A stretch of 64,000 nt of DNA from positions 1 to 64,000 of the forward strand of contig NZ_AXBE01000011.1 of NCBI RefSeq assembly GCF_000473165.1. The letters run 5' to 3'. The notes beneath the pieces were generated by a model. The model was not told where the DNA came from and did no database searches. It saw only the letters and a program-made list of their open reading frames with translations. Source of the stretch: Leisingera aquimarina DSM 24565 (GTDB taxonomy: Bacteria > Pseudomonadota > Alphaproteobacteria > Rhodobacterales > Rhodobacteraceae). This document shows, in pieces, positions 1-64,000 of the stretch. Every line of letters begins with the position of its first letter. Within the stretch, counting starts at the first letter, position 1. The translations under genes and the position numbers were made by a program.

Positions 1-643
1 TGTCGTGCGGTTGCGGTAAAATAGTAGGCAGCTGTGCAGCGTCCAGGCCGATACCGATGGCATAGGGGCGCGGCGTCAGGGCCGCCAGGGTGCGGTCGAA
101 ATAGCCGCCGCCATAGCCCAGCCGGTAGCCGCCGCGTGCCCAGCCCACCAGCGGCGCGAGGACGGTGGCGGGGGTCAGCGCCGGTGCTTCGGGCGGCGGA
201 ACCGGGATGTTCCAGTTGCCGCGCACCAGCCGGGTTTCCGGCGTCCACTGCCGGAACACCAGCGGCGCGGCCTTGGTCTCGACAATGGGCAGGGCAATCG
301 TGGCGCCCCCGGCGTGCAGTTCGGCCATCAGCGGGCGCAGGTCGGGTTCGCCCTTGATCGGCCAGTAGAAGGAGATGACGTGCCCGTCCGCGCCGCCGGA
401 GCGGGACCGGAGCAGCTGCCGCAGATGCCCGGACAGCGCCTCCCCCGCCGCCTGGCGTTCGGCAACTGTCAGGGCGAGCCGTTCCGCCCGCAGCCTGCTC
501 CGTTCGGACTTGCGCCAGCGGGCAACGTCCGCGGCGTTCCGGGCGGCGGCGGCCTGGGGATCGTAAAGGCCGGATTCCTCCGCCATGCAGGGCGAGGAGG
601 CGTAGCCCTTGGCGGCGGGCGGGGTGCTGGGATTCTTGCTCAT
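1..643 (-). CDS. 5-formyltetrahydrofolate cyclo-ligase (partial, 3' end outside window)
   Basis: Converts 5-formyl-THF to 5,10-methenyl-THF using ATP (cytosolic folate salvage). The reverse strand encodes the family hallmark RLGYGGGYFDRTLA close to the window edge, preceded by a region with VISFYWPIKGEPDLRPLM typical of the fold. About 214 residues are visible and the C-terminus runs off at base 1. The ATG at 641-643 overlaps the stop of the upstream nitronate monooxygenase (ATGA), so the two genes are translationally coupled. The N-terminal ~30 residues before the conserved part are rich in Pro/Ala and look family-atypical. Family call is strong; the exact start could be internal. Confidence 0.85.
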   Translation of the reverse strand, partial: MSKNPSTPPAAKGYASSPCMAEESGLYDPQAAAARNAADVARWRKSERSRLRAERLALTVAERQAAGEALSGHLRQLLRSRSGGADGHVISFYWPIKGEPDLRPLMAELHAGGATIALPIVETKAAPLVFRQWTPETRLVRGNWNIPVPPPEAPALTPATVLAPLVGWARGGYRLGYGGGYFDRTLAALTPRPYAIGIGLDAAQLPTILPQPHD

Positions 644-1671
644 CCGGTTGCTCCGCTTCGGGGCGCCAGGGGCCGTCCCAGGATATGCTCTGCACCGCTG
701 ATGATGTCCGCGATACGCTCGGCTGCCGGCACGATCCCGCGGATGGCGCCCGCGCCCTGACCTGCAAACAGGGCCATCGCCTCGAGGTCGCCTGTGGTAG
801 TGCGCAGCGGGGAATCGGTGCTGTACCGCAGCCGCGGCTGGTTGCCGTCCCAGGCGATTTCCTCACGCGGGAGGGCGTCGGGATCGTGGCCCATATAGGC
901 GCCGCCGAGCGCCTTGGTGACGCTGTTCTCCAGCACCCGCACCGCCGCGCCTGCGGGCCAGTTGAGCACGAAGACATCGGTCAGCACGGTGTCGGCGCCG
1001 GTCGCGGCGGCGACGCGGTCCTTGTGATAGGGGTGGGCAAAGGATTCATCGGTGGCCAGAAAGACGGTGCCGCACTGGATCCCGGCAGCGCCCATAGCGA
1101 GATAAACGGCCAGATCGGCGCCGGAGGAGAGGCCGCCCGAGGCCACCACCGGGACGGACACGGTGTCCAGAACCTCCTGGGTGAGGCTGCGCAACGGCTG
1201 GCGTCCGTGGACATGGCCGCCGGCCTCTAGCCCCTGGGCGATGATCACATCGGCGCCTGCTGCCTCGGCGGCGCGGGCGGCTTCGGCGGTGCCGACCTGA
1301 TGCAGAACCAGCCGGCCTGCCGCCTTTACCCGGGCCACGGCCTCGGGCACGACATCCCAGAAGAAGGTGAAGGCGGGAACGCCGAGATCGAGGCAGCAGC
1401 CGATCTGGGCGTCCAGCAGGGCCGGTTCGGTTGCCGCGGGGATGACATTGACCGCAAAGGGGCGATCCGTGGCGGCCCGCAGACGGGTGACTTCCTCGGT
1501 GATCAGCGCCGGGCTTTCGCGCACCATGCCGAGCATTCCGAAACCGCCGGCATTGGCGACGGCGGCGGCCAGTTCCCAGCGGGAGACGCCGCCCATGCCC
1601 GCCAGCAGGACCGGGTAATCGCAGCCCAAGAGGCCGCATAGGGCAGTTGTGCTGCCGGAAGCCGTCATCAT
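640..1671 (-). CDS. Nitronate monooxygenase / 2-nitropropane dioxygenase family protein
   Basis: FMN-dependent TIM-barrel enzyme that oxidises alkyl nitronates; the physiological substrate cannot be told from sequence. Near the start it has PVLLAGMGGVSRWELAAAV, then AGGFGMLG, the central AGADVIIAQGLEAGGHVH (the His-containing active-site region of the family) and VVASGGLSSGADLAVYLAMGA (phosphate-binding part of the barrel). The start at 1671 is chosen over an upstream in-frame codon (1743) because AGGAG lies about 8 bases ahead of it and the family homology begins just after. The stop overlaps the ATG of the folate cyclo-ligase gene. Confidence 0.85.
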   Translation of the reverse strand: MMTASGSTTALCGLLGCDYPVLLAGMGGVSRWELAAAVANAGGFGMLGMVRESPALITEEVTRLRAATDRPFAVNVIPAATEPALLDAQIGCCLDLGVPAFTFFWDVVPEAVARVKAAGRLVLHQVGTAEAARAAEAAGADVIIAQGLEAGGHVHGRQPLRSLTQEVLDTVSVPVVASGGLSSGADLAVYLAMGAAGIQCGTVFLATDESFAHPYHKDRVAAATGADTVLTDVFVLNWPAGAAVRVLENSVTKALGGAYMGHDPDALPREEIAWDGNQPRLRYSTDSPLRTTTGDLEAMALFAGQGAGAIRGIVPAAERIADIISGAEHILGRPLAPRSGATG

Positions 1672-1803
1672 GCGGATCTCCTGTGCCGGGGCGAACCTTT
1701 CTGCGCCGCTCTGCCAGGCAAGGTGAAGCGTGCAGGGCTGCACGTCAAGCGGGAGGCTGCCGCCCTTGACGCCGCTGGTGCGGCGGCGGGGCGTGCCGGT
1801 TCC

Positions 1804-2700
1804 TCAGCCCGGCGGCGTGAAGAAGGCACCGGCAAAACCGGTGAACGCCTGGATCACCGGCCGTTTCAGCGCGCCGCCGCGGTGGGCCAGCGCAATCTGG
1901 TGCCGCGGCGGCTGGCCGGTGAGCGGCACCCGGACAACCGGCATGCCGTCATAGCACATGCCGTCCGGCAGGTCGGTGGCCAGCAGGTCGGCGCCGAACC
2001 CGTTGGCCACCATCGACCGCAGCATCTCGATCGAGCCGGTCTCATGGGCCACCCGCACCGGGAAGCGGGCATTCTGCAGCAGCGACAGGAAATAGCCGCG
2101 GCTGTGGGGCAGGTTCATCAGGATGATGGGTTCCTGCGCCAGGTCTTCGGCGCTGACGCCGGGCAACCCTGCCAGCCGGTGCCCGGCGGGCAGCAGGGCA
2201 TAGGGTTCGGCGGCCATCAGCGGGGTGATGGCGAAATCCGACAGAACCCCGAAATCATAAAGCAGCGCGAGGTCGATCCGGCCTTCGCTGAGCCAGTCGA
2301 ACAGTGTTTGCAGGTCGCCTTCGAGGATGCGGATCTCGGCGCCGGGGCGGGTGTCCATGAAGCGGCGCGCCAGCTGCGGCGCATAGCGGGGGCCGAGGGT
2401 GGAAAACACCCCGAGGTTCAGGAACTCCGGCGTGCCTTCGCCGCCGCTCAGCACCCAGCGCGCCTGTTTCTCCAGTTCGCGCAGCTGGGCAATCTTGTGC
2501 TGCCCGAACGGCGTCAGCTCCATCCCGCGGCCGGGGATGCGGACAAAGAGCTTCTGGCCGAACACCTCCTCGCAGCGGGCGATGGCTAGCGACACCGAGG
2601 GCTGCGACGTGTTCAGCGCGCGGCTGGCCGCCGCGGTGCTGCCGGTGTCGGCCACGGCCAGCAGGACTTCGACCTGGCGGAAGTTCAATGGTATATTCAA
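1804..2700 (-). CDS. LysR-family transcriptional regulator
   Basis: N-terminal winged helix-turn-helix (FRQVEVLLAVADTGSTAAAS ... TSQPSVSLAIARCEE) followed by a LysR substrate-binding domain. The TTG at 2698-2700, with an AAAGGG Shine-Dalgarno about 9 bases upstream, puts the HTH at the usual distance from the N-terminus; the longer ATG-started frame (to 2796) would run into the divergent CoA-transferase gene. A second TTG at 2688 is an alternative. It is divergent from the CoA-transferase/acyl-CoA dehydrogenase pair and is the likely regulator of that pair, sharing an intergenic space of about 85 bases. Confidence 0.85.
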   Translation of the reverse strand: MNIPLNFRQVEVLLAVADTGSTAAASRALNTSQPSVSLAIARCEEVFGQKLFVRIPGRGMELTPFGQHKIAQLRELEKQARWVLSGGEGTPEFLNLGVFSTLGPRYAPQLARRFMDTRPGAEIRILEGDLQTLFDWLSEGRIDLALLYDFGVLSDFAITPLMAAEPYALLPAGHRLAGLPGVSAEDLAQEPIILMNLPHSRGYFLSLLQNARFPVRVAHETGSIEMLRSMVANGFGADLLATDLPDGMCYDGMPVVRVPLTGQPPRHQIALAHRGGALKRPVIQAFTGFAGAFFTPPG

Positions 2701-2785
2701 TTTGGAATACCCTTTATACAGATCCTGTATTTCCTGATATATCCAAGAGGACGCTATCCTGCAGCAAGCAATTGATGGGGGAAGC

Positions 2786-3961
2786 ATGTTCGACAATGAC
2801 GAGACCGCAGGCCGCAGGCCGCTGGAGGGGGTCCGGGTGCTGGATTTTTCCCGCGTTCTGGCCGGTCCCTACTGCACCGCGCTGATGGCCGACCTGGGGG
2901 CGGAAGTGATCAAGGTGGAGCCGCGCGCGGGCGATGACTACCGCCACATCGGCCCGTTCAGGGAGGGCGAAAGCCTGCTGTTCCAATCGGTGAACTGCGG
3001 CAAGAAATCCATCGTTCTGGATTTGAAATCCGAGGAGGGCGCGGCAGCAGCGCGGGCGCTGGCGGCGGAGTGCGACGTGCTGATCGAAAACTTCCGTCCC
3101 GGCGTGATGGAGCGGTTCGGGCTGGGTGCGGAGAAACTGTGCGCGGCCTGTCCCCGGCTGGTCTATGTGTCTGTGTCCGGGTTCGGCCAGACAGGCCCGA
3201 ACCGGATGCTGCCGGCCTATGACATCATCATCCAGGCGATGAGCGGGCTGATGGATATGACCGGCGCCGAGGACGGCCCGCCGATGATGGCCGGAGATGC
3301 CTTTGCCGACGTTGCAGGCGGCATGTTCGCAGCCTTCGGGGCGATGGTGGCGCTGTTCGACCGCACCCGCAGCGGCAGGGGGCGGCATGTTGATCTGGCG
3401 CTTTATGACTCGCTGGTGTCGATGATGCCGGTGGCGGCCTGCCGGGCGTTGATGGCGGGCGAGACGCCAAAGCGGACAGGCAGCAAACACGCGTTGTCCG
3501 CGCCTTTCGGCACCTATGCCGCGCGGGACAGCAGTTTCACCGTGGCGGTGCTGAATGACCGGCTGTTTGCCAAGTTCGCGGCAGCCATCGGCGCGCCGGA
3601 ACTGGCGGACGACCCGCGGTTCGCCAGCGACAGCCTGCGGCGGCAGAACGAGCCGGCGCTGGCGCAACATATCGAAAGCTGGGCGGCGGTCCGGGACGTG
3701 CAGAGCGTCGCCGCGCTGCTGTCCGAGGAAGGCATCCCGGCAGCGCCGCTGAGTTCGGTGCCTGAGGCCTGGGCATCGCCGCAGGCGCAGGCGCGCGAAC
3801 TGGCAACGCCGGTCGCCCACCCCGCGCTCGGCACGCTGAGCGTGCCGGAACAACCGGTGCATTTCAGCGGCGCGCCGCGCGGCGGCCGTCAGGCAGCCCC
3901 GGGACTGGGGGCGCATACAGAGGAAATCCTGCATCGGCTGAAGGAAGGAGAGACCAAATGA
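2786..3961 (+). CDS. CaiB/BaiF CoA-transferase family III protein
   Basis: Transfers CoA between carboxylic acids. The N-terminus has the family signature LEGVRVLDFSRVLAGPYCT, then DLGAEVIKVEPRAGD, and the Asp expected to carry the acyl intermediate is in AYDIIIQAMSGLM (Asp146). Length of 391 residues is normal. It ends in an ATGA overlap with the acyl-CoA dehydrogenase, so the two form an operon that activates and then desaturates a carboxylic acid. The acid itself is not identifiable; succinyl-CoA-dependent dicarboxylate or carnitine-like substrates are possible. Confidence 0.9.
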   Translation: MFDNDETAGRRPLEGVRVLDFSRVLAGPYCTALMADLGAEVIKVEPRAGDDYRHIGPFREGESLLFQSVNCGKKSIVLDLKSEEGAAAARALAAECDVLIENFRPGVMERFGLGAEKLCAACPRLVYVSVSGFGQTGPNRMLPAYDIIIQAMSGLMDMTGAEDGPPMMAGDAFADVAGGMFAAFGAMVALFDRTRSGRGRHVDLALYDSLVSMMPVAACRALMAGETPKRTGSKHALSAPFGTYAARDSSFTVAVLNDRLFAKFAAAIGAPELADDPRFASDSLRRQNEPALAQHIESWAAVRDVQSVAALLSEEGIPAAPLSSVPEAWASPQAQARELATPVAHPALGTLSVPEQPVHFSGAPRGGRQAAPGLGAHTEEILHRLKEGETK

Positions 3962-5094
3962 GCGGTGATCTGAACAGCGAAGAACAGGCCGTCATCGGCC
4001 AGATCGAGCGGTTTTCGAACGAGGTGCTGGCGCCTGCCGCTGCGGCGATCGATGCCGAGGGAACATTTGCAACCCTGCACCGCCCGGCGCTGGCGGAGAT
4101 GGGCATCATGGGGATGAACCTGCCCGAAGCCTATGGCGGCATTGGCCTGTCCGGTCCTGCGCTCTATTGCGCGGTGGAGGCAATAGCCGGCGCCTGCGGC
4201 TCAACCGCGTCGATGCTGACGGCGCATTTTCTGGCGACGGATTCTCTGCTGCTGGGCGCGGATGAGGCGCTGAAGCAGCGGCTGCTGCCGGCCGCCGCAT
4301 CGGGGGAGGCGCTGGGGGCTTTTGCCTTGACCGAGCCGATGGCCGGCTCCAACCCGGCCGACATGCGCACCACCGCCATCCGCGACGGTGACGGCTACCG
4401 GCTGAAAGGCTCGAAATGCTTCATCTCGAACGCGGGCGGCGCGGATTTCATCGTGGTCTATGCCAAGACCGACAGCAGCGCAGGCGCGCGCGGGGTCAGC
4501 GCCTTTGTGGTGGAATCGGCCAAAACCGCTGGGGTGGAGATCGGCAAACACGAGGAGACCATGGGGCTGCGCGGCGGCCATGTGTTTCCGGTCTCCCTTG
4601 ACTGCCATGTGCCCGCGGAAAACCGGCTGGGCGACGAGGGCACCGGATTCCGCACCGCGATGAAGGTGCTGGACAACGGCCGGATCGAGGTCGCGGCGCA
4701 GGCGACCGGCATTGCCCGCGCGGCACTGGATGCGGCGGTGTCCTATGCCAGGGAACGCGAGGTCGGCGGCCAGCCGATCGGCAGTTTCCAGGGGCTGCAA
4801 TGGATGCTGGCCGACAGCGCCACCGAACTGGCGGCGGCCCGGGCATTGGGGCTGCAGGCGGCCCGCAAGCGGGGTACCGGTGAGCGGTATTCCTCGGACT
4901 CGGCCTTTGCCAAGCTCTATGCAAGCGAGGCGGCCTGGCGCATCGCCGACCGGGCGCTGCAGATCCACGGCGGCTATGGTTACACCCGCGATTTCCCACT
5001 GGAACGCTATCTGCGCGATTTGCGGATCTTCCGGATCTACGAGGGCTCCTCAGAAATTCAGCGCACCATCATCGCCCGGGAGATGCTGAAGTAG
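3958..5094 (+). CDS. Acyl-CoA dehydrogenase
   Basis: FAD-dependent alpha,beta-dehydrogenation of an acyl-CoA. All three domains are visible in 378 residues: helical N-terminus, beta domain with FALTEPMAGSNPADM and GYRLKGSKCFISNAG, and helical C-terminus with QIHGGYGYTRDFPLERYLRD. The catalytic base is Glu362 in YEGSSEIQR, the position used by short/medium-chain enzymes. It is translationally coupled to the upstream CoA-transferase, so it probably acts on the CoA ester made by that enzyme. Confidence 0.92.
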   Translation: MSGDLNSEEQAVIGQIERFSNEVLAPAAAAIDAEGTFATLHRPALAEMGIMGMNLPEAYGGIGLSGPALYCAVEAIAGACGSTASMLTAHFLATDSLLLGADEALKQRLLPAAASGEALGAFALTEPMAGSNPADMRTTAIRDGDGYRLKGSKCFISNAGGADFIVVYAKTDSSAGARGVSAFVVESAKTAGVEIGKHEETMGLRGGHVFPVSLDCHVPAENRLGDEGTGFRTAMKVLDNGRIEVAAQATGIARAALDAAVSYAREREVGGQPIGSFQGLQWMLADSATELAAARALGLQAARKRGTGERYSSDSAFAKLYASEAAWRIADRALQIHGGYGYTRDFPLERYLRDLRIFRIYEGSSEIQRTIIAREMLK

Positions 5095-5417
5095 CGTTTC
5101 ATGGTTAGATTAGATTTGCTGTGTCACCCCTCATAGAATTGCTTCAACGCAGTAGAATTGAGGGTTTATCGAGAGGGCTGTTTGGGACGCGCCGGCGTTG
5201 ATCAAGCTCCGCTCCCGCCTTCGATGGTCCGGATCTCTGAGGGGCGCCGGTGCTCCACTGGCGGAGAAACACTCTCACATAGATCCCCAGCGCCTGGTGC
5301 AGAACTGAGAGCTATGCATTCAGATGGTAGGTACTGACTGAAAACTAGGGCGAAATGGAGAAGGTCAGGAACACATCTAACTTCGGCCAACATCCGAGGT
5401 TCGAGTGAATAAAAAGA
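5095..5417. other. Intergenic spacer, convergent gene ends
   Basis: About 320 bases between the convergent acyl-CoA dehydrogenase and the NCS1 permease terminator. No convincing coding potential, RNA gene or repeat is seen. A GGTTCGAG string near 5398 resembles a tRNA T-loop, but no cloverleaf surrounds it. Confidence 0.5.
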
Positions 5418-5440
5418 GCCCGCACCGTTTTGGTGCGGGC
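5418..5440 (-). terminator. Rho-independent terminator of the NCS1/hydantoinase operon
   Basis: A perfect 9-bp stem (GCCCGCACC ... GGTGCGGGC) with a 5-base loop. Read on the minus strand it is followed by CTCTTTTTATT, a classic U-tract, and it lies just downstream of the permease stop at 5467. Confidence 0.9.
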
Positions 5441-5466
5441 AAGTCGGGGAGGGTCAATTAAGAACT

Positions 5467-6972
5467 TTACAGGTCTTCGCGGCTTATTTCTTCATCATGA
5501 GTTTCTGCAGGTGCCATTCGCCGGAATTGCCCTTTGCCAAGATAAACCCAGCTGACCCCCTCGCTCGTGGCGAGAAACTCATCTGCGTAACCGCTGCTGA
5601 TCTCAGCCTGCGGATTTCCTGGCAGAACGATAGTCTTCATCAGCAAGACATAGAGCACGAGGCCAATCGGGAACCCGATGATGAAAGCGTACTGCGAGAA
5701 CCAGGCTGCAATGCCTCCGGCCACGATCCATGCAATCAGGCCTGCTGGGTTGAAACCGCCAGAGTAGCGGAACTGGCCATCAGTTTTGAACAGGTCCGGC
5801 ACATTGAGGCGGCGCTTCCGCAGAATGTAATAGTCGGCAACCATGATGCCGCCGATGGCAGACAGGAACGCGCCGTAGTAGCCAAGGAAAACGAACAGGT
5901 TGTTCAGAATTTCCCATGGGAAGCACAGCGTGCCGACGACCCCTGCAAGCGCAACGCCTACCTTGTAGTTAATCACGCGCGGCGCAAGGTTGATGAAGGT
6001 CAGCGCTGAGGGGATGAGGTTGGCGGAGTTGTTAGTGGACCACTGTGCCAGTACCACCAGCGCAAGTAAAATGACTAGCGACAGTCCCTCACCTTCGCCT
6101 TGGATGACTTCGATCGGGTTCCAATTGCCGGTAGCAATAAACGAAACGCCTCCGATACCAGCAATGAGTGCCTGGGTGACCGGCAAGGCAACCAACTGTG
6201 CAAGAAAGATGTTTTTGTTGCGCGAGACAAAGCCTTTGGCTCCAGCATCGGTCTTCACAAACCGCGTCAGGTTGGGAATGTCGATGGCAAGCGTAGACCA
6301 GAAGCCTAGGTTGGCGATAAAAAGCACCAGCAGGGACATTTCGCCTGTCCCTTCAAAGGTCCAGATGTTCACACCTTGGGTCGATGCGACGCCTTCCAGC
6401 GTAAAATACATCCAGATCGAAATCGCGATAATGGCAGGCGCCGCCAGAGACGCGAGCCTTTCAACCGACTTGATCCCCATCGCAGTGTTCACGATCTGGA
6501 TGATGCCGAACACTGCATACCAAACGATCCAGTTGTCGAAGTCCAGAAAGTATTGGCCGATCCCGTTCAGGGCCAGTGCTCCGAGGTAGGTTTGAATGCC
6601 GAACCACATTGCGGCAACCAAGCCACGGGAGATTGCCGGAAGATGCGTGCCGTAAATGCCAAACGGCGCGCGCAGGTAGACGGCAAAAGACAGGCCGTGT
6701 TCGGTCCCGATATCTGCTGTCAGCACCATGAATGCGCCAATACCGATATTGGCCAGCATGATCACCAGGATAACCGTTGCCAGCGGAACGCCGCCACCAA
6801 CCCCGGCTGCACCTAAGGAATAGGTTGCGATGATGACCGCAATTCCGACCCATATCCAAGCATAGCCAATCAAACCGAGCGGACGCTGCCCTAGCAGTGT
6901 CGGCAAGATCGATTCCTCGAGCAACCCAGTGCGTTCATGTTCCGCTTCGCGGATTTTCTCGGTCATTGTCAT
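5467..6972 (-). CDS. NCS1-family nucleobase/hydantoin-type permease
   Basis: Integral membrane symporter of about 501 residues with about 12 hydrophobic segments, related to the cytosine, allantoin and hydantoin permeases. It carries ESILPTLLGQRPLGLIGYAW near the N-terminus, a GFWSTLAIDIPNLTRF segment and YYGAFLSAIGGIMVADYYILRKRRLNVPDL near the C-terminal third, all NCS1 hallmarks. The ATG at 6972 is preceded by AGGGA and overlaps the stop of the regulator upstream. As last gene of the N-carbamoylsarcosine amidase/HyuAB operon it probably imports the substrate, for example N-methylhydantoin, hydantoin or creatinine. Which one is inference. Confidence 0.88.
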   Translation of the reverse strand: MTMTEKIREAEHERTGLLEESILPTLLGQRPLGLIGYAWIWVGIAVIIATYSLGAAGVGGGVPLATVILVIMLANIGIGAFMVLTADIGTEHGLSFAVYLRAPFGIYGTHLPAISRGLVAAMWFGIQTYLGALALNGIGQYFLDFDNWIVWYAVFGIIQIVNTAMGIKSVERLASLAAPAIIAISIWMYFTLEGVASTQGVNIWTFEGTGEMSLLVLFIANLGFWSTLAIDIPNLTRFVKTDAGAKGFVSRNKNIFLAQLVALPVTQALIAGIGGVSFIATGNWNPIEVIQGEGEGLSLVILLALVVLAQWSTNNSANLIPSALTFINLAPRVINYKVGVALAGVVGTLCFPWEILNNLFVFLGYYGAFLSAIGGIMVADYYILRKRRLNVPDLFKTDGQFRYSGGFNPAGLIAWIVAGGIAAWFSQYAFIIGFPIGLVLYVLLMKTIVLPGNPQAEISSGYADEFLATSEGVSWVYLGKGQFRRMAPAETHDEEISREDL

Positions 6973-8020
6973 TTTTTGATTTCCCTGTTGGTTGAATTGC
7001 CGGCACAAGGGGACGTGCCGATCCTCGAAGGCGGTGTTCCGAAACGTTCGGAAAAACACCTCGAAAACTGTGTCCGTGACGAAAAGCCTGCCGCGACTGC
7101 CACATCAAGGAGCTGCATATTTGTTTCAGCCAACAGGCTATGCGCAAAATCGAGCCGCAAGTTGCGATAGTATTTCGCCGGTGAAATGCGGAGCAGCTTC
7201 TTGAACATCCTCTCAAGCTGGCGCCGCGAACATCCGCACTCCCTGGCGATCTCATCCAAGCACAGCGGGTTTTCCAGATTGCGCTTCATGATTTCGATTG
7301 CGGTTGTCACATGCCGGTTCCGCGCATTGTTTGCGAATGCAAAGGACGTCTTTTGTGGAGTTCCAGGTGGACGCGCGACACCATGCAGGCACATATCCCC
7401 AACGGCTTGTGCGAACGCCTTGCCATAGTCTCTAGAAATCAGGGCCAGCATCATATCCGTCGCGGCATGTCCGCCGCCGCAGGTCATAAGCGGCCCATCA
7501 ATCTCGAAGATCTTTTCGCTGCTCTCAGGTCAGGAAATAATTCTCGGAAACTGGTTTGGTTCTCCCAGTGGAGCGTAAAACGCCTGTCCTGAAGCAGGCC
7601 TAGCCGCGCTAGGGTGAAGGCACCAGTACACAGAGCCCCAAGTTTTCCGCCCATCCGGGAGAATTTGCGCAGGGCCTGCATAGTCTGTTCGGATGCCGCC
7701 TTGTGGGGATCCGTTCCAGAACACACAAGCAGCTGATCGGTTGTATTCAAGTCGTGCAAACAGGATTGCGCATTCAGTTCAACGCCACAGGAACTCGCGA
7801 CCGCCGAGGTATCTGCCACCGTTTGCCAGCGGTAGAGTTCATGCTGGGAGAGCTGGTTTGCAACACGCAGAGGCTCGATGGCGCTGCTCAGGGCCAGCAT
7901 CGTGAACCTGGGCAGCAGAAGAAAGTAGATATCGCGCGGAGGCAAGGCATCTTTGACCGCGAAATAGGCTGCGCTCTTCGGTACGAAGCTGCGATAGCTT
8001 GTCTTTCTTTCGGTGTTCAT
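6969..8020 (-). pseudogene. GlxA-type AraC-family regulator, frameshifted
   Basis: Two reading frames together make one GlxA-family regulator: residues from the start at 8020 (GGAGG ahead of the ATG) give the class I glutamine-amidotransferase-like domain up to FRELFPDL, and the downstream frame resumes at SEKIFEIDGPLMTCGGGHAATDMM and ends with the AraC DNA-binding domain (CSRRQLERMFKK ... AGFSSRTQFSRCFSERFG). The break falls at about 7518-7530 and one missing base explains it. An intact relative lies at 37169-38194. It is either a recently inactivated regulator or a sequencing error. It sits between HyuB and the NCS1 permease, and its stop overlaps the permease ATG. Members of this family regulate betaine, carnitine and related catabolism. 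Confidence 0.85.
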
Positions 8021-8037
8021 GCTTGCCTCCGCATTTG

Positions 8038-9816
8038 TTAACGCAAGGTGTCCATCGTCTGGCGGAGGGCCTCGGTCGCCGCCACATCGACGGTTTCGGC
8101 GTCCAGATCGAGCACCACTCCATAGATGTCCCGGGCGTGCTGCGGTGTGCAGAAACCATCCAGGACATCATCCAGAACCTTTTCCGGAGTGCGTTCCAGC
8201 GGGCTGCCATAGCCGCCGCCGCAGGGACTGTAGTACGCCATTACATCGTCCTTCCGGACGTCCTCGCCATGGAACTTGGAATGCATCTGACGCGGAGGTT
8301 CGGTACTGGAGAAGTTATAGATCTCGCACTTCCCGGCCGCACCTTCCGTTCCTCCGAAAATCCCCCATGGCACATTGGTATGCCGTTCGCTCTCATGGGT
8401 GATGATGCCGTCGGTCAGCATGCGCTGGCTCTTCACAACGCCGATCCCGCCGCGATGCTTGCCGGCACCGGGCATCACATCGTCGCGCAACTCGTACCGC
8501 TCGCAGATCATCGGGATATGCATCGCGAGGTCTTCCAGCGGATTGTTGCGGGTGTTGGCCATCAGATTGTCAATGGCGTCAGGGCCATCGGAGTCCGGGC
8601 GGCCGCCATAGGCCCCTTCGTTCACTTCCAGGAACACCCAATACTCCCCGTCGTCCCGAACACCTGCGTAAGAGGCAAAGGAAATGCTGGCAGACGACCC
8701 GGCAATGATGTCCTCGGGTAGGACCGGCGCCATTGCCTTCAGGATCAGGTCAATCATGAAGTTGCACTGGGTAAAACGGGCCTCGGCGGAAGCCGGCGCA
8801 ATCGGATTAAAGATCGTGCCTTCCGGAGCGGTCACCTTGATTGGCCGGAAGGATCCCTGGTTTGACGGTACCCTGGTGTCAGAAGTAGCGGTGTCCAGCA
8901 GCAGTTTGCGGAAAGCCGCGAATGCAGCCACCTTTGTGGATCCTTCAAATGGCACGTTGTAGGCTGTTGGCGTCTGCGGCGCGGATCCGGTCAGATCAAC
9001 TTCGATGGTGTCTCCGACAACCCTGACACAGACTTTCACCGGCAGCGTCTGGCCGCGGTTGCGGCCATCGTCATCCAGCCAGCCTTCGGCCCGGTATTCA
9101 CCATCCGGAATGTCCGAGATCCTCTGCCGCAGCATTTTTTCGGAGTAGTCCATCAACTGGTTGCAGGCGCCGAACACCAGATCCTTGCCGTACCGTTCCA
9201 TCAATTCCTTGAAGCGCTTCACACCAAGCCTGGCAGAAGCGATCTGTGCTTCGATGTCATCCACAAGCTGGCGGGCGGCACGTGAATTATTGCGGATGAA
9301 ATTCCACATTGTTTCATTGCGCTCACCCTTCCGGTAGAGCTTGGTGCCGGCAAAGAGCATACCCTCTGCATAGACATCCGGCACATCGATGATCAGGCCC
9401 GGTGTGGCGGCGCCGATATCGATATGATGTGCGGTATTGCCCGCGTATCCGACCAGTTCACCTTCGTGAAAAATCGGAATGACAATCGCCAGATCAGGTG
9501 TATGCGACGACCCCAGGTAGGGATGGTTGTGGACGACAACATCACCTTCATACCATTCGCCATCGTCCAGAGAATCCGCGATGCCCTGGAGATACCCCGG
9601 AATCGATCCGATGTGCATCGGCGTGGATTCAGACTCGCAGAGTGTGTTGAAGTCCGTGTCGAACAGCCCGGCACCCAGATCTTCGGACTCGCGGATAATC
9701 GAGGAGAAGGACATGCGGAACAGAACATGTGCCATTTCCTCTGCAATGGTTTCGATGGAACCCCGGATGACCTGAAGGGTGACCGGATCGATCGGTTTAT
9801 TGATGTCTTTTGGCAT
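8038..9816 (-). CDS. hyuB: N-methylhydantoinase B / HyuB-family subunit
   Basis: Beta subunit of an ATP-dependent hydantoinase/oxoprolinase-type enzyme. The 592 residues show DPVTLQVIRGSIETIAEEM at the N-terminus, DVVVHNHPYLGSSHTPDLA, then FTQCNFMIDLILKAMAPVLP and PCGGGYGSPLER at the C-terminus, as in the HyuB family. It follows HyuA by 13 bases, with a GGGAGG Shine-Dalgarno in the gap. With the neighbouring N-carbamoylsarcosine amidase, the natural reading is N-methylhydantoin hydrolysis to N-carbamoylsarcosine. Hydantoinases of other specificity (5-oxoproline, other hydantoins) cannot be excluded. Confidence 0.88.
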   Translation of the reverse strand: MPKDINKPIDPVTLQVIRGSIETIAEEMAHVLFRMSFSSIIRESEDLGAGLFDTDFNTLCESESTPMHIGSIPGYLQGIADSLDDGEWYEGDVVVHNHPYLGSSHTPDLAIVIPIFHEGELVGYAGNTAHHIDIGAATPGLIIDVPDVYAEGMLFAGTKLYRKGERNETMWNFIRNNSRAARQLVDDIEAQIASARLGVKRFKELMERYGKDLVFGACNQLMDYSEKMLRQRISDIPDGEYRAEGWLDDDGRNRGQTLPVKVCVRVVGDTIEVDLTGSAPQTPTAYNVPFEGSTKVAAFAAFRKLLLDTATSDTRVPSNQGSFRPIKVTAPEGTIFNPIAPASAEARFTQCNFMIDLILKAMAPVLPEDIIAGSSASISFASYAGVRDDGEYWVFLEVNEGAYGGRPDSDGPDAIDNLMANTRNNPLEDLAMHIPMICERYELRDDVMPGAGKHRGGIGVVKSQRMLTDGIITHESERHTNVPWGIFGGTEGAAGKCEIYNFSSTEPPRQMHSKFHGEDVRKDDVMAYYSPCGGGYGSPLERTPEKVLDDVLDGFCTPQHARDIYGVVLDLDAETVDVAATEALRQTMDTLR

Positions 9817-9829
9817 TGGTTTTCCTCCC

Positions 9830-11902
9830 TCAGGACTTGCTCAAGCGCAGGCTTCCGAAGTCCTGAACCTCGGCGGCGTAGCCGGGCGGCAGCAGCGTTG
9901 TTGAATTGTGCTGGATGATGATGGCCGGGCCTTCCACACGGGTGCCCGCGCCAAGCTTTCCGCGATCCAGGCGCGGTGTCATATGCACCGATCCATCGTC
10001 GAAGATGGTTTCGCGCTCGTACATGAAGGCTGCCTTGATATCGTCCTGGCTGCCTAATGAAAGCGGTGTCAGCTCCAGGTGCCGGACACTTGCCGACGCG
10101 ATGACCCGCACGTTGTAGAGCTCGACAAGGCTGTCATCGAAGGAGTATCCGTAATCTGCCTTATGCTGCTTATGGAACGCGCTGATCACGTCCGGTACGT
10201 TTTCCAGCGCCAAGCCTTCCTTCGGCATGGGCACGCGCAGCTCGAAACCTTGGCCGTGATAGCGCACTTCGGCGATAACGTCGAAATTCTGCTGCACTTC
10301 CGGGATGCCGTCATTCTCAAGATCGGCTTTACCGACATTCTTCAATTCAGCAACGGTTGCGTTCACCCTGTCGATGGCGCCCTGGTCGGCATTGAACAGA
10401 CTGGTGATGACAGAGCGGGTGTGCTCGTACTGAAGGTCAGTGCCCAGCAGGCCCATGGCAGCTGTGATCCCAGGCGCGATCGGAACAAGCACGTCCTTCG
10501 CGGAAACAAGCTCGGCCAGGGCAACACCATGGAAGGGGCCTGCGCCGCCAAACGGCATGAGCGAGAACTCACGAGGGTCATAGCCGCGCGCTACTGAGTT
10601 GGATCGGATCGTCAGCGCCATATTGTTGTTGACGATCTTGATGATCCCAAGCGCGGCCTCGGTAACCGAAACACCCAGAGGATCAGCGATCTTTTCCTTG
10701 ATTGCCTTGTGGGACAGCTCCGGATCCAGCGGCAGATCACCGCCAAGAAACTTGTCCGCATCCATGCGGCCCAATACGACTTGCGCGTCGGTCACGGTCG
10801 GCTCTGTGCCGCCGCGGTTGTAACAAGCAGGCCCAGGCTCTGAACCAGCTGAGCGGGGTCCGACGTTGAAACCGCCTGCCTCATCGAGATAAGCGATTGA
10901 CCCGCCGCCCGCGCCGATGGTTTCCAGGTCGATCATCGGGGCCATGACCGCATGTCCCGATACCAGGGTGTCACGCGGGTTCTTGATACGCATTTCACCA
11001 GCAGCAATGGTGGAAATGTCAGCCGACGTACCGCCAATATCCACGGTAAGGATGTTATCGGTCCCTGCCAGCCGTGCTTCAGAAAGCGCCCCCAGCACGC
11101 CGCCTGCCGGACCGCTCATCAGAATGCTCACGGGCTTTCTGGCACATCCATCGATGGTGGATATTCCGCCATTGGACTGGATGACGCGCAGCTTAGCTGG
11201 AATACCGCCATCCTTGACCTTCTGCTCAAGATTGCGAAGGTACCAGGCAGACCGCGGGCCAACAAAAGCGTTCATAGCAACCGTGGAAAACCGCTCGTAT
11301 TCGCGAATAACGTTTGCCACATCAGAGGACACCGACACATAGGCATCGGGGATTTCTTCCAGCACGATGTCACGGGCGCGCTTTTCATGCGCGTCGTTCA
11401 GGAAAGAAAACATGAAACCGATGCAGACGGACTTGATGCCGCGCTTCCGGAATAGAGCGCAGGCACTGCGGATTTCGTCCTCGTTCAGCGGCGTCTCGAT
11501 CTCACCGGTAGGCGGCAGGATGCGTTCCGTGATAGCGATCCGGTTGCGCCGTTTAACGAGCGGCCGGTTCTGCCAAGGCACTTCGAAATGCAGTGAGAAG
11601 TTGTGCGGCCGCTTGTGGCGGCCGATGTGCAAGATGTCGCGGAAGCCTTTCGTCGTCAGCATCCCGACTTCAGCGCCGTTATGCTCGATGGTAATGTTCG
11701 TCGCAACAGTCGTGCCGTGATTGATGACTTCGATCGCCTCCTTGTCGATCCCGGCAATTTCGCAAATCTGGTGAATACCCTCGACCACGCCGATAGATTG
11801 GTCTTTCAAGGTGCTGGGCACTTTATGGAAAAAAGTACCCTTATTACATTCCAGTACGAGGTCGGTATTTGTACCGCCTACGTCAACGCCGATGCGAGCC
11901 AT
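9830..11902 (-). CDS. hyuA: N-methylhydantoinase A / HyuA-family subunit
   Basis: Alpha, ATP-binding subunit of an ATP-hydrolysing hydantoinase. The N-terminus MARIGVDVGGTNTDLVL has the actin-like ATPase phosphate loop; further on are INHGTTVATNITIEHNGA, SGPAGGVLGAL, TVDIGGTSADI and GAGGGSIAYLDEAGGFNVGP, all conserved in HyuA/OxoA. The start at 11902 is preferred because GGAGG precedes it by 5 bases, and an ATG 12 bases further upstream is inside that signal. It lies between the amidase (11969) and HyuB and works as a heteromer with HyuB. Confidence 0.9.
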   Translation of the reverse strand: MARIGVDVGGTNTDLVLECNKGTFFHKVPSTLKDQSIGVVEGIHQICEIAGIDKEAIEVINHGTTVATNITIEHNGAEVGMLTTKGFRDILHIGRHKRPHNFSLHFEVPWQNRPLVKRRNRIAITERILPPTGEIETPLNEDEIRSACALFRKRGIKSVCIGFMFSFLNDAHEKRARDIVLEEIPDAYVSVSSDVANVIREYERFSTVAMNAFVGPRSAWYLRNLEQKVKDGGIPAKLRVIQSNGGISTIDGCARKPVSILMSGPAGGVLGALSEARLAGTDNILTVDIGGTSADISTIAAGEMRIKNPRDTLVSGHAVMAPMIDLETIGAGGGSIAYLDEAGGFNVGPRSAGSEPGPACYNRGGTEPTVTDAQVVLGRMDADKFLGGDLPLDPELSHKAIKEKIADPLGVSVTEAALGIIKIVNNNMALTIRSNSVARGYDPREFSLMPFGGAGPFHGVALAELVSAKDVLVPIAPGITAAMGLLGTDLQYEHTRSVITSLFNADQGAIDRVNATVAELKNVGKADLENDGIPEVQQNFDVIAEVRYHGQGFELRVPMPKEGLALENVPDVISAFHKQHKADYGYSFDDSLVELYNVRVIASASVRHLELTPLSLGSQDDIKAAFMYERETIFDDGSVHMTPRLDRGKLGAGTRVEGPAIIIQHNSTTLLPPGYAAEVQDFGSLRLSKS

Positions 11903-11968
11903 GATGTCCTCCAATTCCTCCCTGTCCGAGAGGGCGCTTGAGCACCCTCCCGGAAATCTTTCCAGCGC

Positions 11969-12676
11969 TTAACGGTTGTTGACGGTGTTGAGATAATCGA
12001 CACAGGTGTCGACGGTCTCGACGTCACCAAACTTCGCGTCGATGTCGAACAGGTTCCAGGCGACGGCACCCGGAACCCGGTCACCGATTGCCTCTTTCAC
12101 TGCAATCGGGCGGAATCCGTCGGCAATACCGTCGCAGATTGTCTGGCGCACGCAGGCGCAGGCGGTCACGCCGGTCACCAGGATTGTGTCAACGCCATTG
12201 GCACGCAGAATGCCGGCCAGTTCGGTGCCGTGGAACGAGCTCGCCCGTTTCTTCAGCAGCGTATATTCACCCTCGACCGGCGCAATCCGGCTGTCGATTG
12301 CCCACAGGTCCTTGTCAGCCAAATCCACCACATCAACCGGAATTTTGTCGTGCCACAGCCCCATATCAGTGAACGGCGCCTTCCGATCGGTGATCTCATA
12401 GGCGGTTGTGACGTGGATCACCGGATGCCCGTTGGCCCGGCAGGCTTCCAACAGGCGCTGCATGCCGGGAATGATCTCGTTGTCCATCTTCTCCTGGTCG
12501 CAAGTGAAGGGGTTTCCGGGGCGGGTCCAGGCATTTGCCAGGTCGACACTGACAAGGGCGGGTTTCTTGCCAAAGCCCACACGGCGTTGGAAGCCACGCT
12601 CTTTGTACAGTGCGGATGCAGCATCGAATGCCTCGTGCAGCATCTTATCCAGTGCTGCGTGATCAACATTACTCAT
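11969..12676 (-). CDS. N-carbamoylsarcosine amidohydrolase-like isochorismatase-family enzyme
   Basis: Cysteine hydrolase that would convert N-carbamoylsarcosine to sarcosine, CO2 and ammonia. The catalytic triad of the family is visible: Asp45 (VSVDLANAW), a Lys at 142-143 (LLKKRASSFHGTEL) and Cys175 (GVTACACVRQTICDG). The length of 235 residues and the N-terminal YKERGFQRRVGFGKKPALV extension fit N-carbamoylsarcosine amidase better than generic isochorismatases. It is the first gene of the operon, upstream of HyuA and HyuB. N-carbamoyl-D-amino-acid substrates remain possible. Confidence 0.82.
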   Translation of the reverse strand: MSNVDHAALDKMLHEAFDAASALYKERGFQRRVGFGKKPALVSVDLANAWTRPGNPFTCDQEKMDNEIIPGMQRLLEACRANGHPVIHVTTAYEITDRKAPFTDMGLWHDKIPVDVVDLADKDLWAIDSRIAPVEGEYTLLKKRASSFHGTELAGILRANGVDTILVTGVTACACVRQTICDGIADGFRPIAVKEAIGDRVPGAVAWNLFDIDAKFGDVETVDTCVDYLNTVNNR

Positions 12677-12882
12677 TTTGTTGTCCTTCGATTTGGTAAG
12701 TCGCTATGTCTGCCTCCGTCAGCCCTTGCTGCATTGGCATCTTGATCGCGGGTCAGAGTTCCCACCTACAAAATCGGACACACACAGCTGATAAACAATC
12801 GCCGTATCGGCCTCTATTGTTGTTAGTTTTGCATCAATCAAAATCCTCGTGCTATTGCTCAGTAAATGAAGGGAAATTCTGA

Positions 12883-13788
12883 ATGCCAATGACCCACACA
12901 CCTCAGACGCGCGACTTGGAAGCATTCAATGCAGTCGCGGTCGAACTCAGTTTCAGGCGTGCAGCGGAGCGCCTCTCGATAGACCAAAGCGCGCTCAGCC
13001 GACGCATCCGGCAGCTGGAAGAACAGCTTGGATATCAACTCATCCGGCGCACAACGCGCGAAGTTTCACTGACGGCCGCGGGTGAGGTCTTTTACGAACG
13101 GACCAGGCTTATCTCCTCTGAAATTTCTGCGGCCGTTCAAGCCGGGCGCATCGCAGCGGAGGGCAAGAAAGGGTTTTTACGCGTCGGATACATGTCCTTC
13201 GCAGCGCTTGATCTCATGCCTGGGGTGGTGCGGGAATTTAGCCGCCGCTACCCAGACATAGAACTGGAGCTGAAGTATATTCGCACTCAGGGGCAGAAAA
13301 TTGAGCTGTCCCGAAACAACATCGATGTTGGCTTTATGCTTGGCCCATTAAAGCACCCCCAGTTCGAAACCCGAAAAGTGGCAAGCGAAAGACTCGTCGC
13401 GCTGTTGCCAGTAGACCATCGCTTGTCGACCCGCCCAACTGTCACACTCACTGAAATAGCCCAGTACCCCATGGTCTTGGGGAGCATGGCTGAATGGGAT
13501 TTTTTCCGCCTGTTTATCGACGATGTGTTCTTGAGAAGCGGCAATTCCATCGATGTCAAATACGAAGCGTCAAATGCATTGGGGATCCTTGGCCTCGTCG
13601 GCAGCGGTCTTGGAGTTTCTGTCTATGCGCAGGGGATAACGAGGTTTCAGCCAAGAACGATTATGACGAAACCAATTTCGGATTGCGAAGCCGAGATATC
13701 CACTCTCCTGGTTTGGAACCGAGCCTACAAATCGCCTGCACTCATGAACTTTATCGCAGTCGCAGAGGAGTTGATCAAAGGGCAGTGA
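12883..13788 (+). CDS. LysR-family transcriptional regulator, divergent from the hydantoinase operon
   Basis: About 300 residues with an N-terminal HTH (DLEAFNAVAVELSFRRAAER ... IDQSALSRRIRQLEEQLGY) and a LysR effector domain. An ATG two codons downstream is an alternative start. It faces away from the amidase-HyuAB operon across about 200 bases, the usual arrangement for a LysR activator that responds to a pathway intermediate. This is the likely intact regulator of that operon, since the GlxA-type regulator inside it is broken. Confidence 0.87.
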   Translation: MPMTHTPQTRDLEAFNAVAVELSFRRAAERLSIDQSALSRRIRQLEEQLGYQLIRRTTREVSLTAAGEVFYERTRLISSEISAAVQAGRIAAEGKKGFLRVGYMSFAALDLMPGVVREFSRRYPDIELELKYIRTQGQKIELSRNNIDVGFMLGPLKHPQFETRKVASERLVALLPVDHRLSTRPTVTLTEIAQYPMVLGSMAEWDFFRLFIDDVFLRSGNSIDVKYEASNALGILGLVGSGLGVSVYAQGITRFQPRTIMTKPISDCEAEISTLLVWNRAYKSPALMNFIAVAEELIKGQ

Positions 13789-13968
13789 TTTATAGATTTG
13801 CCCCTTCGAAGCTCAATCCGTGAGCAGCGAGGTCATTCACGCGGCTTTGCGGATTTTAGTTTGGCAGATGAAAATTGAAATTGCGAACCGTTTAATGACT
13901 GACTGCTCTAACGCGGCTTTTCATCGTTTGCGCTATCACTGCGCAAAGGGCTGCTTGCAGGCACTTTT

Positions 13969-14724
13969 TCAATGCAGCAGGAAAACTAATGTCATTGTGA
14001 ACCCTATGACCGTCACAAACTGGCGCATCAGATTAGTCTTGATGATGCGTCGGCTCATGCTAGCGCCCAAATATCCACCAATAGCCGAACTTGCGGCCAT
14101 AACGAGTGCTTGCTCCCATGCAATCAATCCCGAGGCGATGAACGTCACGGCTGACAAAAGCGAGACCACGGCGGACAGAATGCTCTTGAGACCATTCATA
14201 CAATGCAGGTTGACGTAGCCAATGAGTCCGAATGCGGCCAGCAACATGATGCCAAGACCGCCGTTGAAGTATCCCCCATAAATCGACACCGCGAAAATGG
14301 ACGCAGTAGATACGGCCATCCCGGCTTTGCCGGCGCCGCCGGATTGAATTTTGCGCAAAATGTTTGGCCCGAAGGCAAATAGAAAAGTCGACAGCAGCAA
14401 GAGCCAGGGCACGACCCATAGAAACGTATCGCCGGGTGTGATAGTCAAAAGCAGTGCGCCGAGAACGCTGCCGATGCCCCCTATACCGGCAATCGCTTTG
14501 AGTGACAGCGCTCCCTCGGATTGCACGTCGTGCCTAAACCCCCATGCGCTGCTTGCGTATCCCGGCAAGGCCGTCAGCGTTGCAGTTGCATTGGCGCTGA
14601 CCGGAGAGACGCCGACATAAATCAGTGCAGGCAGGCTCAGAAACGTTCCGCCACCGGCCACGGCATTAAGAAAACCGGCAGCGGCCCCCGCAACTGCGAG
14701 AAGGAGAACTTCGAGTATTGTCAT
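13969..14724 (-). CDS. TSUP-family (TauE/SafE) membrane permease
   Basis: About 251 residues, 7-8 hydrophobic helices, with the two family half-repeats: AGAAAGFLNAVAGGGTFLSLPAL near the N-terminus and SIYGGYFNGGLGIMLLAAF in the middle. Such proteins export or import sulfonates, sulfite or small organic anions. The ATG at 14724 starts directly before the first helix; a longer frame reaching 14811 has no better signal. It lies downstream of a small damaged gene (14750-15041) and is probably co-transcribed with it. Substrate unknown. Confidence 0.85.
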   Translation of the reverse strand: MTILEVLLLAVAGAAAGFLNAVAGGGTFLSLPALIYVGVSPVSANATATLTALPGYASSAWGFRHDVQSEGALSLKAIAGIGGIGSVLGALLLTITPGDTFLWVVPWLLLLSTFLFAFGPNILRKIQSGGAGKAGMAVSTASIFAVSIYGGYFNGGLGIMLLAAFGLIGYVNLHCMNGLKSILSAVVSLLSAVTFIASGLIAWEQALVMAASSAIGGYLGASMSRRIIKTNLMRQFVTVIGFTMTLVFLLH

Positions 14725-14749
14725 ATTTGGGCAACCGGTTTTTTTGAGG

Positions 14750-15041
14750 TCAGATGTATTTGGTTGTTGCCCAGTGCCGAGGCCAATCTGGCTCAGGTTC
14801 CGGAGCGGCAACTTGCTCTATTTCTTGCAAATCAGGCCGCTGCCGTCGCATATGCCACCACGCGCGCAAGCGCTGAAGTACGGTCCGATTGTCCGGATAT
14901 TGAAAGAGGATGACACTTGCGTCTTCTTTGGCGCGTAATGCTTTTTTGCGCAGCTTCAAGGTCGCGGAAAACCTGCGCTTCAATTTCTTCGTCGCTCAGA
15001 ACCGGTGCAGAGGTGTCGAAGTCCTTCATGAGCATGGTCAT
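14750..15041 (-). pseudogene. Small hypothetical protein, frameshifted at an A6 run
   Basis: A strong AGGAGG Shine-Dalgarno 8 bases ahead of the ATG at 15041 starts a frame reading MKDFDTSAPVLSDEEIEAQ and an amphipathic helix. The plausible continuation (KALRAKEDASVILFQYPD ... TVLQRLRAWWHMRRQRPDL ... EPEPDWPRHWA, to 14750) is in another frame, and the two join at a run of six A at about 14942-14947. Dropping one A restores about 96 residues. No family recognised; soluble, charged, with a Trp/Arg-rich C-terminal helix. The gene precedes the TSUP permease and is divergent from the GntR regulator. A real indel, a sequencing error or translational slippage would all fit. Confidence 0.6.
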
Positions 15042-15122
15042 CGGATATCCTCCTTTTGGATGACATCATCTCTGGCATGCATTAGCATTGGTCCGCAAAT
15101 TGGTCTGAAAATGAGGGTTCGC

Positions 15123-15809
15123 ATGGGGAGAAGTGTCAAAGTTGTTTTGGCTGATCTGCGCCAGGCCATTGACAAACTCGCACCCGTGAACGGGGAGCGT
15201 CTGCCGCCCGAGCGTGAGCTGAGAAGCGTTCTGGACTGCAGCCGGGAAACCCTTCGTGCATGTTATGCGATCCTCGAACGGGAGGGCGAAATCTGGCGTC
15301 ACGTTGGACAGGGAACCTTTCGGGGCCGCCGTCCAATCCATATGCCCATCCGCGACACGCTCCTTGTGGAAGGCGCCACTCCACCGGACCTGATGCGCGC
15401 GCGTTTATTGCTGGAGCCGCAGGTGGCTGCTGAAGCTGCTCTGCAGGCGGATGCGTCAGATATTGTACATTTGCGCTCTAAGGTTGCTGTCGGCCGCGCA
15501 GCAGGAGACAGGGCGGCGTGCGAACAGGCCGATGATGCGTTCCACCGCGCCGTGGCGGAAACCTCTCGCAATCCGGTGCTTACCGGATTCTTGATATACT
15601 TGTCAGGTGCGCGTCGTCGAGTTGCATGGCAACGGGAATGGGATCGCACTTACCGCAGGATTGCCCCTGATGAGTTTCAAACGATCCATAGCGATCAGCA
15701 TGATCGGATTGTTGATGCGATTGCCGCCGCAGACCCAGACGCCGCGGCCAGTGCGATGAAACGCCATTTGAAGGTCATCGAAGCAGCCATGCTGGGCGAG
15801 GAACGCTGA
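15123..15809 (+). CDS. GntR-family regulator, FadR/FCD type
   Basis: N-terminal GntR winged helix (VKVVLADLRQAIDKL ... NGERLPPERELRSVLDCSRETLR) followed by an all-helical FCD ligand domain (LMRARLLLEPQVAAEAAL, DDAFHRAVAETSRNPVL, HDRIVDAIAAADPDAAASAM). Asp/His positions of the FCD metal site appear present. Start at 15123 is supported by GAGGG 6 bases ahead; an ATG at 15111 would add four residues. It is divergent from the small gene/TSUP pair and 34 bases upstream of a second TSUP permease, so it probably controls both permeases in response to a carboxylate. Confidence 0.85.
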   Translation: MGRSVKVVLADLRQAIDKLAPVNGERLPPERELRSVLDCSRETLRACYAILEREGEIWRHVGQGTFRGRRPIHMPIRDTLLVEGATPPDLMRARLLLEPQVAAEAALQADASDIVHLRSKVAVGRAAGDRAACEQADDAFHRAVAETSRNPVLTGFLIYLSGARRRVAWQREWDRTYRRIAPDEFQTIHSDQHDRIVDAIAAADPDAAASAMKRHLKVIEAAMLGEER

Positions 15810-15843
15810 TGGGTGGTTAATTGACACCCGGACTTAACACGAA

Positions 15844-16593
15844 ATGACTTTATTTAGTGACCTTTCGTTCTTGGTCTTGGCCGGGCTGATTGGCGGCGTT
15901 GTCAACGTCATGGCCGGAGGGGCCAAACTGTTTGTCTTCCCCATGCTCTTGGCAGCCGGATTGCCGCCTCTTGTGGCGAATGCGACCGCGACCGTGGGGT
16001 TGTGGCCTGCCCAACTCCCCGGTGTATGGATCTTCCGGAAATCGCTTACTGAAGACCGGCAGGGTCATATCCTGGACGCCATCATCACCGCGATGGGCGC
16101 TGTCGTCGGTGCTATGTTGCTCTATGCACTGGGTGAGGCCGTATTCCTGCCTATGGTCCCTGCATTCCTCGTTGTCGCCGTCATCGCGATACTATTTGGA
16201 GACCAGCTGTCCAAGCTGGGCTTGCACATGGCTGGCAGGAATAGAGCCGCAGCACGCGCGATGTTTCTTCTCACTGGTGTCTATGCTGGATACTTCGGTG
16301 CAGGCTATGGATTTCTGATAGTTGCAGCAGTGTTTCTGGCTGGTGAGCATTCAGTTCACATAGCGACAGCCCGAAAAAATTTCATATCACTGGGAGCGAA
16401 CACTGCGGCGGCCATTCCGCTGTCCCTGACGGGTCTTGTTGCCTGGGACGCGGCGGTTGCAGTCTTGATCGGAGGCCTGGTCGGCGGTGCGATTGGCGGC
16501 AGAGTAATGGTTTTCCTGCCGCAGAAACCCCTGAAATGGATTGTTGCAGGATTGGGAGCGGTTCTGGCTATCAGATTCTTGTTCTTTCCATAG
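15844..16593 (+). CDS. TSUP-family (TauE/SafE) membrane permease, second copy
   Basis: 249 residues with about 8 hydrophobic segments. The half-repeats read LAGLIGGVVNVMAGGAKLFVFPML and TGVYAGYFGAGYGFLIVAAVFL, the TSUP signature. It follows the GntR regulator in the same direction. It is related to, but clearly different from, the minus-strand TSUP protein at 13969-14724, so the locus has two diverged permeases on either side of one regulator. Substrate not known. Confidence 0.85.
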   Translation: MTLFSDLSFLVLAGLIGGVVNVMAGGAKLFVFPMLLAAGLPPLVANATATVGLWPAQLPGVWIFRKSLTEDRQGHILDAIITAMGAVVGAMLLYALGEAVFLPMVPAFLVVAVIAILFGDQLSKLGLHMAGRNRAAARAMFLLTGVYAGYFGAGYGFLIVAAVFLAGEHSVHIATARKNFISLGANTAAAIPLSLTGLVAWDAAVAVLIGGLVGGAIGGRVMVFLPQKPLKWIVAGLGAVLAIRFLFFP

Positions 16594-16855
16594 GAAGATA
16601 ATTTGCAGCAAGACTTCGGTGGGAATCCCTTGGACTAACAAAGTGCAATCTGATCACGTAGCGCTCCCCACACGAATGGCTGCTCTACTCTCTGCAGTGC
16701 AGCGGTGGACTCAGCCGCCGCGCAGCGTGGAAAGTTCTGCGAGCCCGCGCAGCATGGTTTTGGCATTTCCGGAATGGGCTCTCTGCCGACTTGCGGCGAT
16801 GCGGCGGCAGGGTTGCAGCGAAACTTCACCAGGACGCTTCTGCCAGACGACGCCA
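16594..16855. other. Non-coding spacer before the dispersed repeat
   Basis: Part of an 800-base gene-free stretch (16594-17389). This portion holds short overlapping frames in several phases but none with a convincing start or family resemblance. Confidence 0.5.
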
Positions 16856-17141
16856 GGCAGCCCGGAGCGGACATAGGCATGGCGGCGGGAGCCAAAGATG
16901 CTGTCGGTGCAAAATTCCATGGTCACTTTCCCGGAAGCGGACCCTCGGCAGGGTCAAGCTTTCTCATGTGATGCTGCGGGTTGCGCTGGGGGAAGCGGAG
17001 CGCAGAAATCGACATTTGCAAAGTCGACCGTTTGACGCAACTAGGTGAGGCTTTCTGCTGCGGCGCAGCCCGCCGTTCCTGCCGTTCGCTACGACTGCGC
17101 GGTTCTGGAACTGGTGAACTCACACAGTGCGGACATAAACG
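16856..17141 (+). repeat. Dispersed intergenic repeat, copy A
   Basis: About 285 bases that match the stretch 28044-28333 in the same orientation at roughly 75-80 percent by eye. Shared blocks include GAAGCGGACCCTCGGCA (with one change), GATGCTGCGGGTTGC, ATTTGCAAA-TCG-CCGTTTGA and TCACACAGTGCGG. Both copies lie in gene-free DNA. Short frames within both copies give similar Arg/Cys-rich peptides on both strands; I read these as by-products of the repeat. No terminal inverted repeats or transposase are visible. Confidence 0.75.
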
Positions 17142-17389
17142 CCATTCAATTAGAGCACCCAAACAGCGGCAGTGTTTTTGAAAGCCGACCTTACTAAGGT
17201 TCTTGGAAATCCAACTCGGCACCAACCCGGCGCCAGTTTAAGATTTTAAACGGGCGGCTTGATTTGAAACAAACAACGGATTCTCCAGCGGAACTCCAAC
17301 CAAGACTGCAGCGTGTAACCGTTCTAGCACCGATGCGTCAGTTTCATTTCTAGCCGTGCCTTCACGCCCTCGGCACAATACTCCTTCGC

Positions 17390-17707
17390 CTAAAACCTTT
17401 GGTCGGGTCCAGGTGCCCTTTGAACTTTCGGAGCTTGCCGTTTAATAGCGATGTATTCGAACTTTCCCCGTTTCAGTCCGGGTATGCGGCGCTGGACCAG
17501 ATCCACATTTCCCGTTTCAAACAACTCCCTTGCTGCCGCGGCGACGGTTCTGTCCCACAAATACCAATCACGTGCGTAAACAACCCGGATGCTCGGTGCG
17601 CCCGCCGCGATCGTTTTAATCAACGCACGCGCGGGCTTATCTGACGAGGAGACATCGACCACCTCAGGCTCCGGTTTCTGCATTTTCAAATCCCGAACCG
17701 CATTCAA
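17390..17707 (-). CDS. Small hypothetical protein at the end of the bet operon
   Basis: 105 residues. The ATG at 17705-17707 overlaps the betB stop (ATGA), which argues for real translation. The middle ([32 protein letters not shown]) looks helical and the end ([12 protein letters not shown]) strand-like, a pattern resembling a small winged-helix domain. No family recognised with confidence. As last gene of betA-cupin-betB it could modulate that operon, but nothing in the sequence proves a role. Confidence 0.6.
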
Positions 17708-19158
17708 TAAGGCGCCTCCACACCGTTCATCGAGACATAGACCGTCTTGGTTTCGCTGTAGTGATTGATGGCACTTTTGGAGTTCTCCCGCCCTATACCC
17801 GACATTTTGGCACCGCCAAACGGTGCTTCGACCGGCGCCAAATTATAGGTATTGATATAGCAGGTGCCGGCTTCAAAACCTGCGGCCATGCGGTGCGCGC
17901 GGTTTAGGTCGCTGGTGAAAACACCTGCGGCAAGGCCGAATTCAGTTGCATTTGCACGTGACAGAGCCTCCTCCTCAGTATCGAAGTCCAGAACTGACAT
18001 GACCGGGCCGAAAATTTCCTCGCGGGCAATTGTCATACCATCGGTCACGTCGGCAAAGATCGTTGGTTCCAGAAAATATCCGGCACCCTCAAGCTTTTTG
18101 CCGCCGCAGATCAGCCGGGCGCCGTCAGCAATACCCATGTCGATATAGCCTTGTACGGTTTTCATTTGCGCCTCGGACACCATGGGTCCGAACGACACTT
18201 CGGGGTCCATGGGGTCCCCGATTTTGGCCATTGCCACCCGCGCGGCAAGACGTTCCAAGAACGCTTCCTTGATGCCGCGCTGCACGAACACACGGGTGCC
18301 ATTGGAGCAGACCTGACCGGAGGAATAGAAGTTTCCGAGGATCGCGCCGCTTACCGCGTTGTCCAGATCGGCGTCGTCGAAGACGACCATGGGTGACTTT
18401 CCGCCGAGCTCCATCGAGACATGCTTCATGTCCGCCGCGGCAGCCGCATAAACTTTCTTACCAGTCGGAACCGAGCCCGTGAGCGAGACTTTTGCAACCC
18501 GAGGATCGGTGACAAGCGCAGCACCTGCGTCGCCATAACCTTGGACGACATTAAATAGCCCTTTGGGCGCACCGGCTTCCATGAGAATTTCAGCCACCTT
18601 CAGAGCGGAAAGCGGGGTCGTTTCTGATGGCTTGAACACCATTGAATTTCCGCAGGCCAGCGCGGGCGCGGCCTTCCAGCAGGCGATTTGAGTGGGGTAG
18701 TTCCAGGCGCCGATGCCGACGCAGACCCCCAGCGCCTCGCGGATGGTGTAGACAAAGTCGCCACCGGCCAGGGGGATATGCTCTCCCGTCAGACTGCCTG
18801 CCAGGCCGCCGAAATACTCCAGCGCATCCGCACCCGAAGTTGCATCTGCAACGGTGGTTTCCTGAATGGGCTTGCCGGTGTCGTGGGTTTCGATCACCGA
18901 CAGATCATGATTTCTCTCCCGCATGATGTCCGCCGCCCGGCGAAGCACCCGGCCGCGTTCGGTGCCCGAAAGACGCGCCCATGCCTTCTGGGCCGCACGG
19001 GCCGCTTCAAGTGCTTGATCGATGACGGCGGGTGTTGCGGAATGAAGCCGCGCTATCACGTCGCCTGTCGCCGGATAAATCACGTCGATCTCGGCGCCTG
19101 CGGAATCTTCCACATAGACGCCGTTTACGAAATGGCTCGCGCGTGGCTGGAATTTCAT
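17704..19158 (-). CDS. betB: Betaine-aldehyde dehydrogenase
   Basis: NAD-dependent oxidation of betaine aldehyde to glycine betaine, second step of choline oxidation. In 484 residues the aldehyde dehydrogenase features are clear: NAD-binding [11 protein letters not shown], catalytic Glu in [13 protein letters not shown] and nucleophilic Cys in [17 protein letters not shown] (about residue 284), then [17 protein letters not shown] and [18 protein letters not shown] near the end. The last motif and the gene's position next to betA support BetB over other ALDHs. Start overlaps the cupin gene stop, end overlaps the 105-residue ORF. Confidence 0.92.
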
Positions 19159-19466
19159 GGTGTCTCCTGTCCGTCGGAATGGGATTGATAGCTGTTTTGG
19201 ATGCCTGCCGGGATGGTCCAGTCGGCAGAGATTCCCTTCAGGATGGTTAGAACATCCCCCGGCTGCAGTTCGACCTCTGAGCCGTCGGAGAAGCTCAAAC
19301 TGGCCGCGCCTCTGTTCACATGCAGGGTCACGGTTTGATCGTAGGTGTGAAAGAAAACCGGCTCATTGCATTCCCATAAGTCCCAGCCTGGAAGCTGCGT
19401 CAGAACAGCATCGGTGGCGGAGCGGCGGGTGAAATGCGGACCTGTGGCATAGCGGGGATCGGTCAT
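19155..19466 (-). CDS. Small cupin-domain protein in the bet operon
   Basis: 103 residues with a single cupin-like beta-barrel: [22 protein letters not shown], then [19 protein letters not shown]. It begins 2 bases after the betA stop and ends in an ATGA overlap with betB, so it is made together with both enzymes. The metal-binding His set of catalytic cupins is incomplete here, so a binding or regulatory role is more likely than catalysis. This is inference. Confidence 0.7.
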
Positions 19467-19468
19467 AG

Positions 19469-21112
19469 TCAGATGGCCTTGTGATAGGGAACGGATTCAG
19501 GCTTGAGAGGCGTCTTTCCGAGAATTTTATCGGCGGCCTTTTCCGCGATCATGAAGACGCAGGCGTTGATATTGGCCGAAGGCATGGCCGGAATCACCGA
19601 GGCATCCACGATGCGCAGGCTTTCCAATCCGTGCAGGCGCAAGTCGAGGTCAACCACCGCGCGCGGGTCACCATCTGCTCCCATCCGCGCTGTGCCGCAG
19701 GGGTGATAGGCTGAGGAGGCGTCCCGGCGGATGAAGGCATCAAGCTCGGCATCGCTTTGGATGTCCGGCCCGGGCAGATCCTCTCGTTTGTGGAACGCCC
19801 GGAAGGCAGGTTGTGCCAGCACCTCGCGCCCGAGCTTCAGGCCTTCGCGCATCTCATACCGGTCCCGCTCGGTCGCCAGATAGTTCGGGTCAATCAGCGG
19901 CGCATCGTTTGGGTCGGCCGAGCGCAGGCGCAAAGTGCCGCGGCTCTCGGGCCGCATCGGACCTGCGCCAAGGCGGTATCCGTTCTTCGACGGGTTCGGG
20001 ATCCAGTTCTCACCGAAGAACACAGGGAAGAAATGAAACTGGATGTTGGGGTGCGTCACATCCGGCCCGGTGCGCAGAAACGCGCCAACGTTGCACTGGT
20101 TTATCGCGGCCACGCCACCCTTCCAGCCGAACCATTGCAGCCCGGCCCAGACCATCAGATGCGGTTTAAGATACTTGTTAAGAGACACAGGCTTATCGGT
20201 CTCGACTTGAATATGGGCCTCCAGGTGATCCTGCAGGTTCTCGCCCAGCATCGGTACGTCATGGCGTACATCGATCCCATGCTCGCGCAAATGCTGGGCG
20301 GGTCCGATCCCGGACAGCATCAGGATCTGCGGTGTGCCGAAGGTTCCTGCCGACATGATGACCTCGCGCCGCGCCGCCACAGTTGCGGCTTTGCGGCCCT
20401 GGGCAATCTCTACTCCGGTTGCCCGGCCGTTCTCCACAACCACGCGCAGAACCTTGACATCAGTGACAACATCGAGGTTCTTCCTTTTCGGCTGACTATG
20501 CAGGTAAGCACGTGCCGAACTGGAGCGATACCCCTTCTCCACCGTCATCTCGAACCGGCTGACCCCTTCCTGGCAATATCCGTTCACGTCTTCGGTCAGC
20601 GCATGTCCCGCCTGCTGGCCGGCGGCGAGGAAGGCCGCGTTCAGCGGGTTCAACTGGTCCTGCGTCTTCACGCCGACCATGCCGTCCGTGCCGCGATAGG
20701 TGTTTGCCTCGCCGTCGCGCCGCTCGAACCGTTTGAAATATGGAAGACAGTCGGCGAAGCTCCAGCCTTCACACCCCTCGGCTTCGGCCCAATTATCATA
20801 GTCGCGCGGATTGCCACGCAGGAAGGTCATGCCATTGATTGAGGAGGATCCGCCAAGAGTCTTGCCGCGCGGCTGGTCTATCTCACGCCCTCCCAGATGC
20901 GCCTGAGGGACAGTTCTGTACCAGTAGTTATACTTGCTGGTGGGCTTGAAGGCGGATCGCAGCCCGGCTGGCATTTGCAGAATCCAAGTCCGGTCATCGC
21001 CGCCTTGTTCTAGCAAACACACCGAAAAACGGCCATCTGCGCTGAGCCGGTGCGCTAGGACGCATCCTGCTGTTCCTGCTCCTACAATGACAAAATCGTA
21101 CTGCTTCCGCAT
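19469..21112 (-). CDS. betA: Choline dehydrogenase, GMC oxidoreductase
   Basis: FAD-linked oxidation of choline to betaine aldehyde at the membrane. The 547-residue protein starts with the ADP-binding motif [19 protein letters not shown], has the GMC signature [15 protein letters not shown], the second signature around [18 protein letters not shown], and the C-terminal [12 protein letters not shown] / [16 protein letters not shown] with the active-site His. Start at 21112 (AAGGG upstream) places the FAD motif at residue ~8, as in BetA; a longer frame to 21154 is not needed. First gene of the betA-cupin-betB operon, divergent from a LysR gene. Confidence 0.92.
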
Positions 21113-21228
21113 GTGTGGCCCTTCCGCCTCAGCCCTGTCCGGGATTGCTCTCACCGGTCACCAGTCTGGTCGATTCGACGGTTCGTAAAAACTGGACAAT
21201 TGCTTTGGTCAAAGCCAAACTTGAGGTT

Positions 21229-22122
21229 ATGAATTACTTCCGGCGCACACTTCCTTCCCTTGATGCTCTCGTTTACTTTGAAGCTGCGGCGCGGCATCTC
21301 AATTTCACCCATGCGGCGAAAGAATTGCATGTTACCCAAGTGGCCGTCAGCAAGCGTGTCAGAACCCTGGAGGAGGACCTGGGGATTTGCCTGTTTGAGC
21401 GCCGCGGGCGCGGTTTGGTGCTGACTGAGGCAGGCAAGATCTTTGCCGGGCGCGTCCACGCAGGCCTTTCCTTTCTTGAAGAAGGAATCAGCGTCGCGAG
21501 AGGCCGTGCAAATGACCGGCGGGAGATCATTCAGGTTGCGGCCAACGAGAACGTCAACTTTTTCTGGCTCGACCCGCGTGTGCGCGACTTCCAGATGAGG
21601 GGCAACAATGCCGTCGTTGCCGTGCTGTCGGCCAACAATGTTGCGGATGTGATCCGCTCGGATACGGATCTGGCGATCTTCTATGGGCAGGCGGCGCCCG
21701 AAGGCTGGCGCGCCAAACCCTTGTTTGATGAGATCATCGCTCCCGTTGCAGCGCCCTCCTATTGGCAGCAGTTGGATGCGGGTCTGATCCCTAACGCGAC
21801 GCTGCTCGACTATCACCGTGAGGCGCCGGACTGGGTCAACTGGCGGTCGCAGCGGCAGCAGCTAAAGGAAAGCTGGGGCTCTTCCGCCACGATCATGCAA
21901 TGTTCGTCGTACATCCAATCGGTTGGTCTGGCCCGTGCAGGCAATGGGATTGCTCTGGGCGTTCTTCCCCTGCTCGAGCGGGAGATCTCCGAGGGAGCCC
22001 TTCGGGTCCGGGGCGGCACAGGCTCTGCAACAGGCCACAAATACTTTCTGGCGACACCCGAGGGACAAGCCGTGCAATCAGCGACTAGTGAACTGATTGC
22101 GTTTCTTTCTGAAAGACCGTGA
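21229..22122 (+). CDS. LysR-family regulator (GcvA-like), divergent from betA
   Basis: N-terminal HTH (LPSLDALVYFEAAARHLNF ... THAAKELHVTQVAVSKRVRTLEEDLG, then LFERRGRGLVLTEAG) and an effector domain of normal length (297 residues). The ATG at 21229 puts the HTH where GcvA-type regulators have it. Longer frames into the betA promoter are possible but unlikely. It is back to back with betA, so it probably takes the role that BetI has in many bacteria. Confidence 0.85.
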   Translation: MNYFRRTLPSLDALVYFEAAARHLNFTHAAKELHVTQVAVSKRVRTLEEDLGICLFERRGRGLVLTEAGKIFAGRVHAGLSFLEEGISVARGRANDRREIIQVAANENVNFFWLDPRVRDFQMRGNNAVVAVLSANNVADVIRSDTDLAIFYGQAAPEGWRAKPLFDEIIAPVAAPSYWQQLDAGLIPNATLLDYHREAPDWVNWRSQRQQLKESWGSSATIMQCSSYIQSVGLARAGNGIALGVLPLLEREISEGALRVRGGTGSATGHKYFLATPEGQAVQSATSELIAFLSERP

Positions 22123-22610
22123 AACGCAGTCTGTAGTGATCGGCAACAAAACCGGCTCGACCAAAAAACATCGCGTTTCCCGGCCCGAACTAATTGCAAC
22201 TAACCGAGACATAAAACCCGGATGTACGCAAGAAGCCGTTCATTCGCCACGCGGCGGATTCACAAAGCGGGCTCTCATGGCATCTTCGCCGCGCAATGCC
22301 TGAAGGTCCGCTGCTGGAAACGGCCACTATTCTGTCGAACGGTCAAAAGGAGAACGCCCGTTTTTCTGGCCTCGTCGCGCCAGATAGCCCGAACCGTAAA
22401 TCAATACCAGCTTCGCCCCGGTCGCTTGGCTATCCTGCCTTCGATCTCTCGGGACTGGCTTGAGCCTCAGCAACGTGAGTCTGACGCGAATTATGATCTC
22501 AAATAATCTGAGCCAAAATCGGCGATGATCTCGCGGCCGAGCCCGGGCAATCTCAGTCCCTTACATTTGTGCGCCCGATTTAAGATCACCGCAGACGGAT
22601 TCCGCGCCGC
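22123..22610. other. Gene-free spacer between convergent genes
   Basis: About 490 bases between the ends of the LysR gene and the cyclase fusion. Base composition is less biased than in the genes and only short unsupported frames occur. I see no RNA gene, terminator or repeat I can defend. Confidence 0.5.
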
Positions 22611-23993
22611 TCAGCGATCAAAGGAAATCCAGACCTCCCCTTCGGCAACGTGCAGCGGAAAGAGCTGAAGCGGGCACTTGTTCTTCGAAATATCACCCAG
22701 GAACTCCATCCCCTCCGAGGTGCCGTCCTCTTTCAGAAGTTCGCACCAGCTGATCACCTCACCGGTGACCAGGTCGAAGCGGCTGTTGTGCCAGCGGCAG
22801 ATCACCTCGGTGCTCTCAGCGCGACTTTCGTCCGGGCGGAGTTTTTCCGGTGCGTTGAGGTGCTCGTGCCGGTTGAAGAACGGCAGATGCACATGCGGGC
22901 AGGCGTTGTTGAACGCGTAGAACTGACCGTTCCGGCGCAGCACCGCCACATCGTAATCGGCAAACTCAAAGATCCGGTGGCCACCGTCCTGCAGCGCATC
23001 GTCGGCCATCAGCCGAGACCAGTCGCGCCCCGCATAGCGCTTGGTTTCGCCGCCACCTTCCCCGGTAATCCTTGCGGCGGCTTTTGGCGTAAGCCGAGCG
23101 ATTTCATAAAGCGTCTGGCGCGTGGTGGTGCCCGGCAGCCGGACCCGGATGAAATCCGACATCTCCACGTCCTCCTTAACCCGTTCGAACAGGGCCTCGG
23201 TGACCAGAAAACGCGTGCCCGCCTCCTTGTTGGCCTGTTCGGCGCGGCTGGCCACATTGACCGGATCGCCGATGGCGGTCAGCCGCTCGTGCCCCGGGGC
23301 ACCAAGTGTACCTATCACCGCCTCGCCCCAATGCAGGCCGATGCGCACTTCAAAATCGATGTCGTACATCGTCTTGAAGAAGGGTTTCATCCGGTCGATC
23401 ACCGTCAGGCACTGCAGCCCCGCATTCACCGACCGCAGCGCAGCACTCCCGCCTTCGCTCAGGCCAAATAATGCCATCATCCCGTCGCCGATGAATTTGT
23501 CGATATAGCCGCCGTTGGCCTCGATCACCTCGCCAATCTGGGCAAAATAGCGGTTGAGCAGATACATCACATCATAGGGCATCAGCGCTTCGGAGAAGCC
23601 AGTGAAGCCCTGAATGTCGGAAAAGAAAACCGCAACCTCCTTCAACTCCCCGGCCTTGGTCGGCTGGCTGCGGTTGATCTGGCTAGTGAGTGCCATATCG
23701 GTGTCATCCAGTACCAGCCTGCGGAAGATCAGATCGCCCTCGGGGCGCATCTGGCAGGCCAACCGGATTCCGGATGCAAGGTCCAGCCTGGCCGCCATTT
23801 CCGCCTCCGCGCCGGTCCGTTCGGAGCAATTCTCCAGCCCTTCCAGCACCCACACCCGGCAGGTGGAGCATTTGGCGTGGCCGCCGCAGACATGTGTCAA
23901 TGGCAGCCCGGCCCTAATCGCCGCCTCCAGCAGGGTCTCCCCCGTTTCGCAGCTGAACGAAAAATCATCGGGTTGGGATCTGAGACTAGGCAT
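22611..23993 (-). CDS. [2Fe-2S] ferredoxin - class III adenylate cyclase - Rieske fusion protein
   Basis: Predicted redox-responsive cAMP-forming enzyme of 460 residues with three modules. Residues ~5-95: plant-type ferredoxin with Cys36, Cys42, Cys45 (VCGGHAKCSTCRVW) and Cys80 (LACQM). Residues ~115-300: class III cyclase with metal Asp126 (VFFSDIQGFTGFSE) and Asp170 (FIGDGMMALFG); Lys166 and Asp243 (AIGDPVNVASRAEQ) are the ATP-selecting pair, with Asn246 and Arg250 the transition-state residues. Residues ~320-460: Rieske domain with Cys365-x-His367 (CPHVHLPFF) and Cys399-x2-His402 (CRWHNSRFDL). No membrane segment. Start at 23993 chosen for GGGAGG 6 bases ahead; an upstream frame to 24059 lacks homology. 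It stands alone, without partner genes next to it. Confidence 0.9.
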   Translation of the reverse strand: MPSLRSQPDDFSFSCETGETLLEAAIRAGLPLTHVCGGHAKCSTCRVWVLEGLENCSERTGAEAEMAARLDLASGIRLACQMRPEGDLIFRRLVLDDTDMALTSQINRSQPTKAGELKEVAVFFSDIQGFTGFSEALMPYDVMYLLNRYFAQIGEVIEANGGYIDKFIGDGMMALFGLSEGGSAALRSVNAGLQCLTVIDRMKPFFKTMYDIDFEVRIGLHWGEAVIGTLGAPGHERLTAIGDPVNVASRAEQANKEAGTRFLVTEALFERVKEDVEMSDFIRVRLPGTTTRQTLYEIARLTPKAAARITGEGGGETKRYAGRDWSRLMADDALQDGGHRIFEFADYDVAVLRRNGQFYAFNNACPHVHLPFFNRHEHLNAPEKLRPDESRAESTEVICRWHNSRFDLVTGEVISWCELLKEDGTSEGMEFLGDISKNKCPLQLFPLHVAEGEVWISFDR

Positions 23994-24087
23994 CCGCCGC
24001 CTCCCTCTACGGTCCAGCTGTCTCGGAGAAAGTAGTGCAGCGGCGGCGAAGCGCAACAATACGAGAGATGCCTTTATCTGACTGCTT

Positions 24088-24192
24088 TCAGATCCCGGTC
24101 CGCACCAGAACTACGGTTTCCTCCAGCCGCTGCCCGTCTTCTGTCAGGACCACATCGCGTCCGGAGCGTTTGAACAGCCTCACTGTCGCCTT
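24088..24192 (-). pseudogene. LysR-family DNA-binding-domain remnant
   Basis: The minus strand between about 24192 and the TGA at 24088 reads VRLFKRSGRDVVLTEDGQRL and continues EETVVLVRTGI then stop. This is the wing segment that follows the HTH of LysR regulators (compare LFERRGRGLVLTEAG in the regulator at 21229). No HTH upstream and no effector domain remain. The rest of 23994-24424 has no gene. Confidence 0.5.
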
Positions 24193-24424
24193 GCGGCAGT
24201 ACAGCACCGAGAAACCAGCACCAGCCTGCCCCAGGCCAGTTGTGATCGGCCCAAGCCAGCCCAAACTTGCCGTTCAGTTATGGCGCGTCGCTTTGAATGC
24301 TGCATGTGCGAGGTTTTCCAGCCATTCCAACGAAAGCTGACCTTCAACGGGGCAGGAGCTCTTTTTCTGAAGGATCGGGAGAAAAGTATTGAGCTGAGTG
24401 CCGCTGCCATTGCACCGCTTACGG

Positions 24425-24616
24425 TCATTCCTTGCCGGTGATGTGTCCTTTCACCACATGGTTAAGGCCCAGATCTTTTATTTCCACCACGGCCTTTACT
24501 TCGAAAATTTTTCCCGCAGTATCCGCCTCGCGCATCGCTTCTTCGATCGCTTGTTGAGAAGTGACACCAACCTGCTTTAGGAACTTGCGCATGGACATCT
24601 TGAAGATGTCTGACAT
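24425..24616 (-). CDS. DUF6494-type small protein
   Basis: 63 residues: FKMSMRKFLKQVGVTSQQAIEEAMREA followed by a strand-rich C-terminus (FEVKAVVEIKDLGLNHVVKG). The SMRKFLKxVGVTSQ block is what I recognise as the DUF6494 family of small cytosolic proteins of unknown function. The whole protein is present and a GAAAGGGATCG-type Shine-Dalgarno precedes the ATG. It is isolated between a LysR remnant and the Nfu fusion gene. Confidence 0.72.
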   Translation of the reverse strand: MSDIFKMSMRKFLKQVGVTSQQAIEEAMREADTAGKIFEVKAVVEIKDLGLNHVVKGHITGKE

Positions 24617-24947
24617 ATTCGATCCCTTTCAAGTGTTCATTTTACCCGTCTTTCACATCCACATAGAGCTAAGCCGCTTAGTGGCTATGAAGCCTTCGCC
24701 CGCCCGCATTTAGCAGTGTCCCTACGGATGGTATAATTTCCGCAGGTAGCGAAGCTAGGACCGCGCGGGTCACCGCAGGCAGCCCAAACACGAAATTCGG
24801 ATCAGGCGTTGTGCCAGCTCCGCCGCGAGTGCGAAGTATATGGACCATCTTCCTGGCGGTGGTCCTCCAGCAGGCGGTGGCGCCCCTGGCTGACATTGCG
24901 TTTGCACTACTGTCAGCGATGCACAGCGAGGGCTCTAGGCCACATAG
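24617..24947. other. Gene-free spacer
   Basis: About 330 bases between the Nfu-fusion stop and the DUF6494 gene start. Minus-strand frames give a short uninterrupted stretch (NFVFGLPAVTRAVLASLPAE) but no start signal or recognisable family. The DUF6494 promoter should lie at its lower end. Confidence 0.45.
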
Positions 24948-26192
24948 TCAAGCTCGATGCTCCGTCAAGCGCTCGAGTTCCTGCCGATAAAAGCCCGCAT
25001 CGGATTGGCTGGGGTCGGGCCCCCGCCCCAAAGAGCGTGCGAGCTTGAAAAACCCTTCGCCGGGTTGGGACAGAGAGCCGCGACTGACGACGAGGGCGGC
25101 AATGAACGGCCGGTCGGCCGCGGCGTCTTCCCGCATCGTGGCCTCGAGCGCCGCTGTGACCTTGCGTATTGATCCAGGGGCGAACATCCACAAACGCCGC
25201 GCCAACTTTCCGTAGGTAATCGGCACGTCCTCAGCCGGCAGGTTCTCGAGGTAACGGCGCACCCTGTCCCGAAGCCTGCGATTGACATCCGCGGCCTGTG
25301 AAAGCGCGCCAGGCGGAGGAACCTCGAATGCCGAACCATCGGGCTGGAACTCCGCCGCCCATGCGCGGGATGCGCTGCGGACCGTGACCCGCATCTTTCC
25401 ACCGTCTCCGCCGAGTCCGTGTTCGGTCCGACTGACAATTTCGCCGCTTCGAAGACCAGCACGCAGCTGCTCCGGATCGAGTCCCAGCTTAGGAGCAAGG
25501 TAGTCGGGATCGACCATCAGCTGACCAGCCTCCAAGTAAAGGGCGCTTGCCGGAACCGGGCGGACCAGCGCCGGGCTAGGTCCCGGTGAACCGGCGTAGT
25601 ACGGGTTGGCACCTCCGGCATGGTCGGTCACGTCAACGATATCGCGGATTTCCGGAAACGCCGACCGGAGCAACGTCTCGATACCCCTGCGCAGCGTGGC
25701 GGATGAGGCCGCGCAGCCCTGGCATCCGCCTGACATGCGCAGATAAACAGAGCCATTTTCCACGCGCTCGGCGCTGACATGACCGCCGTGGCTGGCGATA
25801 GCGGGGTTGGCCTGGCGGTCGAGAAGTTCCGTCACCGCAGCCAATAGCGCGGTGTCGTCCCGCCCGGCAGAGGGCGCAGCAGGGGCAGCGCCCAGAGGTT
25901 CGTTGGTGCTTTCCAGAACCTGGCGGATCGCCGCCGCGATAGGGGCCTTGAGGGCCTGCCAATCGGATTCTGCCCGCCGGGTAACTGTGATGGCTTGGCC
26001 CGACACATGAATCCTTTCCACTCCATCGATGCCAAACAGTGCCCGCGCCAGTGGAGCCTTGTTATCGCCCGGCGCCTCGAACATCACGGGCCGGTCCGCC
26101 TGCAATGGTGCGTCGAGGATGAAGCGCATGGTCAGCGGGTCGTTCGCTGATGCCTGCGCGCGGATGCGGCGTTTCTTGGTGGTGTCAGACAT
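24948..26192 (-). CDS. Nfu-like iron-sulfur scaffold fused to DUF6522-like and unknown C-terminal domains
   Basis: 414 residues. Residues ~18-75 match the Nfu N-terminal domain (PLTMRFILDAPL ... ALFGIDGVERIHVSGQAITVTR). Residues ~115-195 are the NifU C-terminal scaffold with the cluster-binding Cys157-x2-Cys160 (MSGGCQGCAAS). Residues ~225-290 (LMVDPDYLAPKLGLDPEQLR ... GGKMRVTVRS) resemble DUF6522. Residues ~305-410 (VPITYGKLARRLW ... SIRKVTAALEATM ... FIAALVVSR) form a domain I do not recognise. It overlaps the upstream Mrp gene by 8 bases, so an Fe-S assembly/transfer role beside a P-loop carrier is likely. Confidence 0.8.
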   Translation of the reverse strand: MSDTTKKRRIRAQASANDPLTMRFILDAPLQADRPVMFEAPGDNKAPLARALFGIDGVERIHVSGQAITVTRRAESDWQALKAPIAAAIRQVLESTNEPLGAAPAAPSAGRDDTALLAAVTELLDRQANPAIASHGGHVSAERVENGSVYLRMSGGCQGCAASSATLRRGIETLLRSAFPEIRDIVDVTDHAGGANPYYAGSPGPSPALVRPVPASALYLEAGQLMVDPDYLAPKLGLDPEQLRAGLRSGEIVSRTEHGLGGDGGKMRVTVRSASRAWAAEFQPDGSAFEVPPPGALSQAADVNRRLRDRVRRYLENLPAEDVPITYGKLARRLWMFAPGSIRKVTAALEATMREDAAADRPFIAALVVSRGSLSQPGEGFFKLARSLGRGPDPSQSDAGFYRQELERLTEHRA

Positions 26193-27393
26193 CTTCCGCC
26201 TCCGTGCTTTCCAGTCCGCGCAACACCTCGAACGTATAGATGCCGGAGTTGTGACCGTCGCTAAACTCTACACCGATGGCGTAGTTGCCCACGCTCCAAA
26301 TCCGGGTGGCCGCAACCTCCAGCGGTACTGCGGCGGGTTCAAGCAGCGGTTTTCCGGTCGCCTCGTCGCGGCAAGCGGCACAGCGGCAGGACAGGCGCAG
26401 GTCGCGCGGCGAGGCGGTCTGCGTGGTGCCGTCCGGCCAACCGATCGCGAGACCGGCGTCGTCGTAGTCAAGCGATACCGGCCGGTCGGACGGGTTTTGC
26501 GAGGTGGGGTTGGCGGCGGAAGGCTTTCCCTCGCCCCTGGCAATATGCCAGTCGAACGGCACGGCCAGGCCGCCCGGCTGGTCCGCGCCGCCGGACAAAG
26601 CGGTGGCGATCCCGGCATAGGCCTGTGCGGCGAGGCTGTCCGGAGCGGATACGACCAGAGGCGTGCCGCCGTCACCGCTATCCACGATCGCCGGGTCAAG
26701 CGGAATGCTCCCTAGGAACGGCACATCTAAGGACGCGGCGATTTTCTGGCCGCCACCCTGACGGAAGATATGCGTCACCTCCCCGCAGGAAGGACAGGTG
26801 AAGCCGCTCATGTTCTCCACGATCCCGAGGATCGGGACATTGACCTGCTCCATCATGCGAAGCCCGCGGCGCGCGATCCTAAGGCTGACATCCTGAGGCG
26901 TGCTGACGACTACAGCACCGGTGAGGGGAAAGGCTTGCGCCAGAGTCAACTGTGTGTCGCCGGTTCCAGGCGGCAGGTCGAGAAACAGCATGTCCAGCTG
27001 CCCCCAGGCGACCTCAGTGACGAACATCTGCAGGTACTTCGTCACCATGGGGCCGCGGAGGATCGCCGGTTTGTCGTCTCCGGACAGCATCCCCATCGAA
27101 ATGACCTTCACGCCGTGCGCCTCTGCCGGGATCACCTTGCGATCCGGCGACATGACAGGGGGCGTATCGCCGGGGATGCCGAGCATCCCGGGTATGGAGG
27201 GGCCATAAAGGTCGGCGTCCACCAACCCGATCCGAAGGCCCTGCCGGGCCAGCGTTACGGCAAGATTGGCGGCTACGGTGGATTTGCCCACCCCGCCCTT
27301 GCCGCTGCTTACAGCGATCAGCCTTCCGAGGTGTGACAAAGGTCCGTCCGATTGCGGGCGGAACTTTGCATCTTGTTGGGTCACAGCGGTCAC
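26185..27393 (-). CDS. Mrp/ApbC-type P-loop Fe-S carrier ATPase with C-terminal DUF971 domain
   Basis: Cytosolic MinD-superfamily ATPase that carries Fe-S clusters to apoproteins. GTG start overlapping the upstream stop. Walker A is GKGGVGKST (residues 31-39), the switch region MLFLDLPPGTGDTQLT lies at ~135-150, and the bridging-cluster CxxC is Cys200-x2-Cys203 (GFTCPSCGEV). After a linker, residues ~300-395 form a DUF971 domain (GLAIGWPDGTTQTASPRDLR ... IWSVGNYAIGVEFSDGHNSG), which also holds a Cys cluster, CRCAAC. Mrp-DUF971 fusions are known. Here it is sandwiched between a Cys-rich MarR and an Nfu fusion. Confidence 0.88.
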   Translation of the reverse strand: MTAVTQQDAKFRPQSDGPLSHLGRLIAVSSGKGGVGKSTVAANLAVTLARQGLRIGLVDADLYGPSIPGMLGIPGDTPPVMSPDRKVIPAEAHGVKVISMGMLSGDDKPAILRGPMVTKYLQMFVTEVAWGQLDMLFLDLPPGTGDTQLTLAQAFPLTGAVVVSTPQDVSLRIARRGLRMMEQVNVPILGIVENMSGFTCPSCGEVTHIFRQGGGQKIAASLDVPFLGSIPLDPAIVDSGDGGTPLVVSAPDSLAAQAYAGIATALSGGADQPGGLAVPFDWHIARGEGKPSAANPTSQNPSDRPVSLDYDDAGLAIGWPDGTTQTASPRDLRLSCRCAACRDEATGKPLLEPAAVPLEVAATRIWSVGNYAIGVEFSDGHNSGIYTFEVLRGLESTEAEDV

Positions 27394-27995
27394 CTCCGTT
27401 CTTTTTGCGAACCCTCTGCCGGTGCCGTCCTACCGGAGTGTTTGAAATGGACACAGAGCTTGCCGATCTCATCGGGCGCCAGATCGACGGCGACGCAGTC
27501 GCAGTATCCGGTATCGTCGCGGCCCGCAGTATAATGCGCACAGGCGTTGCAGGTGCCGAATGCCGGAGCGCTGCGCAGATTGGCAAGGTCGGCAGTGAGC
27601 ACCGCCAGCGCGTGGACCAAACCCGCGCGAGAAGAAACCTCCAGCCGCTCGATCGCCGTGATGAGATGACGCAAAGGATCGCGCTCCAGCTGGTCCCACC
27701 CCCGAACCGTGACCTCAAACCGGACACTGCGGCCGTCCGTTTCGGAACGTTGCCGCGCCAGGAATCCCTTGGCCACTAACGACTTGAGGCATTGTGAAGC
27801 CGTACCGCGTGTCGTTGCCTGAAAGCTCGCGAAGGCCGATGGTGTCCTCGAGACCCGATTGGCGCGTGCAATAAACCGTAGCGCAGCCCATTGTGCCGCT
27901 GTCAGTTCCGAGCCGGCATCTTCAGCCCGTGCGGAACGCCCTATGTGCACAAGAAGATCCGAAATCTCTTCGGTATGTCTTGGTAAGTTGGCCAC
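27390..27995 (-). CDS. MarR-type regulator with a C-terminal cysteine cluster
   Basis: 201 residues. Residues ~10-115 form a MarR winged helix (LTAAQWAALRFIARAN ... TTRGTASQCLKSLVAKGFL ... RQRSETDGRSVRFEVT). The C-terminal part has five Cys in a pattern unusual for MarR: Cys149-x2-Cys152, Cys165-x-Cys167 and Cys181 (FGTCNACAHY, GYCDCVAV, LCVHFKH). That arrangement looks fit to bind an Fe-S cluster or metal. It is first in the operon with Mrp and Nfu, so it may sense cluster status and control them. Its regulatory target is inferred from position only. Confidence 0.82.
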   Translation of the reverse strand: MANLPRHTEEISDLLVHIGRSARAEDAGSELTAAQWAALRFIARANRVSRTPSAFASFQATTRGTASQCLKSLVAKGFLARQRSETDGRSVRFEVTVRGWDQLERDPLRHLITAIERLEVSSRAGLVHALAVLTADLANLRSAPAFGTCNACAHYTAGRDDTGYCDCVAVDLAPDEIGKLCVHFKHSGRTAPAEGSQKERR

Positions 27996-28043
27996 ATGAA
28001 TTAGTAGCCTATCGAAACTAAAATGGCAAGAACCCGATGCTGA

Positions 28044-28333
28044 AGATGGGGGCAGCCAGCCCGAAGCGGCCGTAGACTAGGGGTGCCGCGCCTAGGATGC
28101 TGCCGGTGCGAAATTCTATGGTCAGTTTCCCAGAAGCGGACCCTCGGCAAAGCAAAGCTGCCTCACGGGATGCTGCGGGTTGCACCGGGGGCAGCGGAGC
28201 GCAGATCGCGCCATTTGCAAACTCGGCCGTTTGAAGCAACCAGGTGAGGTTTTCCGCTGCGGCGCGGCCCGCCGTTCCGGTCGCTCGCTGCGGCTGCGAG
28301 GTTTTGCAGCCGGTGAGCTCACACAGTGCGGGA
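28044..28333 (+). repeat. Dispersed intergenic repeat, copy B
   Basis: Second copy of the element at 16856-17141, same orientation. Both show GATGCTGCGGGTTGC, AGCGGAGCGCAGA, TTTGCAAA-TCG-CCGTTTGA, GGTGAGG-TTTC-GCTGCGGCGC and CTCACACAGTGCGG in the same order and spacing. It fills most of the spacer (27996-28443) between the MarR operon start and the MFS gene end. The rest of that spacer shows no gene. Confidence 0.75.
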
Positions 28334-28443
28334 CAATGCCGCCTTTGCAAAAGAATGGCTTGTCCACTCCTGTTCAACTCTACACCCTGGCGCACCCCGA
28401 AACCAAACGACGTGGTGAGATAGGTAGGCTACAAAGTTTCCTT

Positions 28444-29676
28444 CTATCGAATTTGTGCCAGGGCATAGCCTTGACCCACCGCAGATACGGCCGAAAGGAA
28501 GAACACAGCCTCCGCTCCGATAGCGGCATAGATCACCCCACCCAAAAGCGGCAAGACAAAAGCCGGAGCAGTCAACGCATTGAAGTACCCGGAGTAGGAC
28601 GGCCGGCGGTGTTCCGGGGAAATTTCCATCAGCAACCCAAGTACAGCGATGGTCAGCCCGTTTGCGAGGGCGCCGAGCAGCAGGAATACAGCCACAAGAG
28701 CTATCAGCATTTGCATATGCGCCATCTCCAAGAATAGCACGGCCAGAAGTATCAAGGGTGGTGCAAGCCGCAGGAAGGAGATCAGGCGCATGAGGGAAAG
28801 CTTGCCGCGCGTATCACCCCACCAGCCCCAGAGCAGGTTGGAAGCCAGCGCACCTGACGTTTGAGCGCCGAGAAGAAGCGCAATATTTTCAAGACCAAGC
28901 CCCATCTCTGCAGCGGCGACCACATAAAACGGGGCAGCGATCAGCGTCGCGCCGCCGCACCATTGCGCGAAGACAAACCAGCGGAAGCGGGTATCATTCC
29001 GGAACGCCATGCGCCCCTCCCGAAAATACGCCGCAAAACTCTCTGCGCCCTTCGGTATGCCCGCGCGCTCCGGCTCCCCCATCGAGACAAAGACTACTGA
29101 AGAGACCAGCATCAAAGCCGCTGCGATCCAGAGTACAGCTGCATAGGAGACGGGGAAGTCGGCTGTCCTGACGATATGGTCGGCCAGAGCCGCCACAGCC
29201 AAAGCAACGAGACCACCCCCGAAAAACCGCAGCGCCAGCAAGCGCGACCGGCGGTTAGAGGGAACCGAGCGGGCAACAATATCATTGTAGGGGACGCCAA
29301 CGATCCCGCTTACAAAGGCGTATAGCGTCCAGAGCGCCAGTGCCGCGGCGCCGAGAGATACCGGCCGCCAATCTGCGGCCGAGCCATGCCAAAGCACTGC
29401 GGCCAGCAAGGCGATAGCTGCGGTCCGGCCGAACGCTCCGCCAGCGTAGAATGGCATTGAAGCGCCGCTTCGTTCCGCGAAATAGCCGACAAAGATCTGT
29501 GGCGTGAGCCAGCCAAGTCTCAGGATCGCGGGCACTGCGCCAACCGCAAGTGGACTTCCGGTGAGCTGGAGGATCAGCGCGGCCATGATGGTAGAACTGT
29601 CTATCGCCGCAGAACCGGCCTGAAATGCGGTCCCTGCCGCCGCCACATGCCAGAAACGCTGCCGGGGTGTCATCGC
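28444..29676 (-). CDS. MFS transporter at the end of the mer operon
   Basis: About 410 residues with 11-12 hydrophobic helices, including the MFS inter-helix stretch VARSVPSNRRSRLLALRFFGGG and a C-terminal half with LLGAQTSGALASNLLWGWWGDTRGKLSL. Start at 29676 (GGAG 4-6 bases ahead, MTPRQRFWHVAAAG) is preferred to a frame reaching 29769. It lies about 225 bases downstream of the CcdA-like gene in the same direction, so it may belong to the mercury operon or be independent. Substrate unknown. Confidence 0.8.
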   Translation of the reverse strand, partial: AMTPRQRFWHVAAAGTAFQAGSAAIDSSTIMAALILQLTGSPLAVGAVPAILRLGWLTPQIFVGYFAERSGASMPFYAGGAFGRTAAIALLAAVLWHGSAADWRPVSLGAAALALWTLYAFVSGIVGVPYNDIVARSVPSNRRSRLLALRFFGGGLVALAVAALADHIVRTADFPVSYAAVLWIAAALMLVSSVVFVSMGEPERAGIPKGAESFAAYFREGRMAFRNDTRFRWFVFAQWCGGATLIAAPFYVVAAAEMGLGLENIALLLGAQTSGALASNLLWGWWGDTRGKLSLMRLISFLRLAPPLILLAVLFLEMAHMQMLIALVAVFLLLGALANGLTIAVLGLLMEISPEHRRPSYSGYFNALTAPAFVLPLLGGVIYAAIGAEAVFFLSAVSAVGQGYALAQIR

Positions 29677-29901
29677 TCCGCCCAATCCGCACGGTCGGCC
29701 AGACGAATGCCCCTGAATTGTTGCAGCCGCAGCCACACCGGAAGGCAGGGGCGCGATGCGGAGGAACACCCGGAAATTACTACGATCAATGGAAACCTCC
29801 CTTCTGCTTGTCTCAGCCTACTGTTTCCGCCAACAGGAAGGTCAATCTGTCTTCTGCAATACAGGCCGCGCTCGCATCGGCGCCCGAAACCCCATGCCGT
29901 C

Positions 29902-30624
29902 TTAATACAACCCGGCATAACGCCCAGCCTGCCAGGAAAAATACACAGCAGCCGAGATCAGCAGCAGGCCGCCCAGGCGTTCTGCCCAACGGACAATGTG
30001 CCTGGAATGCCGGTGCTGCACAAAGCTGGCAGCGGAAGTTCCGGCGATCACCAAAGGAAGACTGCGCGCCAGGCCGAAGACGCCCATGAGTACAGCACCC
30101 AATAAGGGATCAGCCGTGGACGACGCCGCGATCACGACGGGCAGCACCATGGGTGTGCAGGCCGGGCAAGTGGAAAGGCCAAACGGCAGGCCCAGTATGT
30201 AAGCGCCCAGGAAGGTCCGGGCCGAGCCAGCCTCGGGGTGAAGCACTGGGAGACGTATGCGTAAGATGCGCCACAGCGCCAGGCCCGTAAGCGCCAGCAC
30301 CGCGGCAAGCAAAGCATAAACATAGGCAAGGACTGCATTCAGCACACGCATGACGGCAAGGCCGGCAATTCCGAACAAGGCGCCAATGATGATGTCCACC
30401 GTGACAATGCCGAGCACAAAGCCAACCGGCAGAACAGATCCGCCTGCGCGGCTGTTGTCCGCCTCAGGCCCCGCGCCCTTTCTGGCGCCAAGCCCTGCTG
30501 CCACGGCAATCAAGGGAAACGAACTCGGGGCGATACCCACCACCAATCCGGCGAACAGCACCAGACCGGCCGTGACAAGCGACAGGCCATCAATGTCTTG
30601 CAGGAGAGCTTCAATACCGGTCAT
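29902..30624 (-). CDS. CcdA/DsbD-like transmembrane protein in the mer operon
   Basis: About 240 residues, 6 or more hydrophobic helices of the CcdA type (VLFAGLVVGIAPSSFPLIAVAAGL at the first helix, GLPFGLSTCPACTPMVLPVVIAAS in the middle). The Cys-Pro-Ala-Cys pair sits where CcdA proteins have a redox Cys. CcdA moves reducing equivalents across the inner membrane. An ATG at 30624 with GGGAGG 9 bases upstream is the likely start; a GTG at 30645 overlapping the merA stop is an alternative. In a mer operon it could keep thiols reduced for Hg(II) handling, which is inference. Confidence 0.75.
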   Translation of the reverse strand: MTGIEALLQDIDGLSLVTAGLVLFAGLVVGIAPSSFPLIAVAAGLGARKGAGPEADNSRAGGSVLPVGFVLGIVTVDIIIGALFGIAGLAVMRVLNAVLAYVYALLAAVLALTGLALWRILRIRLPVLHPEAGSARTFLGAYILGLPFGLSTCPACTPMVLPVVIAASSTADPLLGAVLMGVFGLARSLPLVIAGTSAASFVQHRHSRHIVRWAERLGGLLLISAAVYFSWQAGRYAGLY

Positions 30625-30641
30625 CCGATGTGCCTCCCCGT

Positions 30642-32066
30642 TCACCCTGCGCAGCAGGAGAGCTGACCCACATCCATATCAAAGGTCTGCGCTGCGAGCT
30701 TCAGCCCTTCGACGGTAGTGAGATAGGGAAATATCGTAGTTCCAAGCGCCTTGGCGGTAATTCCGAATTTTAAGGCCATCGCCAGAGTCTGGACGCTGTC
30801 GGATCCTTCCGGTGCCATGATAACGCCGCCCAGCAGCTGGTCTGTCTTGGCGTCGGCCACCAGTTTGATCAGCCCGCGCGTGTCCTGTGCCGCAAGCGCG
30901 CGCGGCACGTTGTCGAGCGTGAGCACGCTGATCTTCACATCATGACCCGCGGCTTGTGCCTGCGCTTCGGTCAGGCCTGCGCCCGCCACCTGCGGGTCGG
31001 TAAACACAACCCAGGGCATCGCGGCATTATCGTAGGTTTCATGACCGCCCAAAACTGCATTGCGTGCCGCCAGTTTCGCGCCATAAGCTGCCATGTAGAC
31101 AAACTGATCGCGGTCTGTCACATCCCCGGCCGCATAGACGCCGGGGCGGCTGGTTTGCATATCCTCGCCGACAACAATGGCCCCTCGCGCATCCGTTTCA
31201 ATTCCCAGATCCGCCAGGCCAAGCCCCTCGGTATTCGGGGTGCGCCCCGTTGTCAGGACAAGGAAATCTGCCGCCAGATCCTGCGCTGTGCCGTCCTTTT
31301 GTACGGTTAGAACGGCGCCGCTGCCGTCGCGATGGCTGCCCTCATAGACTATCCCATCCCAAATCGTAATGCCTTCGTCGCGCAGGATATTCGCCAGCGC
31401 TTCGGAGACCTCTGGCTCAGCCTGCGGCAGCAGGCGGGAGCGGCAGACAAGAGACACACTGACACCCATCCGGGACATCATCTGCGCCAATTCAACGCCG
31501 ATGTAACCGCCCCCCAGAAATATCAGGCTTTCGGGCAAGTGCTCCATTTCCAGCAAAGACGTACTGTCCAGAAACGGCACAGTTTCAATTCCTGCGATAC
31601 CTGGCTGTGCTGGCCTCCCGCCGGTTGCGATGATCACCTTCGGCGTCTGGATAAACCGGCCTCCCGCCTCGACACCGCCCGCAACCAGCCGTGCGGGGCC
31701 TTCCTCAATATAGGTGACACCCTCGTATCCTGGGAGCAAATCGGCATACTTCTTCCGCCTCAGCGTAGCGACCAGATCATCCTTGGCCCCGACTATCGCA
31801 GCCCAGTCTGTGACTTCTGCGCTGCCTTTCAGACCGCGAAAGCGATGCGCAGCCGTCGCGCCATGCACCGCCTCGGCGGCACGGATCATCGTTTTCGAAG
31901 GCACACAACCCACATTCACACAGGTGCCGCCGATGGTGCCGTGCCCGATCAGCGCCACGCGTTTGCCGCCTTCGGCCGCTGTAATCGCGGCCGAGAAACC
32001 CGCTGATCCGGCCCCAATGACAGCAAGGTCATATTCTCCATTCGGCGTGTAGCAATCGCTGTTCAT
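30642..32066 (-). CDS. merA: Mercuric reductase
   Basis: NADPH-dependent flavoprotein reducing Hg(II) to volatile Hg(0). The FAD site is LAVIGAGSAGFSAAITAAEGG, the redox-active disulfide Cys49/Cys54 is in GGTCVNVGCVPSKTM, and the Hg-receiving C-terminal Cys pair (471-472) is in LSCCAG at the very end. 474 residues, so the N-terminal MerP-like domain of longer MerA proteins is absent. It follows merT-merP-(small membrane gene)-merF and precedes the CcdA-like gene. Confidence 0.96.
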   Translation of the reverse strand: MNSDCYTPNGEYDLAVIGAGSAGFSAAITAAEGGKRVALIGHGTIGGTCVNVGCVPSKTMIRAAEAVHGATAAHRFRGLKGSAEVTDWAAIVGAKDDLVATLRRKKYADLLPGYEGVTYIEEGPARLVAGGVEAGGRFIQTPKVIIATGGRPAQPGIAGIETVPFLDSTSLLEMEHLPESLIFLGGGYIGVELAQMMSRMGVSVSLVCRSRLLPQAEPEVSEALANILRDEGITIWDGIVYEGSHRDGSGAVLTVQKDGTAQDLAADFLVLTTGRTPNTEGLGLADLGIETDARGAIVVGEDMQTSRPGVYAAGDVTDRDQFVYMAAYGAKLAARNAVLGGHETYDNAAMPWVVFTDPQVAGAGLTEAQAQAAGHDVKISVLTLDNVPRALAAQDTRGLIKLVADAKTDQLLGGVIMAPEGSDSVQTLAMALKFGITAKALGTTIFPYLTTVEGLKLAAQTFDMDVGQLSCCAG

Positions 32067-32209
32067 TTTTTATCCTTTCAGGGCGCGCGCGGGCGCCGTT
32101 GTTATGTGATTGGTTCATGCTCCGGCGAACATTGCCGGGATCAGATTCACCCCAAAAGGGGCACACTCCTAATGGAGGGCAGAAACAGCCCGCAGCGCGT
32201 GATACCCGT

Positions 32210-32428
32210 TCAGATCCGGCGTGCCCGCCGCTGCCAGACGGCATAGGCCGTCAGGGCTGTAAAGAATGCCAGCGCTGGAAACAGCACGAAGTCCATCCAG
32301 CCCAGCACCGAAGAAAGCCCAATAGCTCCAAGAAGCACCGCCAGGACTGGCGTGAAGCAGCACAATGCGGTGATAAGGGCGCCAACGATGCCAGTGGCCA
32401 ACAGCTTGCCGTCAGTTTTTTCAGTCAT
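32210..32428 (-). CDS. merF: Mercury transport protein MerF
   Basis: About 72 residues with two membrane helices. The first helix has the vicinal cysteines that take Hg(II) (ITALCCFTPVLAVLLGAIGLS), the second runs through VLFPALAFFTALTAYAVW, followed by an Arg-rich cytosolic tail. This is the MerF layout. An ATG at 32446 is an alternative start giving six more residues. The start overlaps the end of the Cys-Cys membrane protein gene. Confidence 0.88.
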   Translation of the reverse strand: MTEKTDGKLLATGIVGALITALCCFTPVLAVLLGAIGLSSVLGWMDFVLFPALAFFTALTAYAVWQRRARRI

Positions 32429-32675
32429 GGTCTGTTCTTCCGCCATCGTTGTTCCCAACCGAAGACTGGCTGGTCAGGCGGCCGCAGCGCATCGAACGCC
32501 AGACCAATGCAAGAGCCGCAGCCGCCAGCCCAATGGCAATCACGCCGTACCCGGTCAGCCACCCGCCAGCCGTTCCGACGAGCGCAGACAAAAGGACACC
32601 GCCGCCACAGCAGATTATAACCAGCGGTGCCGCCAAGATTGTCGCGGCGAGGCCTCCCATCAGACTGTCGCGCAT
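32421..32675 (-). CDS. Small two-helix membrane protein with a vicinal Cys pair (mer operon)
   Basis: 84 residues. Helix 1 is GGLAATILAAPLVIICCGGG with a Cys-Cys inside the membrane, helix 2 is YGVIAIGLAAAALALVW, and the tail has one more Cys and a Ser/Asp/Asn-rich end. The Cys pair in helix 1 imitates MerT/MerF, but the sequence is not MerT, MerC, MerE or MerF as I know them. It begins 4 bases after merP and overlaps merF. A Hg(II) transfer role is the natural inference. Confidence 0.75.
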   Translation of the reverse strand: MRDSLMGGLAATILAAPLVIICCGGGVLLSALVGTAGGWLTGYGVIAIGLAAAALALVWRSMRCGRLTSQSSVGNNDGGRTDHD

Positions 32676-32679
32676 AGGA

Positions 32680-32994
32680 TCAGCCCTTCTCCATTGCCGG
32701 ATAACCAGCATTTGCGGAGGCTTCCGAAATAGCTTCAGCGCTTTTTGCCGCGCTTTCAAAAACAACCGTGGCAGTCTTTGCTTCAAAATCCACGTCTACA
32801 GAGCGCACACCATCTACCCCCGCCATGGCGCGCTTCACAGTTACCGGGCAGAGCGCGCAGGTCATATTCTCAACTGCGAAGGTTACAGTCTCCTCCGCTG
32901 CAACGCTTTGGGCGGCAGCGGGCAGTGCAAAGGAGGCGATGGACGCCATTCCGAGAAGGCCAAAGCCGAGAACCGCGGCGAGCAGTTTTTTCAT
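32680..32994 (-). CDS. merP: Periplasmic mercury-binding protein MerP
   Basis: 104 residues: cleavable signal peptide (LLAAVLGFGLLGMASIASF ... ALPAAAQS) and a heavy-metal-associated domain with Hg-binding Cys46-x2-Cys49 (ENMTCALCPVTVKRAM). It hands Hg(II) to MerT and follows merT by 12 bases. Confidence 0.95.
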   Translation of the reverse strand: MKKLLAAVLGFGLLGMASIASFALPAAAQSVAAEETVTFAVENMTCALCPVTVKRAMAGVDGVRSVDVDFEAKTATVVFESAAKSAEAISEASANAGYPAMEKG

Positions 32995-33006
32995 GAGATA
33001 TTCCTT

Positions 33007-33399
33007 TCAATAGAAGAGCGGCGCCCACCAGGTGATGGTCAGAGCTGCCACAACAAGAACCAGCGCGATCCAGAGTGCGGTTTGGGTGATGCGGGCCGAA
33101 GACGGCTTGGCGCAGTAGGAACCAGGTTCGCAGGTGGTTGGCCTACGGAAATAGACTTGACGGAAGCCAGCCCCGATAAAGCCAAGCGCGATCAGAGCGA
33201 ATACCGGCTTGTAGGGCTCAAGTGCGGTCAGATTGCCAATCCAGGCCCCCGAGATACCGAGCGTGAGCAATACCAGCGGTCCGACGCAACAGGCGGACGC
33301 AAAAACCGCGCCAAGCAGACCGCCCGCGGCAAGCCAGCCTTTGCTGCTTCGGTTCACACCCGTGTCCACTTCTCCGGTTTGCTTTTCAGCAATCCTCAT
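33007..33399 (-). CDS. merT: Mercuric transport protein MerT
   Basis: 130 residues with three membrane helices. Vicinal Cys37-Cys38 in helix 1 (AVFASACCVGPLVLLTLGIS) accept Hg(II) from MerP, and Cys90/Cys96 in the cytosolic loop (TTCEPGSYC) pass it on to MerA. First gene of the operon, with AGGAG upstream of its ATG and transcription from the MerR-controlled promoter at 33431-33461. Confidence 0.95.
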   Translation of the reverse strand: MRIAEKQTGEVDTGVNRSSKGWLAAGGLLGAVFASACCVGPLVLLTLGISGAWIGNLTALEPYKPVFALIALGFIGAGFRQVYFRRPTTCEPGSYCAKPSSARITQTALWIALVLVVAALTITWWAPLFY

Positions 33400-33430
33400 A
33401 TTTATCTCCTCACGAATAGGGCTGGCACCT

Positions 33431-33461
33431 TGTGTAAGGCCTGTAGTAGCTACAGGGGCAA
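33431..33461 (-). promoter_or_regulatory. mer promoter-operator (MerR type, 19-bp spacer)
   Basis: Read on the minus strand: -35 TTGCCC (33456-33461), 19-bp spacer, -10 TACACA (33431-33436). The spacer contains a perfect dyad, CCTGTAG-CTA-CTACAGG (33440-33456). The over-long 19-bp spacer is the signature of MerR-activated promoters. It drives merT onward and overlaps the control region of divergent merR. Confidence 0.92.
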
Positions 33462-33475
33462 GGAGGTTATTTTCG

Positions 33476-33889
33476 ATGCCAGATCACAAAAACGCGACAT
33501 CTCTCACTCGGGGGGAGCTGGCCAAAGCAACGGGCTGCAACCTTGAAACCATCCGATATTACGAGAAGACCGGCATGATGCCGGACCCGCCGCGCACGGC
33601 TGCGGGCCACCGCATCTACGGGCAGAGCCACATTCAGCGTCTGCGTTTCATCCTGCGAGCCCGCGAGCTCGGCTTTGCCATTGACGAAATCAAAGGGCTG
33701 CTTGGCCTGGTAGACGGCGGCACCCAGACTTGTGGAGAAGTGAAAGACCTGACGGAGCGCCATCTCAGCGATGTGCGCCGGAAAATTGCAGACCTTCGCA
33801 GGATTGAAAAAGTACTGGCCGCAACAGCTGCCCAATGTTCCGGCAAGGATGTCCCGGAATGCCCGGTCCTGGAGGCACTGGCATCTTGA
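33476..33889 (+). CDS. merR: Mercury-responsive regulator MerR
   Basis: 137 residues. N-terminal MerR HTH ([30 protein letters not shown]), long dimerisation helix, and the three Hg(II)-binding cysteines Cys86, Cys121 and Cys129 spaced as in Tn501/Tn21 MerR. Start at 33476 is set by AAGGAGG 9 bases ahead, and a longer frame from 33233 is antisense to merT. Represses, and with Hg(II) activates, the divergent mer operon. Its stop overlaps the TTG of the YnfA-like gene. Confidence 0.95.
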
Positions 33890-34212
33890 CCGGAACGTTT
33901 CTGATTTTTGCCCTTGCAGCCCTGGCGGAAATCGCCGGGTGCTTTGCCTTCTGGGCGTGGCTGCGTTTGGACCGGTCGCCGCTCTGGCTGGTGCCCGGCA
34001 TCGCAAGCCTTGTGCTGTTCGCGTACCTTCTGACGCGTGCTGACAGCGCATTTGCCGGCCGGGCTTACGCCGCCTATGGTGGCGTCTATATCGCCAGTTC
34101 CATGTTCTGGATGTGGCTGGCCGAAGGCAACCGCCCCGACCGATGGGATATAACAGGAATGACGATTTGCCTGATCGGCAGCGCACTCATCCTGGTACCG
34201 TCTCGAGGTTGA
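33886..34212 (+). CDS. YnfA/UPF0060-family small membrane protein
   Basis: About 108 residues with four hydrophobic helices: [24 protein letters not shown], then [45 protein letters not shown] and [13 protein letters not shown]. The sequence order and length match YnfA-family proteins of SMR-like fold. The likely start is the TTG at 33886, overlapping the merR stop with GGAGG about 11 bases upstream. Co-transcription with merR suggests a role tied to metal or toxic-cation stress, but function is not proven for the family. Confidence 0.85.
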
Positions 34213-34473
34213 CTCCCGCCTCCGGTGGTCGTTGCAACTTCTGTTGGAACGTCAAGCGGTCGCACAGCTTTCACTCAATGTCCGCTCGCAACGATTCACG
34301 CTCATTGGTTCGAGACGCAGCATATGGCAGATTCGGGCTCAGACCGGCCCAATGCATCCGCGGCGTTTCCCAAAGAACACACAACCTGACAACGGTCATT
34401 CAAACCACCAGTAAACTGAGGCGTCAGCGCTGTGCTGATGTCTGGGTTTGGCGGGAGGATTGGAGGGCAAACT

Positions 34474-35106
34474 ATGCCAAGAGTCCAACTTCCCGCTGTC
34501 ACCCCGAAACGAAGAGCCTGGAACAAGGGCCGGATCATCGGCCAGAAACGACCACTGTTGCCGAAACAGGTCTGGGCGATCCGCGCGCGGCTCGAACTGG
34601 CGGGCAACCTGCGCGATCTTGCGCTGTTCAATGTGGCAGTTGATGGCAAGCTTCGCGGATGCGATCTGGTGAAACTGGCCGTCACCGACCTGGTGAGGGA
34701 CGATCTCGTTCGCGAACGCGTATCTGTGATCCAGAGCAAAACCAAGCGGCCCGTTCAGTTTGAACTCTCTGAAAACACGCGGGATACCATTGCCGCATGG
34801 ATCAAGTCACCGGAGATGCTCGGCTGCCGTTTCATGTTTCCCAGCAGGTTTCATGACCGCCTGCATATCTCAACGCGCCAATATGGCCGGCTTGTGAGGG
34901 ATTGGGTGGCCGCGATTGGGCTGGAACCCAGCGGATACGGCACCCATTCTCTGCGCCGGACCAAAGCAGCGGAGATTTACCGCAAAACCGGAAATCTAAG
35001 AGCGGTTCAACTTCTGCTCGGACACACCAAGGTAGACAGCACAGTACGGTACCTTGGCGTCGAACTCGAAGATGCGCTGAGCATTGCAGAGCAAATCGAC
35101 ATTTGA
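34474..35106 (+). CDS. Short tyrosine recombinase/integrase
   Basis: 210 residues forming only a catalytic domain. All active-site residues are visible: Arg61 (KLRGCDLVKL), Lys90 in the beta-hairpin (QSKTKRPVQFEL), His158/Arg161 (YGTHSLRRTKAAEIY), His184 (LLGHTKVDSTVRYL) and nucleophile Tyr193. The N-terminal arm/core-binding domain of typical integrases is missing apart from about 30 residues. Start at 34474 chosen for GGAGGGC upstream. Such short recombinases occur on Rhodobacteraceae plasmids and islands. It lies next to the mer genes and may have helped mobilise them. Confidence 0.87.
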   Translation: MPRVQLPAVTPKRRAWNKGRIIGQKRPLLPKQVWAIRARLELAGNLRDLALFNVAVDGKLRGCDLVKLAVTDLVRDDLVRERVSVIQSKTKRPVQFELSENTRDTIAAWIKSPEMLGCRFMFPSRFHDRLHISTRQYGRLVRDWVAAIGLEPSGYGTHSLRRTKAAEIYRKTGNLRAVQLLLGHTKVDSTVRYLGVELEDALSIAEQIDI

Positions 35107-35389
35107 ACCACCTTGGCGGGCGGCTCTTGCCGTTCGCCAATCCTGAGCGGACCTGTGTTCGCGGCGCAGCGGTGGGTCGGATCGAGCCCACAGTACCGAA
35201 TGCTTCGTGAGACATGAACGGCTAGGAACCGCACAAAGTCTTCGTTGGACAAAGTAGCGCCAGCCCAAACCGGACCCGCATTACACTCCGCGATGCTACG
35301 AAGCAGCCAGTTGAAGGAGACCTTCGCTGCAGCTTAGAAAGTATGAAGTTGCTCAATAACTGCGATGTTGGCGGGAGGAAACAAAAATA
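35107..35389. other. Spacer between integrase and BCCT terminator
   Basis: About 280 bases following the integrase stop. No gene, and no attachment-site-like direct repeat that I could pair by eye. Confidence 0.45.
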
Positions 35390-35421
35390 TGCACGCCGCT
35401 GTTAGTGTAATGCGGCGTGCA
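35390..35421 (-). terminator. Rho-independent terminator of the BCCT gene
   Basis: Perfect 10-bp stem TGCACGCCGC / GCGGCGTGCA with a 12-base loop. On the minus strand it is followed by TATTTTTGTTT. It lies 19 bases downstream of the BCCT transporter stop. Confidence 0.85.
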
Positions 35422-35439
35422 CACCTAGAACCGCCTAGG

Positions 35440-37011
35440 CTATTTGGACGGTAACTCTTCCTTTAGCGCCCTGTACAAGCTGATCATCATCAGAAGGATC
35501 ACAATGGAGAACGGCAAAGCAGCGGCAATCGAAGCCGTTTGCAGAGCAACAAGCCCGCCTGCGACCAGCAGAACACTGGCGACTACTCCTTCGGTGACGC
35601 CCCAGAAGATCCGGACCAGATGCGGCGGGTGCTGACTGCCCATCGCAAGCATGGTGCAGATCACCAAGGTGCCGGAGTCCGACGAGGTGATGAAGTAAGA
35701 GGCAATCAGAAAGGTGACGATTGCCGCGAAGGCAGTGCCCCAGATGCCAACGTCCATGCCCTCAAGCGTTGCGTAAAGCGCCAGGGTCGGGCTTTCGTTC
35801 ACGGCTTCGATGATACCGCCGGCTCCCTGCAATTCGATACTGACCGCGTTGCCACCGAACATCGCCAGCAGGAACATGGTCACTAGTGGCGGAACGATCA
35901 GCAAGGACACAACAAACTCGCGCAGGGTTCGCCCCTTGGACACACGGGCGATGAACAGGCCGACAAACGGCGACCAGGCGATCCACCAGCCCCAATAGAA
36001 GACAGTCCACCAACCCTGCCAGTCGCGCCCGGCCTCTTCATCCACCCACATCCCCATTGGCACAAAGTTCTGCACATAGTTTCCGAGAAGATTGACGTAT
36101 TGGCCGAGCAGATAGACCGTCGGTCCCGCAAAAAGGAAGAAGGCAAGGATCGCGAAGGTCAGCCACATGTTCAATTCACTGATGATGCGGATGCCTTTGG
36201 ACACACCCGAGACGGCCGACAGCGTGGCAATGCCGGTGACTACGGCAATCAAGATGATCTGATTGGTTGTCGAATTGGCGATTCCGGTAAGCAGGTTCAG
36301 ACCCGCGTTCATTTGCTGGACACCCAGCCCCAGAGTGGTGGCAACCCCAAAAATTGTGCCGAAGATGGCCAGCAGGTCAACGGCATGCCCCCAGAACCCG
36401 TAGATCCGGTCGCCGATCAGCGGATAAAGGGTGGACCGCATCGAAAGCGGCAACCCTTTGCGGTAGGCAAAAAAGGCCAGAGACAAAGCAACAATCACGT
36501 AGACCGCCCAGCCGTGGACACCCCAGTGAAAGGCTGTAATCAACATTGCCGTGCTGGCGGCCAGCGCTGAGTTCGCCTCGGTTCCGGCCATTTCGATGAA
36601 CGGATTGCCCTGCAGGTGGTACATCGGCTCAGCGATACTCCAGAACAGCACGCCATTGCCCATGCCTGCGCTGAACAGCATGGCAAACCACGAGAAGTTT
36701 CCAAATTCCGGCCGGTCGCTGTCCTTGCCGAGCCGGATGTGGCCGTAGCGGCTGAAGGCCAGCCAGATGCTGAACAGCAAGAAGATGCTGATCATCAGAA
36801 TGTAATACCAGCTAAGGGTGCTGGTGATCCACAGCTTGATCCCGTCGAACACACCGGAGGCGAATTCGGCATTGGCGACCGTGAACAGCACAAATGTGAT
36901 GACCATGAGTTTCGAGGCGATGCTCATACGAGCATGTACACCTTTCAACAGGCCGGTTCTGGCGACAGCGTTATAGGGGTAGTGGCCGTCAAAGCCCTGT
37001 TCGAGTGACAT
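35440..37011 (-). CDS. BCCT-family betaine/choline/carnitine-type transporter
   Basis: 523 residues, about 12 membrane helices. Early HAR...LMVITFVLFTVANAEFASGVFD, the family region GMGNGVLFWSIAEPMYHLQGNPF and the conserved tryptophan-rich WTVFYWGWWIAWSPFVGLFIARVSKGRT are present. Start at 37011 chosen for AGGGAG ahead of the ATG. Last gene of a run with creatinase, a one-helix protein and a GlxA-type regulator; it ends in a strong terminator. It probably imports a quaternary or methylated amine such as betaine, creatine or carnitine. The exact substrate is not readable. Confidence 0.9.
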   Translation of the reverse strand: MSLEQGFDGHYPYNAVARTGLLKGVHARMSIASKLMVITFVLFTVANAEFASGVFDGIKLWITSTLSWYYILMISIFLLFSIWLAFSRYGHIRLGKDSDRPEFGNFSWFAMLFSAGMGNGVLFWSIAEPMYHLQGNPFIEMAGTEANSALAASTAMLITAFHWGVHGWAVYVIVALSLAFFAYRKGLPLSMRSTLYPLIGDRIYGFWGHAVDLLAIFGTIFGVATTLGLGVQQMNAGLNLLTGIANSTTNQIILIAVVTGIATLSAVSGVSKGIRIISELNMWLTFAILAFFLFAGPTVYLLGQYVNLLGNYVQNFVPMGMWVDEEAGRDWQGWWTVFYWGWWIAWSPFVGLFIARVSKGRTLREFVVSLLIVPPLVTMFLLAMFGGNAVSIELQGAGGIIEAVNESPTLALYATLEGMDVGIWGTAFAAIVTFLIASYFITSSDSGTLVICTMLAMGSQHPPHLVRIFWGVTEGVVASVLLVAGGLVALQTASIAAALPFSIVILLMMISLYRALKEELPSK

Positions 37012-37168
37012 TGTTTCTCCCTGTCTTAGTGTTCGGGCCGGACCTGGGTGGGCCAGCCATGACCCGGCCTTCCGTGCCACCAGCAGGCAATAGGTGTTCA
37101 GCCTGAGACCTTAGTGGAGCATCGGGGAGGCAGGGAATGAGAACTGCAAATAGCTGGATTAAGGTTAT

Positions 37169-38194
37169 TTATGGCGCGCCGCTGCGGAGCGACCAGGATT
37201 TGCGGAAACTGTGCGGTGAACGGTCGAACTTGCGCTTGAACTGCCTGGAAAAATACGAGGCATTTTCAAAACCCGAGGCCATGGCGATCTCGCGCACGCT
37301 CAGGTCGGTTTCGTTCAGCAGGGAAAAAGCCCGCTCCAGCCGCAGGCCGAAGTAGAACTGCCAGGGCGACTGCCCGACGTACTTCTGGAACAGGCGCTCC
37401 AGCTGGCGGCGGGAAACTGCCAGAGCGGCGGCAATTCCATCCATGTCCAGGGGCTCTTCCAGGTTGGCTTGCATCAGACGCACAGCGCGGATCAGATTTT
37501 GGTTGCGGCAGCCAAGCATGGATGACACCGGCGATATCTGCCTCGACATGCCTGCTCCCGGGCGTTTGTGCAGGCACATATCGGCAACGCAGGACGCAAG
37601 GTGGGTGCCGCAGTGGTCCTCAATGATTTCAAGCATCATGTCAGTTGCGGCATGGCCGCCGCCGCATGTGTAGAGCCCGCGATCAGATTCATAGAAGTTG
37701 CCGGTCGGCTCGAAACAGGGAAACAGCTCGGCAAAGCCGGGGGCATTTTCCCAATGCAAAGTAAACCGCCGCCCGGTCAGAACACCTGCCGCCGCCAGCG
37801 CAAAAGCGCCGGTGCAGATACTTCCAAGGCTTACCCCGTGCGCTTTTTGGCGGCTGATCCAGCTGACAACCCGGCTGTCATAGGATTGCGCTGGCTCCGT
37901 CCCTGCGCAGACAAAGAGCGAAGCATTGCGGTCCAGGTCGACCAGCCCGGAATCCACCTGTATCGGAATGCCATTCGAGCAGGTTACCGGAAGGCCATCC
38001 GGGCTGAGCGCATGCCATTCAAACAGCGCCTTCTGCGTTAGCTGATTGGCAATCCGCAGCGGTTCGATTGCGGCGCTGAAGGCCAGCATCGTAGTCTTGG
38101 GCAGCAGAAGAAAATGGAATTTCTTCGGTGGCGCATCACTGTCGAAACGTACGGTGGCAGCGCCTTTCGGGAGGAAGCGGTTGTCTTGCATGAG
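37169..38194 (-). CDS. GlxA-type AraC-family transcriptional regulator
   Basis: About 341 residues. Residues ~25-190 are the amidotransferase-like domain (KKFHFLLLPKTTMLAFSAAIEPLRIANQL ... GSICTGAFALAAAGVL ... GGGHAATDMMLEII). The C-terminal ~100 residues hold two AraC HTHs (MDGIAAALAVSRRQLERLFQ ... EIAMASGFENASYFSRQFKRKF). The family includes GbdR and CdhR, activators of betaine and carnitine catabolism. It lies between creatinase and the BCCT transporter and probably controls them. Upstream in-frame starts (38209, 38248) are possible. Intact relative of the broken gene at 6969-8020. Confidence 0.88.
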   Translation of the reverse strand, partial: LMQDNRFLPKGAATVRFDSDAPPKKFHFLLLPKTTMLAFSAAIEPLRIANQLTQKALFEWHALSPDGLPVTCSNGIPIQVDSGLVDLDRNASLFVCAGTEPAQSYDSRVVSWISRQKAHGVSLGSICTGAFALAAAGVLTGRRFTLHWENAPGFAELFPCFEPTGNFYESDRGLYTCGGGHAATDMMLEIIEDHCGTHLASCVADMCLHKRPGAGMSRQISPVSSMLGCRNQNLIRAVRLMQANLEEPLDMDGIAAALAVSRRQLERLFQKYVGQSPWQFYFGLRLERAFSLLNETDLSVREIAMASGFENASYFSRQFKRKFDRSPHSFRKSWSLRSGAP

Positions 38195-38282
38195 CGTTTT
38201 CCAGGACATCAGAAAGGAGGCTTCTGTCCTCATTTTGATATTCATTATTCCCAGACACCGCGCCCGCTGGCGCGGTGCGTTG

Positions 38283-38441
38283 TCATTTCGGAACGGGGAA
38301 GGCCAGGCGCAAATAAACCCATTTGGCGGCGCTTTCGCTGGTGCGCTGCGGATCCGGCGCCAGCGAAAGCAGGCTAATGGACCCAGCCAGGACAACCAAA
38401 CAGGTCAGCCCTTGCAGCAGTATTCCGGCCTTCCCCGGCAT
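38283..38441 (-). CDS. One-helix 52-residue membrane peptide after creatinase
   Basis: The ATG lies 1 base after the creatinase stop. The peptide has a single hydrophobic helix (ILLQGLTCLVVLAGSISLLSL) followed by a short polar tail with WVYLRLAFPVPK. No family recognised. Stop-start coupling suggests it is translated, and it may assist the neighbouring BCCT or be a small membrane subunit. Short length keeps confidence modest. Confidence 0.5.
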   Translation of the reverse strand: MPGKAGILLQGLTCLVVLAGSISLLSLAPDPQRTSESAAKWVYLRLAFPVPK

Positions 38442-38442
38442 C

Positions 38443-39663
38443 TTAGGCCTTGCCGCCGACGATGTTGTGCTCCGGGCCGTAGGGGAATCCGGTGATATTC
38501 TCGGCACCGTCTTCGCCGACGATCAGAATGTCATGCTCACGGTACCCGCCCGCGCCGGGCGTGCCCTCTGGCAGCATGACCATCGGCTCCATTGACACCA
38601 CCATGCCAGGCTTCAGCTCGGTATCGATATCCTCGCGCAGCTCGACACCGGCCTCGCGGCCGTAATAGTGGCTCAGAACTCCGAAGCTGTGACCGTATCC
38701 GAAAGATCGGTACTTCAGCAGATCCCACTCCCGGTACATCTCGTTCAGCTCCAAGGCGATATCCTTGCACTTTGCACCGGGCTTGATCAGCTCCAGCCCC
38801 CGCTCATGCACGGCGACGTTCTTCTTCCAGATGTCCAGGCTGGCATCGTCCACATGGTCGCAGAACAGGGTCCGCTCCAGCGCAGTGTAATAGCCAAAGA
38901 TCATCGGAAAGGTGTTGAGGCTTAGGATGTCGCCCGACTGCACAATGCGGTTAGTGACCGGGTTATGCGCGCCATCGGTGTTGATGCCGGACTGGAACCA
39001 GGTCCAGGTATCCATCAGCTCGACAAAGGGGAAGGAGGCGGCAATTTCGCGGATCATCGCGTTGGTGCCCGCAATTGCCACTTCATGCTCGGCCACACCT
39101 GCCTGCACCGCATTGGCCACCGCCGCGCCGCCCACATCACAGATCCGCGCCCCTTCGCGGATCAGTTTCAGCTCCTCATCGGACTTGAGCGTCCGCATCC
39201 ACATGGAGGGGCCGGACACATCGACGAACTCCACATCCGGCAAGGCATCCTGCAGCGCCTGGCGGTAGTCCAGCGACACGTGGTCGAACTCAATTCCGAC
39301 ACGCTTGGCACCCTTGGTCAGGTCCTGTACCGCCCGGTAGAAATTGTCGCGGCGCCAGTCTGTATAGGTGATGTTGTTTCCGAAGCTGCGGCGCCAGGGC
39401 TGGCCGCCATCAATGCCTGCGGAAATCGTGGTTGCATTCTTCTGGTCGATCACCATGCCGTACTTGCGCCCGAAGTAGCAGTACAGCCAGCCGGAATAAT
39501 AGTTGATGCAGTGGTAGGAGGTGAACAGCGCCGCATCGACGTTCTGCTCTGCCATCCAGCCGCGCAGCTCGTCCTGGCGGCGTTTCATTTCCTGATCAGA
39601 GAACGGCGAATAGTCCTTTTCTCCATTATGCCATTCCATGATGTGGAGCATATCTTCAGACAT
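38443..39663 (-). CDS. Creatinase (creatine amidinohydrolase)
   Basis: Hydrolyses creatine to sarcosine and urea. 406 residues with the 'pita-bread' fold that lacks metal: N-terminal YHCINYYSGWLYCYFGRKYG, SAGIDGGQPWRR, and the catalytic His233 in GINTDGAHNPVTNRIVQSGD (His232 in the Pseudomonas enzyme). C-terminal YGHSFGVLSHYYGREAG and GMVVSMEPMVMLPEG follow. AAAGGATC precedes the ATG. Length and motifs match creatinase much better than other M24 proteins such as prolidase. Downstream genes: one-helix peptide, GlxA-type regulator, BCCT. Confidence 0.93.
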   Translation of the reverse strand: MSEDMLHIMEWHNGEKDYSPFSDQEMKRRQDELRGWMAEQNVDAALFTSYHCINYYSGWLYCYFGRKYGMVIDQKNATTISAGIDGGQPWRRSFGNNITYTDWRRDNFYRAVQDLTKGAKRVGIEFDHVSLDYRQALQDALPDVEFVDVSGPSMWMRTLKSDEELKLIREGARICDVGGAAVANAVQAGVAEHEVAIAGTNAMIREIAASFPFVELMDTWTWFQSGINTDGAHNPVTNRIVQSGDILSLNTFPMIFGYYTALERTLFCDHVDDASLDIWKKNVAVHERGLELIKPGAKCKDIALELNEMYREWDLLKYRSFGYGHSFGVLSHYYGREAGVELREDIDTELKPGMVVSMEPMVMLPEGTPGAGGYREHDILIVGEDGAENITGFPYGPEHNIVGGKA

Positions 39664-39768
39664 GTTAGATCCTTTCTTCGGAGCGTGTCCCAGTCGGTAG
39701 CACCGAAGAAAGGTTTCAAAAAATTAATAGATATGATCTACCTATAAAAATATCAAATCCAAGCCCTA

Positions 39769-40662
39769 TCATGACGTCGGCTTCAATGTCTTTCGGAAGC
39801 CCCCAACGCCTCCGGCAATCTGTTCAATCAGTTTGAGAGCCGCTTCACTCTGGCGCACATGTTTGTAGAACAGCCCGACATGTATTCGCGCCAACTGCGG
39901 GAATCCGATATCCGGTGTCAGGATACGCATACCCGGGAGCAAGGTCTTAGTTGTAAGGGCAGAAATGCCCCAGCCGCTGGCCACCGCGTTCTGCAGCGCC
40001 GAGATGCCGGGGCTTTCAAAAGCGATCCGCCATTTGCGCCCTTCGCCGTTCAGCGCTTCGATCACCCGGTCCCGGTAAACGCAGCCCTCCGGGTGCAGAA
40101 CTAGCGGTAACGGCTCATCCGGATTGAAATGGAACTCCTTTGCGCAAACCCATTTAGGACGCTCGGACCAATAGTGCGAGACATATGGCGCTGGCATTGA
40201 GTCTGTAATGGCAATTGTCATATCCAACTCGTCCGCATGCAGCTTACTCAGCAGATCGCGGCTCCAATTGCAGCGGATATCCAGCGTGACGGCCGGGTTT
40301 GCAGAGACAAAGTCCGAAATGATCTCCTGAAAAAAACCGATTGCATAGTCAATCGGCAGGCCAACACGCAGCACGCCCTGAATGCTGGAACGCGACAAGC
40401 GGGCCACGGCACTGTCGTTCAGCCGCAATATTTCACGGGCAAATCCGATCAGGGCATGGCCATCTTCTGTCAGAGTAAGTTCTTTGCCCAGATGCACGAT
40501 CAGTTTGCAGCCGCTAAGCTCTTCCAGACGGCGAATCTGCAGTGAAATCGCTGGCTGGGTTCGGCCAAGGGCCTGTCCGGTCTCTGTATAATTCCCTAGA
40601 TCGACTGCCGTCACAAAGGTGCGCAGCAAGTCTGTCTGCAGGTTCGTGAACTTCCTTGACAT
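39769..40662 (-). CDS. LysR-family regulator between creatinase and creatininase
   Basis: 297 residues. N-terminal HTH (LLRTFVTAVDLGNYTETGQAL ... RTQPAISLQIRRLEELSG) and a LysR effector domain (LRVGLPIDYAIGFFQEIISDF). It is divergent from creatininase with about 100 bases between, and is followed in its own direction by creatinase. This location makes it the prime candidate to control both creatinine-pathway transcription units. Confidence 0.88.
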   Translation of the reverse strand: MSRKFTNLQTDLLRTFVTAVDLGNYTETGQALGRTQPAISLQIRRLEELSGCKLIVHLGKELTLTEDGHALIGFAREILRLNDSAVARLSRSSIQGVLRVGLPIDYAIGFFQEIISDFVSANPAVTLDIRCNWSRDLLSKLHADELDMTIAITDSMPAPYVSHYWSERPKWVCAKEFHFNPDEPLPLVLHPEGCVYRDRVIEALNGEGRKWRIAFESPGISALQNAVASGWGISALTTKTLLPGMRILTPDIGFPQLARIHVGLFYKHVRQSEAALKLIEQIAGGVGGFRKTLKPTS

Positions 40663-40761
40663 TTACATTTCTTATTCTCTCATTGCTACTATCAATTTCA
40701 CACATGTTTCACCCGGAGTCAAAGTAAAGCCAGCCTTAACTTTCCCGGATTGAGCCTTCCC

Positions 40762-41577
40762 ATGAAGAACGCTTCTGTTTTTGCCGCTGAGCTGCCCTGG
40801 CCTGAATACAAGTCCCGCGTGGCCGGCGGCTGCACCCCCATTCTAATCCCGATCGGTTCGATGGAACAGCACGGGCATCACATGCCTATGCATGTGGACG
40901 TGCTGCTGCCGACCGAGTTTGCCCGCAGGGCTGCGTCAGAGACCGGCAGCCTTGTCGCCCCGCCCTTTACCTATGGTTACAAATCACACCAGAAATCCGG
41001 AGGCGGGAACTTCTTTCCCGGCACTACCAGTCTGGATGGCAGCAGTCTGGTCAACGCACTGAAAGACGTGATCAAGGAATTCGCCCGCCACGGCAACCGC
41101 CAGATCTGCCTGGTGAACGGGCATTTTGAGAACTCCTGGTTCATCGTTGAGGGCATCGATCTGGCCCTGCGGGAACTGCGCTGGGACAGCATCACCGATA
41201 TGAAAATTGTGGTGCTGTCCTACTGGGATTTTGTCGGCGATGACTCAATCGCTAAGCTCTACCCCGACGGCTTCCTGGGTTGGGACATCGAACACGGCGG
41301 TGTGTTGGAAACTTCGCTGATGCTCAAGCTTTACCCGGATTTGGTGTGGCTGCAGGACGCAATCGACCACCCGCCGGCCGAATTTCCGCCCTATGACGTC
41401 TACCCCCCGCACGAGGACTGGACACCCTCCACCGGCACCCTGTCCTCCCCCAAGGATGCCTCGGCCGAAAAGGGCGAGCTGCTTCTCAATGTCTGCACCG
41501 CAGGGATCGTCAAAGCGCTGCGGAAAGAATTCGGAGAACGCTCTCCGGCAAGCGCGGCGGCTACAGCTGCGCAATAA
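40762..41577 (+). CDS. Creatininase (creatinine amidohydrolase)
   Basis: Interconverts creatinine and creatine. About 271 residues. Metal ligands are visible at the expected places: Glu35 and His37 (IPIGSMEQHGHHMPMHVD), Asp46, then His121 and Glu123 (LVNGHFENSWFIVEGID); these sit one residue from the Pseudomonas numbering. TYGYKSHQKSGGGNFFPGTTSL is typical of true creatininase rather than MftE-like relatives. A TTG at 40750 is an alternative start. It heads the plus-strand operon with a PotABCD-type ABC importer and is divergent from the LysR and creatinase genes. Confidence 0.92.
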   Translation: MKNASVFAAELPWPEYKSRVAGGCTPILIPIGSMEQHGHHMPMHVDVLLPTEFARRAASETGSLVAPPFTYGYKSHQKSGGGNFFPGTTSLDGSSLVNALKDVIKEFARHGNRQICLVNGHFENSWFIVEGIDLALRELRWDSITDMKIVVLSYWDFVGDDSIAKLYPDGFLGWDIEHGGVLETSLMLKLYPDLVWLQDAIDHPPAEFPPYDVYPPHEDWTPSTGTLSSPKDASAEKGELLLNVCTAGIVKALRKEFGERSPASAAATAAQ

Positions 41578-41596
41578 AACCAGCAAGGAGACTGAC

Positions 41597-42715
41597 ATGA
41601 CTGCCAAACTTACCCATCCCACCCGGCGGGCGCTGCTGAAGTCGGCCGCAGGCGCGGCGCTCGCAACCCCGTTTCTGTCTATCCGGGCCGCGGCCGAAAC
41701 CGTGAATCTGTCGATGCTGGCGTGGTATGGCCACGCAGAGCCCGATGTCGTTGGCGAATTTGAAGAGCTGCACAATGTGAAGTTCACCCCGAAATACTAC
41801 ACCGGAGGCGACAACATGCTGGGCCTGATCGCCCAGTCGCCGCCGGGCACCTATGACGTCATCCTGTCCGACGCCGAATATGTTCAGCAGTTGAACGCGG
41901 CCGGATACATTGAGGAACTGGACCCAGGCGACTATGCCTTTGATGACTTCTTCCCGGAGTTCCAGCAATTCCCGGGTCACTGGAAGGACGGCAAGCTCTA
42001 CTCGGTGATCACCCGGTTTGGCTTCCTCGGCATATCCTATAACGCCGATGTGCTGAGCGAGAGCGATGCGGCCAGCTACAACGTCTTCGGCGACAGCCGC
42101 CTGACCGGCAAACTGGGCCACTTCGACTGGCACCTTCCAAACTTGGGGCAGATCAGCTTGCTGAACGGCAATCCCAATCCCTTCGACCTGAGTGACAAGG
42201 CTTGGCAGCAGGTGCAGGACAGCACAATGGCGCTGCGCGGCCAGGTGGGCGGGTTCTTTGACTATGGCGGCACCTTCTCGTCGCTGAAGAACGGCCAGAT
42301 GACCGCATTTGCGGGCATTGGCGACTGGATCACCGGCGTGCTGGAGAAGAACGGTGCCAATGTGCGCACCGCGATCCCGCAAGAAGGCGGCCTGCAATGG
42401 ACCGAAAGCTTCTCGATCGGCAAGGGCTCCCGCAACCAAGAAATGGCGAAGAAGTGGATCCAGTACATCACCTCGCCCAATGGCCAAGCGAAGTCAGCCG
42501 ATATGGCGGCCTACCCGGCGCTGATCCCCAACAAGAAGGGCTGGGTCGTGCTGAATGAGGCGAACCCTGCCGAAGCCAAGAGGCAGAACATGGTGCTGGG
42601 CCAGCAAAACGCCATGGACCTGATCCGCGAAGACCGCATCAAGTACCGCCAGCTGCCCGTGCAGCAAAGCCTGGAGGACTGGAACGACTTCTGGTCCGAC
42701 TACAAAGGCGCGTAA
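41597..42715 (+). CDS. PotD-type ABC transporter substrate-binding protein
   Basis: Periplasmic binding protein of about 372 residues in the spermidine/putrescine class. A Tat-like signal peptide (TRRALLKSAAGAALATPFLS) precedes mature VNLSMLAWYGHAEPDVVGEF. The body has GTYDVILSDAEYVQQL, SVITRFGFLGISYNADVL and FAGIGDWITGVLEKNGANV. AAGGAG precedes the ATG, 19 bases after creatininase. By context it binds creatinine, creatine or a related guanidino compound. Confidence 0.87.
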   Translation: MTAKLTHPTRRALLKSAAGAALATPFLSIRAAAETVNLSMLAWYGHAEPDVVGEFEELHNVKFTPKYYTGGDNMLGLIAQSPPGTYDVILSDAEYVQQLNAAGYIEELDPGDYAFDDFFPEFQQFPGHWKDGKLYSVITRFGFLGISYNADVLSESDAASYNVFGDSRLTGKLGHFDWHLPNLGQISLLNGNPNPFDLSDKAWQQVQDSTMALRGQVGGFFDYGGTFSSLKNGQMTAFAGIGDWITGVLEKNGANVRTAIPQEGGLQWTESFSIGKGSRNQEMAKKWIQYITSPNGQAKSADMAAYPALIPNKKGWVVLNEANPAEAKRQNMVLGQQNAMDLIREDRIKYRQLPVQQSLEDWNDFWSDYKGA

Positions 42716-42796
42716 CTCCACCAGCACCGGAGATGTCTCCTCCCCTGTCTCCGGTGCCCAACTGAAGGCCAGCTGCCGCCCGGTGCTGGAAAACCG

Positions 42797-43642
42797 ATGA
42801 ATACACGGCCATCTCTGTTTTCACTGACCTTTTCGCTGCCGCTTCTGATCTGGCAGCTGGCCTTCTTTTTGTTTCCGCTGGCCTTTCTGGTGGCACTTAG
42901 CTTCTGGACAGTGCGGAACTTTCAGATGCAGCCCAATTTTGACACCGTGAACTGGGTGAAAATCTATTCCCGCAGCGTGTTCTGGGATGCCTACTTCAGG
43001 ACCCTGCTGCTCGCTTCTTTCAGTGCGGCGCTAATTAGCCTGGCGGCTTTCCCGGCGTCTTATGCGATCTCGTTCAAACTGGGTGAAAATGCGAAACGCT
43101 GGATGATCTTCGTCCTGATCATCCCTTTCTTCACCAGTTATTTGGTCCGCGTCTATTCGCTGCAGGTTTTTCTGTCCGACGCAGGCATCCTGAATGCTTT
43201 CCTGGGCTACCTTGGCCTCGGCCCCTATTCTATGCTCAACAACAGCTTCGGCACCCTCACCGGCTATGCGACTCTATGTCTTCCGCTAGTCATTCTGTTG
43301 CAGGTCTTCAGCCTCAATTTCGTGAACCGTGATCTGGTTGAAGCCGCGCACAACATGCGTTGCGGCCGCCTGCGGACAGTATTGGAAGTGATCATCCCTT
43401 CTGCCAAAGCCGGCCTGGTGATCGCAGGCCTCTTCGCTTTCATCCTCAGCTTCGGCGATTTTGTGAGCCCCCTTTACCTGGGTGGAGGCAACCCGCCGAC
43501 CCTTTCGATCATGATCACCGATATCACAAAATCCGGGCAGCAATGGCCGCGCGCTGCGGTGGTGGCGCTGACGATGATCGCCACACTTTTGACAGTTGCC
43601 TTTGCCGCCATCAAATTTGCCTACAGGGAGGCAGGAAAATGA
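42797..43642 (+). CDS. ABC transporter permease (PotB type)
   Basis: 281 residues, six membrane helices, with the EAA-type loop in DLVEAAHNMRCGRLRTVLEVIIPSAKAGLVIAG that contacts the ATPase. LAFFLFPLAFLVALSFWTVRNF marks the first helix. The stop overlaps the ATG of the second permease. Part of the creatininase operon. Confidence 0.88.
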   Translation: MNTRPSLFSLTFSLPLLIWQLAFFLFPLAFLVALSFWTVRNFQMQPNFDTVNWVKIYSRSVFWDAYFRTLLLASFSAALISLAAFPASYAISFKLGENAKRWMIFVLIIPFFTSYLVRVYSLQVFLSDAGILNAFLGYLGLGPYSMLNNSFGTLTGYATLCLPLVILLQVFSLNFVNRDLVEAAHNMRCGRLRTVLEVIIPSAKAGLVIAGLFAFILSFGDFVSPLYLGGGNPPTLSIMITDITKSGQQWPRAAVVALTMIATLLTVAFAAIKFAYREAGK

Positions 43643-44439
43643 CCGGTAACCGTAATCCCCTTATCAACGGCCTGCTGAAGCTGCATATCACGCTATGCCT
43701 GATCTTCATCTTCGCCCCGATTGCCGGCAGCTTTGTCTTCTCGCTGAACTCGGACCGCTTCCCTTCGCTGCCGCTAGGCTCGTTCTCAACTGAATGGTAC
43801 CGGCTTATCTGGGAAGACCCACTGGTCTGGGCCGGCTTCTTCAACACTCTTCTTGTTGGCGCCTGCGTTGCAGCGATTGCCACGCTGCTGGGCTTTGGCG
43901 GCGCCTACACCGATTTTCGCTACAAGTTTTTCGGCAAGCCCGTCTATCTGGCCCTTGCCCTGCTGCCGCCCACCATCCCAGTGGTGATCATGGGGCTGGC
44001 GATGCTTGCCTTCCTCTCCCGCGTCAGCCTCTCCGGGAATGTGATTTCGGTGATCATTGCCCACGGCGTGATGTGCAGCCCATTTGCCATGGCGATCATC
44101 CGCCTGCGCCTGTCGCAGATGGACCCTGATCTGGAAGCCGCAGCCTGGAACTTGGGGGGCAATGAATGGGTAACCATGCGCCATGTGATCATCCCCTTCA
44201 CCAAACCCGCAATCTATGCCGCCTTGTTCATCACCATGGCCGTGTCCTTTGACGAATTCGCGGTGGCCTGGTTCGTATCGGGCCTGAACGAGACCCTGCC
44301 GGTCAAGGTTCTGGGCTTCCTCCAGGGCCAGGTCAGCCCCCGGATCAATGCCATCGGCTCGCTCGCCTTTGTCAGCTCGATCTCCTTCATCGTGATTGCC
44401 CAGCTTTTGATGCGTAATCCGGAATCCAAGCCCTCATAA
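43639..44439 (+). CDS. ABC transporter permease (PotC type)
   Basis: 266 residues, six membrane helices. EAA loop: DLEAAAWNLGGNEWVTMRHV followed by IIPFTKPAIYAALFI. First helix at LHITLCLIFIFAPIAGSFVF. Start at 43639, with AGGGAGG upstream and ATGA overlap with the first permease. It pairs with that permease to form the channel. Confidence 0.88.
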   Translation: MTGNRNPLINGLLKLHITLCLIFIFAPIAGSFVFSLNSDRFPSLPLGSFSTEWYRLIWEDPLVWAGFFNTLLVGACVAAIATLLGFGGAYTDFRYKFFGKPVYLALALLPPTIPVVIMGLAMLAFLSRVSLSGNVISVIIAHGVMCSPFAMAIIRLRLSQMDPDLEAAAWNLGGNEWVTMRHVIIPFTKPAIYAALFITMAVSFDEFAVAWFVSGLNETLPVKVLGFLQGQVSPRINAIGSLAFVSSISFIVIAQLLMRNPESKPS

Positions 44440-44455
44440 CGAACAGGACAGAGCC

Positions 44456-45550
44456 ATGCTGGACACCCCAATTGTACATTTTGACAACGTTGTTAAAAAG
44501 TTCGGCAGCTTCACCGCTGTTGAAAAGGCCGACTTCCAGATCGCCCGCGGCGAGTTCCTGGCGATCATGGGTTCTTCCGGCTGCGGCAAGACCACGACCC
44601 TGCGGATGCTGGCAGGTCTGGAAGATCCGACCGAAGGCAATATTTTGCTGGACGGGGAGAAAATCAACGGCAAGCCGACCTGGGAACGGGACACGCCGAT
44701 GGTCTGGCAGAGCCTTGCACTGTTCCCTTTCCTGACGGTGCAGGAGAATGTCGAATTCAGTCTGAAGATGCGCAAAGTGCCCAAGGGCCAACGGCGTGAG
44801 CGGGCCCGCAAATGGCTGGACCGGTTGGGCATTCTGGAATTTGCAGACCGCAATATCTCGCAGCTGTCTGGCGGCCAGCGCCAGCGTGTCGCTCTCGCCC
44901 GGTCGCTGGTGACCGAACCCAAGATCCTGCTGCTGGACGAACCGCTGTCTGCTCTGGACGCCCATTTAAAAGTCCGCATGCAATCAGTTCTGTCGGGCCT
45001 GCAGAAAGATCTAGGCATCACTTTCGTCTATGTGACCCATTCGATGTCCGAGGCCTTCTCCATGGCCGACCGGGTGGTGATCATGAGCCGCGGCAAGATC
45101 GAACAGATCGGCACGCCCGAGGAAATCTACCGTGAACCGCGCAACCGCTTCGTTGCTGATTTCCTAGGCTCATCCAACGTGTTTGACGGCAGCCTAAAGT
45201 CCAGCGGAAACGAGGTGTGGCAAATTGAAACTGAGCACTCTTCATTCACTCTGAAAGCTCCTTCAGAGGTGCAAAAGACTGACGGATCTCCTGTGGCTTT
45301 CGCGGTGAGCTCCGAAAACATGTCCTTGGCCGCCATTGGAACGCCATGGGCAGGAAACAGCATAGAAGCCACGGTAGTTGGAGGCGAATTTGCAGGGGCC
45401 TCTGCAACTGTTTTCTTGGAAACAGATCAGGGGCAGGAACTGAAGGTGCAAAAGGGACATGACGAACTTAAGACGGTAGACATCAGAGCTGGACAGAAGC
45501 TCTTGGTTCACTGGCTGCCGGAACATTGTCACGTTCTGCCTGGTGAATGA
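44456..45550 (+). CDS. ABC transporter ATP-binding protein (PotA type)
   Basis: 364 residues. Walker A MGSSGCGKTT (~38-47), Q-loop in MVWQSLALFPFLTVQENV, signature LSGGQRQRVALARSL, Walker B KILLLDEPLSALDAHLK and switch His in VYVTHSMSEAF. A C-terminal TOBE-type domain of about 120 residues follows. Last gene of the creatininase-PotDBCA operon. Confidence 0.92.
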   Translation: MLDTPIVHFDNVVKKFGSFTAVEKADFQIARGEFLAIMGSSGCGKTTTLRMLAGLEDPTEGNILLDGEKINGKPTWERDTPMVWQSLALFPFLTVQENVEFSLKMRKVPKGQRRERARKWLDRLGILEFADRNISQLSGGQRQRVALARSLVTEPKILLLDEPLSALDAHLKVRMQSVLSGLQKDLGITFVYVTHSMSEAFSMADRVVIMSRGKIEQIGTPEEIYREPRNRFVADFLGSSNVFDGSLKSSGNEVWQIETEHSSFTLKAPSEVQKTDGSPVAFAVSSENMSLAAIGTPWAGNSIEATVVGGEFAGASATVFLETDQGQELKVQKGHDELKTVDIRAGQKLLVHWLPEHCHVLPGE

Positions 45551-45970
45551 AGAGTTTAATGCACTCTGCGAAGGTCTGCATTTTTTCCAAGCTATGGTCC
45601 GTTCGTATGCGCTGGAATGGCTGTTCTCCACCTTCCCGGTGGATCGCCGCAGACACAACAGGCAGTTTACCGCCATTGTGACAGCTTGCAGCGAAACGTC
45701 ACTTTGTCCCGCTCACTGCTAGTCCAAGCCCGACCAGACGAACGGCCGCTGTCTCGGAGACCAGCCATTCACGCAAGGCGCGGCGAACTAGCGGCATGAG
45801 CCCTCAACCGACATGCCCAATTTGTGCTGCGCGAGCAAAATGGACGGATTCTTCTGCGCAGCCACAATATGATGATCTGCAATGCGGCGTGAATTGCGGC
45901 CATTCGCCGATCGCCCTCCGCTCAGTGTTTCCGCTGTCTATAACCGCCGTGATAAACAGGAAGGATCCGC
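45551..45970. other. Gene-free spacer between convergent operons
   Basis: About 420 bases between the PotA-type and PhnE-type gene ends. Base composition is mixed, frames are short and unsupported. A 5-bp AGAGT/ACTCT hairpin near 45551-45567 is too weak to call a terminator. Confidence 0.5.
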
Positions 45971-46714
45971 TCAGGAAAACCGCTTGTGCAGGGCGGAGTT
46001 GACCGCCTCCGACGCAAGCACAAGCACAACAATGGCCATGGTTACCGTCGCGGCCTTGTCATATTGGAACGAGCGCACGTAGGTCTGGACATAAAGCCCG
46101 ATGCCGCCCGCACCGACAATGCCGAGGATTAGGCTTTCGCGCAGGTTCAGTTCGAAACGGAACACGGTGTCCCGCAGGATGACCGGCGCCATCTGAGGCC
46201 AAATCGCCCATCGCAGCTGCTGCGTGCGGCTGGCGCCAGCACTTTCCAGTGCTACCACCGGGGCAGCGGCCACATTGTCGATCGCCTCGGCATAAAATTT
46301 CGCCAGCATCCCCGTTGCATGGAAGGTGATGGCGAGGATTCCGGGCAAGGGCCCAAGCCCCACCGCACCAACCATGAGCATCGCCACCAGGATCAGCGGA
46401 ATGGAGCGGATCATCGCCAGAAGGCCGCGCACCGGGCGCCAGACGGTTGACGGCACCAGGGTCTCGGCTGCGAGAACTGCCAGTCCGGCCGACAGGATGA
46501 TCGCAAAGAAAGTACCGAGGATGGCAATCCGCAGGGTTTCTGCCAGACCCCGCATGACTTCGCGCCAAACCGACAGGTCCGGCGGCATCATCCGCCCGAG
46601 GAATTCGCCCAGGCGCGGCCCTGCACCGGGAAGCTTGTCCAGCCCCATTTCTGCGCTTGTGGCGGACCAAAGGATGGCCGCCGCCAGCACGATCCAAGTC
46701 AGCGCCCGGCTCAT
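45971..46714 (-). CDS. PhnE-type ABC transporter permease
   Basis: 247 residues, about six membrane helices. The PhnE family pattern is clear: LAETLRIAILGTFFAIILSAGLAVL, VRGLLAMIRSIPLILVAML, then ALESAGASRTQQLRWAIWPQM and FELNLRESLILGIVGAGGIG. Its ATG overlaps the ATPase stop by one base. With the PhnC- and PhnD-like neighbours it makes a complete importer. Regulation by MntR (see the site at 50204) points to a ligand other than phosphonate. Confidence 0.87.
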   Translation of the reverse strand: MSRALTWIVLAAAILWSATSAEMGLDKLPGAGPRLGEFLGRMMPPDLSVWREVMRGLAETLRIAILGTFFAIILSAGLAVLAAETLVPSTVWRPVRGLLAMIRSIPLILVAMLMVGAVGLGPLPGILAITFHATGMLAKFYAEAIDNVAAAPVVALESAGASRTQQLRWAIWPQMAPVILRDTVFRFELNLRESLILGIVGAGGIGLYVQTYVRSFQYDKAATVTMAIVVLVLASEAVNSALHKRFS

Positions 46715-47484
46715 CAGCTGACTACGCGCAGCCCGGCGCCGGGAACCGTGCCGTGGTAAAGTTCGGCGATGTCGTCGCTGGTCACCTGAGCGGAGGGTTT
46801 GTCGAATTGCACCGCGCCGGCCCGCAGCCCCACAATCCGGTCGGCAAAGCGGCGCGCCAGTTCTGGCTGGTGCGAACTGAAGATGACTCCGATGCCGCGT
46901 TTGTCAGCTGCGCCTGTGATCAGGCCGAGGATCCGTTCCGCATGGGCGGGGTCAAGGTTGCTCACCGGTTCGTCGGCAAGGATCAGCCTGGGATCCTGCG
47001 CCAGGCAACGGGCAATTGCCACCCGCTGCCGCTGACCGCCTGAAAGCTGGTCCGCCCTGCGCCGGGCCAGATCGGAGAGGCCGGTATCTTCGAGCGCGGC
47101 AGCTGTTTTGAGGTGGTCCTGCTCGCCAAACCGCCCCCAAAGGGAGGGCCAGATGCGCATCCGGGAAAGCCGCCCGTTCATCACATTCTGATAGACAGTC
47201 AGCCGGTCAACCAGTGCAAATTCCTGAAAGATGAATCCGGCACCGGTGCGCAGCTCACGCGGCGGTGCCTGCGTTGCCGAAAGCGGCACCCCCAGAACCT
47301 CGGCCTCGCCGCGCCAGCCGCGCAGGCGGCCGTCGAGCAGTGCGAGCAGGGTGGATTTCCCGGCGCCCGACGGGCCAAGCAGGGCCACCCGTTCACCCGG
47401 TGCAGCGCTGAGCGACACTTCGCACAGCGCTGCGGCGCCGCCGAAGTGGTGCGACACTGCATTCAGGGTGAAAGCTGCTGTCAT
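46714..47484 (-). CDS. PhnC-type ABC transporter ATP-binding protein
   Basis: 256 residues. Walker A LLGPSGAGKSTLLALLDG, Q-loop FIFQEFALVDRLTVYQNVM (PhnC-like), signature QLSGGQRQRVAIARCLA, Walker B PRLILADEPVSNLDP, switch FSSHQPELA. Start overlaps the PhnD-like gene end (ATGA). Confidence 0.9.
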   Translation of the reverse strand: MTAAFTLNAVSHHFGGAAALCEVSLSAAPGERVALLGPSGAGKSTLLALLDGRLRGWRGEAEVLGVPLSATQAPPRELRTGAGFIFQEFALVDRLTVYQNVMNGRLSRMRIWPSLWGRFGEQDHLKTAAALEDTGLSDLARRRADQLSGGQRQRVAIARCLAQDPRLILADEPVSNLDPAHAERILGLITGAADKRGIGVIFSSHQPELARRFADRIVGLRAGAVQFDKPSAQVTSDDIAELYHGTVPGAGLRVVS

Positions 47485-48338
47485 TTCAGGTACCCGTAGC
47501 GCCGTGCCGTCTCGCGCACGCCTTCGTAAACGTCCCGGTCCACCGCGATGTAGCCGTCCGGCCCATAGAGATACGCCAGCAGGTGGCGGTTGCCTGGCTC
47601 ATTGAGCTGCAACATGGTTTCGATGAACTTGGCCTGCACGCCCTTGTCCAGGCCGGGCCGTGCAACAACCGCATGGCTTGGGATCTGTTCGCTTTCGGCC
47701 AGGACTTTGACTTCTGCCTGCTGATCCGGCGTCAGCAGAAGATCGGCATACTGGCTGGCGCCGGCGGCATCCACAAGCCCATTCGCCATGGCCTGCATCG
47801 CCTGCTGATAGCCCCCGGCAAAGAACTTCCGGCCAAAGAAATTGTCCGCATCGGCGGCATCGGCGATGAGCCCCTCGCGCACGAACAGATCAAGCGGGTA
47901 TAGATAGCCGGACTCCGATACCGGATCGGCAAAGGCAATGTCACGCCCTTTGAGGTCGGCCAGCGTCTCGATGCCGCTGTCCTTGCGGACAAACACGCGG
48001 CCCGCATAGCTCGGCTGCCCGCGGTAGACCTCGGAAAGCAGTGGCACGGCACCAATCTGATCCTCGGCCAGAACATAAGGCAGAGCGCCCATGAAAGATA
48101 TGTCTGCATCGCCGTTGCGCAGCGCCTCGACGGCGGCGGCATGGTCGAAGGTCACAAACCCTGTCACCGGCATTCCCATGCGTTCGGACAGCCAGCCGGT
48201 GACCGCCTTTATGTCGCCCAGCAGCTTTTCGGGGTTTTCTTGCGGAATGAAGGCCAGTTTCAGCTCCTCACCCGCTGCCAAGGCTGGCGCGGCGAGGATT
48301 GCGGCCGATACGGCCAGAAAATTGCGGCGCGACAGCAT
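47481..48338 (-). CDS. PhnD-type ABC transporter substrate-binding protein
   Basis: 285 residues, signal peptide with a twin-Arg-like start (LSRRNFLAVSAAILAAPALA). Mature part: LKLAFIPQENPEKLLGDIKAVTGWLSERMGMPV, DADISFMGALPYVLAED, GRDIAFADPVSESGYLYPLDLF, which is the phosphate/phosphite/phosphonate PhnD fold. Start overlaps the diheme peroxidase stop by one base. It belongs to the MntR-adjacent operon, so its ligand may be a manganese-related compound. That is inference. Confidence 0.85.
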   Translation of the reverse strand: MLSRRNFLAVSAAILAAPALAAGEELKLAFIPQENPEKLLGDIKAVTGWLSERMGMPVTGFVTFDHAAAVEALRNGDADISFMGALPYVLAEDQIGAVPLLSEVYRGQPSYAGRVFVRKDSGIETLADLKGRDIAFADPVSESGYLYPLDLFVREGLIADAADADNFFGRKFFAGGYQQAMQAMANGLVDAAGASQYADLLLTPDQQAEVKVLAESEQIPSHAVVARPGLDKGVQAKFIETMLQLNEPGNRHLLAYLYGPDGYIAVDRDVYEGVRETARRYGYLK

Positions 48339-50191
48339 CAGAACATCCTCTCGTCAATATCGGCTTGCATCGCTTTGGACAGGTCCCACTGGCGGCCTGC
48401 CTCCTCCCAATCGCCTTTGGCGCTTGCATCGCCGACAGCCCGCAGGATGGCCGCGAACTCATAGATCTCCGGCTTGGAGTTTTGATTAACCATGACACTC
48501 GCATCTGCCGCCAGATCAGGGGCGACCGTATCCACCAACAGGGCGATGTTTTCGGCATCGCGCATCGGCAGCAGCGTATCCAGGGTGCTTGCGAAAGTGG
48601 TCAGTTCTTCCCAGGACAAGCGGAACACGCTGTCGCGGCCTTCAAACGCCTGATAGGGTTCCTCACCATCTCCGACAGCCTCAAGATAGGCGGTCAGATC
48701 GGCACGCTGCGCCTCATCCAGCCCCAGATCTTTGCTTTCGTCGAACCAGTCCACAACGCTGGCCAGCGTTTGCAGCGACCCGTCGTGCATATAGGGCGCG
48801 GTGAAGTTGATATTGCGCAGGGTGGGGGTTTCAAAGTGGATTGGCGTGCCGCCCAGGAAGGGGGGCTCGGCAGTGCCGATGTCGTATGTGAGACCATCGC
48901 GGAAGTTACGCTCGGGCGTGTGGCACGAGGCGCAGGAGCGGTCTCCCAGTCCGGCAAAATCGGTATTGAACAGCTTCTCCCCGCGCTTGGCTGCATCCGA
49001 GGCCAAATCCGTCAGCCTGCCCGCCCTGTCGATTTTCGGGTTCGGAAGAAAGTCGAACTGCTTGACATAGGCCTCCAGCGCGTCCAGCTGGAAGGGTGTC
49101 GGCTCATCGCCTGCGAACTCGGTCACGATCACATTGCGGATGAACCGCCGCAGGCTGGGCTCGCGCCCGTCGCGCCCGTAAGGCGCAGTAAAGCGGATGC
49201 CCCGCATCGAAGGCGTGTCCAGATGGTCGTCTACCCGGTCATTGAACATCGGGTTGAAGAAGGAGCCGTCCACATCCATGCCACCCGCGTACTTTGACAG
49301 TCCGGGGATGAAGAAGTCCCGGTTCACATCCGAACGGTTGTGGCAGGTGGAACAGGCAATACCCAGTTCGCGAGCCGGGCCGCCAAAAATTTCCGGGCTG
49401 TCGAACAGCATGTCGCCATAGGCAACCAGCGGCAGGTTCGCCTCATCCTCGCCAGCTTCTTCAAATTGCAGCACCAGCCGGGGCAGTTCCCGCTGATCGG
49501 CGATATTCGACCCCGGAGGCAAGGTTGCAGGCAGCGACACCGGCGTTCCCGAGCGCACGGCGCTTTCGGGGACCGGGGTCAGCGTTTCGCGTTCCGCATA
49601 GGCGGCAGGCAAATAATTCTCTGTCAGATAGGTTTCGAGCGTTGCACGTGCTGCGGCAAAGCTCTCTGCATCGGTCTCTTGCGCTCCATGGCCAAGCACG
49701 CCAGCAGTGCCAAGCGAGGAGTTCAGGGCGAGCCATGCCCGCCCCAGATCGCGCGCGGCATTCGCATCCGCCGCCTTGATGCCGTCCTCGAACGCCCGGA
49801 ACAGCGCTTCGGCATTGGCAACCTCATGTGCTGCGTTGGGCTGTCCAAACGCAGTCTCTGCCGCTGCCAAGTGACGCAGGATACCCTGGGCCACGGCTGC
49901 CGTGGCTGCCTCGAACAGTGCCTGGCGGTCATGCGATGCAAGAGCCGCGCTGATTGCGCGGGCCTCATCCGGGCTCACCCGCGACATGGCATCTTCAGAC
50001 AATGCGCTGCCCGGTGCCGGTGCGGTCCAGCTGTTTTCGATTTTTTCCCAGGGGACCGGGGTCAAGTTCCCCATGAACAGTGTCAGGCGGTAAGCGGCAG
50101 AGCGCGGCGCCCATGGGGCTTGCTCAATCGCTGTGGCCCCGGCGGCCACCGGCAAAAGGCCGACTAATGCCGCTGAAATGAGGTTTTTCAT
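48338..50191 (-). CDS. Diheme cytochrome c peroxidase / MauG-family protein
   Basis: 617 residues with signal peptide. Two c-type heme sites: Cys280-x2-Cys283-His284 (GIACSTCHNRSDVN) and Cys420-x2-Cys423-His424 (RSCASCHTPERNF). Conserved FFIPGLSKY, DTPSMRGIRFTAPYGRDGR and FETPTLRNINFTAPYMHDG support the di-heme peroxidase/MauG fold. The N-terminal ~250 residues (imelysin-like/helical by composition) are an extension not found in ordinary CcpA. First gene of the PhnDCE-type operon, directly behind an MntR box. Periplasmic; probably handles peroxide or oxidises a partner. Confidence 0.85.
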   Translation of the reverse strand: MKNLISAALVGLLPVAAGATAIEQAPWAPRSAAYRLTLFMGNLTPVPWEKIENSWTAPAPGSALSEDAMSRVSPDEARAISAALASHDRQALFEAATAAVAQGILRHLAAAETAFGQPNAAHEVANAEALFRAFEDGIKAADANAARDLGRAWLALNSSLGTAGVLGHGAQETDAESFAAARATLETYLTENYLPAAYAERETLTPVPESAVRSGTPVSLPATLPPGSNIADQRELPRLVLQFEEAGEDEANLPLVAYGDMLFDSPEIFGGPARELGIACSTCHNRSDVNRDFFIPGLSKYAGGMDVDGSFFNPMFNDRVDDHLDTPSMRGIRFTAPYGRDGREPSLRRFIRNVIVTEFAGDEPTPFQLDALEAYVKQFDFLPNPKIDRAGRLTDLASDAAKRGEKLFNTDFAGLGDRSCASCHTPERNFRDGLTYDIGTAEPPFLGGTPIHFETPTLRNINFTAPYMHDGSLQTLASVVDWFDESKDLGLDEAQRADLTAYLEAVGDGEEPYQAFEGRDSVFRLSWEELTTFASTLDTLLPMRDAENIALLVDTVAPDLAADASVMVNQNSKPEIYEFAAILRAVGDASAKGDWEEAGRQWDLSKAMQADIDERMF

Positions 50192-50203
50192 GGTCGAACC
50201 TAC

Positions 50204-50227
50204 AAAAGTTAGCTTTGGCTAAATTGT
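50204..50227. promoter_or_regulatory. Putative MntR operator
   Basis: Dyad TTAGC-TTTG-GCTAA at 50209-50222 within a wider near-palindrome starting AAAAGTTAGC and ending GCTAAATTGT (8 of 10 arm positions symmetric). The layout matches the E. coli MntR box with its core ATAGC-N4-GCTAT. It lies in the 94 bases between the peroxidase/ABC operon and mntR. Confidence 0.75.
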
Positions 50228-50285
50228 GTAGTTTCTTCTATGCCGTTGTCAACCCGCTTTGTTGCAGGCATACAGGGAGGCCAAA

Positions 50286-50759
50286 ATGACATGCGATCCT
50301 ATGAGCGACATGACCGAAACAGATGAAAACGCCCTCAACCGAAGCCCAGATGAACAGGCGAGCGGTTTTGAGGCCGTACGCACGGCTCATCAAAGCGAGA
50401 TGGTCGAAGATTATGTCGAGCTGATTGCCGAGTTGATTCACATGAACGGCGCAGCGCGGCCTGTTGAAATCGCCGAGCGTCTAGGCGTGACCCAGCCCAC
50501 GGTCTCCAAGAACCTGAACCGCCTGAAACGGGAAGGGCTGATCCTGCAAGAGCCCTACCGTTCGATCCGCCTGACGGAAGAAGGCCGCCAGCTGGCCGAA
50601 GCCTGCCGCAAACGGCACAGGATCGTGGTGGATTTCCTCGTGGCTCTTGGCGTGTCGCAAGAGGTGGCCGAATATGATGCCGAAGGGATAGAGCACCACG
50701 TCAGCGAAGAAACTTTATCTGTTTTCCGTGCTTTTACCAGGGAGCGGAGCAAAAGCTGA
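50286..50759 (+). CDS. mntR: Manganese-responsive regulator MntR (DtxR family)
   Basis: 157 residues. HTH RPVEIAERLGVTQPTVSKNLNRLKREGLI, then RSIRLTEEGRQLAEACRKRHRIVVDFLVALGVSQEVAEYDAEGIEHHVSEETL, which carries the metal ligands expected for MntR (Asp near the N-terminus in VEDYVELI, plus Glu/His in the dimerisation helix). Strong resemblance to E. coli MntR. GGGAGG 6 bases ahead decides the start at 50286. Divergent from the peroxidase/PhnDCE operon; it represses in the presence of Mn(II). Confidence 0.92.
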   Translation: MTCDPMSDMTETDENALNRSPDEQASGFEAVRTAHQSEMVEDYVELIAELIHMNGAARPVEIAERLGVTQPTVSKNLNRLKREGLILQEPYRSIRLTEEGRQLAEACRKRHRIVVDFLVALGVSQEVAEYDAEGIEHHVSEETLSVFRAFTRERSKS

Positions 50760-50917
50760 ATTATTGTCGGCTCTTTTGACTGGGGTGGCTAGAGAGCCCA
50801 CAAAATTTCTGATGAGATCGTGCTGCCCATGACGAGGGCGGACAATTTTGGCGGGCTTTCGGCACAATAATACAGCTGCCCGCGCGGTTGCCTGCCGGTT
50901 TTACCACTTTCAAACTA

Positions 50918-51974
50918 GAGCGTGTTGCGATTTTCCGGATTCGGGGTTCCCCAAGGGCCGGTGCCGTGATTCCCTGTGCTTGAGGCAGATATGGGGGTCT
51001 GAATTGGGTAAGCCACTTCCTATTGAGCTCCGGCAGCGCGTTGTTGATTTCGTCGAAGAAGGGCACAGCCACCGTTCGACCGCCGCGCATTTCCGGGTAT
51101 CGGTCAAATTTGTGAATGACATGGTCAAACTGAAGCGGGAAACCGGATCCCTTGATCCCAAGCCGCAGGGGAATGGCGGAGGTCATGGCAAGCTTGGCAC
51201 CGTTCGCGACTGGCTCGAACGACGGATTGCCGAAAAGCGTGACCTGACCCTTGATGATCTGGTGGCCGAGCTTGAAGACCAGCATGGGATCTCCGCGCAC
51301 CGCGTGTCGGTTTGGCGCGTCCTTCGCAGCCTTGGCCTGACACACAAAAAAAGATCTGCAAGCTGTTGAGCAAAAACGCCCGGACGTCCTGCGGGCACGC
51401 CACATCTGGATCACGCGCCGCCAGCCCTTCATGCGCAACATGCTGACACGTTTGGGATTTATCGACGAAACCTCGTTAAAGACCAACATGGCCAAGACCA
51501 CCGGCTGGGCTCCCAAAGGCGCGCGCCTGATCGACCATGCACCCTTTGGCCATTGGAACACCCAGACCTTCGTCGCCGCCCTGCGGCATGACAGGCTGGA
51601 TGCCCCCTGGGTGATCGGCGGCGCGATGAACCGCGATTTCTTCGACCTCTATGTCGAGACCCAACTCGCGCCCACATTGCAGCGCGGCGACGTGATCATT
51701 CTCGACAACCTCGCGGCGCACAAAAGCCCGAACGCCGCAAAGGTTATGAAAGCTGTTGGGGCGTGGTTTCTGTTCCTGCCACCATACAGCCCCGATCTGA
51801 ACCCAATCGAAATGGCGTTCTCAAAGCTCAAGGCTCTGATCCGCAGGGCCGCCGCACGCACTTATGATGACCTGTGGAAGGCCGTCGGCCATGTCCGCGG
51901 CCTTTTCACAGAAGAGGAGTGTTACAACTTCTTCGCCGCCGCAGGGTATGAAACCGATTAAACGCAAACGGCTC
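50918..51974 (+). mobile_element. IS630-family insertion sequence
   Basis: 1057 bases bounded by TA on both sides (50916-50917 and 51975-51976), as expected for IS630 target duplication. The terminal inverted repeats begin GAGC at each end and agree at 14 of the first 21 positions (GAGCGTGTTGCGATTTTCCGG on the left; the right end, reversed, starts GAGCCGTTTGCG). It encloses one transposase gene in two frames. Confidence 0.87.
51004..51961 (+). CDS. IS630 transposase in two frames across an A7 run
   Basis: The first frame (TTG at about 51004, LGKPLPIELRQRVVDFVEEGHS, HTH THRSTAAHFRVSV-type, ending SLGLTHKKRS) gives the DNA-binding half. The second frame resumes with KDLQAVEQKRPDVLRARH and contains the DDE catalytic part: GFIDETSLKTNM, DVIILDNLAAHKS, YSPDLNPIEMAFSKLK. 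The join is at seven A (51345-51352). A slip by one base there restores the whole transposase. Frameshifting at A-runs is known in IS families, so it may be active; it could also be an inactivating indel. The element sits downstream of mntR. Confidence 0.8.
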
Positions 51975-52116
51975 TAAAGGCTGGAAGCATCCATGACCGG
52001 GTTTATTTCCGGGAGACGAGGAGATCTATTGTCTACCGGCAAGAGGCGTTCAATATTCGTCGGCCTGATACGTTTTCCAAGGCTTCCGCTTGAAGCAGTG
52101 CGCCTGGCAGCGACTG

Positions 52117-53034
52117 TCATGAACCATGTCCAAACAACTCCGCGCCGGTGTGCATGTTGCCGGATGCCTCAAACTCCAAAACGGAATAGCGGATGCCATA
52201 GTGATTTGCGAGAGACGCTTTAATATCCGACTTGATCTGCTCAGCGTTGGCAAGGCATCCCTCTTCGACTACCACATGGCAATCGAGCGCGACCTCGTGT
52301 TCCTGCATTTGCCAAAGATGCACGTGATGAACATCGGCAACACCGTCCACGCTCCGGATCACTTCCACGACCCCCTTGCCGTCTATGTCCGGCGGGCTGC
52401 CCAACATCAGCGTCCGGATTGGACGGCCGATCTCAGTCACCGCGAGGTAGAGAATGTAAAGCGCGATACCAATTGTGATCGCAGGATCAACCCACTTCAT
52501 GTCATAGAGAATGATCAGCGAGCCACCGATGATCACGGCGACTGAAGCCAGCGCATCAGAAAGATTGTGCAGGAAGAGTGCTCGAATGTTAACACTGCCT
52601 TTCTGCATCGAGTAAGTGAGCAATGCGGTTAACGTGTCCACCACTAGCGCAATGCCGCCGAGGATTACGACAGTCCAGCCCGCAACCTCGGGCGGGTCGA
52701 TCATCCGCATGCCCCCCTCGTAGATGAGATAGACACCAACCAGTATGAGCGTTGTGTAGTTGACCAGCGCAGCGACAATCTCGATCCGGCCGTAGCCAAA
52801 AGTCATACGCTCGTCGGCGAGTCGCCTGGCGATCTTGCGCGCGGCAAACGCTATGAGGAGAGATGCCATATCTGAAAAGTTGTGCAACGCGTCCGCAACC
52901 AGAGCGAGGCTGCCCGCGAATATGCCGCCGACGACTTGGGCGATGGTCAGAAGCGCATTTGCCCAGATCGCGATGGAAATCCGGCGGTCTCCAGAATCAG
53001 GATCGATATGAGCATGGCCATGATCATGCGGCAT
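52117..53034 (-). CDS. Cation diffusion facilitator (Zn/Cd/Co-type) efflux protein
   Basis: 305 residues, six membrane helices and a cytosolic C-terminal domain. His-rich N-terminus (MPHDHGHAHIDPD). Metal site in helix 2: LVADALHNFSDMASLLIAF (HxxxD) and in helix 5: ALFLHNLSDALASVAVIIGG (HxxxD). The C-terminal domain has VHHVHLWQMQEHEVALDCHVV. This is a ZitB/CzcD-type exporter. Its start overlaps the transglutaminase-like gene, so both come from the MerR-type promoter at 53824. Confidence 0.92.
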   Translation of the reverse strand: MPHDHGHAHIDPDSGDRRISIAIWANALLTIAQVVGGIFAGSLALVADALHNFSDMASLLIAFAARKIARRLADERMTFGYGRIEIVAALVNYTTLILVGVYLIYEGGMRMIDPPEVAGWTVVILGGIALVVDTLTALLTYSMQKGSVNIRALFLHNLSDALASVAVIIGGSLIILYDMKWVDPAITIGIALYILYLAVTEIGRPIRTLMLGSPPDIDGKGVVEVIRSVDGVADVHHVHLWQMQEHEVALDCHVVVEEGCLANAEQIKSDIKASLANHYGIRYSVLEFEASGNMHTGAELFGHGS

Positions 53035-53818
53035 CTTGGTTTTCCTCGTGGCGGTGGTTCACCAAATCCAGTCCGGGGATGTGCGGCACGCGCCCGGACC
53101 GTATTGCGCGGACACGAGTATTCATCCAGTGGCGGATAACCTTGCGATAGAGCCAGTCACGCAAAATTCCGAACGCCTGCCGGTGATCCCGGTAGAATTC
53201 GTCCGGGGCGTCGAATGTTCCAAAATCCCGGGCAATACCAGTTTTCTGAATATAAGTGTCTCCACCTGTCCAATCGACTGGTGGCGCTGTCAAACAATTG
53301 GTTCCGGCACCATAGCCGCATAGGGTTTCGGCACCGGAAAAGGCGGCCTGGAGCGCCCCTAAGAATGACTCGTCAAGGATGAAACCCTCGAGATTGACCC
53401 AGCCTTCCTCTGTCTCGGCCTCCACCCATGAATGCAAGATCTCGCCTGGTGCAATTGGATAGACGATCTCTGGTACCACGCCCCGCTGCAGCGCCTTGTG
53501 GATCGTGAAGCCATGCAGCCGGCACCGCACACCAACTCCACGTAGAAGCGCCATGAGCAGTGTGCCCTTGGTGTTGCACTGGCCGTAGCCGTCGGCGAGA
53601 ACCCTGGAGGCCGGGATGTCATCCGCGTGGTTGTAACCAAAGGCAATCTCGTTGCGGACGAAGCCGTACACAGCGCCGATTTGCTCGTGCTGGGCCAGTT
53701 CCTTCCACCCGCGGTTCGTTATTAGCCTGGCAATTGACGGATGGTCAAAGTCCAATAGCCTCGTAGGCTTAAGAAGCGGATCTGCCGGATACACTGCATC
53801 TCTCCTCGAATCTTGCAA
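53024..53818 (-). CDS. Transglutaminase-like cysteine protein
   Basis: 264 residues. Transglutaminase-core motif: catalytic Cys in DGYGQCNTKGTLLMALLRGVGV, His in GEILHSWVEAETEEGWVNLEGF and the Asp following. No signal peptide, so it seems cytosolic. Probably a protease- or amidase-like enzyme of unknown substrate. It overlaps the CDF exporter gene by 11 bases and follows a MerR-type promoter, an unexpected partner for a metal exporter. Confidence 0.82.
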   Translation of the reverse strand: MQDSRRDAVYPADPLLKPTRLLDFDHPSIARLITNRGWKELAQHEQIGAVYGFVRNEIAFGYNHADDIPASRVLADGYGQCNTKGTLLMALLRGVGVRCRLHGFTIHKALQRGVVPEIVYPIAPGEILHSWVEAETEEGWVNLEGFILDESFLGALQAAFSGAETLCGYGAGTNCLTAPPVDWTGGDTYIQKTGIARDFGTFDAPDEFYRDHRQAFGILRDWLYRKVIRHWMNTRVRAIRSGRVPHIPGLDLVNHRHEENQDAA

Positions 53819-53823
53819 GAAGG

Positions 53824-53854
53824 GGTGTAACCGCTACAGTAACTGTAGCTTCAA
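53824..53854 (-). promoter_or_regulatory. MerR-type promoter of the transglutaminase/CDF operon
   Basis: Minus strand: -35 TTGAAG (53849-53854), 19-bp spacer, -10 TACACC (53824-53829). The spacer holds a perfect dyad GCTACAG-TTA-CTGTAGC (53833-53849). The 5' end of the mRNA would fall just upstream of the ATG at 53818. Confidence 0.85.
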
Positions 53855-54031
53855 GCCCTAATCCTGCAATCGCTATCCAGGATTGTCAGGATCACTTGCC
53901 TTTGAGCTGTTATGTAGTCCACTCCTTTTGCAGGCTGTGAGCCTCCAGACTTCGTGCTCGCAGCGGCTGCCTTCGAAAGAAGGCATGTCAGTGCTTAAAA
54001 GCACAACACCCCGGATAGTTGAGAGCTGCAC

Positions 54032-54460
54032 TCATGCGCCGATTTCGTCGTGCTCCGTCAGACATTCGGCATGATCACGGAGCACCTCAAGGACCCGGCA
54101 ATCAGATGTCTTGCCGCCACTGCATTCATGCACCATGCGTTCAAGCTCAGTGCGCAGCGCCTCAAGTCTGGCGATCCGCTGATACACCTGCTTCAACTGC
54201 CGCCGTGCTATAGCATCGGCTTCGTCGCAGGACCGGTCCGGATGGTCGCTCAGATCGAGTAGTTCCCGGATTGCATCCAGAGAAAAGCCGAGCTGGCGCG
54301 CGTGACGGATGAAGGACAGGCGATCAAGCTCGGCTTCACCATAGCGCCGCTGACCGCCTTCGGTCCTGCCTGGTTCGGGCATCAGGCCAATCTGTTCATA
54401 GTAGCGGATGGTCTGGACTTTGGTGCCAGTCTTCTTTCCCAAACTGCCAATCGTGAGCAT
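54032..54460 (-). CDS. MerR-family metal regulator (ZntR/CadR/PbrR-like)
   Basis: About 142 residues. HTH: LTIGSLGKKTGTKVQTIRYYEQIGLMPEPGRTEGGQRRY. Dimer helix and metal loop with Cys (SCDEADAI, HECSGGKTSDCRVLEV), which in full-length numbering correspond to Cys80, Cys115 and Cys123; ZntR and CadR use Cys at equivalent places. A GTG at 54466 is an alternative start. It is not MerR itself (Hg regulator at 33476 has different spacing). Likely senses Zn, Cd or Pb and controls the four 19-bp-spacer promoters around it. A degenerate dyad at 54476-54491 may autoregulate it. Confidence 0.9.
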   Translation of the reverse strand: MLTIGSLGKKTGTKVQTIRYYEQIGLMPEPGRTEGGQRRYGEAELDRLSFIRHARQLGFSLDAIRELLDLSDHPDRSCDEADAIARRQLKQVYQRIARLEALRTELERMVHECSGGKTSDCRVLEVLRDHAECLTEHDEIGA

Positions 54461-54565
54461 ACGCACCCCCAGGAAGCTACAGTTCTGGTAGGTTTAATTG
54501 GGTCTGGCACTGGCCACAACTCAATTCACAGACACGCGACAAAGTCCCTCTCCTGAAAAAAACGG

Positions 54566-54596
54566 TTGAACCTCTAGTAGCTGCAGGGTGTAGACG
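54566..54596 (+). promoter_or_regulatory. MerR-type promoter of the SCO/Dsb/PCuAC operon
   Basis: Plus strand: -35 TTGAAC (54566-54571), 19-bp spacer, -10 TAGACG (54591-54596). The spacer contains the imperfect dyad CCTCTAG-TAG-CTGCAGG. It lies directly upstream of the first SCO gene. Confidence 0.82.
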
Positions 54597-54634
54597 CGCA
54601 AAAAATACGTGGAATCAGAAACGGGCTGCTTGCT

Positions 54635-55231
54635 TTGAAGCTTAAACTCCTTCGGAAAATTCTCTGGGCGCTGGCGGCTGTTGCGCTAATTTGGCTTTTG
54701 CTTTGGGCGGATTATCGTGCGGATCAGGCCCGTAAGACGCAGTCGGCTTTCCGTGCGGCCTTCGAACTCACGGACCATCAAGGAATAACGCGGACGCAGG
54801 AAGACTTCGCCGGGCGGTGGATGCTAGTCTTTTTTGGCTTCGCGAACTGCCCCGATGTCTGCCCGACGACTCTCGCTGAGGTCGCCGCTGTGATGGAAGG
54901 TCTAGGTCCGGACGCCGGGCGGATTCAGCCGCTCTTCATCTCGATCGATCCCGAGCGCGATACACCAATGACGCTTGCAGATTTCGTACCGCGCTTTGAG
55001 GCCGGCATCATCGGTCTCACTGGGACCCCGGACCAGATCGACCGGACAGCGAAGAGCTTTCACATCTTTTACGAAAAAATTGAGGAGGCCGCGGCCCCCG
55101 AAGGCTACACGATGGGGCATTCCTCACAGCTGTTCCTCTTCGATCCTGAAGGTGGCTATGTCACGGCGTGGCCTTATGGCACGCAGGGTGAGGAAATCCT
55201 ATCCGATCTGAGAGAGAGGATTTCCTTATGA
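54635..55231 (+). CDS. SCO1/SenC-family copper chaperone/thiol protein
   Basis: 198 residues: N-terminal membrane anchor (ILWALAAVALIWLLLWADYRA) and a thioredoxin-like domain with the SCO copper/thiol site CPDVCP (FFGFANCPDVCPTTLAEV), ISIDPERDTP and the conserved His in MGHSSQLFLFDP. TTG start at 54635 with weak Shine-Dalgarno; no better start in frame. First gene of the metal-induced operon. The stop overlaps DsbB (ATGA). Confidence 0.85.
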   Translation: MKLKLLRKILWALAAVALIWLLLWADYRADQARKTQSAFRAAFELTDHQGITRTQEDFAGRWMLVFFGFANCPDVCPTTLAEVAAVMEGLGPDAGRIQPLFISIDPERDTPMTLADFVPRFEAGIIGLTGTPDQIDRTAKSFHIFYEKIEEAAAPEGYTMGHSSQLFLFDPEGGYVTAWPYGTQGEEILSDLRERISL

Positions 55232-55653
55232 CACTCAGGCTCACATCCGATGCGGCGCTCGCAGCCGCGTGGATCGTCGCACTAGTTTCCTCACTTGCCG
55301 TTCTGTTCATTGGCGAGGTATTGGGGCAAACGCCTTGTATCCTCTGCTGGTTTCAACGCGCCTTCATGTTCCCGCTGGCGGTCGTGCTGGGTTTCGGGCT
55401 CTGGTGGCAAGACGGGCTGGCCGGCCGCTACGGTATAGCGCTTTCTTTGGCCGGCGGAGCCATCGCACTGTGGCATCTCGGTCTATTCTGGGGGCTCCTT
55501 CCCGAACGAATCCAGCCCTGTACAGCGGCAGGTCCGTCCTGCACTGACGAAGGCCAGATTGTCCTCGGTCTGCCAATCCCGCTGCTCTCGCTCCTGGCCT
55601 TTGCTCTCATCGCCTCCCTGTCAGCCGCCTCTTTGAAGGAATTTACAGAATGA
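55228..55653 (+). CDS. DsbB/BdbC-type disulfide oxidoreductase
   Basis: 141 residues with four membrane helices. First Cys pair PCILCWFQRAFMFPL at the first periplasmic loop, second pair PCTAAGPSCTDEG. Reoxidises the DsbA-like partner encoded next. ATGA overlaps on both sides. Compact, as in BdbC. Confidence 0.87.
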   Translation: MTLRLTSDAALAAAWIVALVSSLAVLFIGEVLGQTPCILCWFQRAFMFPLAVVLGFGLWWQDGLAGRYGIALSLAGGAIALWHLGLFWGLLPERIQPCTAAGPSCTDEGQIVLGLPIPLLSLLAFALIASLSAASLKEFTE

Positions 55654-56309
55654 ACCGCCGCTCCTTAATTCTCTCCGTTCCCGCTCTCGCAATTGCGGCC
55701 TTTTCTGGCGCCGCCTGGTATGCAACGCGATCAGAGTCCGTTGGGGAAGCAACCTCAGTCGCTCCGGAGATTGCGGACGCTTTGATTCGGCCCTATTCGC
55801 CGGTTCTCGGCCCCGAGGATGCGCCCGTGACGATCGTGGAGTTCTTCGATCCTGCGTGCGAAGCCTGCCGCGCATTTTACCCGGTCGTGAAGGACATTAT
55901 GGCCGAACATGGCGACGCAGTGCGCGTGGTGATCCGCTACACACCGTTTCACGGGGAAGCTTCGGAAGAAGCGATCCAGGTCCTTGAAGCTGCACGCATA
56001 CAGGGGGTCTTTGAGGAAGTTCTGGAAGCGATACTGAGGGATCAGCCCCGCTGGGCGTCCCACGGTGCGCCCGAGCCCGGCCTCATCCTCAATATCGCTG
56101 AGCGCGCAGGCCTGGACGCAGAGGCCGCGCGGACGCAAATGCGACTGCCGGATATTATAGGCATCCTCAATCAGGACCGCGCAGATGTCGAAGCAGTGGG
56201 CGTGCGCCAGACGCCAACCTTCTTCGTGAATGGCAAGCCGCTCGATCAGTTCGGCGAGGCGGAGTTGCGTACGCTGGTCGCAAAGGAAGTCGCGGCAGTC
56301 AAAAGCTGA
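55650..56309 (+). CDS. DsbA/BdbD-type thiol-disulfide oxidoreductase
   Basis: 219 residues. Signal or anchor helix (LILSVPALAIAAFSGAAWY), thioredoxin fold with Cys-Glu-Ala-Cys (FFDPACEACRAFYPVVKD) and the cis-Pro loop VRQTPTFFVNGKPL. Introduces disulfides into secreted proteins. It overlaps dsbB by 4 bases. The DsbB/DsbA pair between SCO proteins suggests maturation of periplasmic metal proteins. Confidence 0.88.
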   Translation: MNRRSLILSVPALAIAAFSGAAWYATRSESVGEATSVAPEIADALIRPYSPVLGPEDAPVTIVEFFDPACEACRAFYPVVKDIMAEHGDAVRVVIRYTPFHGEASEEAIQVLEAARIQGVFEEVLEAILRDQPRWASHGAPEPGLILNIAERAGLDAEAARTQMRLPDIIGILNQDRADVEAVGVRQTPTFFVNGKPLDQFGEAELRTLVAKEVAAVKS

Positions 56310-56337
56310 CGGGAAAGTAGAAAGGAAAAATAACGAG

Positions 56338-56802
56338 ATGAAACCGGTACTTCATGCTGCCCTTGCAGCACTTGTGCTGCCACTCGGCGCCGCCTCCGCC
56401 GCGCTGGCCGATTCCGGCCAAGTGAGCATCGAGAATGCCTGGTCGCGGGCATCTATCGGCACCAGCCGTCCCGGAGCTGCCTACATGGAGATAGTGAACG
56501 AAGGCGATGAGGCAGTCACACTGACAGGGATCAAGACTGACATTGCCATGATGCCCGAAATTCACCGGAGTTCGATGAACGAACAAGGCGTCAGTTCAAT
56601 GGCTCCGGCAGGTCACGTGTCCATTGCACCAGGTGAGACCGTCGCGCTGGAGCCCGGCGGTCTGCATGCCATGCTGATGAAGCTTCAGCGTCCGATGCAC
56701 GAAGGGGAGACTTTTCCGCTTACGCTTATTTTCTCGGACGGTGGCGGGGTAGCGGTCGACGTTCCGGTTCTTGGCATCGCAGCGCGCGGCCCGGGAAACT
56801 GA
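56338..56802 (+). CDS. Periplasmic copper chaperone PCu(A)C
   Basis: 154 residues with signal peptide (LHAALAALVLPLGAASAALA). The Cu(I)-binding Met/His set is visible: MMPEIHRSSMNEQGVSSM and GGLHAMLMKLQRPM (H-x-M-x pattern of the family). Delivers copper to SCO and cytochrome oxidase. Its stop overlaps the second SCO gene by one base. Confidence 0.88.
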   Translation: MKPVLHAALAALVLPLGAASAALADSGQVSIENAWSRASIGTSRPGAAYMEIVNEGDEAVTLTGIKTDIAMMPEIHRSSMNEQGVSSMAPAGHVSIAPGETVALEPGGLHAMLMKLQRPMHEGETFPLTLIFSDGGGVAVDVPVLGIAARGPGN

Positions 56803-57428
56803 TGCGGCGGCGTTCAGCTTTCGGATATGGCGCGGCGGCATTTGGTGCAATCGGCCTGACACTCTTTCTGGGCTGGTGGCGTGTGGACGGCCCCGGCGCA
56901 CCAGAGCCTATGGGCCAACGGCCCTTACCGCTTACGGCGATGGACTTCCGCCTGACTGACCACCAAGGGCAGCTCGTCGGCCCTGAAATGCTGGTCGGGC
57001 GCCCGTCGATGGTATTCTTCGGTTTCACCTATTGTCCTGACGTCTGCCCCACGACGCTCTCGGACATCTCCAGCTGGCTGGACATGGTGGGCGAGGACGC
57101 CGAGCGGCTGGACATCATCTTCATTACAGTCGATCCCGAACGCGACACTGTCGACGCTATGGCGGAGTATGTCGGCTACTTCCATCCGGCGATCCGCGGC
57201 TGGACCGGTCCAGAAGCGCAGATCAAGCGTGCAATCGAGGGTTTCCGCGCGACCTATGAAAAGGTAGCGGGCGAGGATGGGGGGTATACGATGAACCATA
57301 CGGCGAGCGTCTTCCTGTTCGACGCCGAGGGGCGCTTCGTCAGCACTATCGACTATCACGAACCGAGGGAATTCGCAGTTCCGAAAATCCGGCGCGCAAT
57401 GAAAGAGAAGCCCGGGGGAGCGACATGA
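56802..57428 (+). CDS. SCO1/SenC-family protein, second copy
   Basis: 208 residues. N-terminal helix (YGAAAFGAIGLTLFLGWW), then FRLTDHQGQLVGPEMLVGRPS, copper/thiol site FFGFTYCPDVCPTTLSDI, ITVDPERDTV and Cu-ligand His in TMNHTASVFLFDAEG. It is clearly diverged from the first SCO protein in the operon. Overlaps the M23 peptidase gene (ATGA). Confidence 0.88.
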   Translation: MRRRSAFGYGAAAFGAIGLTLFLGWWRVDGPGAPEPMGQRPLPLTAMDFRLTDHQGQLVGPEMLVGRPSMVFFGFTYCPDVCPTTLSDISSWLDMVGEDAERLDIIFITVDPERDTVDAMAEYVGYFHPAIRGWTGPEAQIKRAIEGFRATYEKVAGEDGGYTMNHTASVFLFDAEGRFVSTIDYHEPREFAVPKIRRAMKEKPGGAT

Positions 57429-58798
57429 GGATGAAGTGCCTGATCACCGGGCTGGCGGCCGCGGGCGGGGTTTCGGCGGCGGTCGCAGTGGTCGCCACCT
57501 CCTACTCAACAGAGCCTGTACTGCCGACCCTTGCCGAAGCTGGCGTTTGGGAACCTGCGCCCCTCACGCCGCCTCGGTTTGTGGAAGGCCCCTCTTACAG
57601 GCTTGCCCGCACGCGGCCTGGAAGTGCGCCGGACTTTCGTCCGCCGTTCCTTCCAGCCGTGGTAAGGAACGATGCTCCGCTGACTGCCATAGAACCGCCA
57701 CTCATCACATGGTCACGCAAAATGGCTCGGGGTGAGACGCTTGATGCGGTTCTGGCCGAGGCCGGGCTTGCCGCCACAGACCGCGCAGAGATCGCCCTTG
57801 CGATTGGCGCAGAATACGATCTCCGCCGACTGCGCCCCGGTCACGCAATCACTGTCATATCCACGACAGATGGAAGCCCTCGCAATGTGACCCTTGTTGT
57901 CGAAGAGGGCATACGGATCGAGGTATTATTTGGAGAGCAGCTCGCCACCCGGGTTGTGGCCCCTGAACCCGAAATCGTGACCCTTGCTGGCGAGACCAGG
58001 ATCGAAACCTCGATCTTCGGGGCATTGGACGATGCCGGGATACCAGCCCGGTTCGCCGTCGATCTGGCGCAAATGCTGGGCGGCACAGTGGATTTCCGGC
58101 GCGAACTGAGCGGCGGCGAGACGCTGCGCCTTCTCTGGCGCGAGGCGCGGGTTGCGAACAAGGCTGTCCGCCAGCCCGAAATTTCGTTCGCTGCATTGGA
58201 CCTTGGAGACGCTCTCTATGAAATAGCCTGGCCAGAGGATGGAACCGGCAAGGCTACAATCTATCTCGACGGCGAAGTGCTGCGTGTCTTTTCCCAGCCA
58301 GTAGAGGGCGCGCGGCTAACTTCCGTCTTCGGCCGCCGCAATCACCCGGTCTTTGGCAATGTCCGCATGCACACTGGTGTGGACTTTGCTGCAGCGCGTG
58401 GAACGCCTGTCCGCGCCACTGCGCCCGGAAGTATTGCGTTTATTGGATGGCGCGGTGGCTATGGCCGTGTTGTCGAGATTGCCCATGGTGCGGACACACT
58501 GACCCGCTATGCTCATCTCAGCGCCGTGCCCGAAGGCCTTGCTGAGGGTCAACGCGTGTCGGCCGGGGATACCATCGGCCGGATCGGCGCGACGGGCACT
58601 GCGACCGGCCCCAATCTGCATTACGAGGTGCGCGTAGACGGCCGGCCCACTGACCCGCTCTCCGATGACCGGCTCGCCGAGGCCGCCGGACGCGCGACAC
58701 CGGACACAGCGGCGCTTACACGCCTGAGGGCGGCACGCGCCAGGCTGGAGGAGCAGCTTGCCAGCGTGATCGCCGCGAACCCCAATGAAAGGCTTTGA
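57425..58798 (+). CDS. M23-family peptidoglycan metallopeptidase
   Basis: 457 residues, signal-type N-terminus (LITGLAAAGGVSAAVAVVATS). The middle has a LysM/OapA-like region (ARGETLDAVLAEAGLAATD ... LRRLRPGHAITVIS). The C-terminal LytM domain has VFGRRNHPVFGNVRMHTGVDFAA with the zinc-binding His and Asp, AHLSAV, and GTATGPNLHYEVRVDGRPTDP with the second His pair. Cleaves peptidoglycan peptides. Unusual inside a copper/thiol operon. Confidence 0.88.
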   Translation: MRMKCLITGLAAAGGVSAAVAVVATSYSTEPVLPTLAEAGVWEPAPLTPPRFVEGPSYRLARTRPGSAPDFRPPFLPAVVRNDAPLTAIEPPLITWSRKMARGETLDAVLAEAGLAATDRAEIALAIGAEYDLRRLRPGHAITVISTTDGSPRNVTLVVEEGIRIEVLFGEQLATRVVAPEPEIVTLAGETRIETSIFGALDDAGIPARFAVDLAQMLGGTVDFRRELSGGETLRLLWREARVANKAVRQPEISFAALDLGDALYEIAWPEDGTGKATIYLDGEVLRVFSQPVEGARLTSVFGRRNHPVFGNVRMHTGVDFAAARGTPVRATAPGSIAFIGWRGGYGRVVEIAHGADTLTRYAHLSAVPEGLAEGQRVSAGDTIGRIGATGTATGPNLHYEVRVDGRPTDPLSDDRLAEAAGRATPDTAALTRLRAARARLEEQLASVIAANPNERL

Positions 58799-58800
58799 CC

Positions 58801-59256
58801 ATGAAACGACCGATCGCCGCCCTGGCATGTGCTCTTGCCCTGCTCCCCGCCGCACAGGTGCTGGCCCAATCGACGCCCATTGAGGTTAAAAAGACCAATG
58901 GCTGCGGTTGCTGCCTCGCCTGGATGGAACATCTGGGGGAAAGCGGGTTTGTTCCAAGCGGAAAAAACATGTTCGCAGGGCTGCTCGTGCGGTTCAAACT
59001 CGACAACGGTGTGCCGCAGCGCATGGTTTCTTGCCACACAGGTCTCACCGAGGGTTACGTAATTGAGGGGCATGTGCCCGCGGCCGACATTCGCAGGCTC
59101 CTTGCCGAGCGTCCCGACGCAGTGGGTCTTGCCGTACCCGGCATGCCGCTCGGATCGCCTGGTATGGATCAGGGCAGCTGGCGAGAGGCTTACGATGTGT
59201 TCCTTATCAACAATGACGGCTCGACCGAAGTCTACGCCAGTTACCCTGGCAACTGA
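58801..59256 (+). CDS. DUF411 metal-binding-type periplasmic protein
   Basis: 151 residues: signal peptide (IAALACALALLPAAQVLAQ) then the DUF411 core with NGCGCCLAWMEHLGESGF, MVSCHTGLTEGYVIEGHVPA and PGMPLGSPGM. The Cys-Gly-Cys-Cys and Met/His positions suit a soft-metal site. DUF411 genes often accompany copper or arsenic resistance. Last gene of the operon beginning at 54635. Confidence 0.87.
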   Translation: MKRPIAALACALALLPAAQVLAQSTPIEVKKTNGCGCCLAWMEHLGESGFVPSGKNMFAGLLVRFKLDNGVPQRMVSCHTGLTEGYVIEGHVPAADIRRLLAERPDAVGLAVPGMPLGSPGMDQGSWREAYDVFLINNDGSTEVYASYPGN

Positions 59257-59479
59257 TCAGCACGATTGCACGCGGGCTGAGAACGGAGCTGTATTCCTCT
59301 GTGCGCCTGGCCGTTCAGGCTACCTTGCAACCAAATCACTTGATGATCACAGACCGGTTTCGTTTCTACGGACGGAGTATACCGATGCCTGCGAGGTGAT
59401 CGTGATGGTGTTTGCAATCTCGGCCCTAAATGCCGCAATTCAAGCACCATTTGCGTGACTGCCCGCCGTCGAGCGCGGT

Positions 59480-59989
59480 CTATGCATATATTTCGATGGG
59501 CGTCCCGTCCCGCACCATTGCATAGACCTCTTCGATCTGGCGGTCGGACACAGAGATACAGCCTGCGGTCCAGTCGCGTTTGTTCATTGGGTCAATGCCC
59601 CGTCGCGGCCCGCCATGTATGAAGATGTCACCACCCGGAGACTTGTCTTGCGCCGCTGCAAATGCGATGTCCGCCTCGTTTGGATAAGAGATGCCGATGG
59701 AGAGGTGGAACAGACTGTCAGGATTGCGCCGGTCAATGAGGTAGGCGCCTTCGGGTGTTCGTCCATCCCCCTCAAATTGCTTATGACCTTCCGGTGCAAA
59801 CCCCAGCCCGACCGGGTAGGTGCGCAAAACACCCTCAGCGCCATCCAGAACAAGCAAACGTTCTGATTTGTAGAGCCGCAAACGGGTAACTTCGGGCCCG
59901 GTATAACTACGGAACTTGCTTGCACAGCCGGATAGGAGGACGGCAATGCCGCCCAGTAGAATTCTGCGTCTCGGGATTCTGTTGATCAT
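59480..59989 (-). CDS. Lipoprotein L,D-transpeptidase (YkuD domain)
   Basis: 169 residues. Lipobox-like LLGGIAVLLSGCAS at the N-terminus. YkuD domain with LRLYKSERLLVLDG, GDGRTPEGAYLIDRRN, the conserved IFIHGGP and catalytic Cys in TAGCISVSDRQIEEVY. Makes 3-3 crosslinks or links proteins to peptidoglycan. It follows the P-type ATPase by 63 bases in the same direction and may share its promoter. Confidence 0.87.
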   Translation of the reverse strand: MINRIPRRRILLGGIAVLLSGCASKFRSYTGPEVTRLRLYKSERLLVLDGAEGVLRTYPVGLGFAPEGHKQFEGDGRTPEGAYLIDRRNPDSLFHLSIGISYPNEADIAFAAAQDKSPGGDIFIHGGPRRGIDPMNKRDWTAGCISVSDRQIEEVYAMVRDGTPIEIYA

Positions 59990-60052
59990 CGCTGCTCGGT
60001 GCCATTATTGACGGCTTGTTACCACAACCCTAGTTGAAGGGCCGGCACCAAA

Positions 60053-62404
60053 TCAATGACCATGTGCCAAAGCGCCCTTCGCCATTTGTTCACCTGCTGG
60101 CTCGCCGCCTTCCGGCGGCGACTTGTGGCGGCCGTCCGCGTTCAGAAGCCGCAGCGCATTGGCCACCACCAGCAACGACACACCCACGTCCGCAGCAATG
60201 GCCCCCCACATCGAGGCCATTCCGAATGCAGTCGCCACGACAAAGGCGGTTTTCGTCGCTAACGAAAGGCCGATATTCTGGCGGATGATGCTCATCGTGC
60301 GGCGCGAATGGGCAATCAGCCACGGCACCTTGGCGATGTCATCTGTCATCAGCGCGATGTCCGCCGTCTCGATGGCCGCGTCCGAGCCTACGGCGCCCAT
60401 GGCGATGCCGTAATGCGCCCGCGCCATGGCGGGGGCATCGTTTACGCCGTCCCCAATCATGGCAACAACCGAATGGCTGTCCACCAGTTCCTCGATGGCG
60501 GTTACCTTGTCTTCTGGCAGCAGTTCAGCGCGAACCTCGTCGATGCCGACTTCGGCTGCTACCGCGCGCGCCGTGCGCTCGTTGTCGCCAGTCAGCATGA
60601 CGATGGTGTTGACACCCTGTGCGTGCAATCGAGAGACGATGCCTTTGGCGTCAGGCCTGATCCGGTCGCGCAGTTCAAGAACGCCCAACACGCCCGTCTC
60701 GTCGCCCAACGCGACCAGCGTCGCCCCCGCCCCTTCGATCCGGTCCCGCAACTCATCAGGAATGGCATCCCCAAAACCTTTCTCCGCGGCGAACCGGTCA
60801 GAACCAAGCCAGACGGGCCGGTCACCCATGCGACCTTCGAGCCCGCGCCCCGGCACTGTGCGGGTATCCTCCGCAGCGGCTACTGAAACGGCATCCCGCC
60901 CGGCGCGCTCGAGGATAGCGCGTGCTAGCGGATGCGAGGAGCGCGCCTCCAGCGACGACGCCAGCGCAAGCAGGTCCCGCGCCTCCACCATTCCAAGCGG
61001 ATGGATTGCCGCAACCTCAGGGCGGCCCTCGGTGATCGTTCCGGTCTTGTCCAAGGCCAGCGCCGTCGTGCGGCCAGGTGCCTCGACATAGGCGCCGCCC
61101 TTGATCAGCACGCCCGCCCGCGCCGAAGAGGCCAGCGCCGCTACGATCGAGACAGGCGTTGAAATCACCAGCGCACAGGGGCAGGCGATGACCAGGAGCA
61201 CCAGAGCATTATAGAACCAGAAACCCCAGGCGCCGCCAACAAGTGGCGGAAGAACCGCGAGGGAGATGGCCAGTGCCATGACCACCGGCGTGTAAATCCG
61301 CGCGAACTTCGCCACCCACTGTTCCACAGGAGCGCGGCGTGCATGCGCGTCGCCAACCATGCGTATGATTTTCGAAAGCACTGTGTCCGATGCCGCCTTC
61401 GTTGCGCGCACAGTGAGCGTTCCCTCGCCATTGATGGTGCCGGCATAGACTTCGTCGCCCGGCTCCTTCGGCACCAGGGCGCTTTCACCGGTGATGGGGG
61501 CCTGATCAACGGCACCTGCTCCCCCTACGACTTCACCGTCAAGCGGAATGCGGTCGCCGCCGCGCACAATGAATTTTGCATTAAGCGCCACGGCGGAAGC
61601 CGGTATGTCCGCTTCCGATCCATCGTCGTAAAGCACCCTTGCCGTGGGGGGCGCGAGGTCCAGCAGCGCCGAAACTGCGTTCCTCGCACGGCCGACGCTC
61701 CAGCTCTCGAGATAGAGCGAAAGCGAGAAGAAGAAGGCGACCGTCGCGGCCTCGAAGAATTCGCCGAGGCCGATGGCGCCGGCCACGGCGACGACCATCA
61801 GGAGGTTCATGTCAGGCGAGAACCGCCGCGCTGAGGACCACGCCTTGGGAGCGACGAGCCAGACGCCAAAGAGGATCGCAACAGCGAAGAGCCCGGCTTC
61901 GGCCATCGGCATCGGTGCCTCCCCATGGCCAGCGAACAGCCCTATAGCCCCGCTCATACCGGTCTCGACGATGTGGTAGAGGAAACCTGCTGCCCAGAAA
62001 CTGCCACTCAACGCGGTGAAGCGCCATTGACGTGCCAGATGCGCCGCCTGGTCCTCCGCTGCGTTTTCGGCGTCCCAGGGCTTTGCGCTCATCCCGGTAC
62101 TGGCGACCAACCTGGCGACCTCTGAGTTGGATAATGCTCTTGCGGTATCAAGGATCGTCATGCGTCCGTTGATCACATCAAACGCAAGATGTACGGTACC
62201 GCCCACATTCGGACCCACCACCCGGTTCAGAATTGCCACCTCTTCGGCGCAGTCGAGTCCGGAGATCTGGAAACTGCGCCCGTTGGCAGGGGGCGGGCCT
62301 GCCGGACCAATGTCCCCACAGGTTGAAGCACCGCCGCAGCAGGCAGATTCATGATCCTGCGTGCAGGTGCTATTGTCATCGTTACGGCGGGTTTCGAGCG
62401 GCAT
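60053..62404 (-). CDS. Zn/Cd/Pb-exporting P1B-type ATPase
   Basis: 783 residues. Cys-rich N-terminus (Cys14, Cys22, Cys23, Cys29) and one HMA-like domain with GLDCAEEV (Cys52, CxxE instead of CxxC). Membrane metal site CPC 408-410 (LLVIACPCALVISTP), phosphorylation Asp452 in DKTGTITEG, TGES near residue 305 and GDGVNDAPAMARA. CPC plus the DCAEEV HMA points to the Zn/Cd/Pb subclass. It starts below a MerR-type promoter and is probably the main exporter of the module. Confidence 0.92.
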   Translation of the reverse strand: MPLETRRNDDNSTCTQDHESACCGGASTCGDIGPAGPPPANGRSFQISGLDCAEEVAILNRVVGPNVGGTVHLAFDVINGRMTILDTARALSNSEVARLVASTGMSAKPWDAENAAEDQAAHLARQWRFTALSGSFWAAGFLYHIVETGMSGAIGLFAGHGEAPMPMAEAGLFAVAILFGVWLVAPKAWSSARRFSPDMNLLMVVAVAGAIGLGEFFEAATVAFFFSLSLYLESWSVGRARNAVSALLDLAPPTARVLYDDGSEADIPASAVALNAKFIVRGGDRIPLDGEVVGGAGAVDQAPITGESALVPKEPGDEVYAGTINGEGTLTVRATKAASDTVLSKIIRMVGDAHARRAPVEQWVAKFARIYTPVVMALAISLAVLPPLVGGAWGFWFYNALVLLVIACPCALVISTPVSIVAALASSARAGVLIKGGAYVEAPGRTTALALDKTGTITEGRPEVAAIHPLGMVEARDLLALASSLEARSSHPLARAILERAGRDAVSVAAAEDTRTVPGRGLEGRMGDRPVWLGSDRFAAEKGFGDAIPDELRDRIEGAGATLVALGDETGVLGVLELRDRIRPDAKGIVSRLHAQGVNTIVMLTGDNERTARAVAAEVGIDEVRAELLPEDKVTAIEELVDSHSVVAMIGDGVNDAPAMARAHYGIAMGAVGSDAAIETADIALMTDDIAKVPWLIAHSRRTMSIIRQNIGLSLATKTAFVVATAFGMASMWGAIAADVGVSLLVVANALRLLNADGRHKSPPEGGEPAGEQMAKGALAHGH

Positions 62405-62436
62405 AGGCGGACCTTCAGATTCGACGAGATCCTTCG

Positions 62437-62467
62437 AACCTAATTCCTACAGCACCTAGAGCTTCAA
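62437..62467 (-). promoter_or_regulatory. MerR-type promoter of the P-type ATPase
   Basis: Minus strand: -35 TTGAAG (62462-62467), 19-bp spacer, -10 TAGGTT (62437-62442). Dyad within the spacer: CTCTAG-GTG-CTGTAG. Located about 30 bases ahead of the ATPase ATG at 62404. Confidence 0.82.
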
Positions 62468-62600
62468 GTGGTCAAACCCGTTTTTTCGCTACACGCTCAA
62501 ATGCGCCGTAAATGCGAGGGTCCGACCTCTGGCTTGTGGCGAAACATACCGTATGCCAGATTGCCGACGGGAAACAAAAAAGCAAACGGCAGAGGTTCAG

Positions 62601-62873
62601 ATGCAGAAACGAAATGCGGCAATCGTGGCCACAATGCTAATTCTGGCAGGATGCTCTTCCTCTACCAGTGTCTCCGGCAACGCCGCAACGCGGGTCGGAA
62701 ACGTGCCTGACGCCGTCGTTGATCTCGCGGCTCCGGGACAAAATCTTGCGTCTGCACGGCTTCTGCCTGAAGACGGCTGCTACTGGTATGAGCATAGCGG
62801 GCCAGTTGAAACCACGTTGCTGCCGCTTAGAACAACGGCGGGAAACCCGATCTGTTCGAAACCGGCGGCATAG
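62601..62873 (+). CDS. Small lipoprotein
   Basis: About 90 residues. Lipobox: AAIVATMLILAGCSSSTS. The mature part carries RLLPEDGCYWYEHSGPVETTLLPLR with two Cys. No family recognised. AGAGG precedes the ATG. It is divergent from the P-type ATPase and convergent with an L,D-transpeptidase, and its Cys/Tyr-rich core hints at a periplasmic surface role. Confidence 0.65.
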   Translation: MQKRNAAIVATMLILAGCSSSTSVSGNAATRVGNVPDAVVDLAAPGQNLASARLLPEDGCYWYEHSGPVETTLLPLRTTAGNPICSKPAA

Positions 62874-62895
62874 TACAGATCATGAGACCTCCGCC

Positions 62896-63561
62896 TCAAC
62901 TCTGCGCTGTGATGCCGTCTTCGGCCTCGTATAGAAAGGCCGTCGAACCAGGTTCCACGTTTGGGTAGAGATCGTTGATATGCGCCATCACCATTCGGAC
63001 GCATCCTGAACTTGCCCTGCCACCGATCGAACGCGGCCATGGCGTTCCATGAATACGCAGGTAGGTATCGCGGTTTCCGACATACAAATAGAGAGCGCGG
63101 GAACCTAACGCGTTCTTCGGGCCTGGTTCCTGCCCATCTGCATACTGGGAATAGGCCTCCGGGTCGCGTTCGATCATGGATTGAGTAGGCGTCCAATGCG
63201 GCCACTCAACTTTTCGCCGGATGGTGTAAGTGCCAGGTTCGTACAAATTGCCACGGGCTATGGCCACACCATAGCGCATGGCGGTTCCGCCTTCTTCAAT
63301 GTGGTAAAGATATCGCGCAATGGCATCGACATGGATGTCCCCCGGCACCAACCCGTCGTTTGCAACGACCCGGGTCGGAAGAAAACGTTGATGCAGCCCC
63401 CATGGATTAGACGTTGCCGGATCATAGTTTGGCGGTGTGATTTGAGCGTCCCAATTTGCTTTCTGAGTAGCGGTCGGCCAAGATCCTGCATCCACCGTTC
63501 CTGCAATTGCGGTAGAGAACAGTGCTGACGAACTTGCGACAAAATGGCGTCTCGTAATCAT
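62896..63561 (-). CDS. Tat-exported L,D-transpeptidase (YkuD domain)
   Basis: 221 residues. Twin-Arg signal (MITRRHFVASSSALFSTAIA). YkuD domain: YHIEEGGTAMRYGVAIARG, YLYVGNRDTYLRIHGTPWP and catalytic Cys in SSGCVRMVMAHINDLYP. Similar to ErfK/YbiS-type enzymes with the HGT and SSGCVRM motifs. Controlled by the MerR-type promoter at 63610. Different from the lipoprotein enzyme at 59480. Confidence 0.9.
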   Translation of the reverse strand: MITRRHFVASSSALFSTAIAGTVDAGSWPTATQKANWDAQITPPNYDPATSNPWGLHQRFLPTRVVANDGLVPGDIHVDAIARYLYHIEEGGTAMRYGVAIARGNLYEPGTYTIRRKVEWPHWTPTQSMIERDPEAYSQYADGQEPGPKNALGSRALYLYVGNRDTYLRIHGTPWPRSIGGRASSGCVRMVMAHINDLYPNVEPGSTAFLYEAEDGITAQS

Positions 63562-63942
63562 ATCTGAGAATTCCTCCTGTGCCGTTTGCTTACGTCGAAT
63601 GACCCCACTCCGATAAGAGCTACAGCTACTAAAGGGTCAAGGGGTTTCTGAGGTCGCGCATAGATTTCTGGACCGGAAAATTTTCGCTTACTGTCCCAAA
63701 CTTGCAAGAACACCGTGGGTAGGGAAAATTTGTTCAATTCAACACGGGGCGGTCTATGACAGCGAAATTGAATGGTGGACTTTGGCCCATCGCGCCACGC
63801 GATGGCTTCGATGGCAGGGCGAACATCGGCCTGCTCAGGACACGGCTTGTTCAAGTGCTCTGATCTGAGAGACGTCGAAGATGTACAAAAATTGATTCAG
63901 AGCCATTTTTGAATGCTTATGCCGCGTCCCGGTATCATGCCG
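63562..63942. other. Spacer upstream of the L,D-transpeptidase
   Basis: About 380 bases. Contains the MerR-type promoter at its lower end. The remainder has a minus-strand frame without start signal (up to about 63854) that I do not trust as a gene. Confidence 0.4.
63610..63640 (-). promoter_or_regulatory. MerR-type promoter of the Tat-exported L,D-transpeptidase
   Basis: Minus strand: -35 TTGACC (63635-63640), 19-bp spacer, -10 TATCGG (63610-63615). Dyad in the spacer: CTTTAG-TAG-CTGTAG. About 50 bases ahead of the ATG at 63561. Confidence 0.82.
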
Positions 63943-63999
63943 ATTGACACGCAGATCTTCGAAATGGATGTGGCGCGGCTCTCGTGCTGTGCCAAATAG
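63943..63999 (+). pseudogene. merA 3'-end remnant
   Basis: Plus-strand reading IDTQIFEMDVARLSCCAK then TAG. It resembles the C-terminus of the MerA at 30642 (AQTFDMDVGQLSCCAG): 10 of 18 positions agree, including the terminal Cys-Cys. No start or rest of the gene lies in the window upstream. Either a remnant of a lost mer operon or the tail of something larger in another phase. Confidence 0.5.
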
Positions 64000-64000
64000 G

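Follow-up and report, generated by a model that had tools for sequence, protein, structure and literature searches.

Four promoters of one type precede genes for metal exporters, copper-delivery and disulfide proteins and peptidoglycan enzymes, with a MerR-family gene in their midst. Does this one regulator run them all, as the initial annotation proposed, and on which metal? We addressed the question in the window (the whole stretch of 64,000 nucleotides analysed) and in related genomes.

Direct reading of the sequence, together with a pattern and a matrix, confirms the common architecture that had been described for the four promoters (Table 1). The spacer is 19 bp in all four; two of the dyads match CTNTAG-N3-CTGTAG exactly, and each of the other two differs from it at one base. 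A dyad within a promoter of 19–20-bp spacer is a trait of the MerR family, and each of the four has it. In addition, a degenerate operator-like dyad lies before the start of the regulator gene. Similar dyads occur in an alignment of 54 intergenic sequences, of which 26 were displayed, and the element possibly serves autorepression.

Table 1 Coordinates of the promoters and genes discussed in the text.
Feature	Position	Strand	Details
Operator/promoter 1	53824..53854 (read 53854 to 53824)	-	TTGAAG-CTACAGTTACTGTAGCGGT-TACACC; dyad CTACAGTTACTGTAG; matrix 30.0
Operator/promoter 2	54566..54596	+	TTGAAC-CTCTAGTAGCTGCAGGGTG-TAGACG; dyad CTCTAGTAGCTGCAG; matrix 35.3
Operator/promoter 3	62437..62467 (read 62467 to 62437)	-	TTGAAG-CTCTAGGTGCTGTAGGAAT-TAGGTT; dyad CTCTAGGTGCTGTAG; matrix 32.7, out of sample
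Operator/promoter 4	63610..63640 (read 63640 to 63610)	-	TTGACC-CTTTAGTAGCTGTAGCTCT-TATCGG; dyad CTTTAGTAGCTGTAG; matrix 20.2, out of sample
Degenerate operator-like dyad	54467..54497	-	TTAAAC-CTACCAGAACTGTAGCTTC-CTGGGG; matrix 2.2
MerR-family regulator	54032..54460 (from ATG; alternative GTG at 54466)	-	PF13411, PF00376, PF09278
CDF-family cation exporter	52117..53034	-	PF01545, PF16916; TIGR01297 235 bits; HNFSD and HNLSD
Transglutaminase-like protein (TGase)	53024..53818	-	PF01841; catalytic-type Cys81; first gene behind operator 1
SCO1/SenC copper-delivery thiol protein (CPDVC)	54635..55231	+	PF02630
DsbB-like disulfide oxidoreductase	55228..55653	+	PF02600
DsbA-like thioredoxin-fold protein (CEAC)	55650..56309	+	PF13462, PF01323
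PCu(A)C copper chaperone	56338..56802	+	PF04314
Second SCO1/SenC protein (CPDVC)	56802..57428	+	PF02630
M23 peptidoglycan endopeptidase	57425..58798	+	PF01551; closest NCBIfam ShyC and MepM, below cut-off
DUF411 protein (CGCC)	58801..59256	+	PF04214; ends the SCO operon here
LDT1, L,D-transpeptidase, lipoprotein-like signal (LSGC)	59480..59989	-	PF03734; second gene of the ATPase operon
Zn/Cd/Pb-type P1B ATPase, Cys-rich N-terminus	60053..62404	-	TIGR01512 500.5 bits (cut-off 313.5)
LDT2, L,D-transpeptidase, Tat-like signal (TRRHF)	62896..63561	-	PF03734; catalytic-type Cys187

The matrix was trained on SCO1 and transglutaminase promoters from other genomes and for that reason is a less biased test than the patterns TTGAMSCTNTAGNNNCTGTAG and TTGAMSCTNNAGNNNCTNNAG, which were derived from these same sites and are meaningful at near-exact matches only. 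It scores all four sites high, including two from promoter classes outside the training set. The next-best site in the window is mer-like (10.6), and none of 80 random copies scores 20. With up to three mismatches, TTGAMSCTNTAGNNNCTGTAG has five matches in the window, against 0.13 expected. The genome-wide search for further sites, which had been suggested at the outset, returns the four sites only, both for TTGAMSCTNTAGNNNCTGTAG with 0–1 mismatch and for the relaxed TTGAMSCTNNAGNNNCTNNAG with none. Looser searches of the whole genome are not enriched (20 matches versus 101 in the reversed control for TTGAMSCTNTAGNNNCTGTAG at up to three mismatches; 111 versus 228 for TTGAMSCTNNAGNNNCTNNAG at up to two). 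The fifth match to TTGAMSCTNTAGNNNCTGTAG in the window, at 33441, adjoins another MerR gene and resembles a mer operator.

The genes originally assigned to the promoters hold for the SCO operon, the ATPase and LDT2. The CDF exporter is retained as a target as well, but as the second gene of its unit, site 1 directly preceding the transglutaminase gene. The real start of the latter is probably a GTG near 53794. Inspection by eye finds no export signal in the transglutaminase; therefore, the targets are not all envelope proteins. The HxxxD motifs in two helices of the CDF exporter presumably mark the Zn/Cd type, and the ATPase scores 379.7 against the copper model TIGR01511, below its cut-off of 397. 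The ATPase operon also includes a second L,D-transpeptidase, LDT1, which had been overlooked.

The regulator gene is as originally described. Its product has the N-terminal winged helix and dimerisation helix of the MerR family, with all Pfam scores above cut-off (PF13411, 72.7 bits; PF00376, 55.4; PF09278, 83.3). Four cysteines, Cys78, Cys113, Cys121, and Cys133 (80, 115, 123, and 135 if numbered from the GTG), are invariant in 18 aligned sequences. The first three align with the chains of 5gpe, the best solved-structure match, which we take to be PbrR691, and of CadR (6jgv), so that the three metal cysteines of CadR/PbrR, in the sensing helix and the loop pair, are all present. The label ZntR/CadR-type, however, is too specific: the cysteines of a divalent-metal sensor are there, yet the protein falls below the NCBIfam cut-offs for CadR-PbrR (TIGR02047, 109.9 bits versus 151.45), ZntR (TIGR02043, 104.9 versus 167.95), another Zn model (NF007069, 118.6 versus 143), CueR (TIGR02044, 118.0 versus 147.4), and mercury MerR (TIGR02051, 108.0 versus 150.85). 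For this reason we call Zn, Cd, or Pb the likely metal and go no further.

The operators recur ahead of the same genes across genera, in support of a single regulator for the metal and envelope genes. All four operator classes score at least 17.8 in five of the 11 other genera with the regulator and LDT2 (G035, G086, G050, G076, and G072; the TGase site of G050 is taken from a separate reading, the gene there being split in two frames). In the other six the set recurs in part, and the SCO1 sites of G066 (16.0) and G049 (13.5) are weak. Among 80 related loci, a site of at least 18 is found in 72/72 that hold SCO1 and in 58/66 that hold TGase (absent in eight), both classes being in-sample for the matrix; an LDT2-like gene lacks a site at 18 in 4 of its 12 holders. 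The ATPase operator scores 26.2 to 31.5 in each of the eight other genera for which the stretch examined includes a close ATPase. The distant ATPase of G047 scores −23.0 owing to a late start of the match; a site lies 39 bp upstream of its full frame.

Operator matches without mismatch number 39 in the 11 other genomes, against 0 for the reversed pattern. Where the downstream gene was read, 33 of 35 matches precede ATPase, CDF, TGase, SCO, M23, DUF411, or LDT2 (one, L230, was identified by eye, and two were assigned from weak CDF similarity, 27 and 34%). G035 has eight: four on contig C2, where the downstream genes read are LDT2, ATPase, SCO1, and TGase, and four with the same spacing on C4, counted by pattern. 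Frames that are unrelated or unread follow some of the operators; 14 distinct rows stayed unassigned, among them one at a contig edge and two whose start resembles that of TGase. Gene order is also kept: TGase-CDF is the same in R. litoralis and other loci, and ATPase-LDT1 is the same on the R. litoralis plasmid pRLO149_83, whose island has five such promoters, one serving a third L,D-transpeptidase. In 63/80 related loci the SCO operon runs on as DUF411-ZIP-LspA-Lnt, a continuation lost here; ZIP follows 64 of 68 DUF411 copies, and LspA is present in 64/80 loci.

The operator of the remote target LDT2 goes with the regulator. At a threshold of 15, the LDT2 site is present in 8 of the 12 genera with a regulator at least 73% identical (our own included), leaving four with regulator and LDT2 only, and in none of the 16 without (Fisher p=0.00016). 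The association is weaker at other cut-offs: six of the 12 lack the site at threshold 18 (p=0.0025), and lowering the regulator cut-off to 60% identity changes the counts to 8/16 versus 0/12 (p=0.008). This confinement to genera with a close ortholog is further support for the one-regulator reading.

The promoters could instead belong to a network of at least two MerR paralogs, with the plasmid-type regulator at sites 1 and 2 and the chromosomal C1:669577 driving or competing at sites 3 and 4. C1:669577 is 54% identical to the regulator and its own operator scores 25.9, above site 4; in some genomes (e.g. G076 and G010) the regulator has a second, more remote relative. However, the C1:669577 operator deviates at the −35 element (TTGATG) and adjoins a CDF-like gene of its own (named by eye), the 16 genera without a close ortholog all lack the LDT2 site, and sites 3 and 4 lie mostly near the regulator (exceptions, G031 and G049, with LDT2 on another contig). 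We consider such a network unlikely. It is highly improbable that the promoters travelled with mobile genes by recombination and share no function, M23 and the L,D-transpeptidases having a role outside metal defence: the island is plasmid-borne and mosaic between genera, but the −35 element, dyad, and 19-bp spacing are kept although the surrounding sequence diverges, and LDT2 copies elsewhere on the same contigs have no site (G035 C2:3662; G086 C14:16619).

The nature of the signal allows two further readings. Seven residues separate the loop cysteines of CueR, as they do those of our regulator, and some source annotations call its orthologs Cu(I)-responsive. A CueR/HmrR-like Cu(I) sensor, with SCO, PCuAC, DUF411, Dsb, and LDT answering copper damage and the ATPase and CDF as passengers, would also suit the operon content and the known copper targets in the accessible parts of two reports (PMC6593411, PMC11390936). 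Against it stand the sub-threshold CueR score, the ATPase of Zn/Cd type, and a second copper-handling operon on the same contig (L037), which has no site at a matrix score of at least 6. The sensing position is Cys here and Ser in CueR. Moreover, R. litoralis, the carrier of pRLO149_83, is more zinc tolerant and less copper tolerant than R. denitrificans, as far as the excerpted source goes (PMC3141670). A copper regulon thus appears improbable. A lead-type, PbrR-like system, in which the regulator would sense Pb(II) and the envelope genes with LspA would sequester or tolerate lead, is a special case of the main reading and seems rather unlikely. The invariant fourth C-terminal cysteine is reminiscent of PbrR C134, required for the Pb response in the portion of the source at hand (PMC3431237), LspA parallels PbrC, and 5gpe is the closest structure; but the spacing of the fourth cysteine differs, the CadR-PbrR cut-off is missed, and the sole carrier phenotype found is zinc tolerance.

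Computed sites, spacing, conservation, and co-occurrence with the regulator support a metal-and-envelope regulon that is real and conserved across genera. We judge it probable that one MerR regulator drives the four units through the dyads in response to a soft divalent metal. By analogy with the family, the protein would bind the dyad of each promoter, the 19-bp spacer keeping RNA polymerase poised. Zn, Cd, or Pb is the most likely metal; its ligands would be Cys78 from one subunit and Cys113/Cys121 from the partner subunit, and the metal-bound regulator would twist the spacer and switch on together transglutaminase-CDF exporter, SCO-DsbB-DsbA-PCuAC-SCO-M23-DUF411, P1B ATPase-LDT1, and LDT2. 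The exporters would rid the cytosol of metal, and the envelope genes, we infer, would give a fresh supply of periplasmic and wall enzymes poisoned by soft metals: disulfide enzymes, cytochrome oxidase copper-delivery proteins, L,D-transpeptidases, and the wall endopeptidase, with LspA and Lnt for lipoprotein maturation added in most related loci. L,D-transpeptidases, the formation of disulfides, and the maturation of lipoproteins are all inhibited by copper according to the available text of two reports (PMC6593411, PMC11390936); in the latter, the L,D-transpeptidase activity of V. cholerae was reportedly not inhibited by any of the other metal salts tested. Purpose and signal thus fit each other imperfectly: the envelope targets are known copper targets, whereas divalent metals are what the exporters and the sensing cysteine indicate.

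Known systems resemble this one in part. The CadR/PbrR type (e.g. pbrTRABCD of Cupriavidus metallidurans) shares the MerR-type activator, the 19-bp spacer promoter, the Zn/Cd/Pb P1B ATPase, and, in most related loci, LspA (PbrC), but not the four separate promoters or SCO/Dsb/PCuAC, M23, L,D-transpeptidases, Lnt, and transglutaminase as targets, nor does our regulator reach the CadR-PbrR cut-off. ZntR-zntA of Enterobacteria shares the divalent sensing cysteine and a ZntA-type ATPase; ZntR is normally tied to a single target gene, and our regulator is below its cut-off. CueR/HmrR regulons share some copper-handling targets and a similar loop length, but here the sensing residue and the Zn/Cd-type exporters differ. 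Targets of Cpx of E. coli include Dsb and wall enzymes. Cpx, which answers copper damage to lipoprotein maturation according to part of one report (PMC6593411), is a two-component sensor of envelope defects, whereas here a cytosolic metal sensor would act directly. In the consulted portion of a study of metal-tolerant Mesorhizobium (PMC3668242), Zn induces a P1B ATPase, the neighbouring CcdA, and LspA in both strains, and Cd also induces ATPase and CcdA; the gene set is different, and that portion reports no shared regulator or operator.

The same arrangement occurs in related bacteria and therefore suggests that metal defence here includes repair of the cell envelope. More tentatively, and with some doubt, a cytosolic metal sensor may directly command envelope replacement, comprising disulfide formation, respiratory copper delivery, the maturation of lipoproteins, and L,D-crosslinking of the wall alongside an endopeptidase that opens it. 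Mobile metal resistance would then extend to remodelling of the peptidoglycan itself. Plasmids for metal resistance are commonly understood in terms of pumps and detoxifying enzymes. Here, in an island present in many marine Rhodobacterales, one small regulator appears to link pumps with peptidoglycan crosslinking, disulfide, and lipoprotein enzymes, which opens a direct test of whether selection has directed defence at metal toxicity in the envelope, and of whether seawater metals alter wall crosslinking.

The four promoters each consist of a −35 element, a 19-bp spacer and a −10 element, and by direct reading a 15-bp dyad follows immediately after the −35 element. Across the whole genome, TTGAMSCTNTAGNNNCTGTAG with zero or one mismatch and TTGAMSCTNNAGNNNCTNNAG with zero mismatches each give four matches, all at this locus; both patterns are derived from the four sites themselves. 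A looser pattern with two to three mismatches gives fewer whole-genome matches than its reversed control and is hence uninformative. Because the patterns came from the sites, we built a 31-position matrix from other genomes, trained on 13 distinct SCO1 and 12 distinct transglutaminase promoters with the window left out. On the window the four sites score 35.3, 32.7, 30.0 and 20.2, and the next best match, a mer-like operator, scores 10.6. Scores on 80 first-order random versions of the window peak at 16.8, with a single match of at least 15 and none at 20. The common −35, spacer and dyad architecture that the initial annotation had read at four promoters thus holds.

Features of the locus and its surroundings (contig coordinates; gene units of sites 1–4 in the last column)
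Feature	Coordinates	Strand	Position or content
mer operon (by eye)	32300-33900	-	
MerR-type operator, mer-like	33431-33461		
MerR-family gene of mer operon	~33503-33880	+	
Cytochrome c peroxidase-like gene, MntR-like regulator	48338-50759		island flank
Transposase in two frames (DDE_3)	50848-51961		beyond CDF gene
CDF, transglutaminase		-	leftmost
Site 1	53824-53854	-	transglutaminase-CDF
MerR-family regulator	54032-54460	-	right of transglutaminase
Degenerate dyad	54467-54497		ahead of regulator's own start
Site 2	54566-54596	+	SCO to DUF411
SCO-DsbB-DsbA-PCuAC-SCO-M23-DUF411		+	right of regulator
L,D-transpeptidase LDT1 + Zn/Cd/Pb-type ATPase	59480-59989 (LDT1)	-	right of DUF411; ATPase transcribed first
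Site 3	62437-62467	-	ATPase-LDT1
Small putative lipoprotein (LAGC)	62601-62873	+	convergent with LDT2
L,D-transpeptidase LDT2	62896-63561	-	rightmost in region
Site 4	63610-63640	-	LDT2
Copper/cytochrome operon	~64272-71441	-	CcdA-like, PCuAC-like, SCO, DsbA-like, ResA-like, DUF411 genes

A match at 33441 was rejected as a fifth regulon member: it adjoins another MerR gene (44% identity to the regulator) in an apparent mer operon, and its matrix score is only 10.6. The mer-like operator is a useful internal control. The copper/cytochrome operon on the same contig, whose genes were named by eye, by tblastn and by likeness to a similar annotated gene set, was rejected as well, as an operator is absent and the score never reaches 6. 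The degenerate dyad ahead of the regulator gene recurs in relatives and, by analogy, may repress the regulator; a repressing site ahead of the regulator's own gene is described for CadR loci in PMC1526738.

Searching for regulator relatives gave 538 loci. We retained the best 80, which are mostly from Rhodobacterales; Thalassospira and other records make up a few. These 80 include many near-identical loci, with 14 distinct SCO1 and 13 distinct transglutaminase promoter 31-mers. Each of the 72 SCO1-holding loci has its operator at a score of 18, and of the 66 transglutaminase-holding loci 58 have theirs, plus one partial; both counts are in-sample for the trained matrix. A tally by site alone gives 59 loci for the transglutaminase operator. 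The ATPase and LDT2 sites are out of sample. Most of the ATPase gene is contained in 20 of the best 80 loci, and its operator is visible in five; among the remaining 15, those inspected begin within the gene, with the promoter beyond the locus end. For the out-of-sample set we took stretches from 11 genera with both regulator and LDT2, plus genome G087, which has LDT2 and no regulator. ATPase sites score 26.2–31.5 in all eight genera with a close ATPase in the stretch. LDT2 sites score at least 17.8 in six comparison genomes (G035, G086, G031, G050, G076 and G072), 16.8 in G049 and 11.7 in G099, and the matrix finds no site on the LDT2 stretches of G048, G047, G066 and G087.

With zero mismatches, TTGAAVCTNNAGNNNCTNNAGNNNNTA gives 39 genome-wide matches in the 11 genomes with both regulator and LDT2, versus none for the reversed control. 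The downstream gene was read for 35 of them, all but four on one contig (G035:C4), and 33 precede ATPase, CDF, transglutaminase, SCO, M23, DUF411 or LDT2 genes, one CDF being named by eye and two by weak similarity. The other two precede a TRAP-like transporter (by eye) and an uncharacterised frame ~800 bp before LDT2. The operator ahead of the TRAP-transporter-like frame lies at G099:C10 102688 (position 12689 of the stretch L211). Over 120 genera, the zero-mismatch search matches in 48, versus 0 of 120 for the control (two loci read).

Many of the single matches among these genera may be of a second type, found on the chromosome of the organism itself. There, a regulator paralog with 54% identity (G000:C1 669364-670492; 7365-8493 of the stretch L040) is divergent from a short CDF-like gene identified by eye, with the operator TTGATG-CTCTAGTGACTAGAGGTCC-TACTTT. 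The paralog and its operator are a related regulon. In another stretch, L258, a relaxed-pattern operator precedes a transglutaminase gene and a weak CDF match.

The presence of the LDT2 site follows that of the regulator. LDT2 matches at 1e-40 in 52 of 120 genomes, and we used the 28 with a match of at least 1e-80 strength (at least 63% identity). The best copy represented each genome, 32 of 36 copies being entered and two on G035:C4, one on G072:C1 and one on G099:C4 omitted. At threshold 15, the site is present in 8 of 12 genera with a close regulator ortholog (at least 73%, our genome included) and in 0 of 16 without (p=0.00016), four of the latter carrying a more distant relative (61–70%). 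At threshold 18 with the same cut-off the counts are 6 of 12 versus 0 of 16 (p=0.0025), and with the regulator cut-off at 60% they are 8 of 16 versus 0 of 12 (p=0.008); since we chose the thresholds and the genera share ancestry, the p-values serve as a guide. On the out-of-sample stretches, 13 of the 15 close copies of LDT2 have a tblastn match to the small putative lipoprotein beside them, and such a match also occurs in G087, which lacks the regulator. The lipoprotein is possibly a substrate or partner of LDT2.

The regulator belongs to the MerR family, and four of its cysteines do not vary across 18 aligned sequences. The ZntR/CadR-type label of the initial annotation could not be kept, as the protein falls below every listed NCBIfam cut-off; the metal is therefore not assignable by family. 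The sensing-helix cysteine aligns with that of CadR and the 5gpe chains, a position that every divalent-metal MerR regulator tested is said to require (PMC3431237). The ATPase is above threshold for the Cd-type model and below it for the Cu model, and the CDF carries HxxxD pairs. In PMC3141670, R. litoralis, which carries pRLO149_83, is unimpaired by zinc up to 0.08 mM whereas R. denitrificans does not grow at 0.02 mM, and for copper the order of tolerance is reversed, a correlation between two species. L,D-transpeptidases are among the reported targets of copper, as are disulfide formation and lipoprotein maturation (PMC6593411, PMC11390936), and according to PMC11390936 L,D-transpeptidase activity is not inhibited by any other metal salt tested. 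We consider a divalent soft metal (Zn/Cd/Pb) the probable switch signal.

The window covers the first 64,000 bases of contig C4 in a genome of the Roseobacter group. This contig is 248,908 bp long and probably a plasmid, judging from plasmid-borne relatives; the closest plasmid record, from Leisingera aquaemixtae, is 99.1% identical across 83% of the 12 kb compared. The cytochrome c peroxidase-like/MntR-like pair adjoins the island in L. aquaemixtae R2C4 too. We take the transposase beyond the CDF gene to be IS630-like; in R. litoralis this position is taken by a gene for ICMT and by a third L,D-transpeptidase.

The sites, their spacing, their conservation and their co-occurrence with the regulator are established by computation. 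By analogy with the MerR family, for which binding within the 19-bp spacer and metal-driven activation are described (PMC3431237, PMC1526738), the regulator would bind inside the spacers and metal would drive activation. We infer that it binds all four candidate sites in the window and that one metal induces all four units. For the membership of the envelope genes, too, we infer a reason; an envelope-replacement purpose is possible, if rather doubtful.

MerR metal regulons are already known. The abstract of PMC1526738 lists as MerR targets transporters, copper chaperones, multicopper oxidase and candidate cytochromes, with glutathione-S-transferases as a possible addition; nowhere does the paper's text use the word transpeptidase. 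In the portion of the open-licence literature covered, we came across no account of such a gene set controlled by a MerR protein, nothing on this locus in the passages covered of PMC9426580, PMC10864386 and PMC10141476, and no transcriptomes under metal of island carriers, among which are Dinoroseobacter shibae and Roseobacter litoralis.

In relatives the envelope set is wider. On R. litoralis pRLO149_83, the SCO operon extends into ZIP, LspA and Lnt, and a separate operator serves the third L,D-transpeptidase, which lies behind CDF; the window copy has no ZIP-LspA-Lnt after DUF411 and no third transpeptidase after CDF. Among the best 80 of 538 loci, ZIP follows DUF411 in 64 of 68 copies (three others at contig edges, one otherwise), and DUF411-ZIP-LspA-Lnt occur in order on one strand in 63 loci. 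Operators also precede frames outside the set, identified by eye, among them CBS-domain-like (operator at L088 11142), CcdA-like (operator at L095 10767; also L103) and several short ones. In four further loci, three from Roseovarius and one from Pontibrevibacter (L063, L068, L098, L105), an operator lies near base 2800 ahead of a long frame that is CcmF-like by eye, which suggests that in some genera the regulon extends to haem attachment in cytochrome c maturation.
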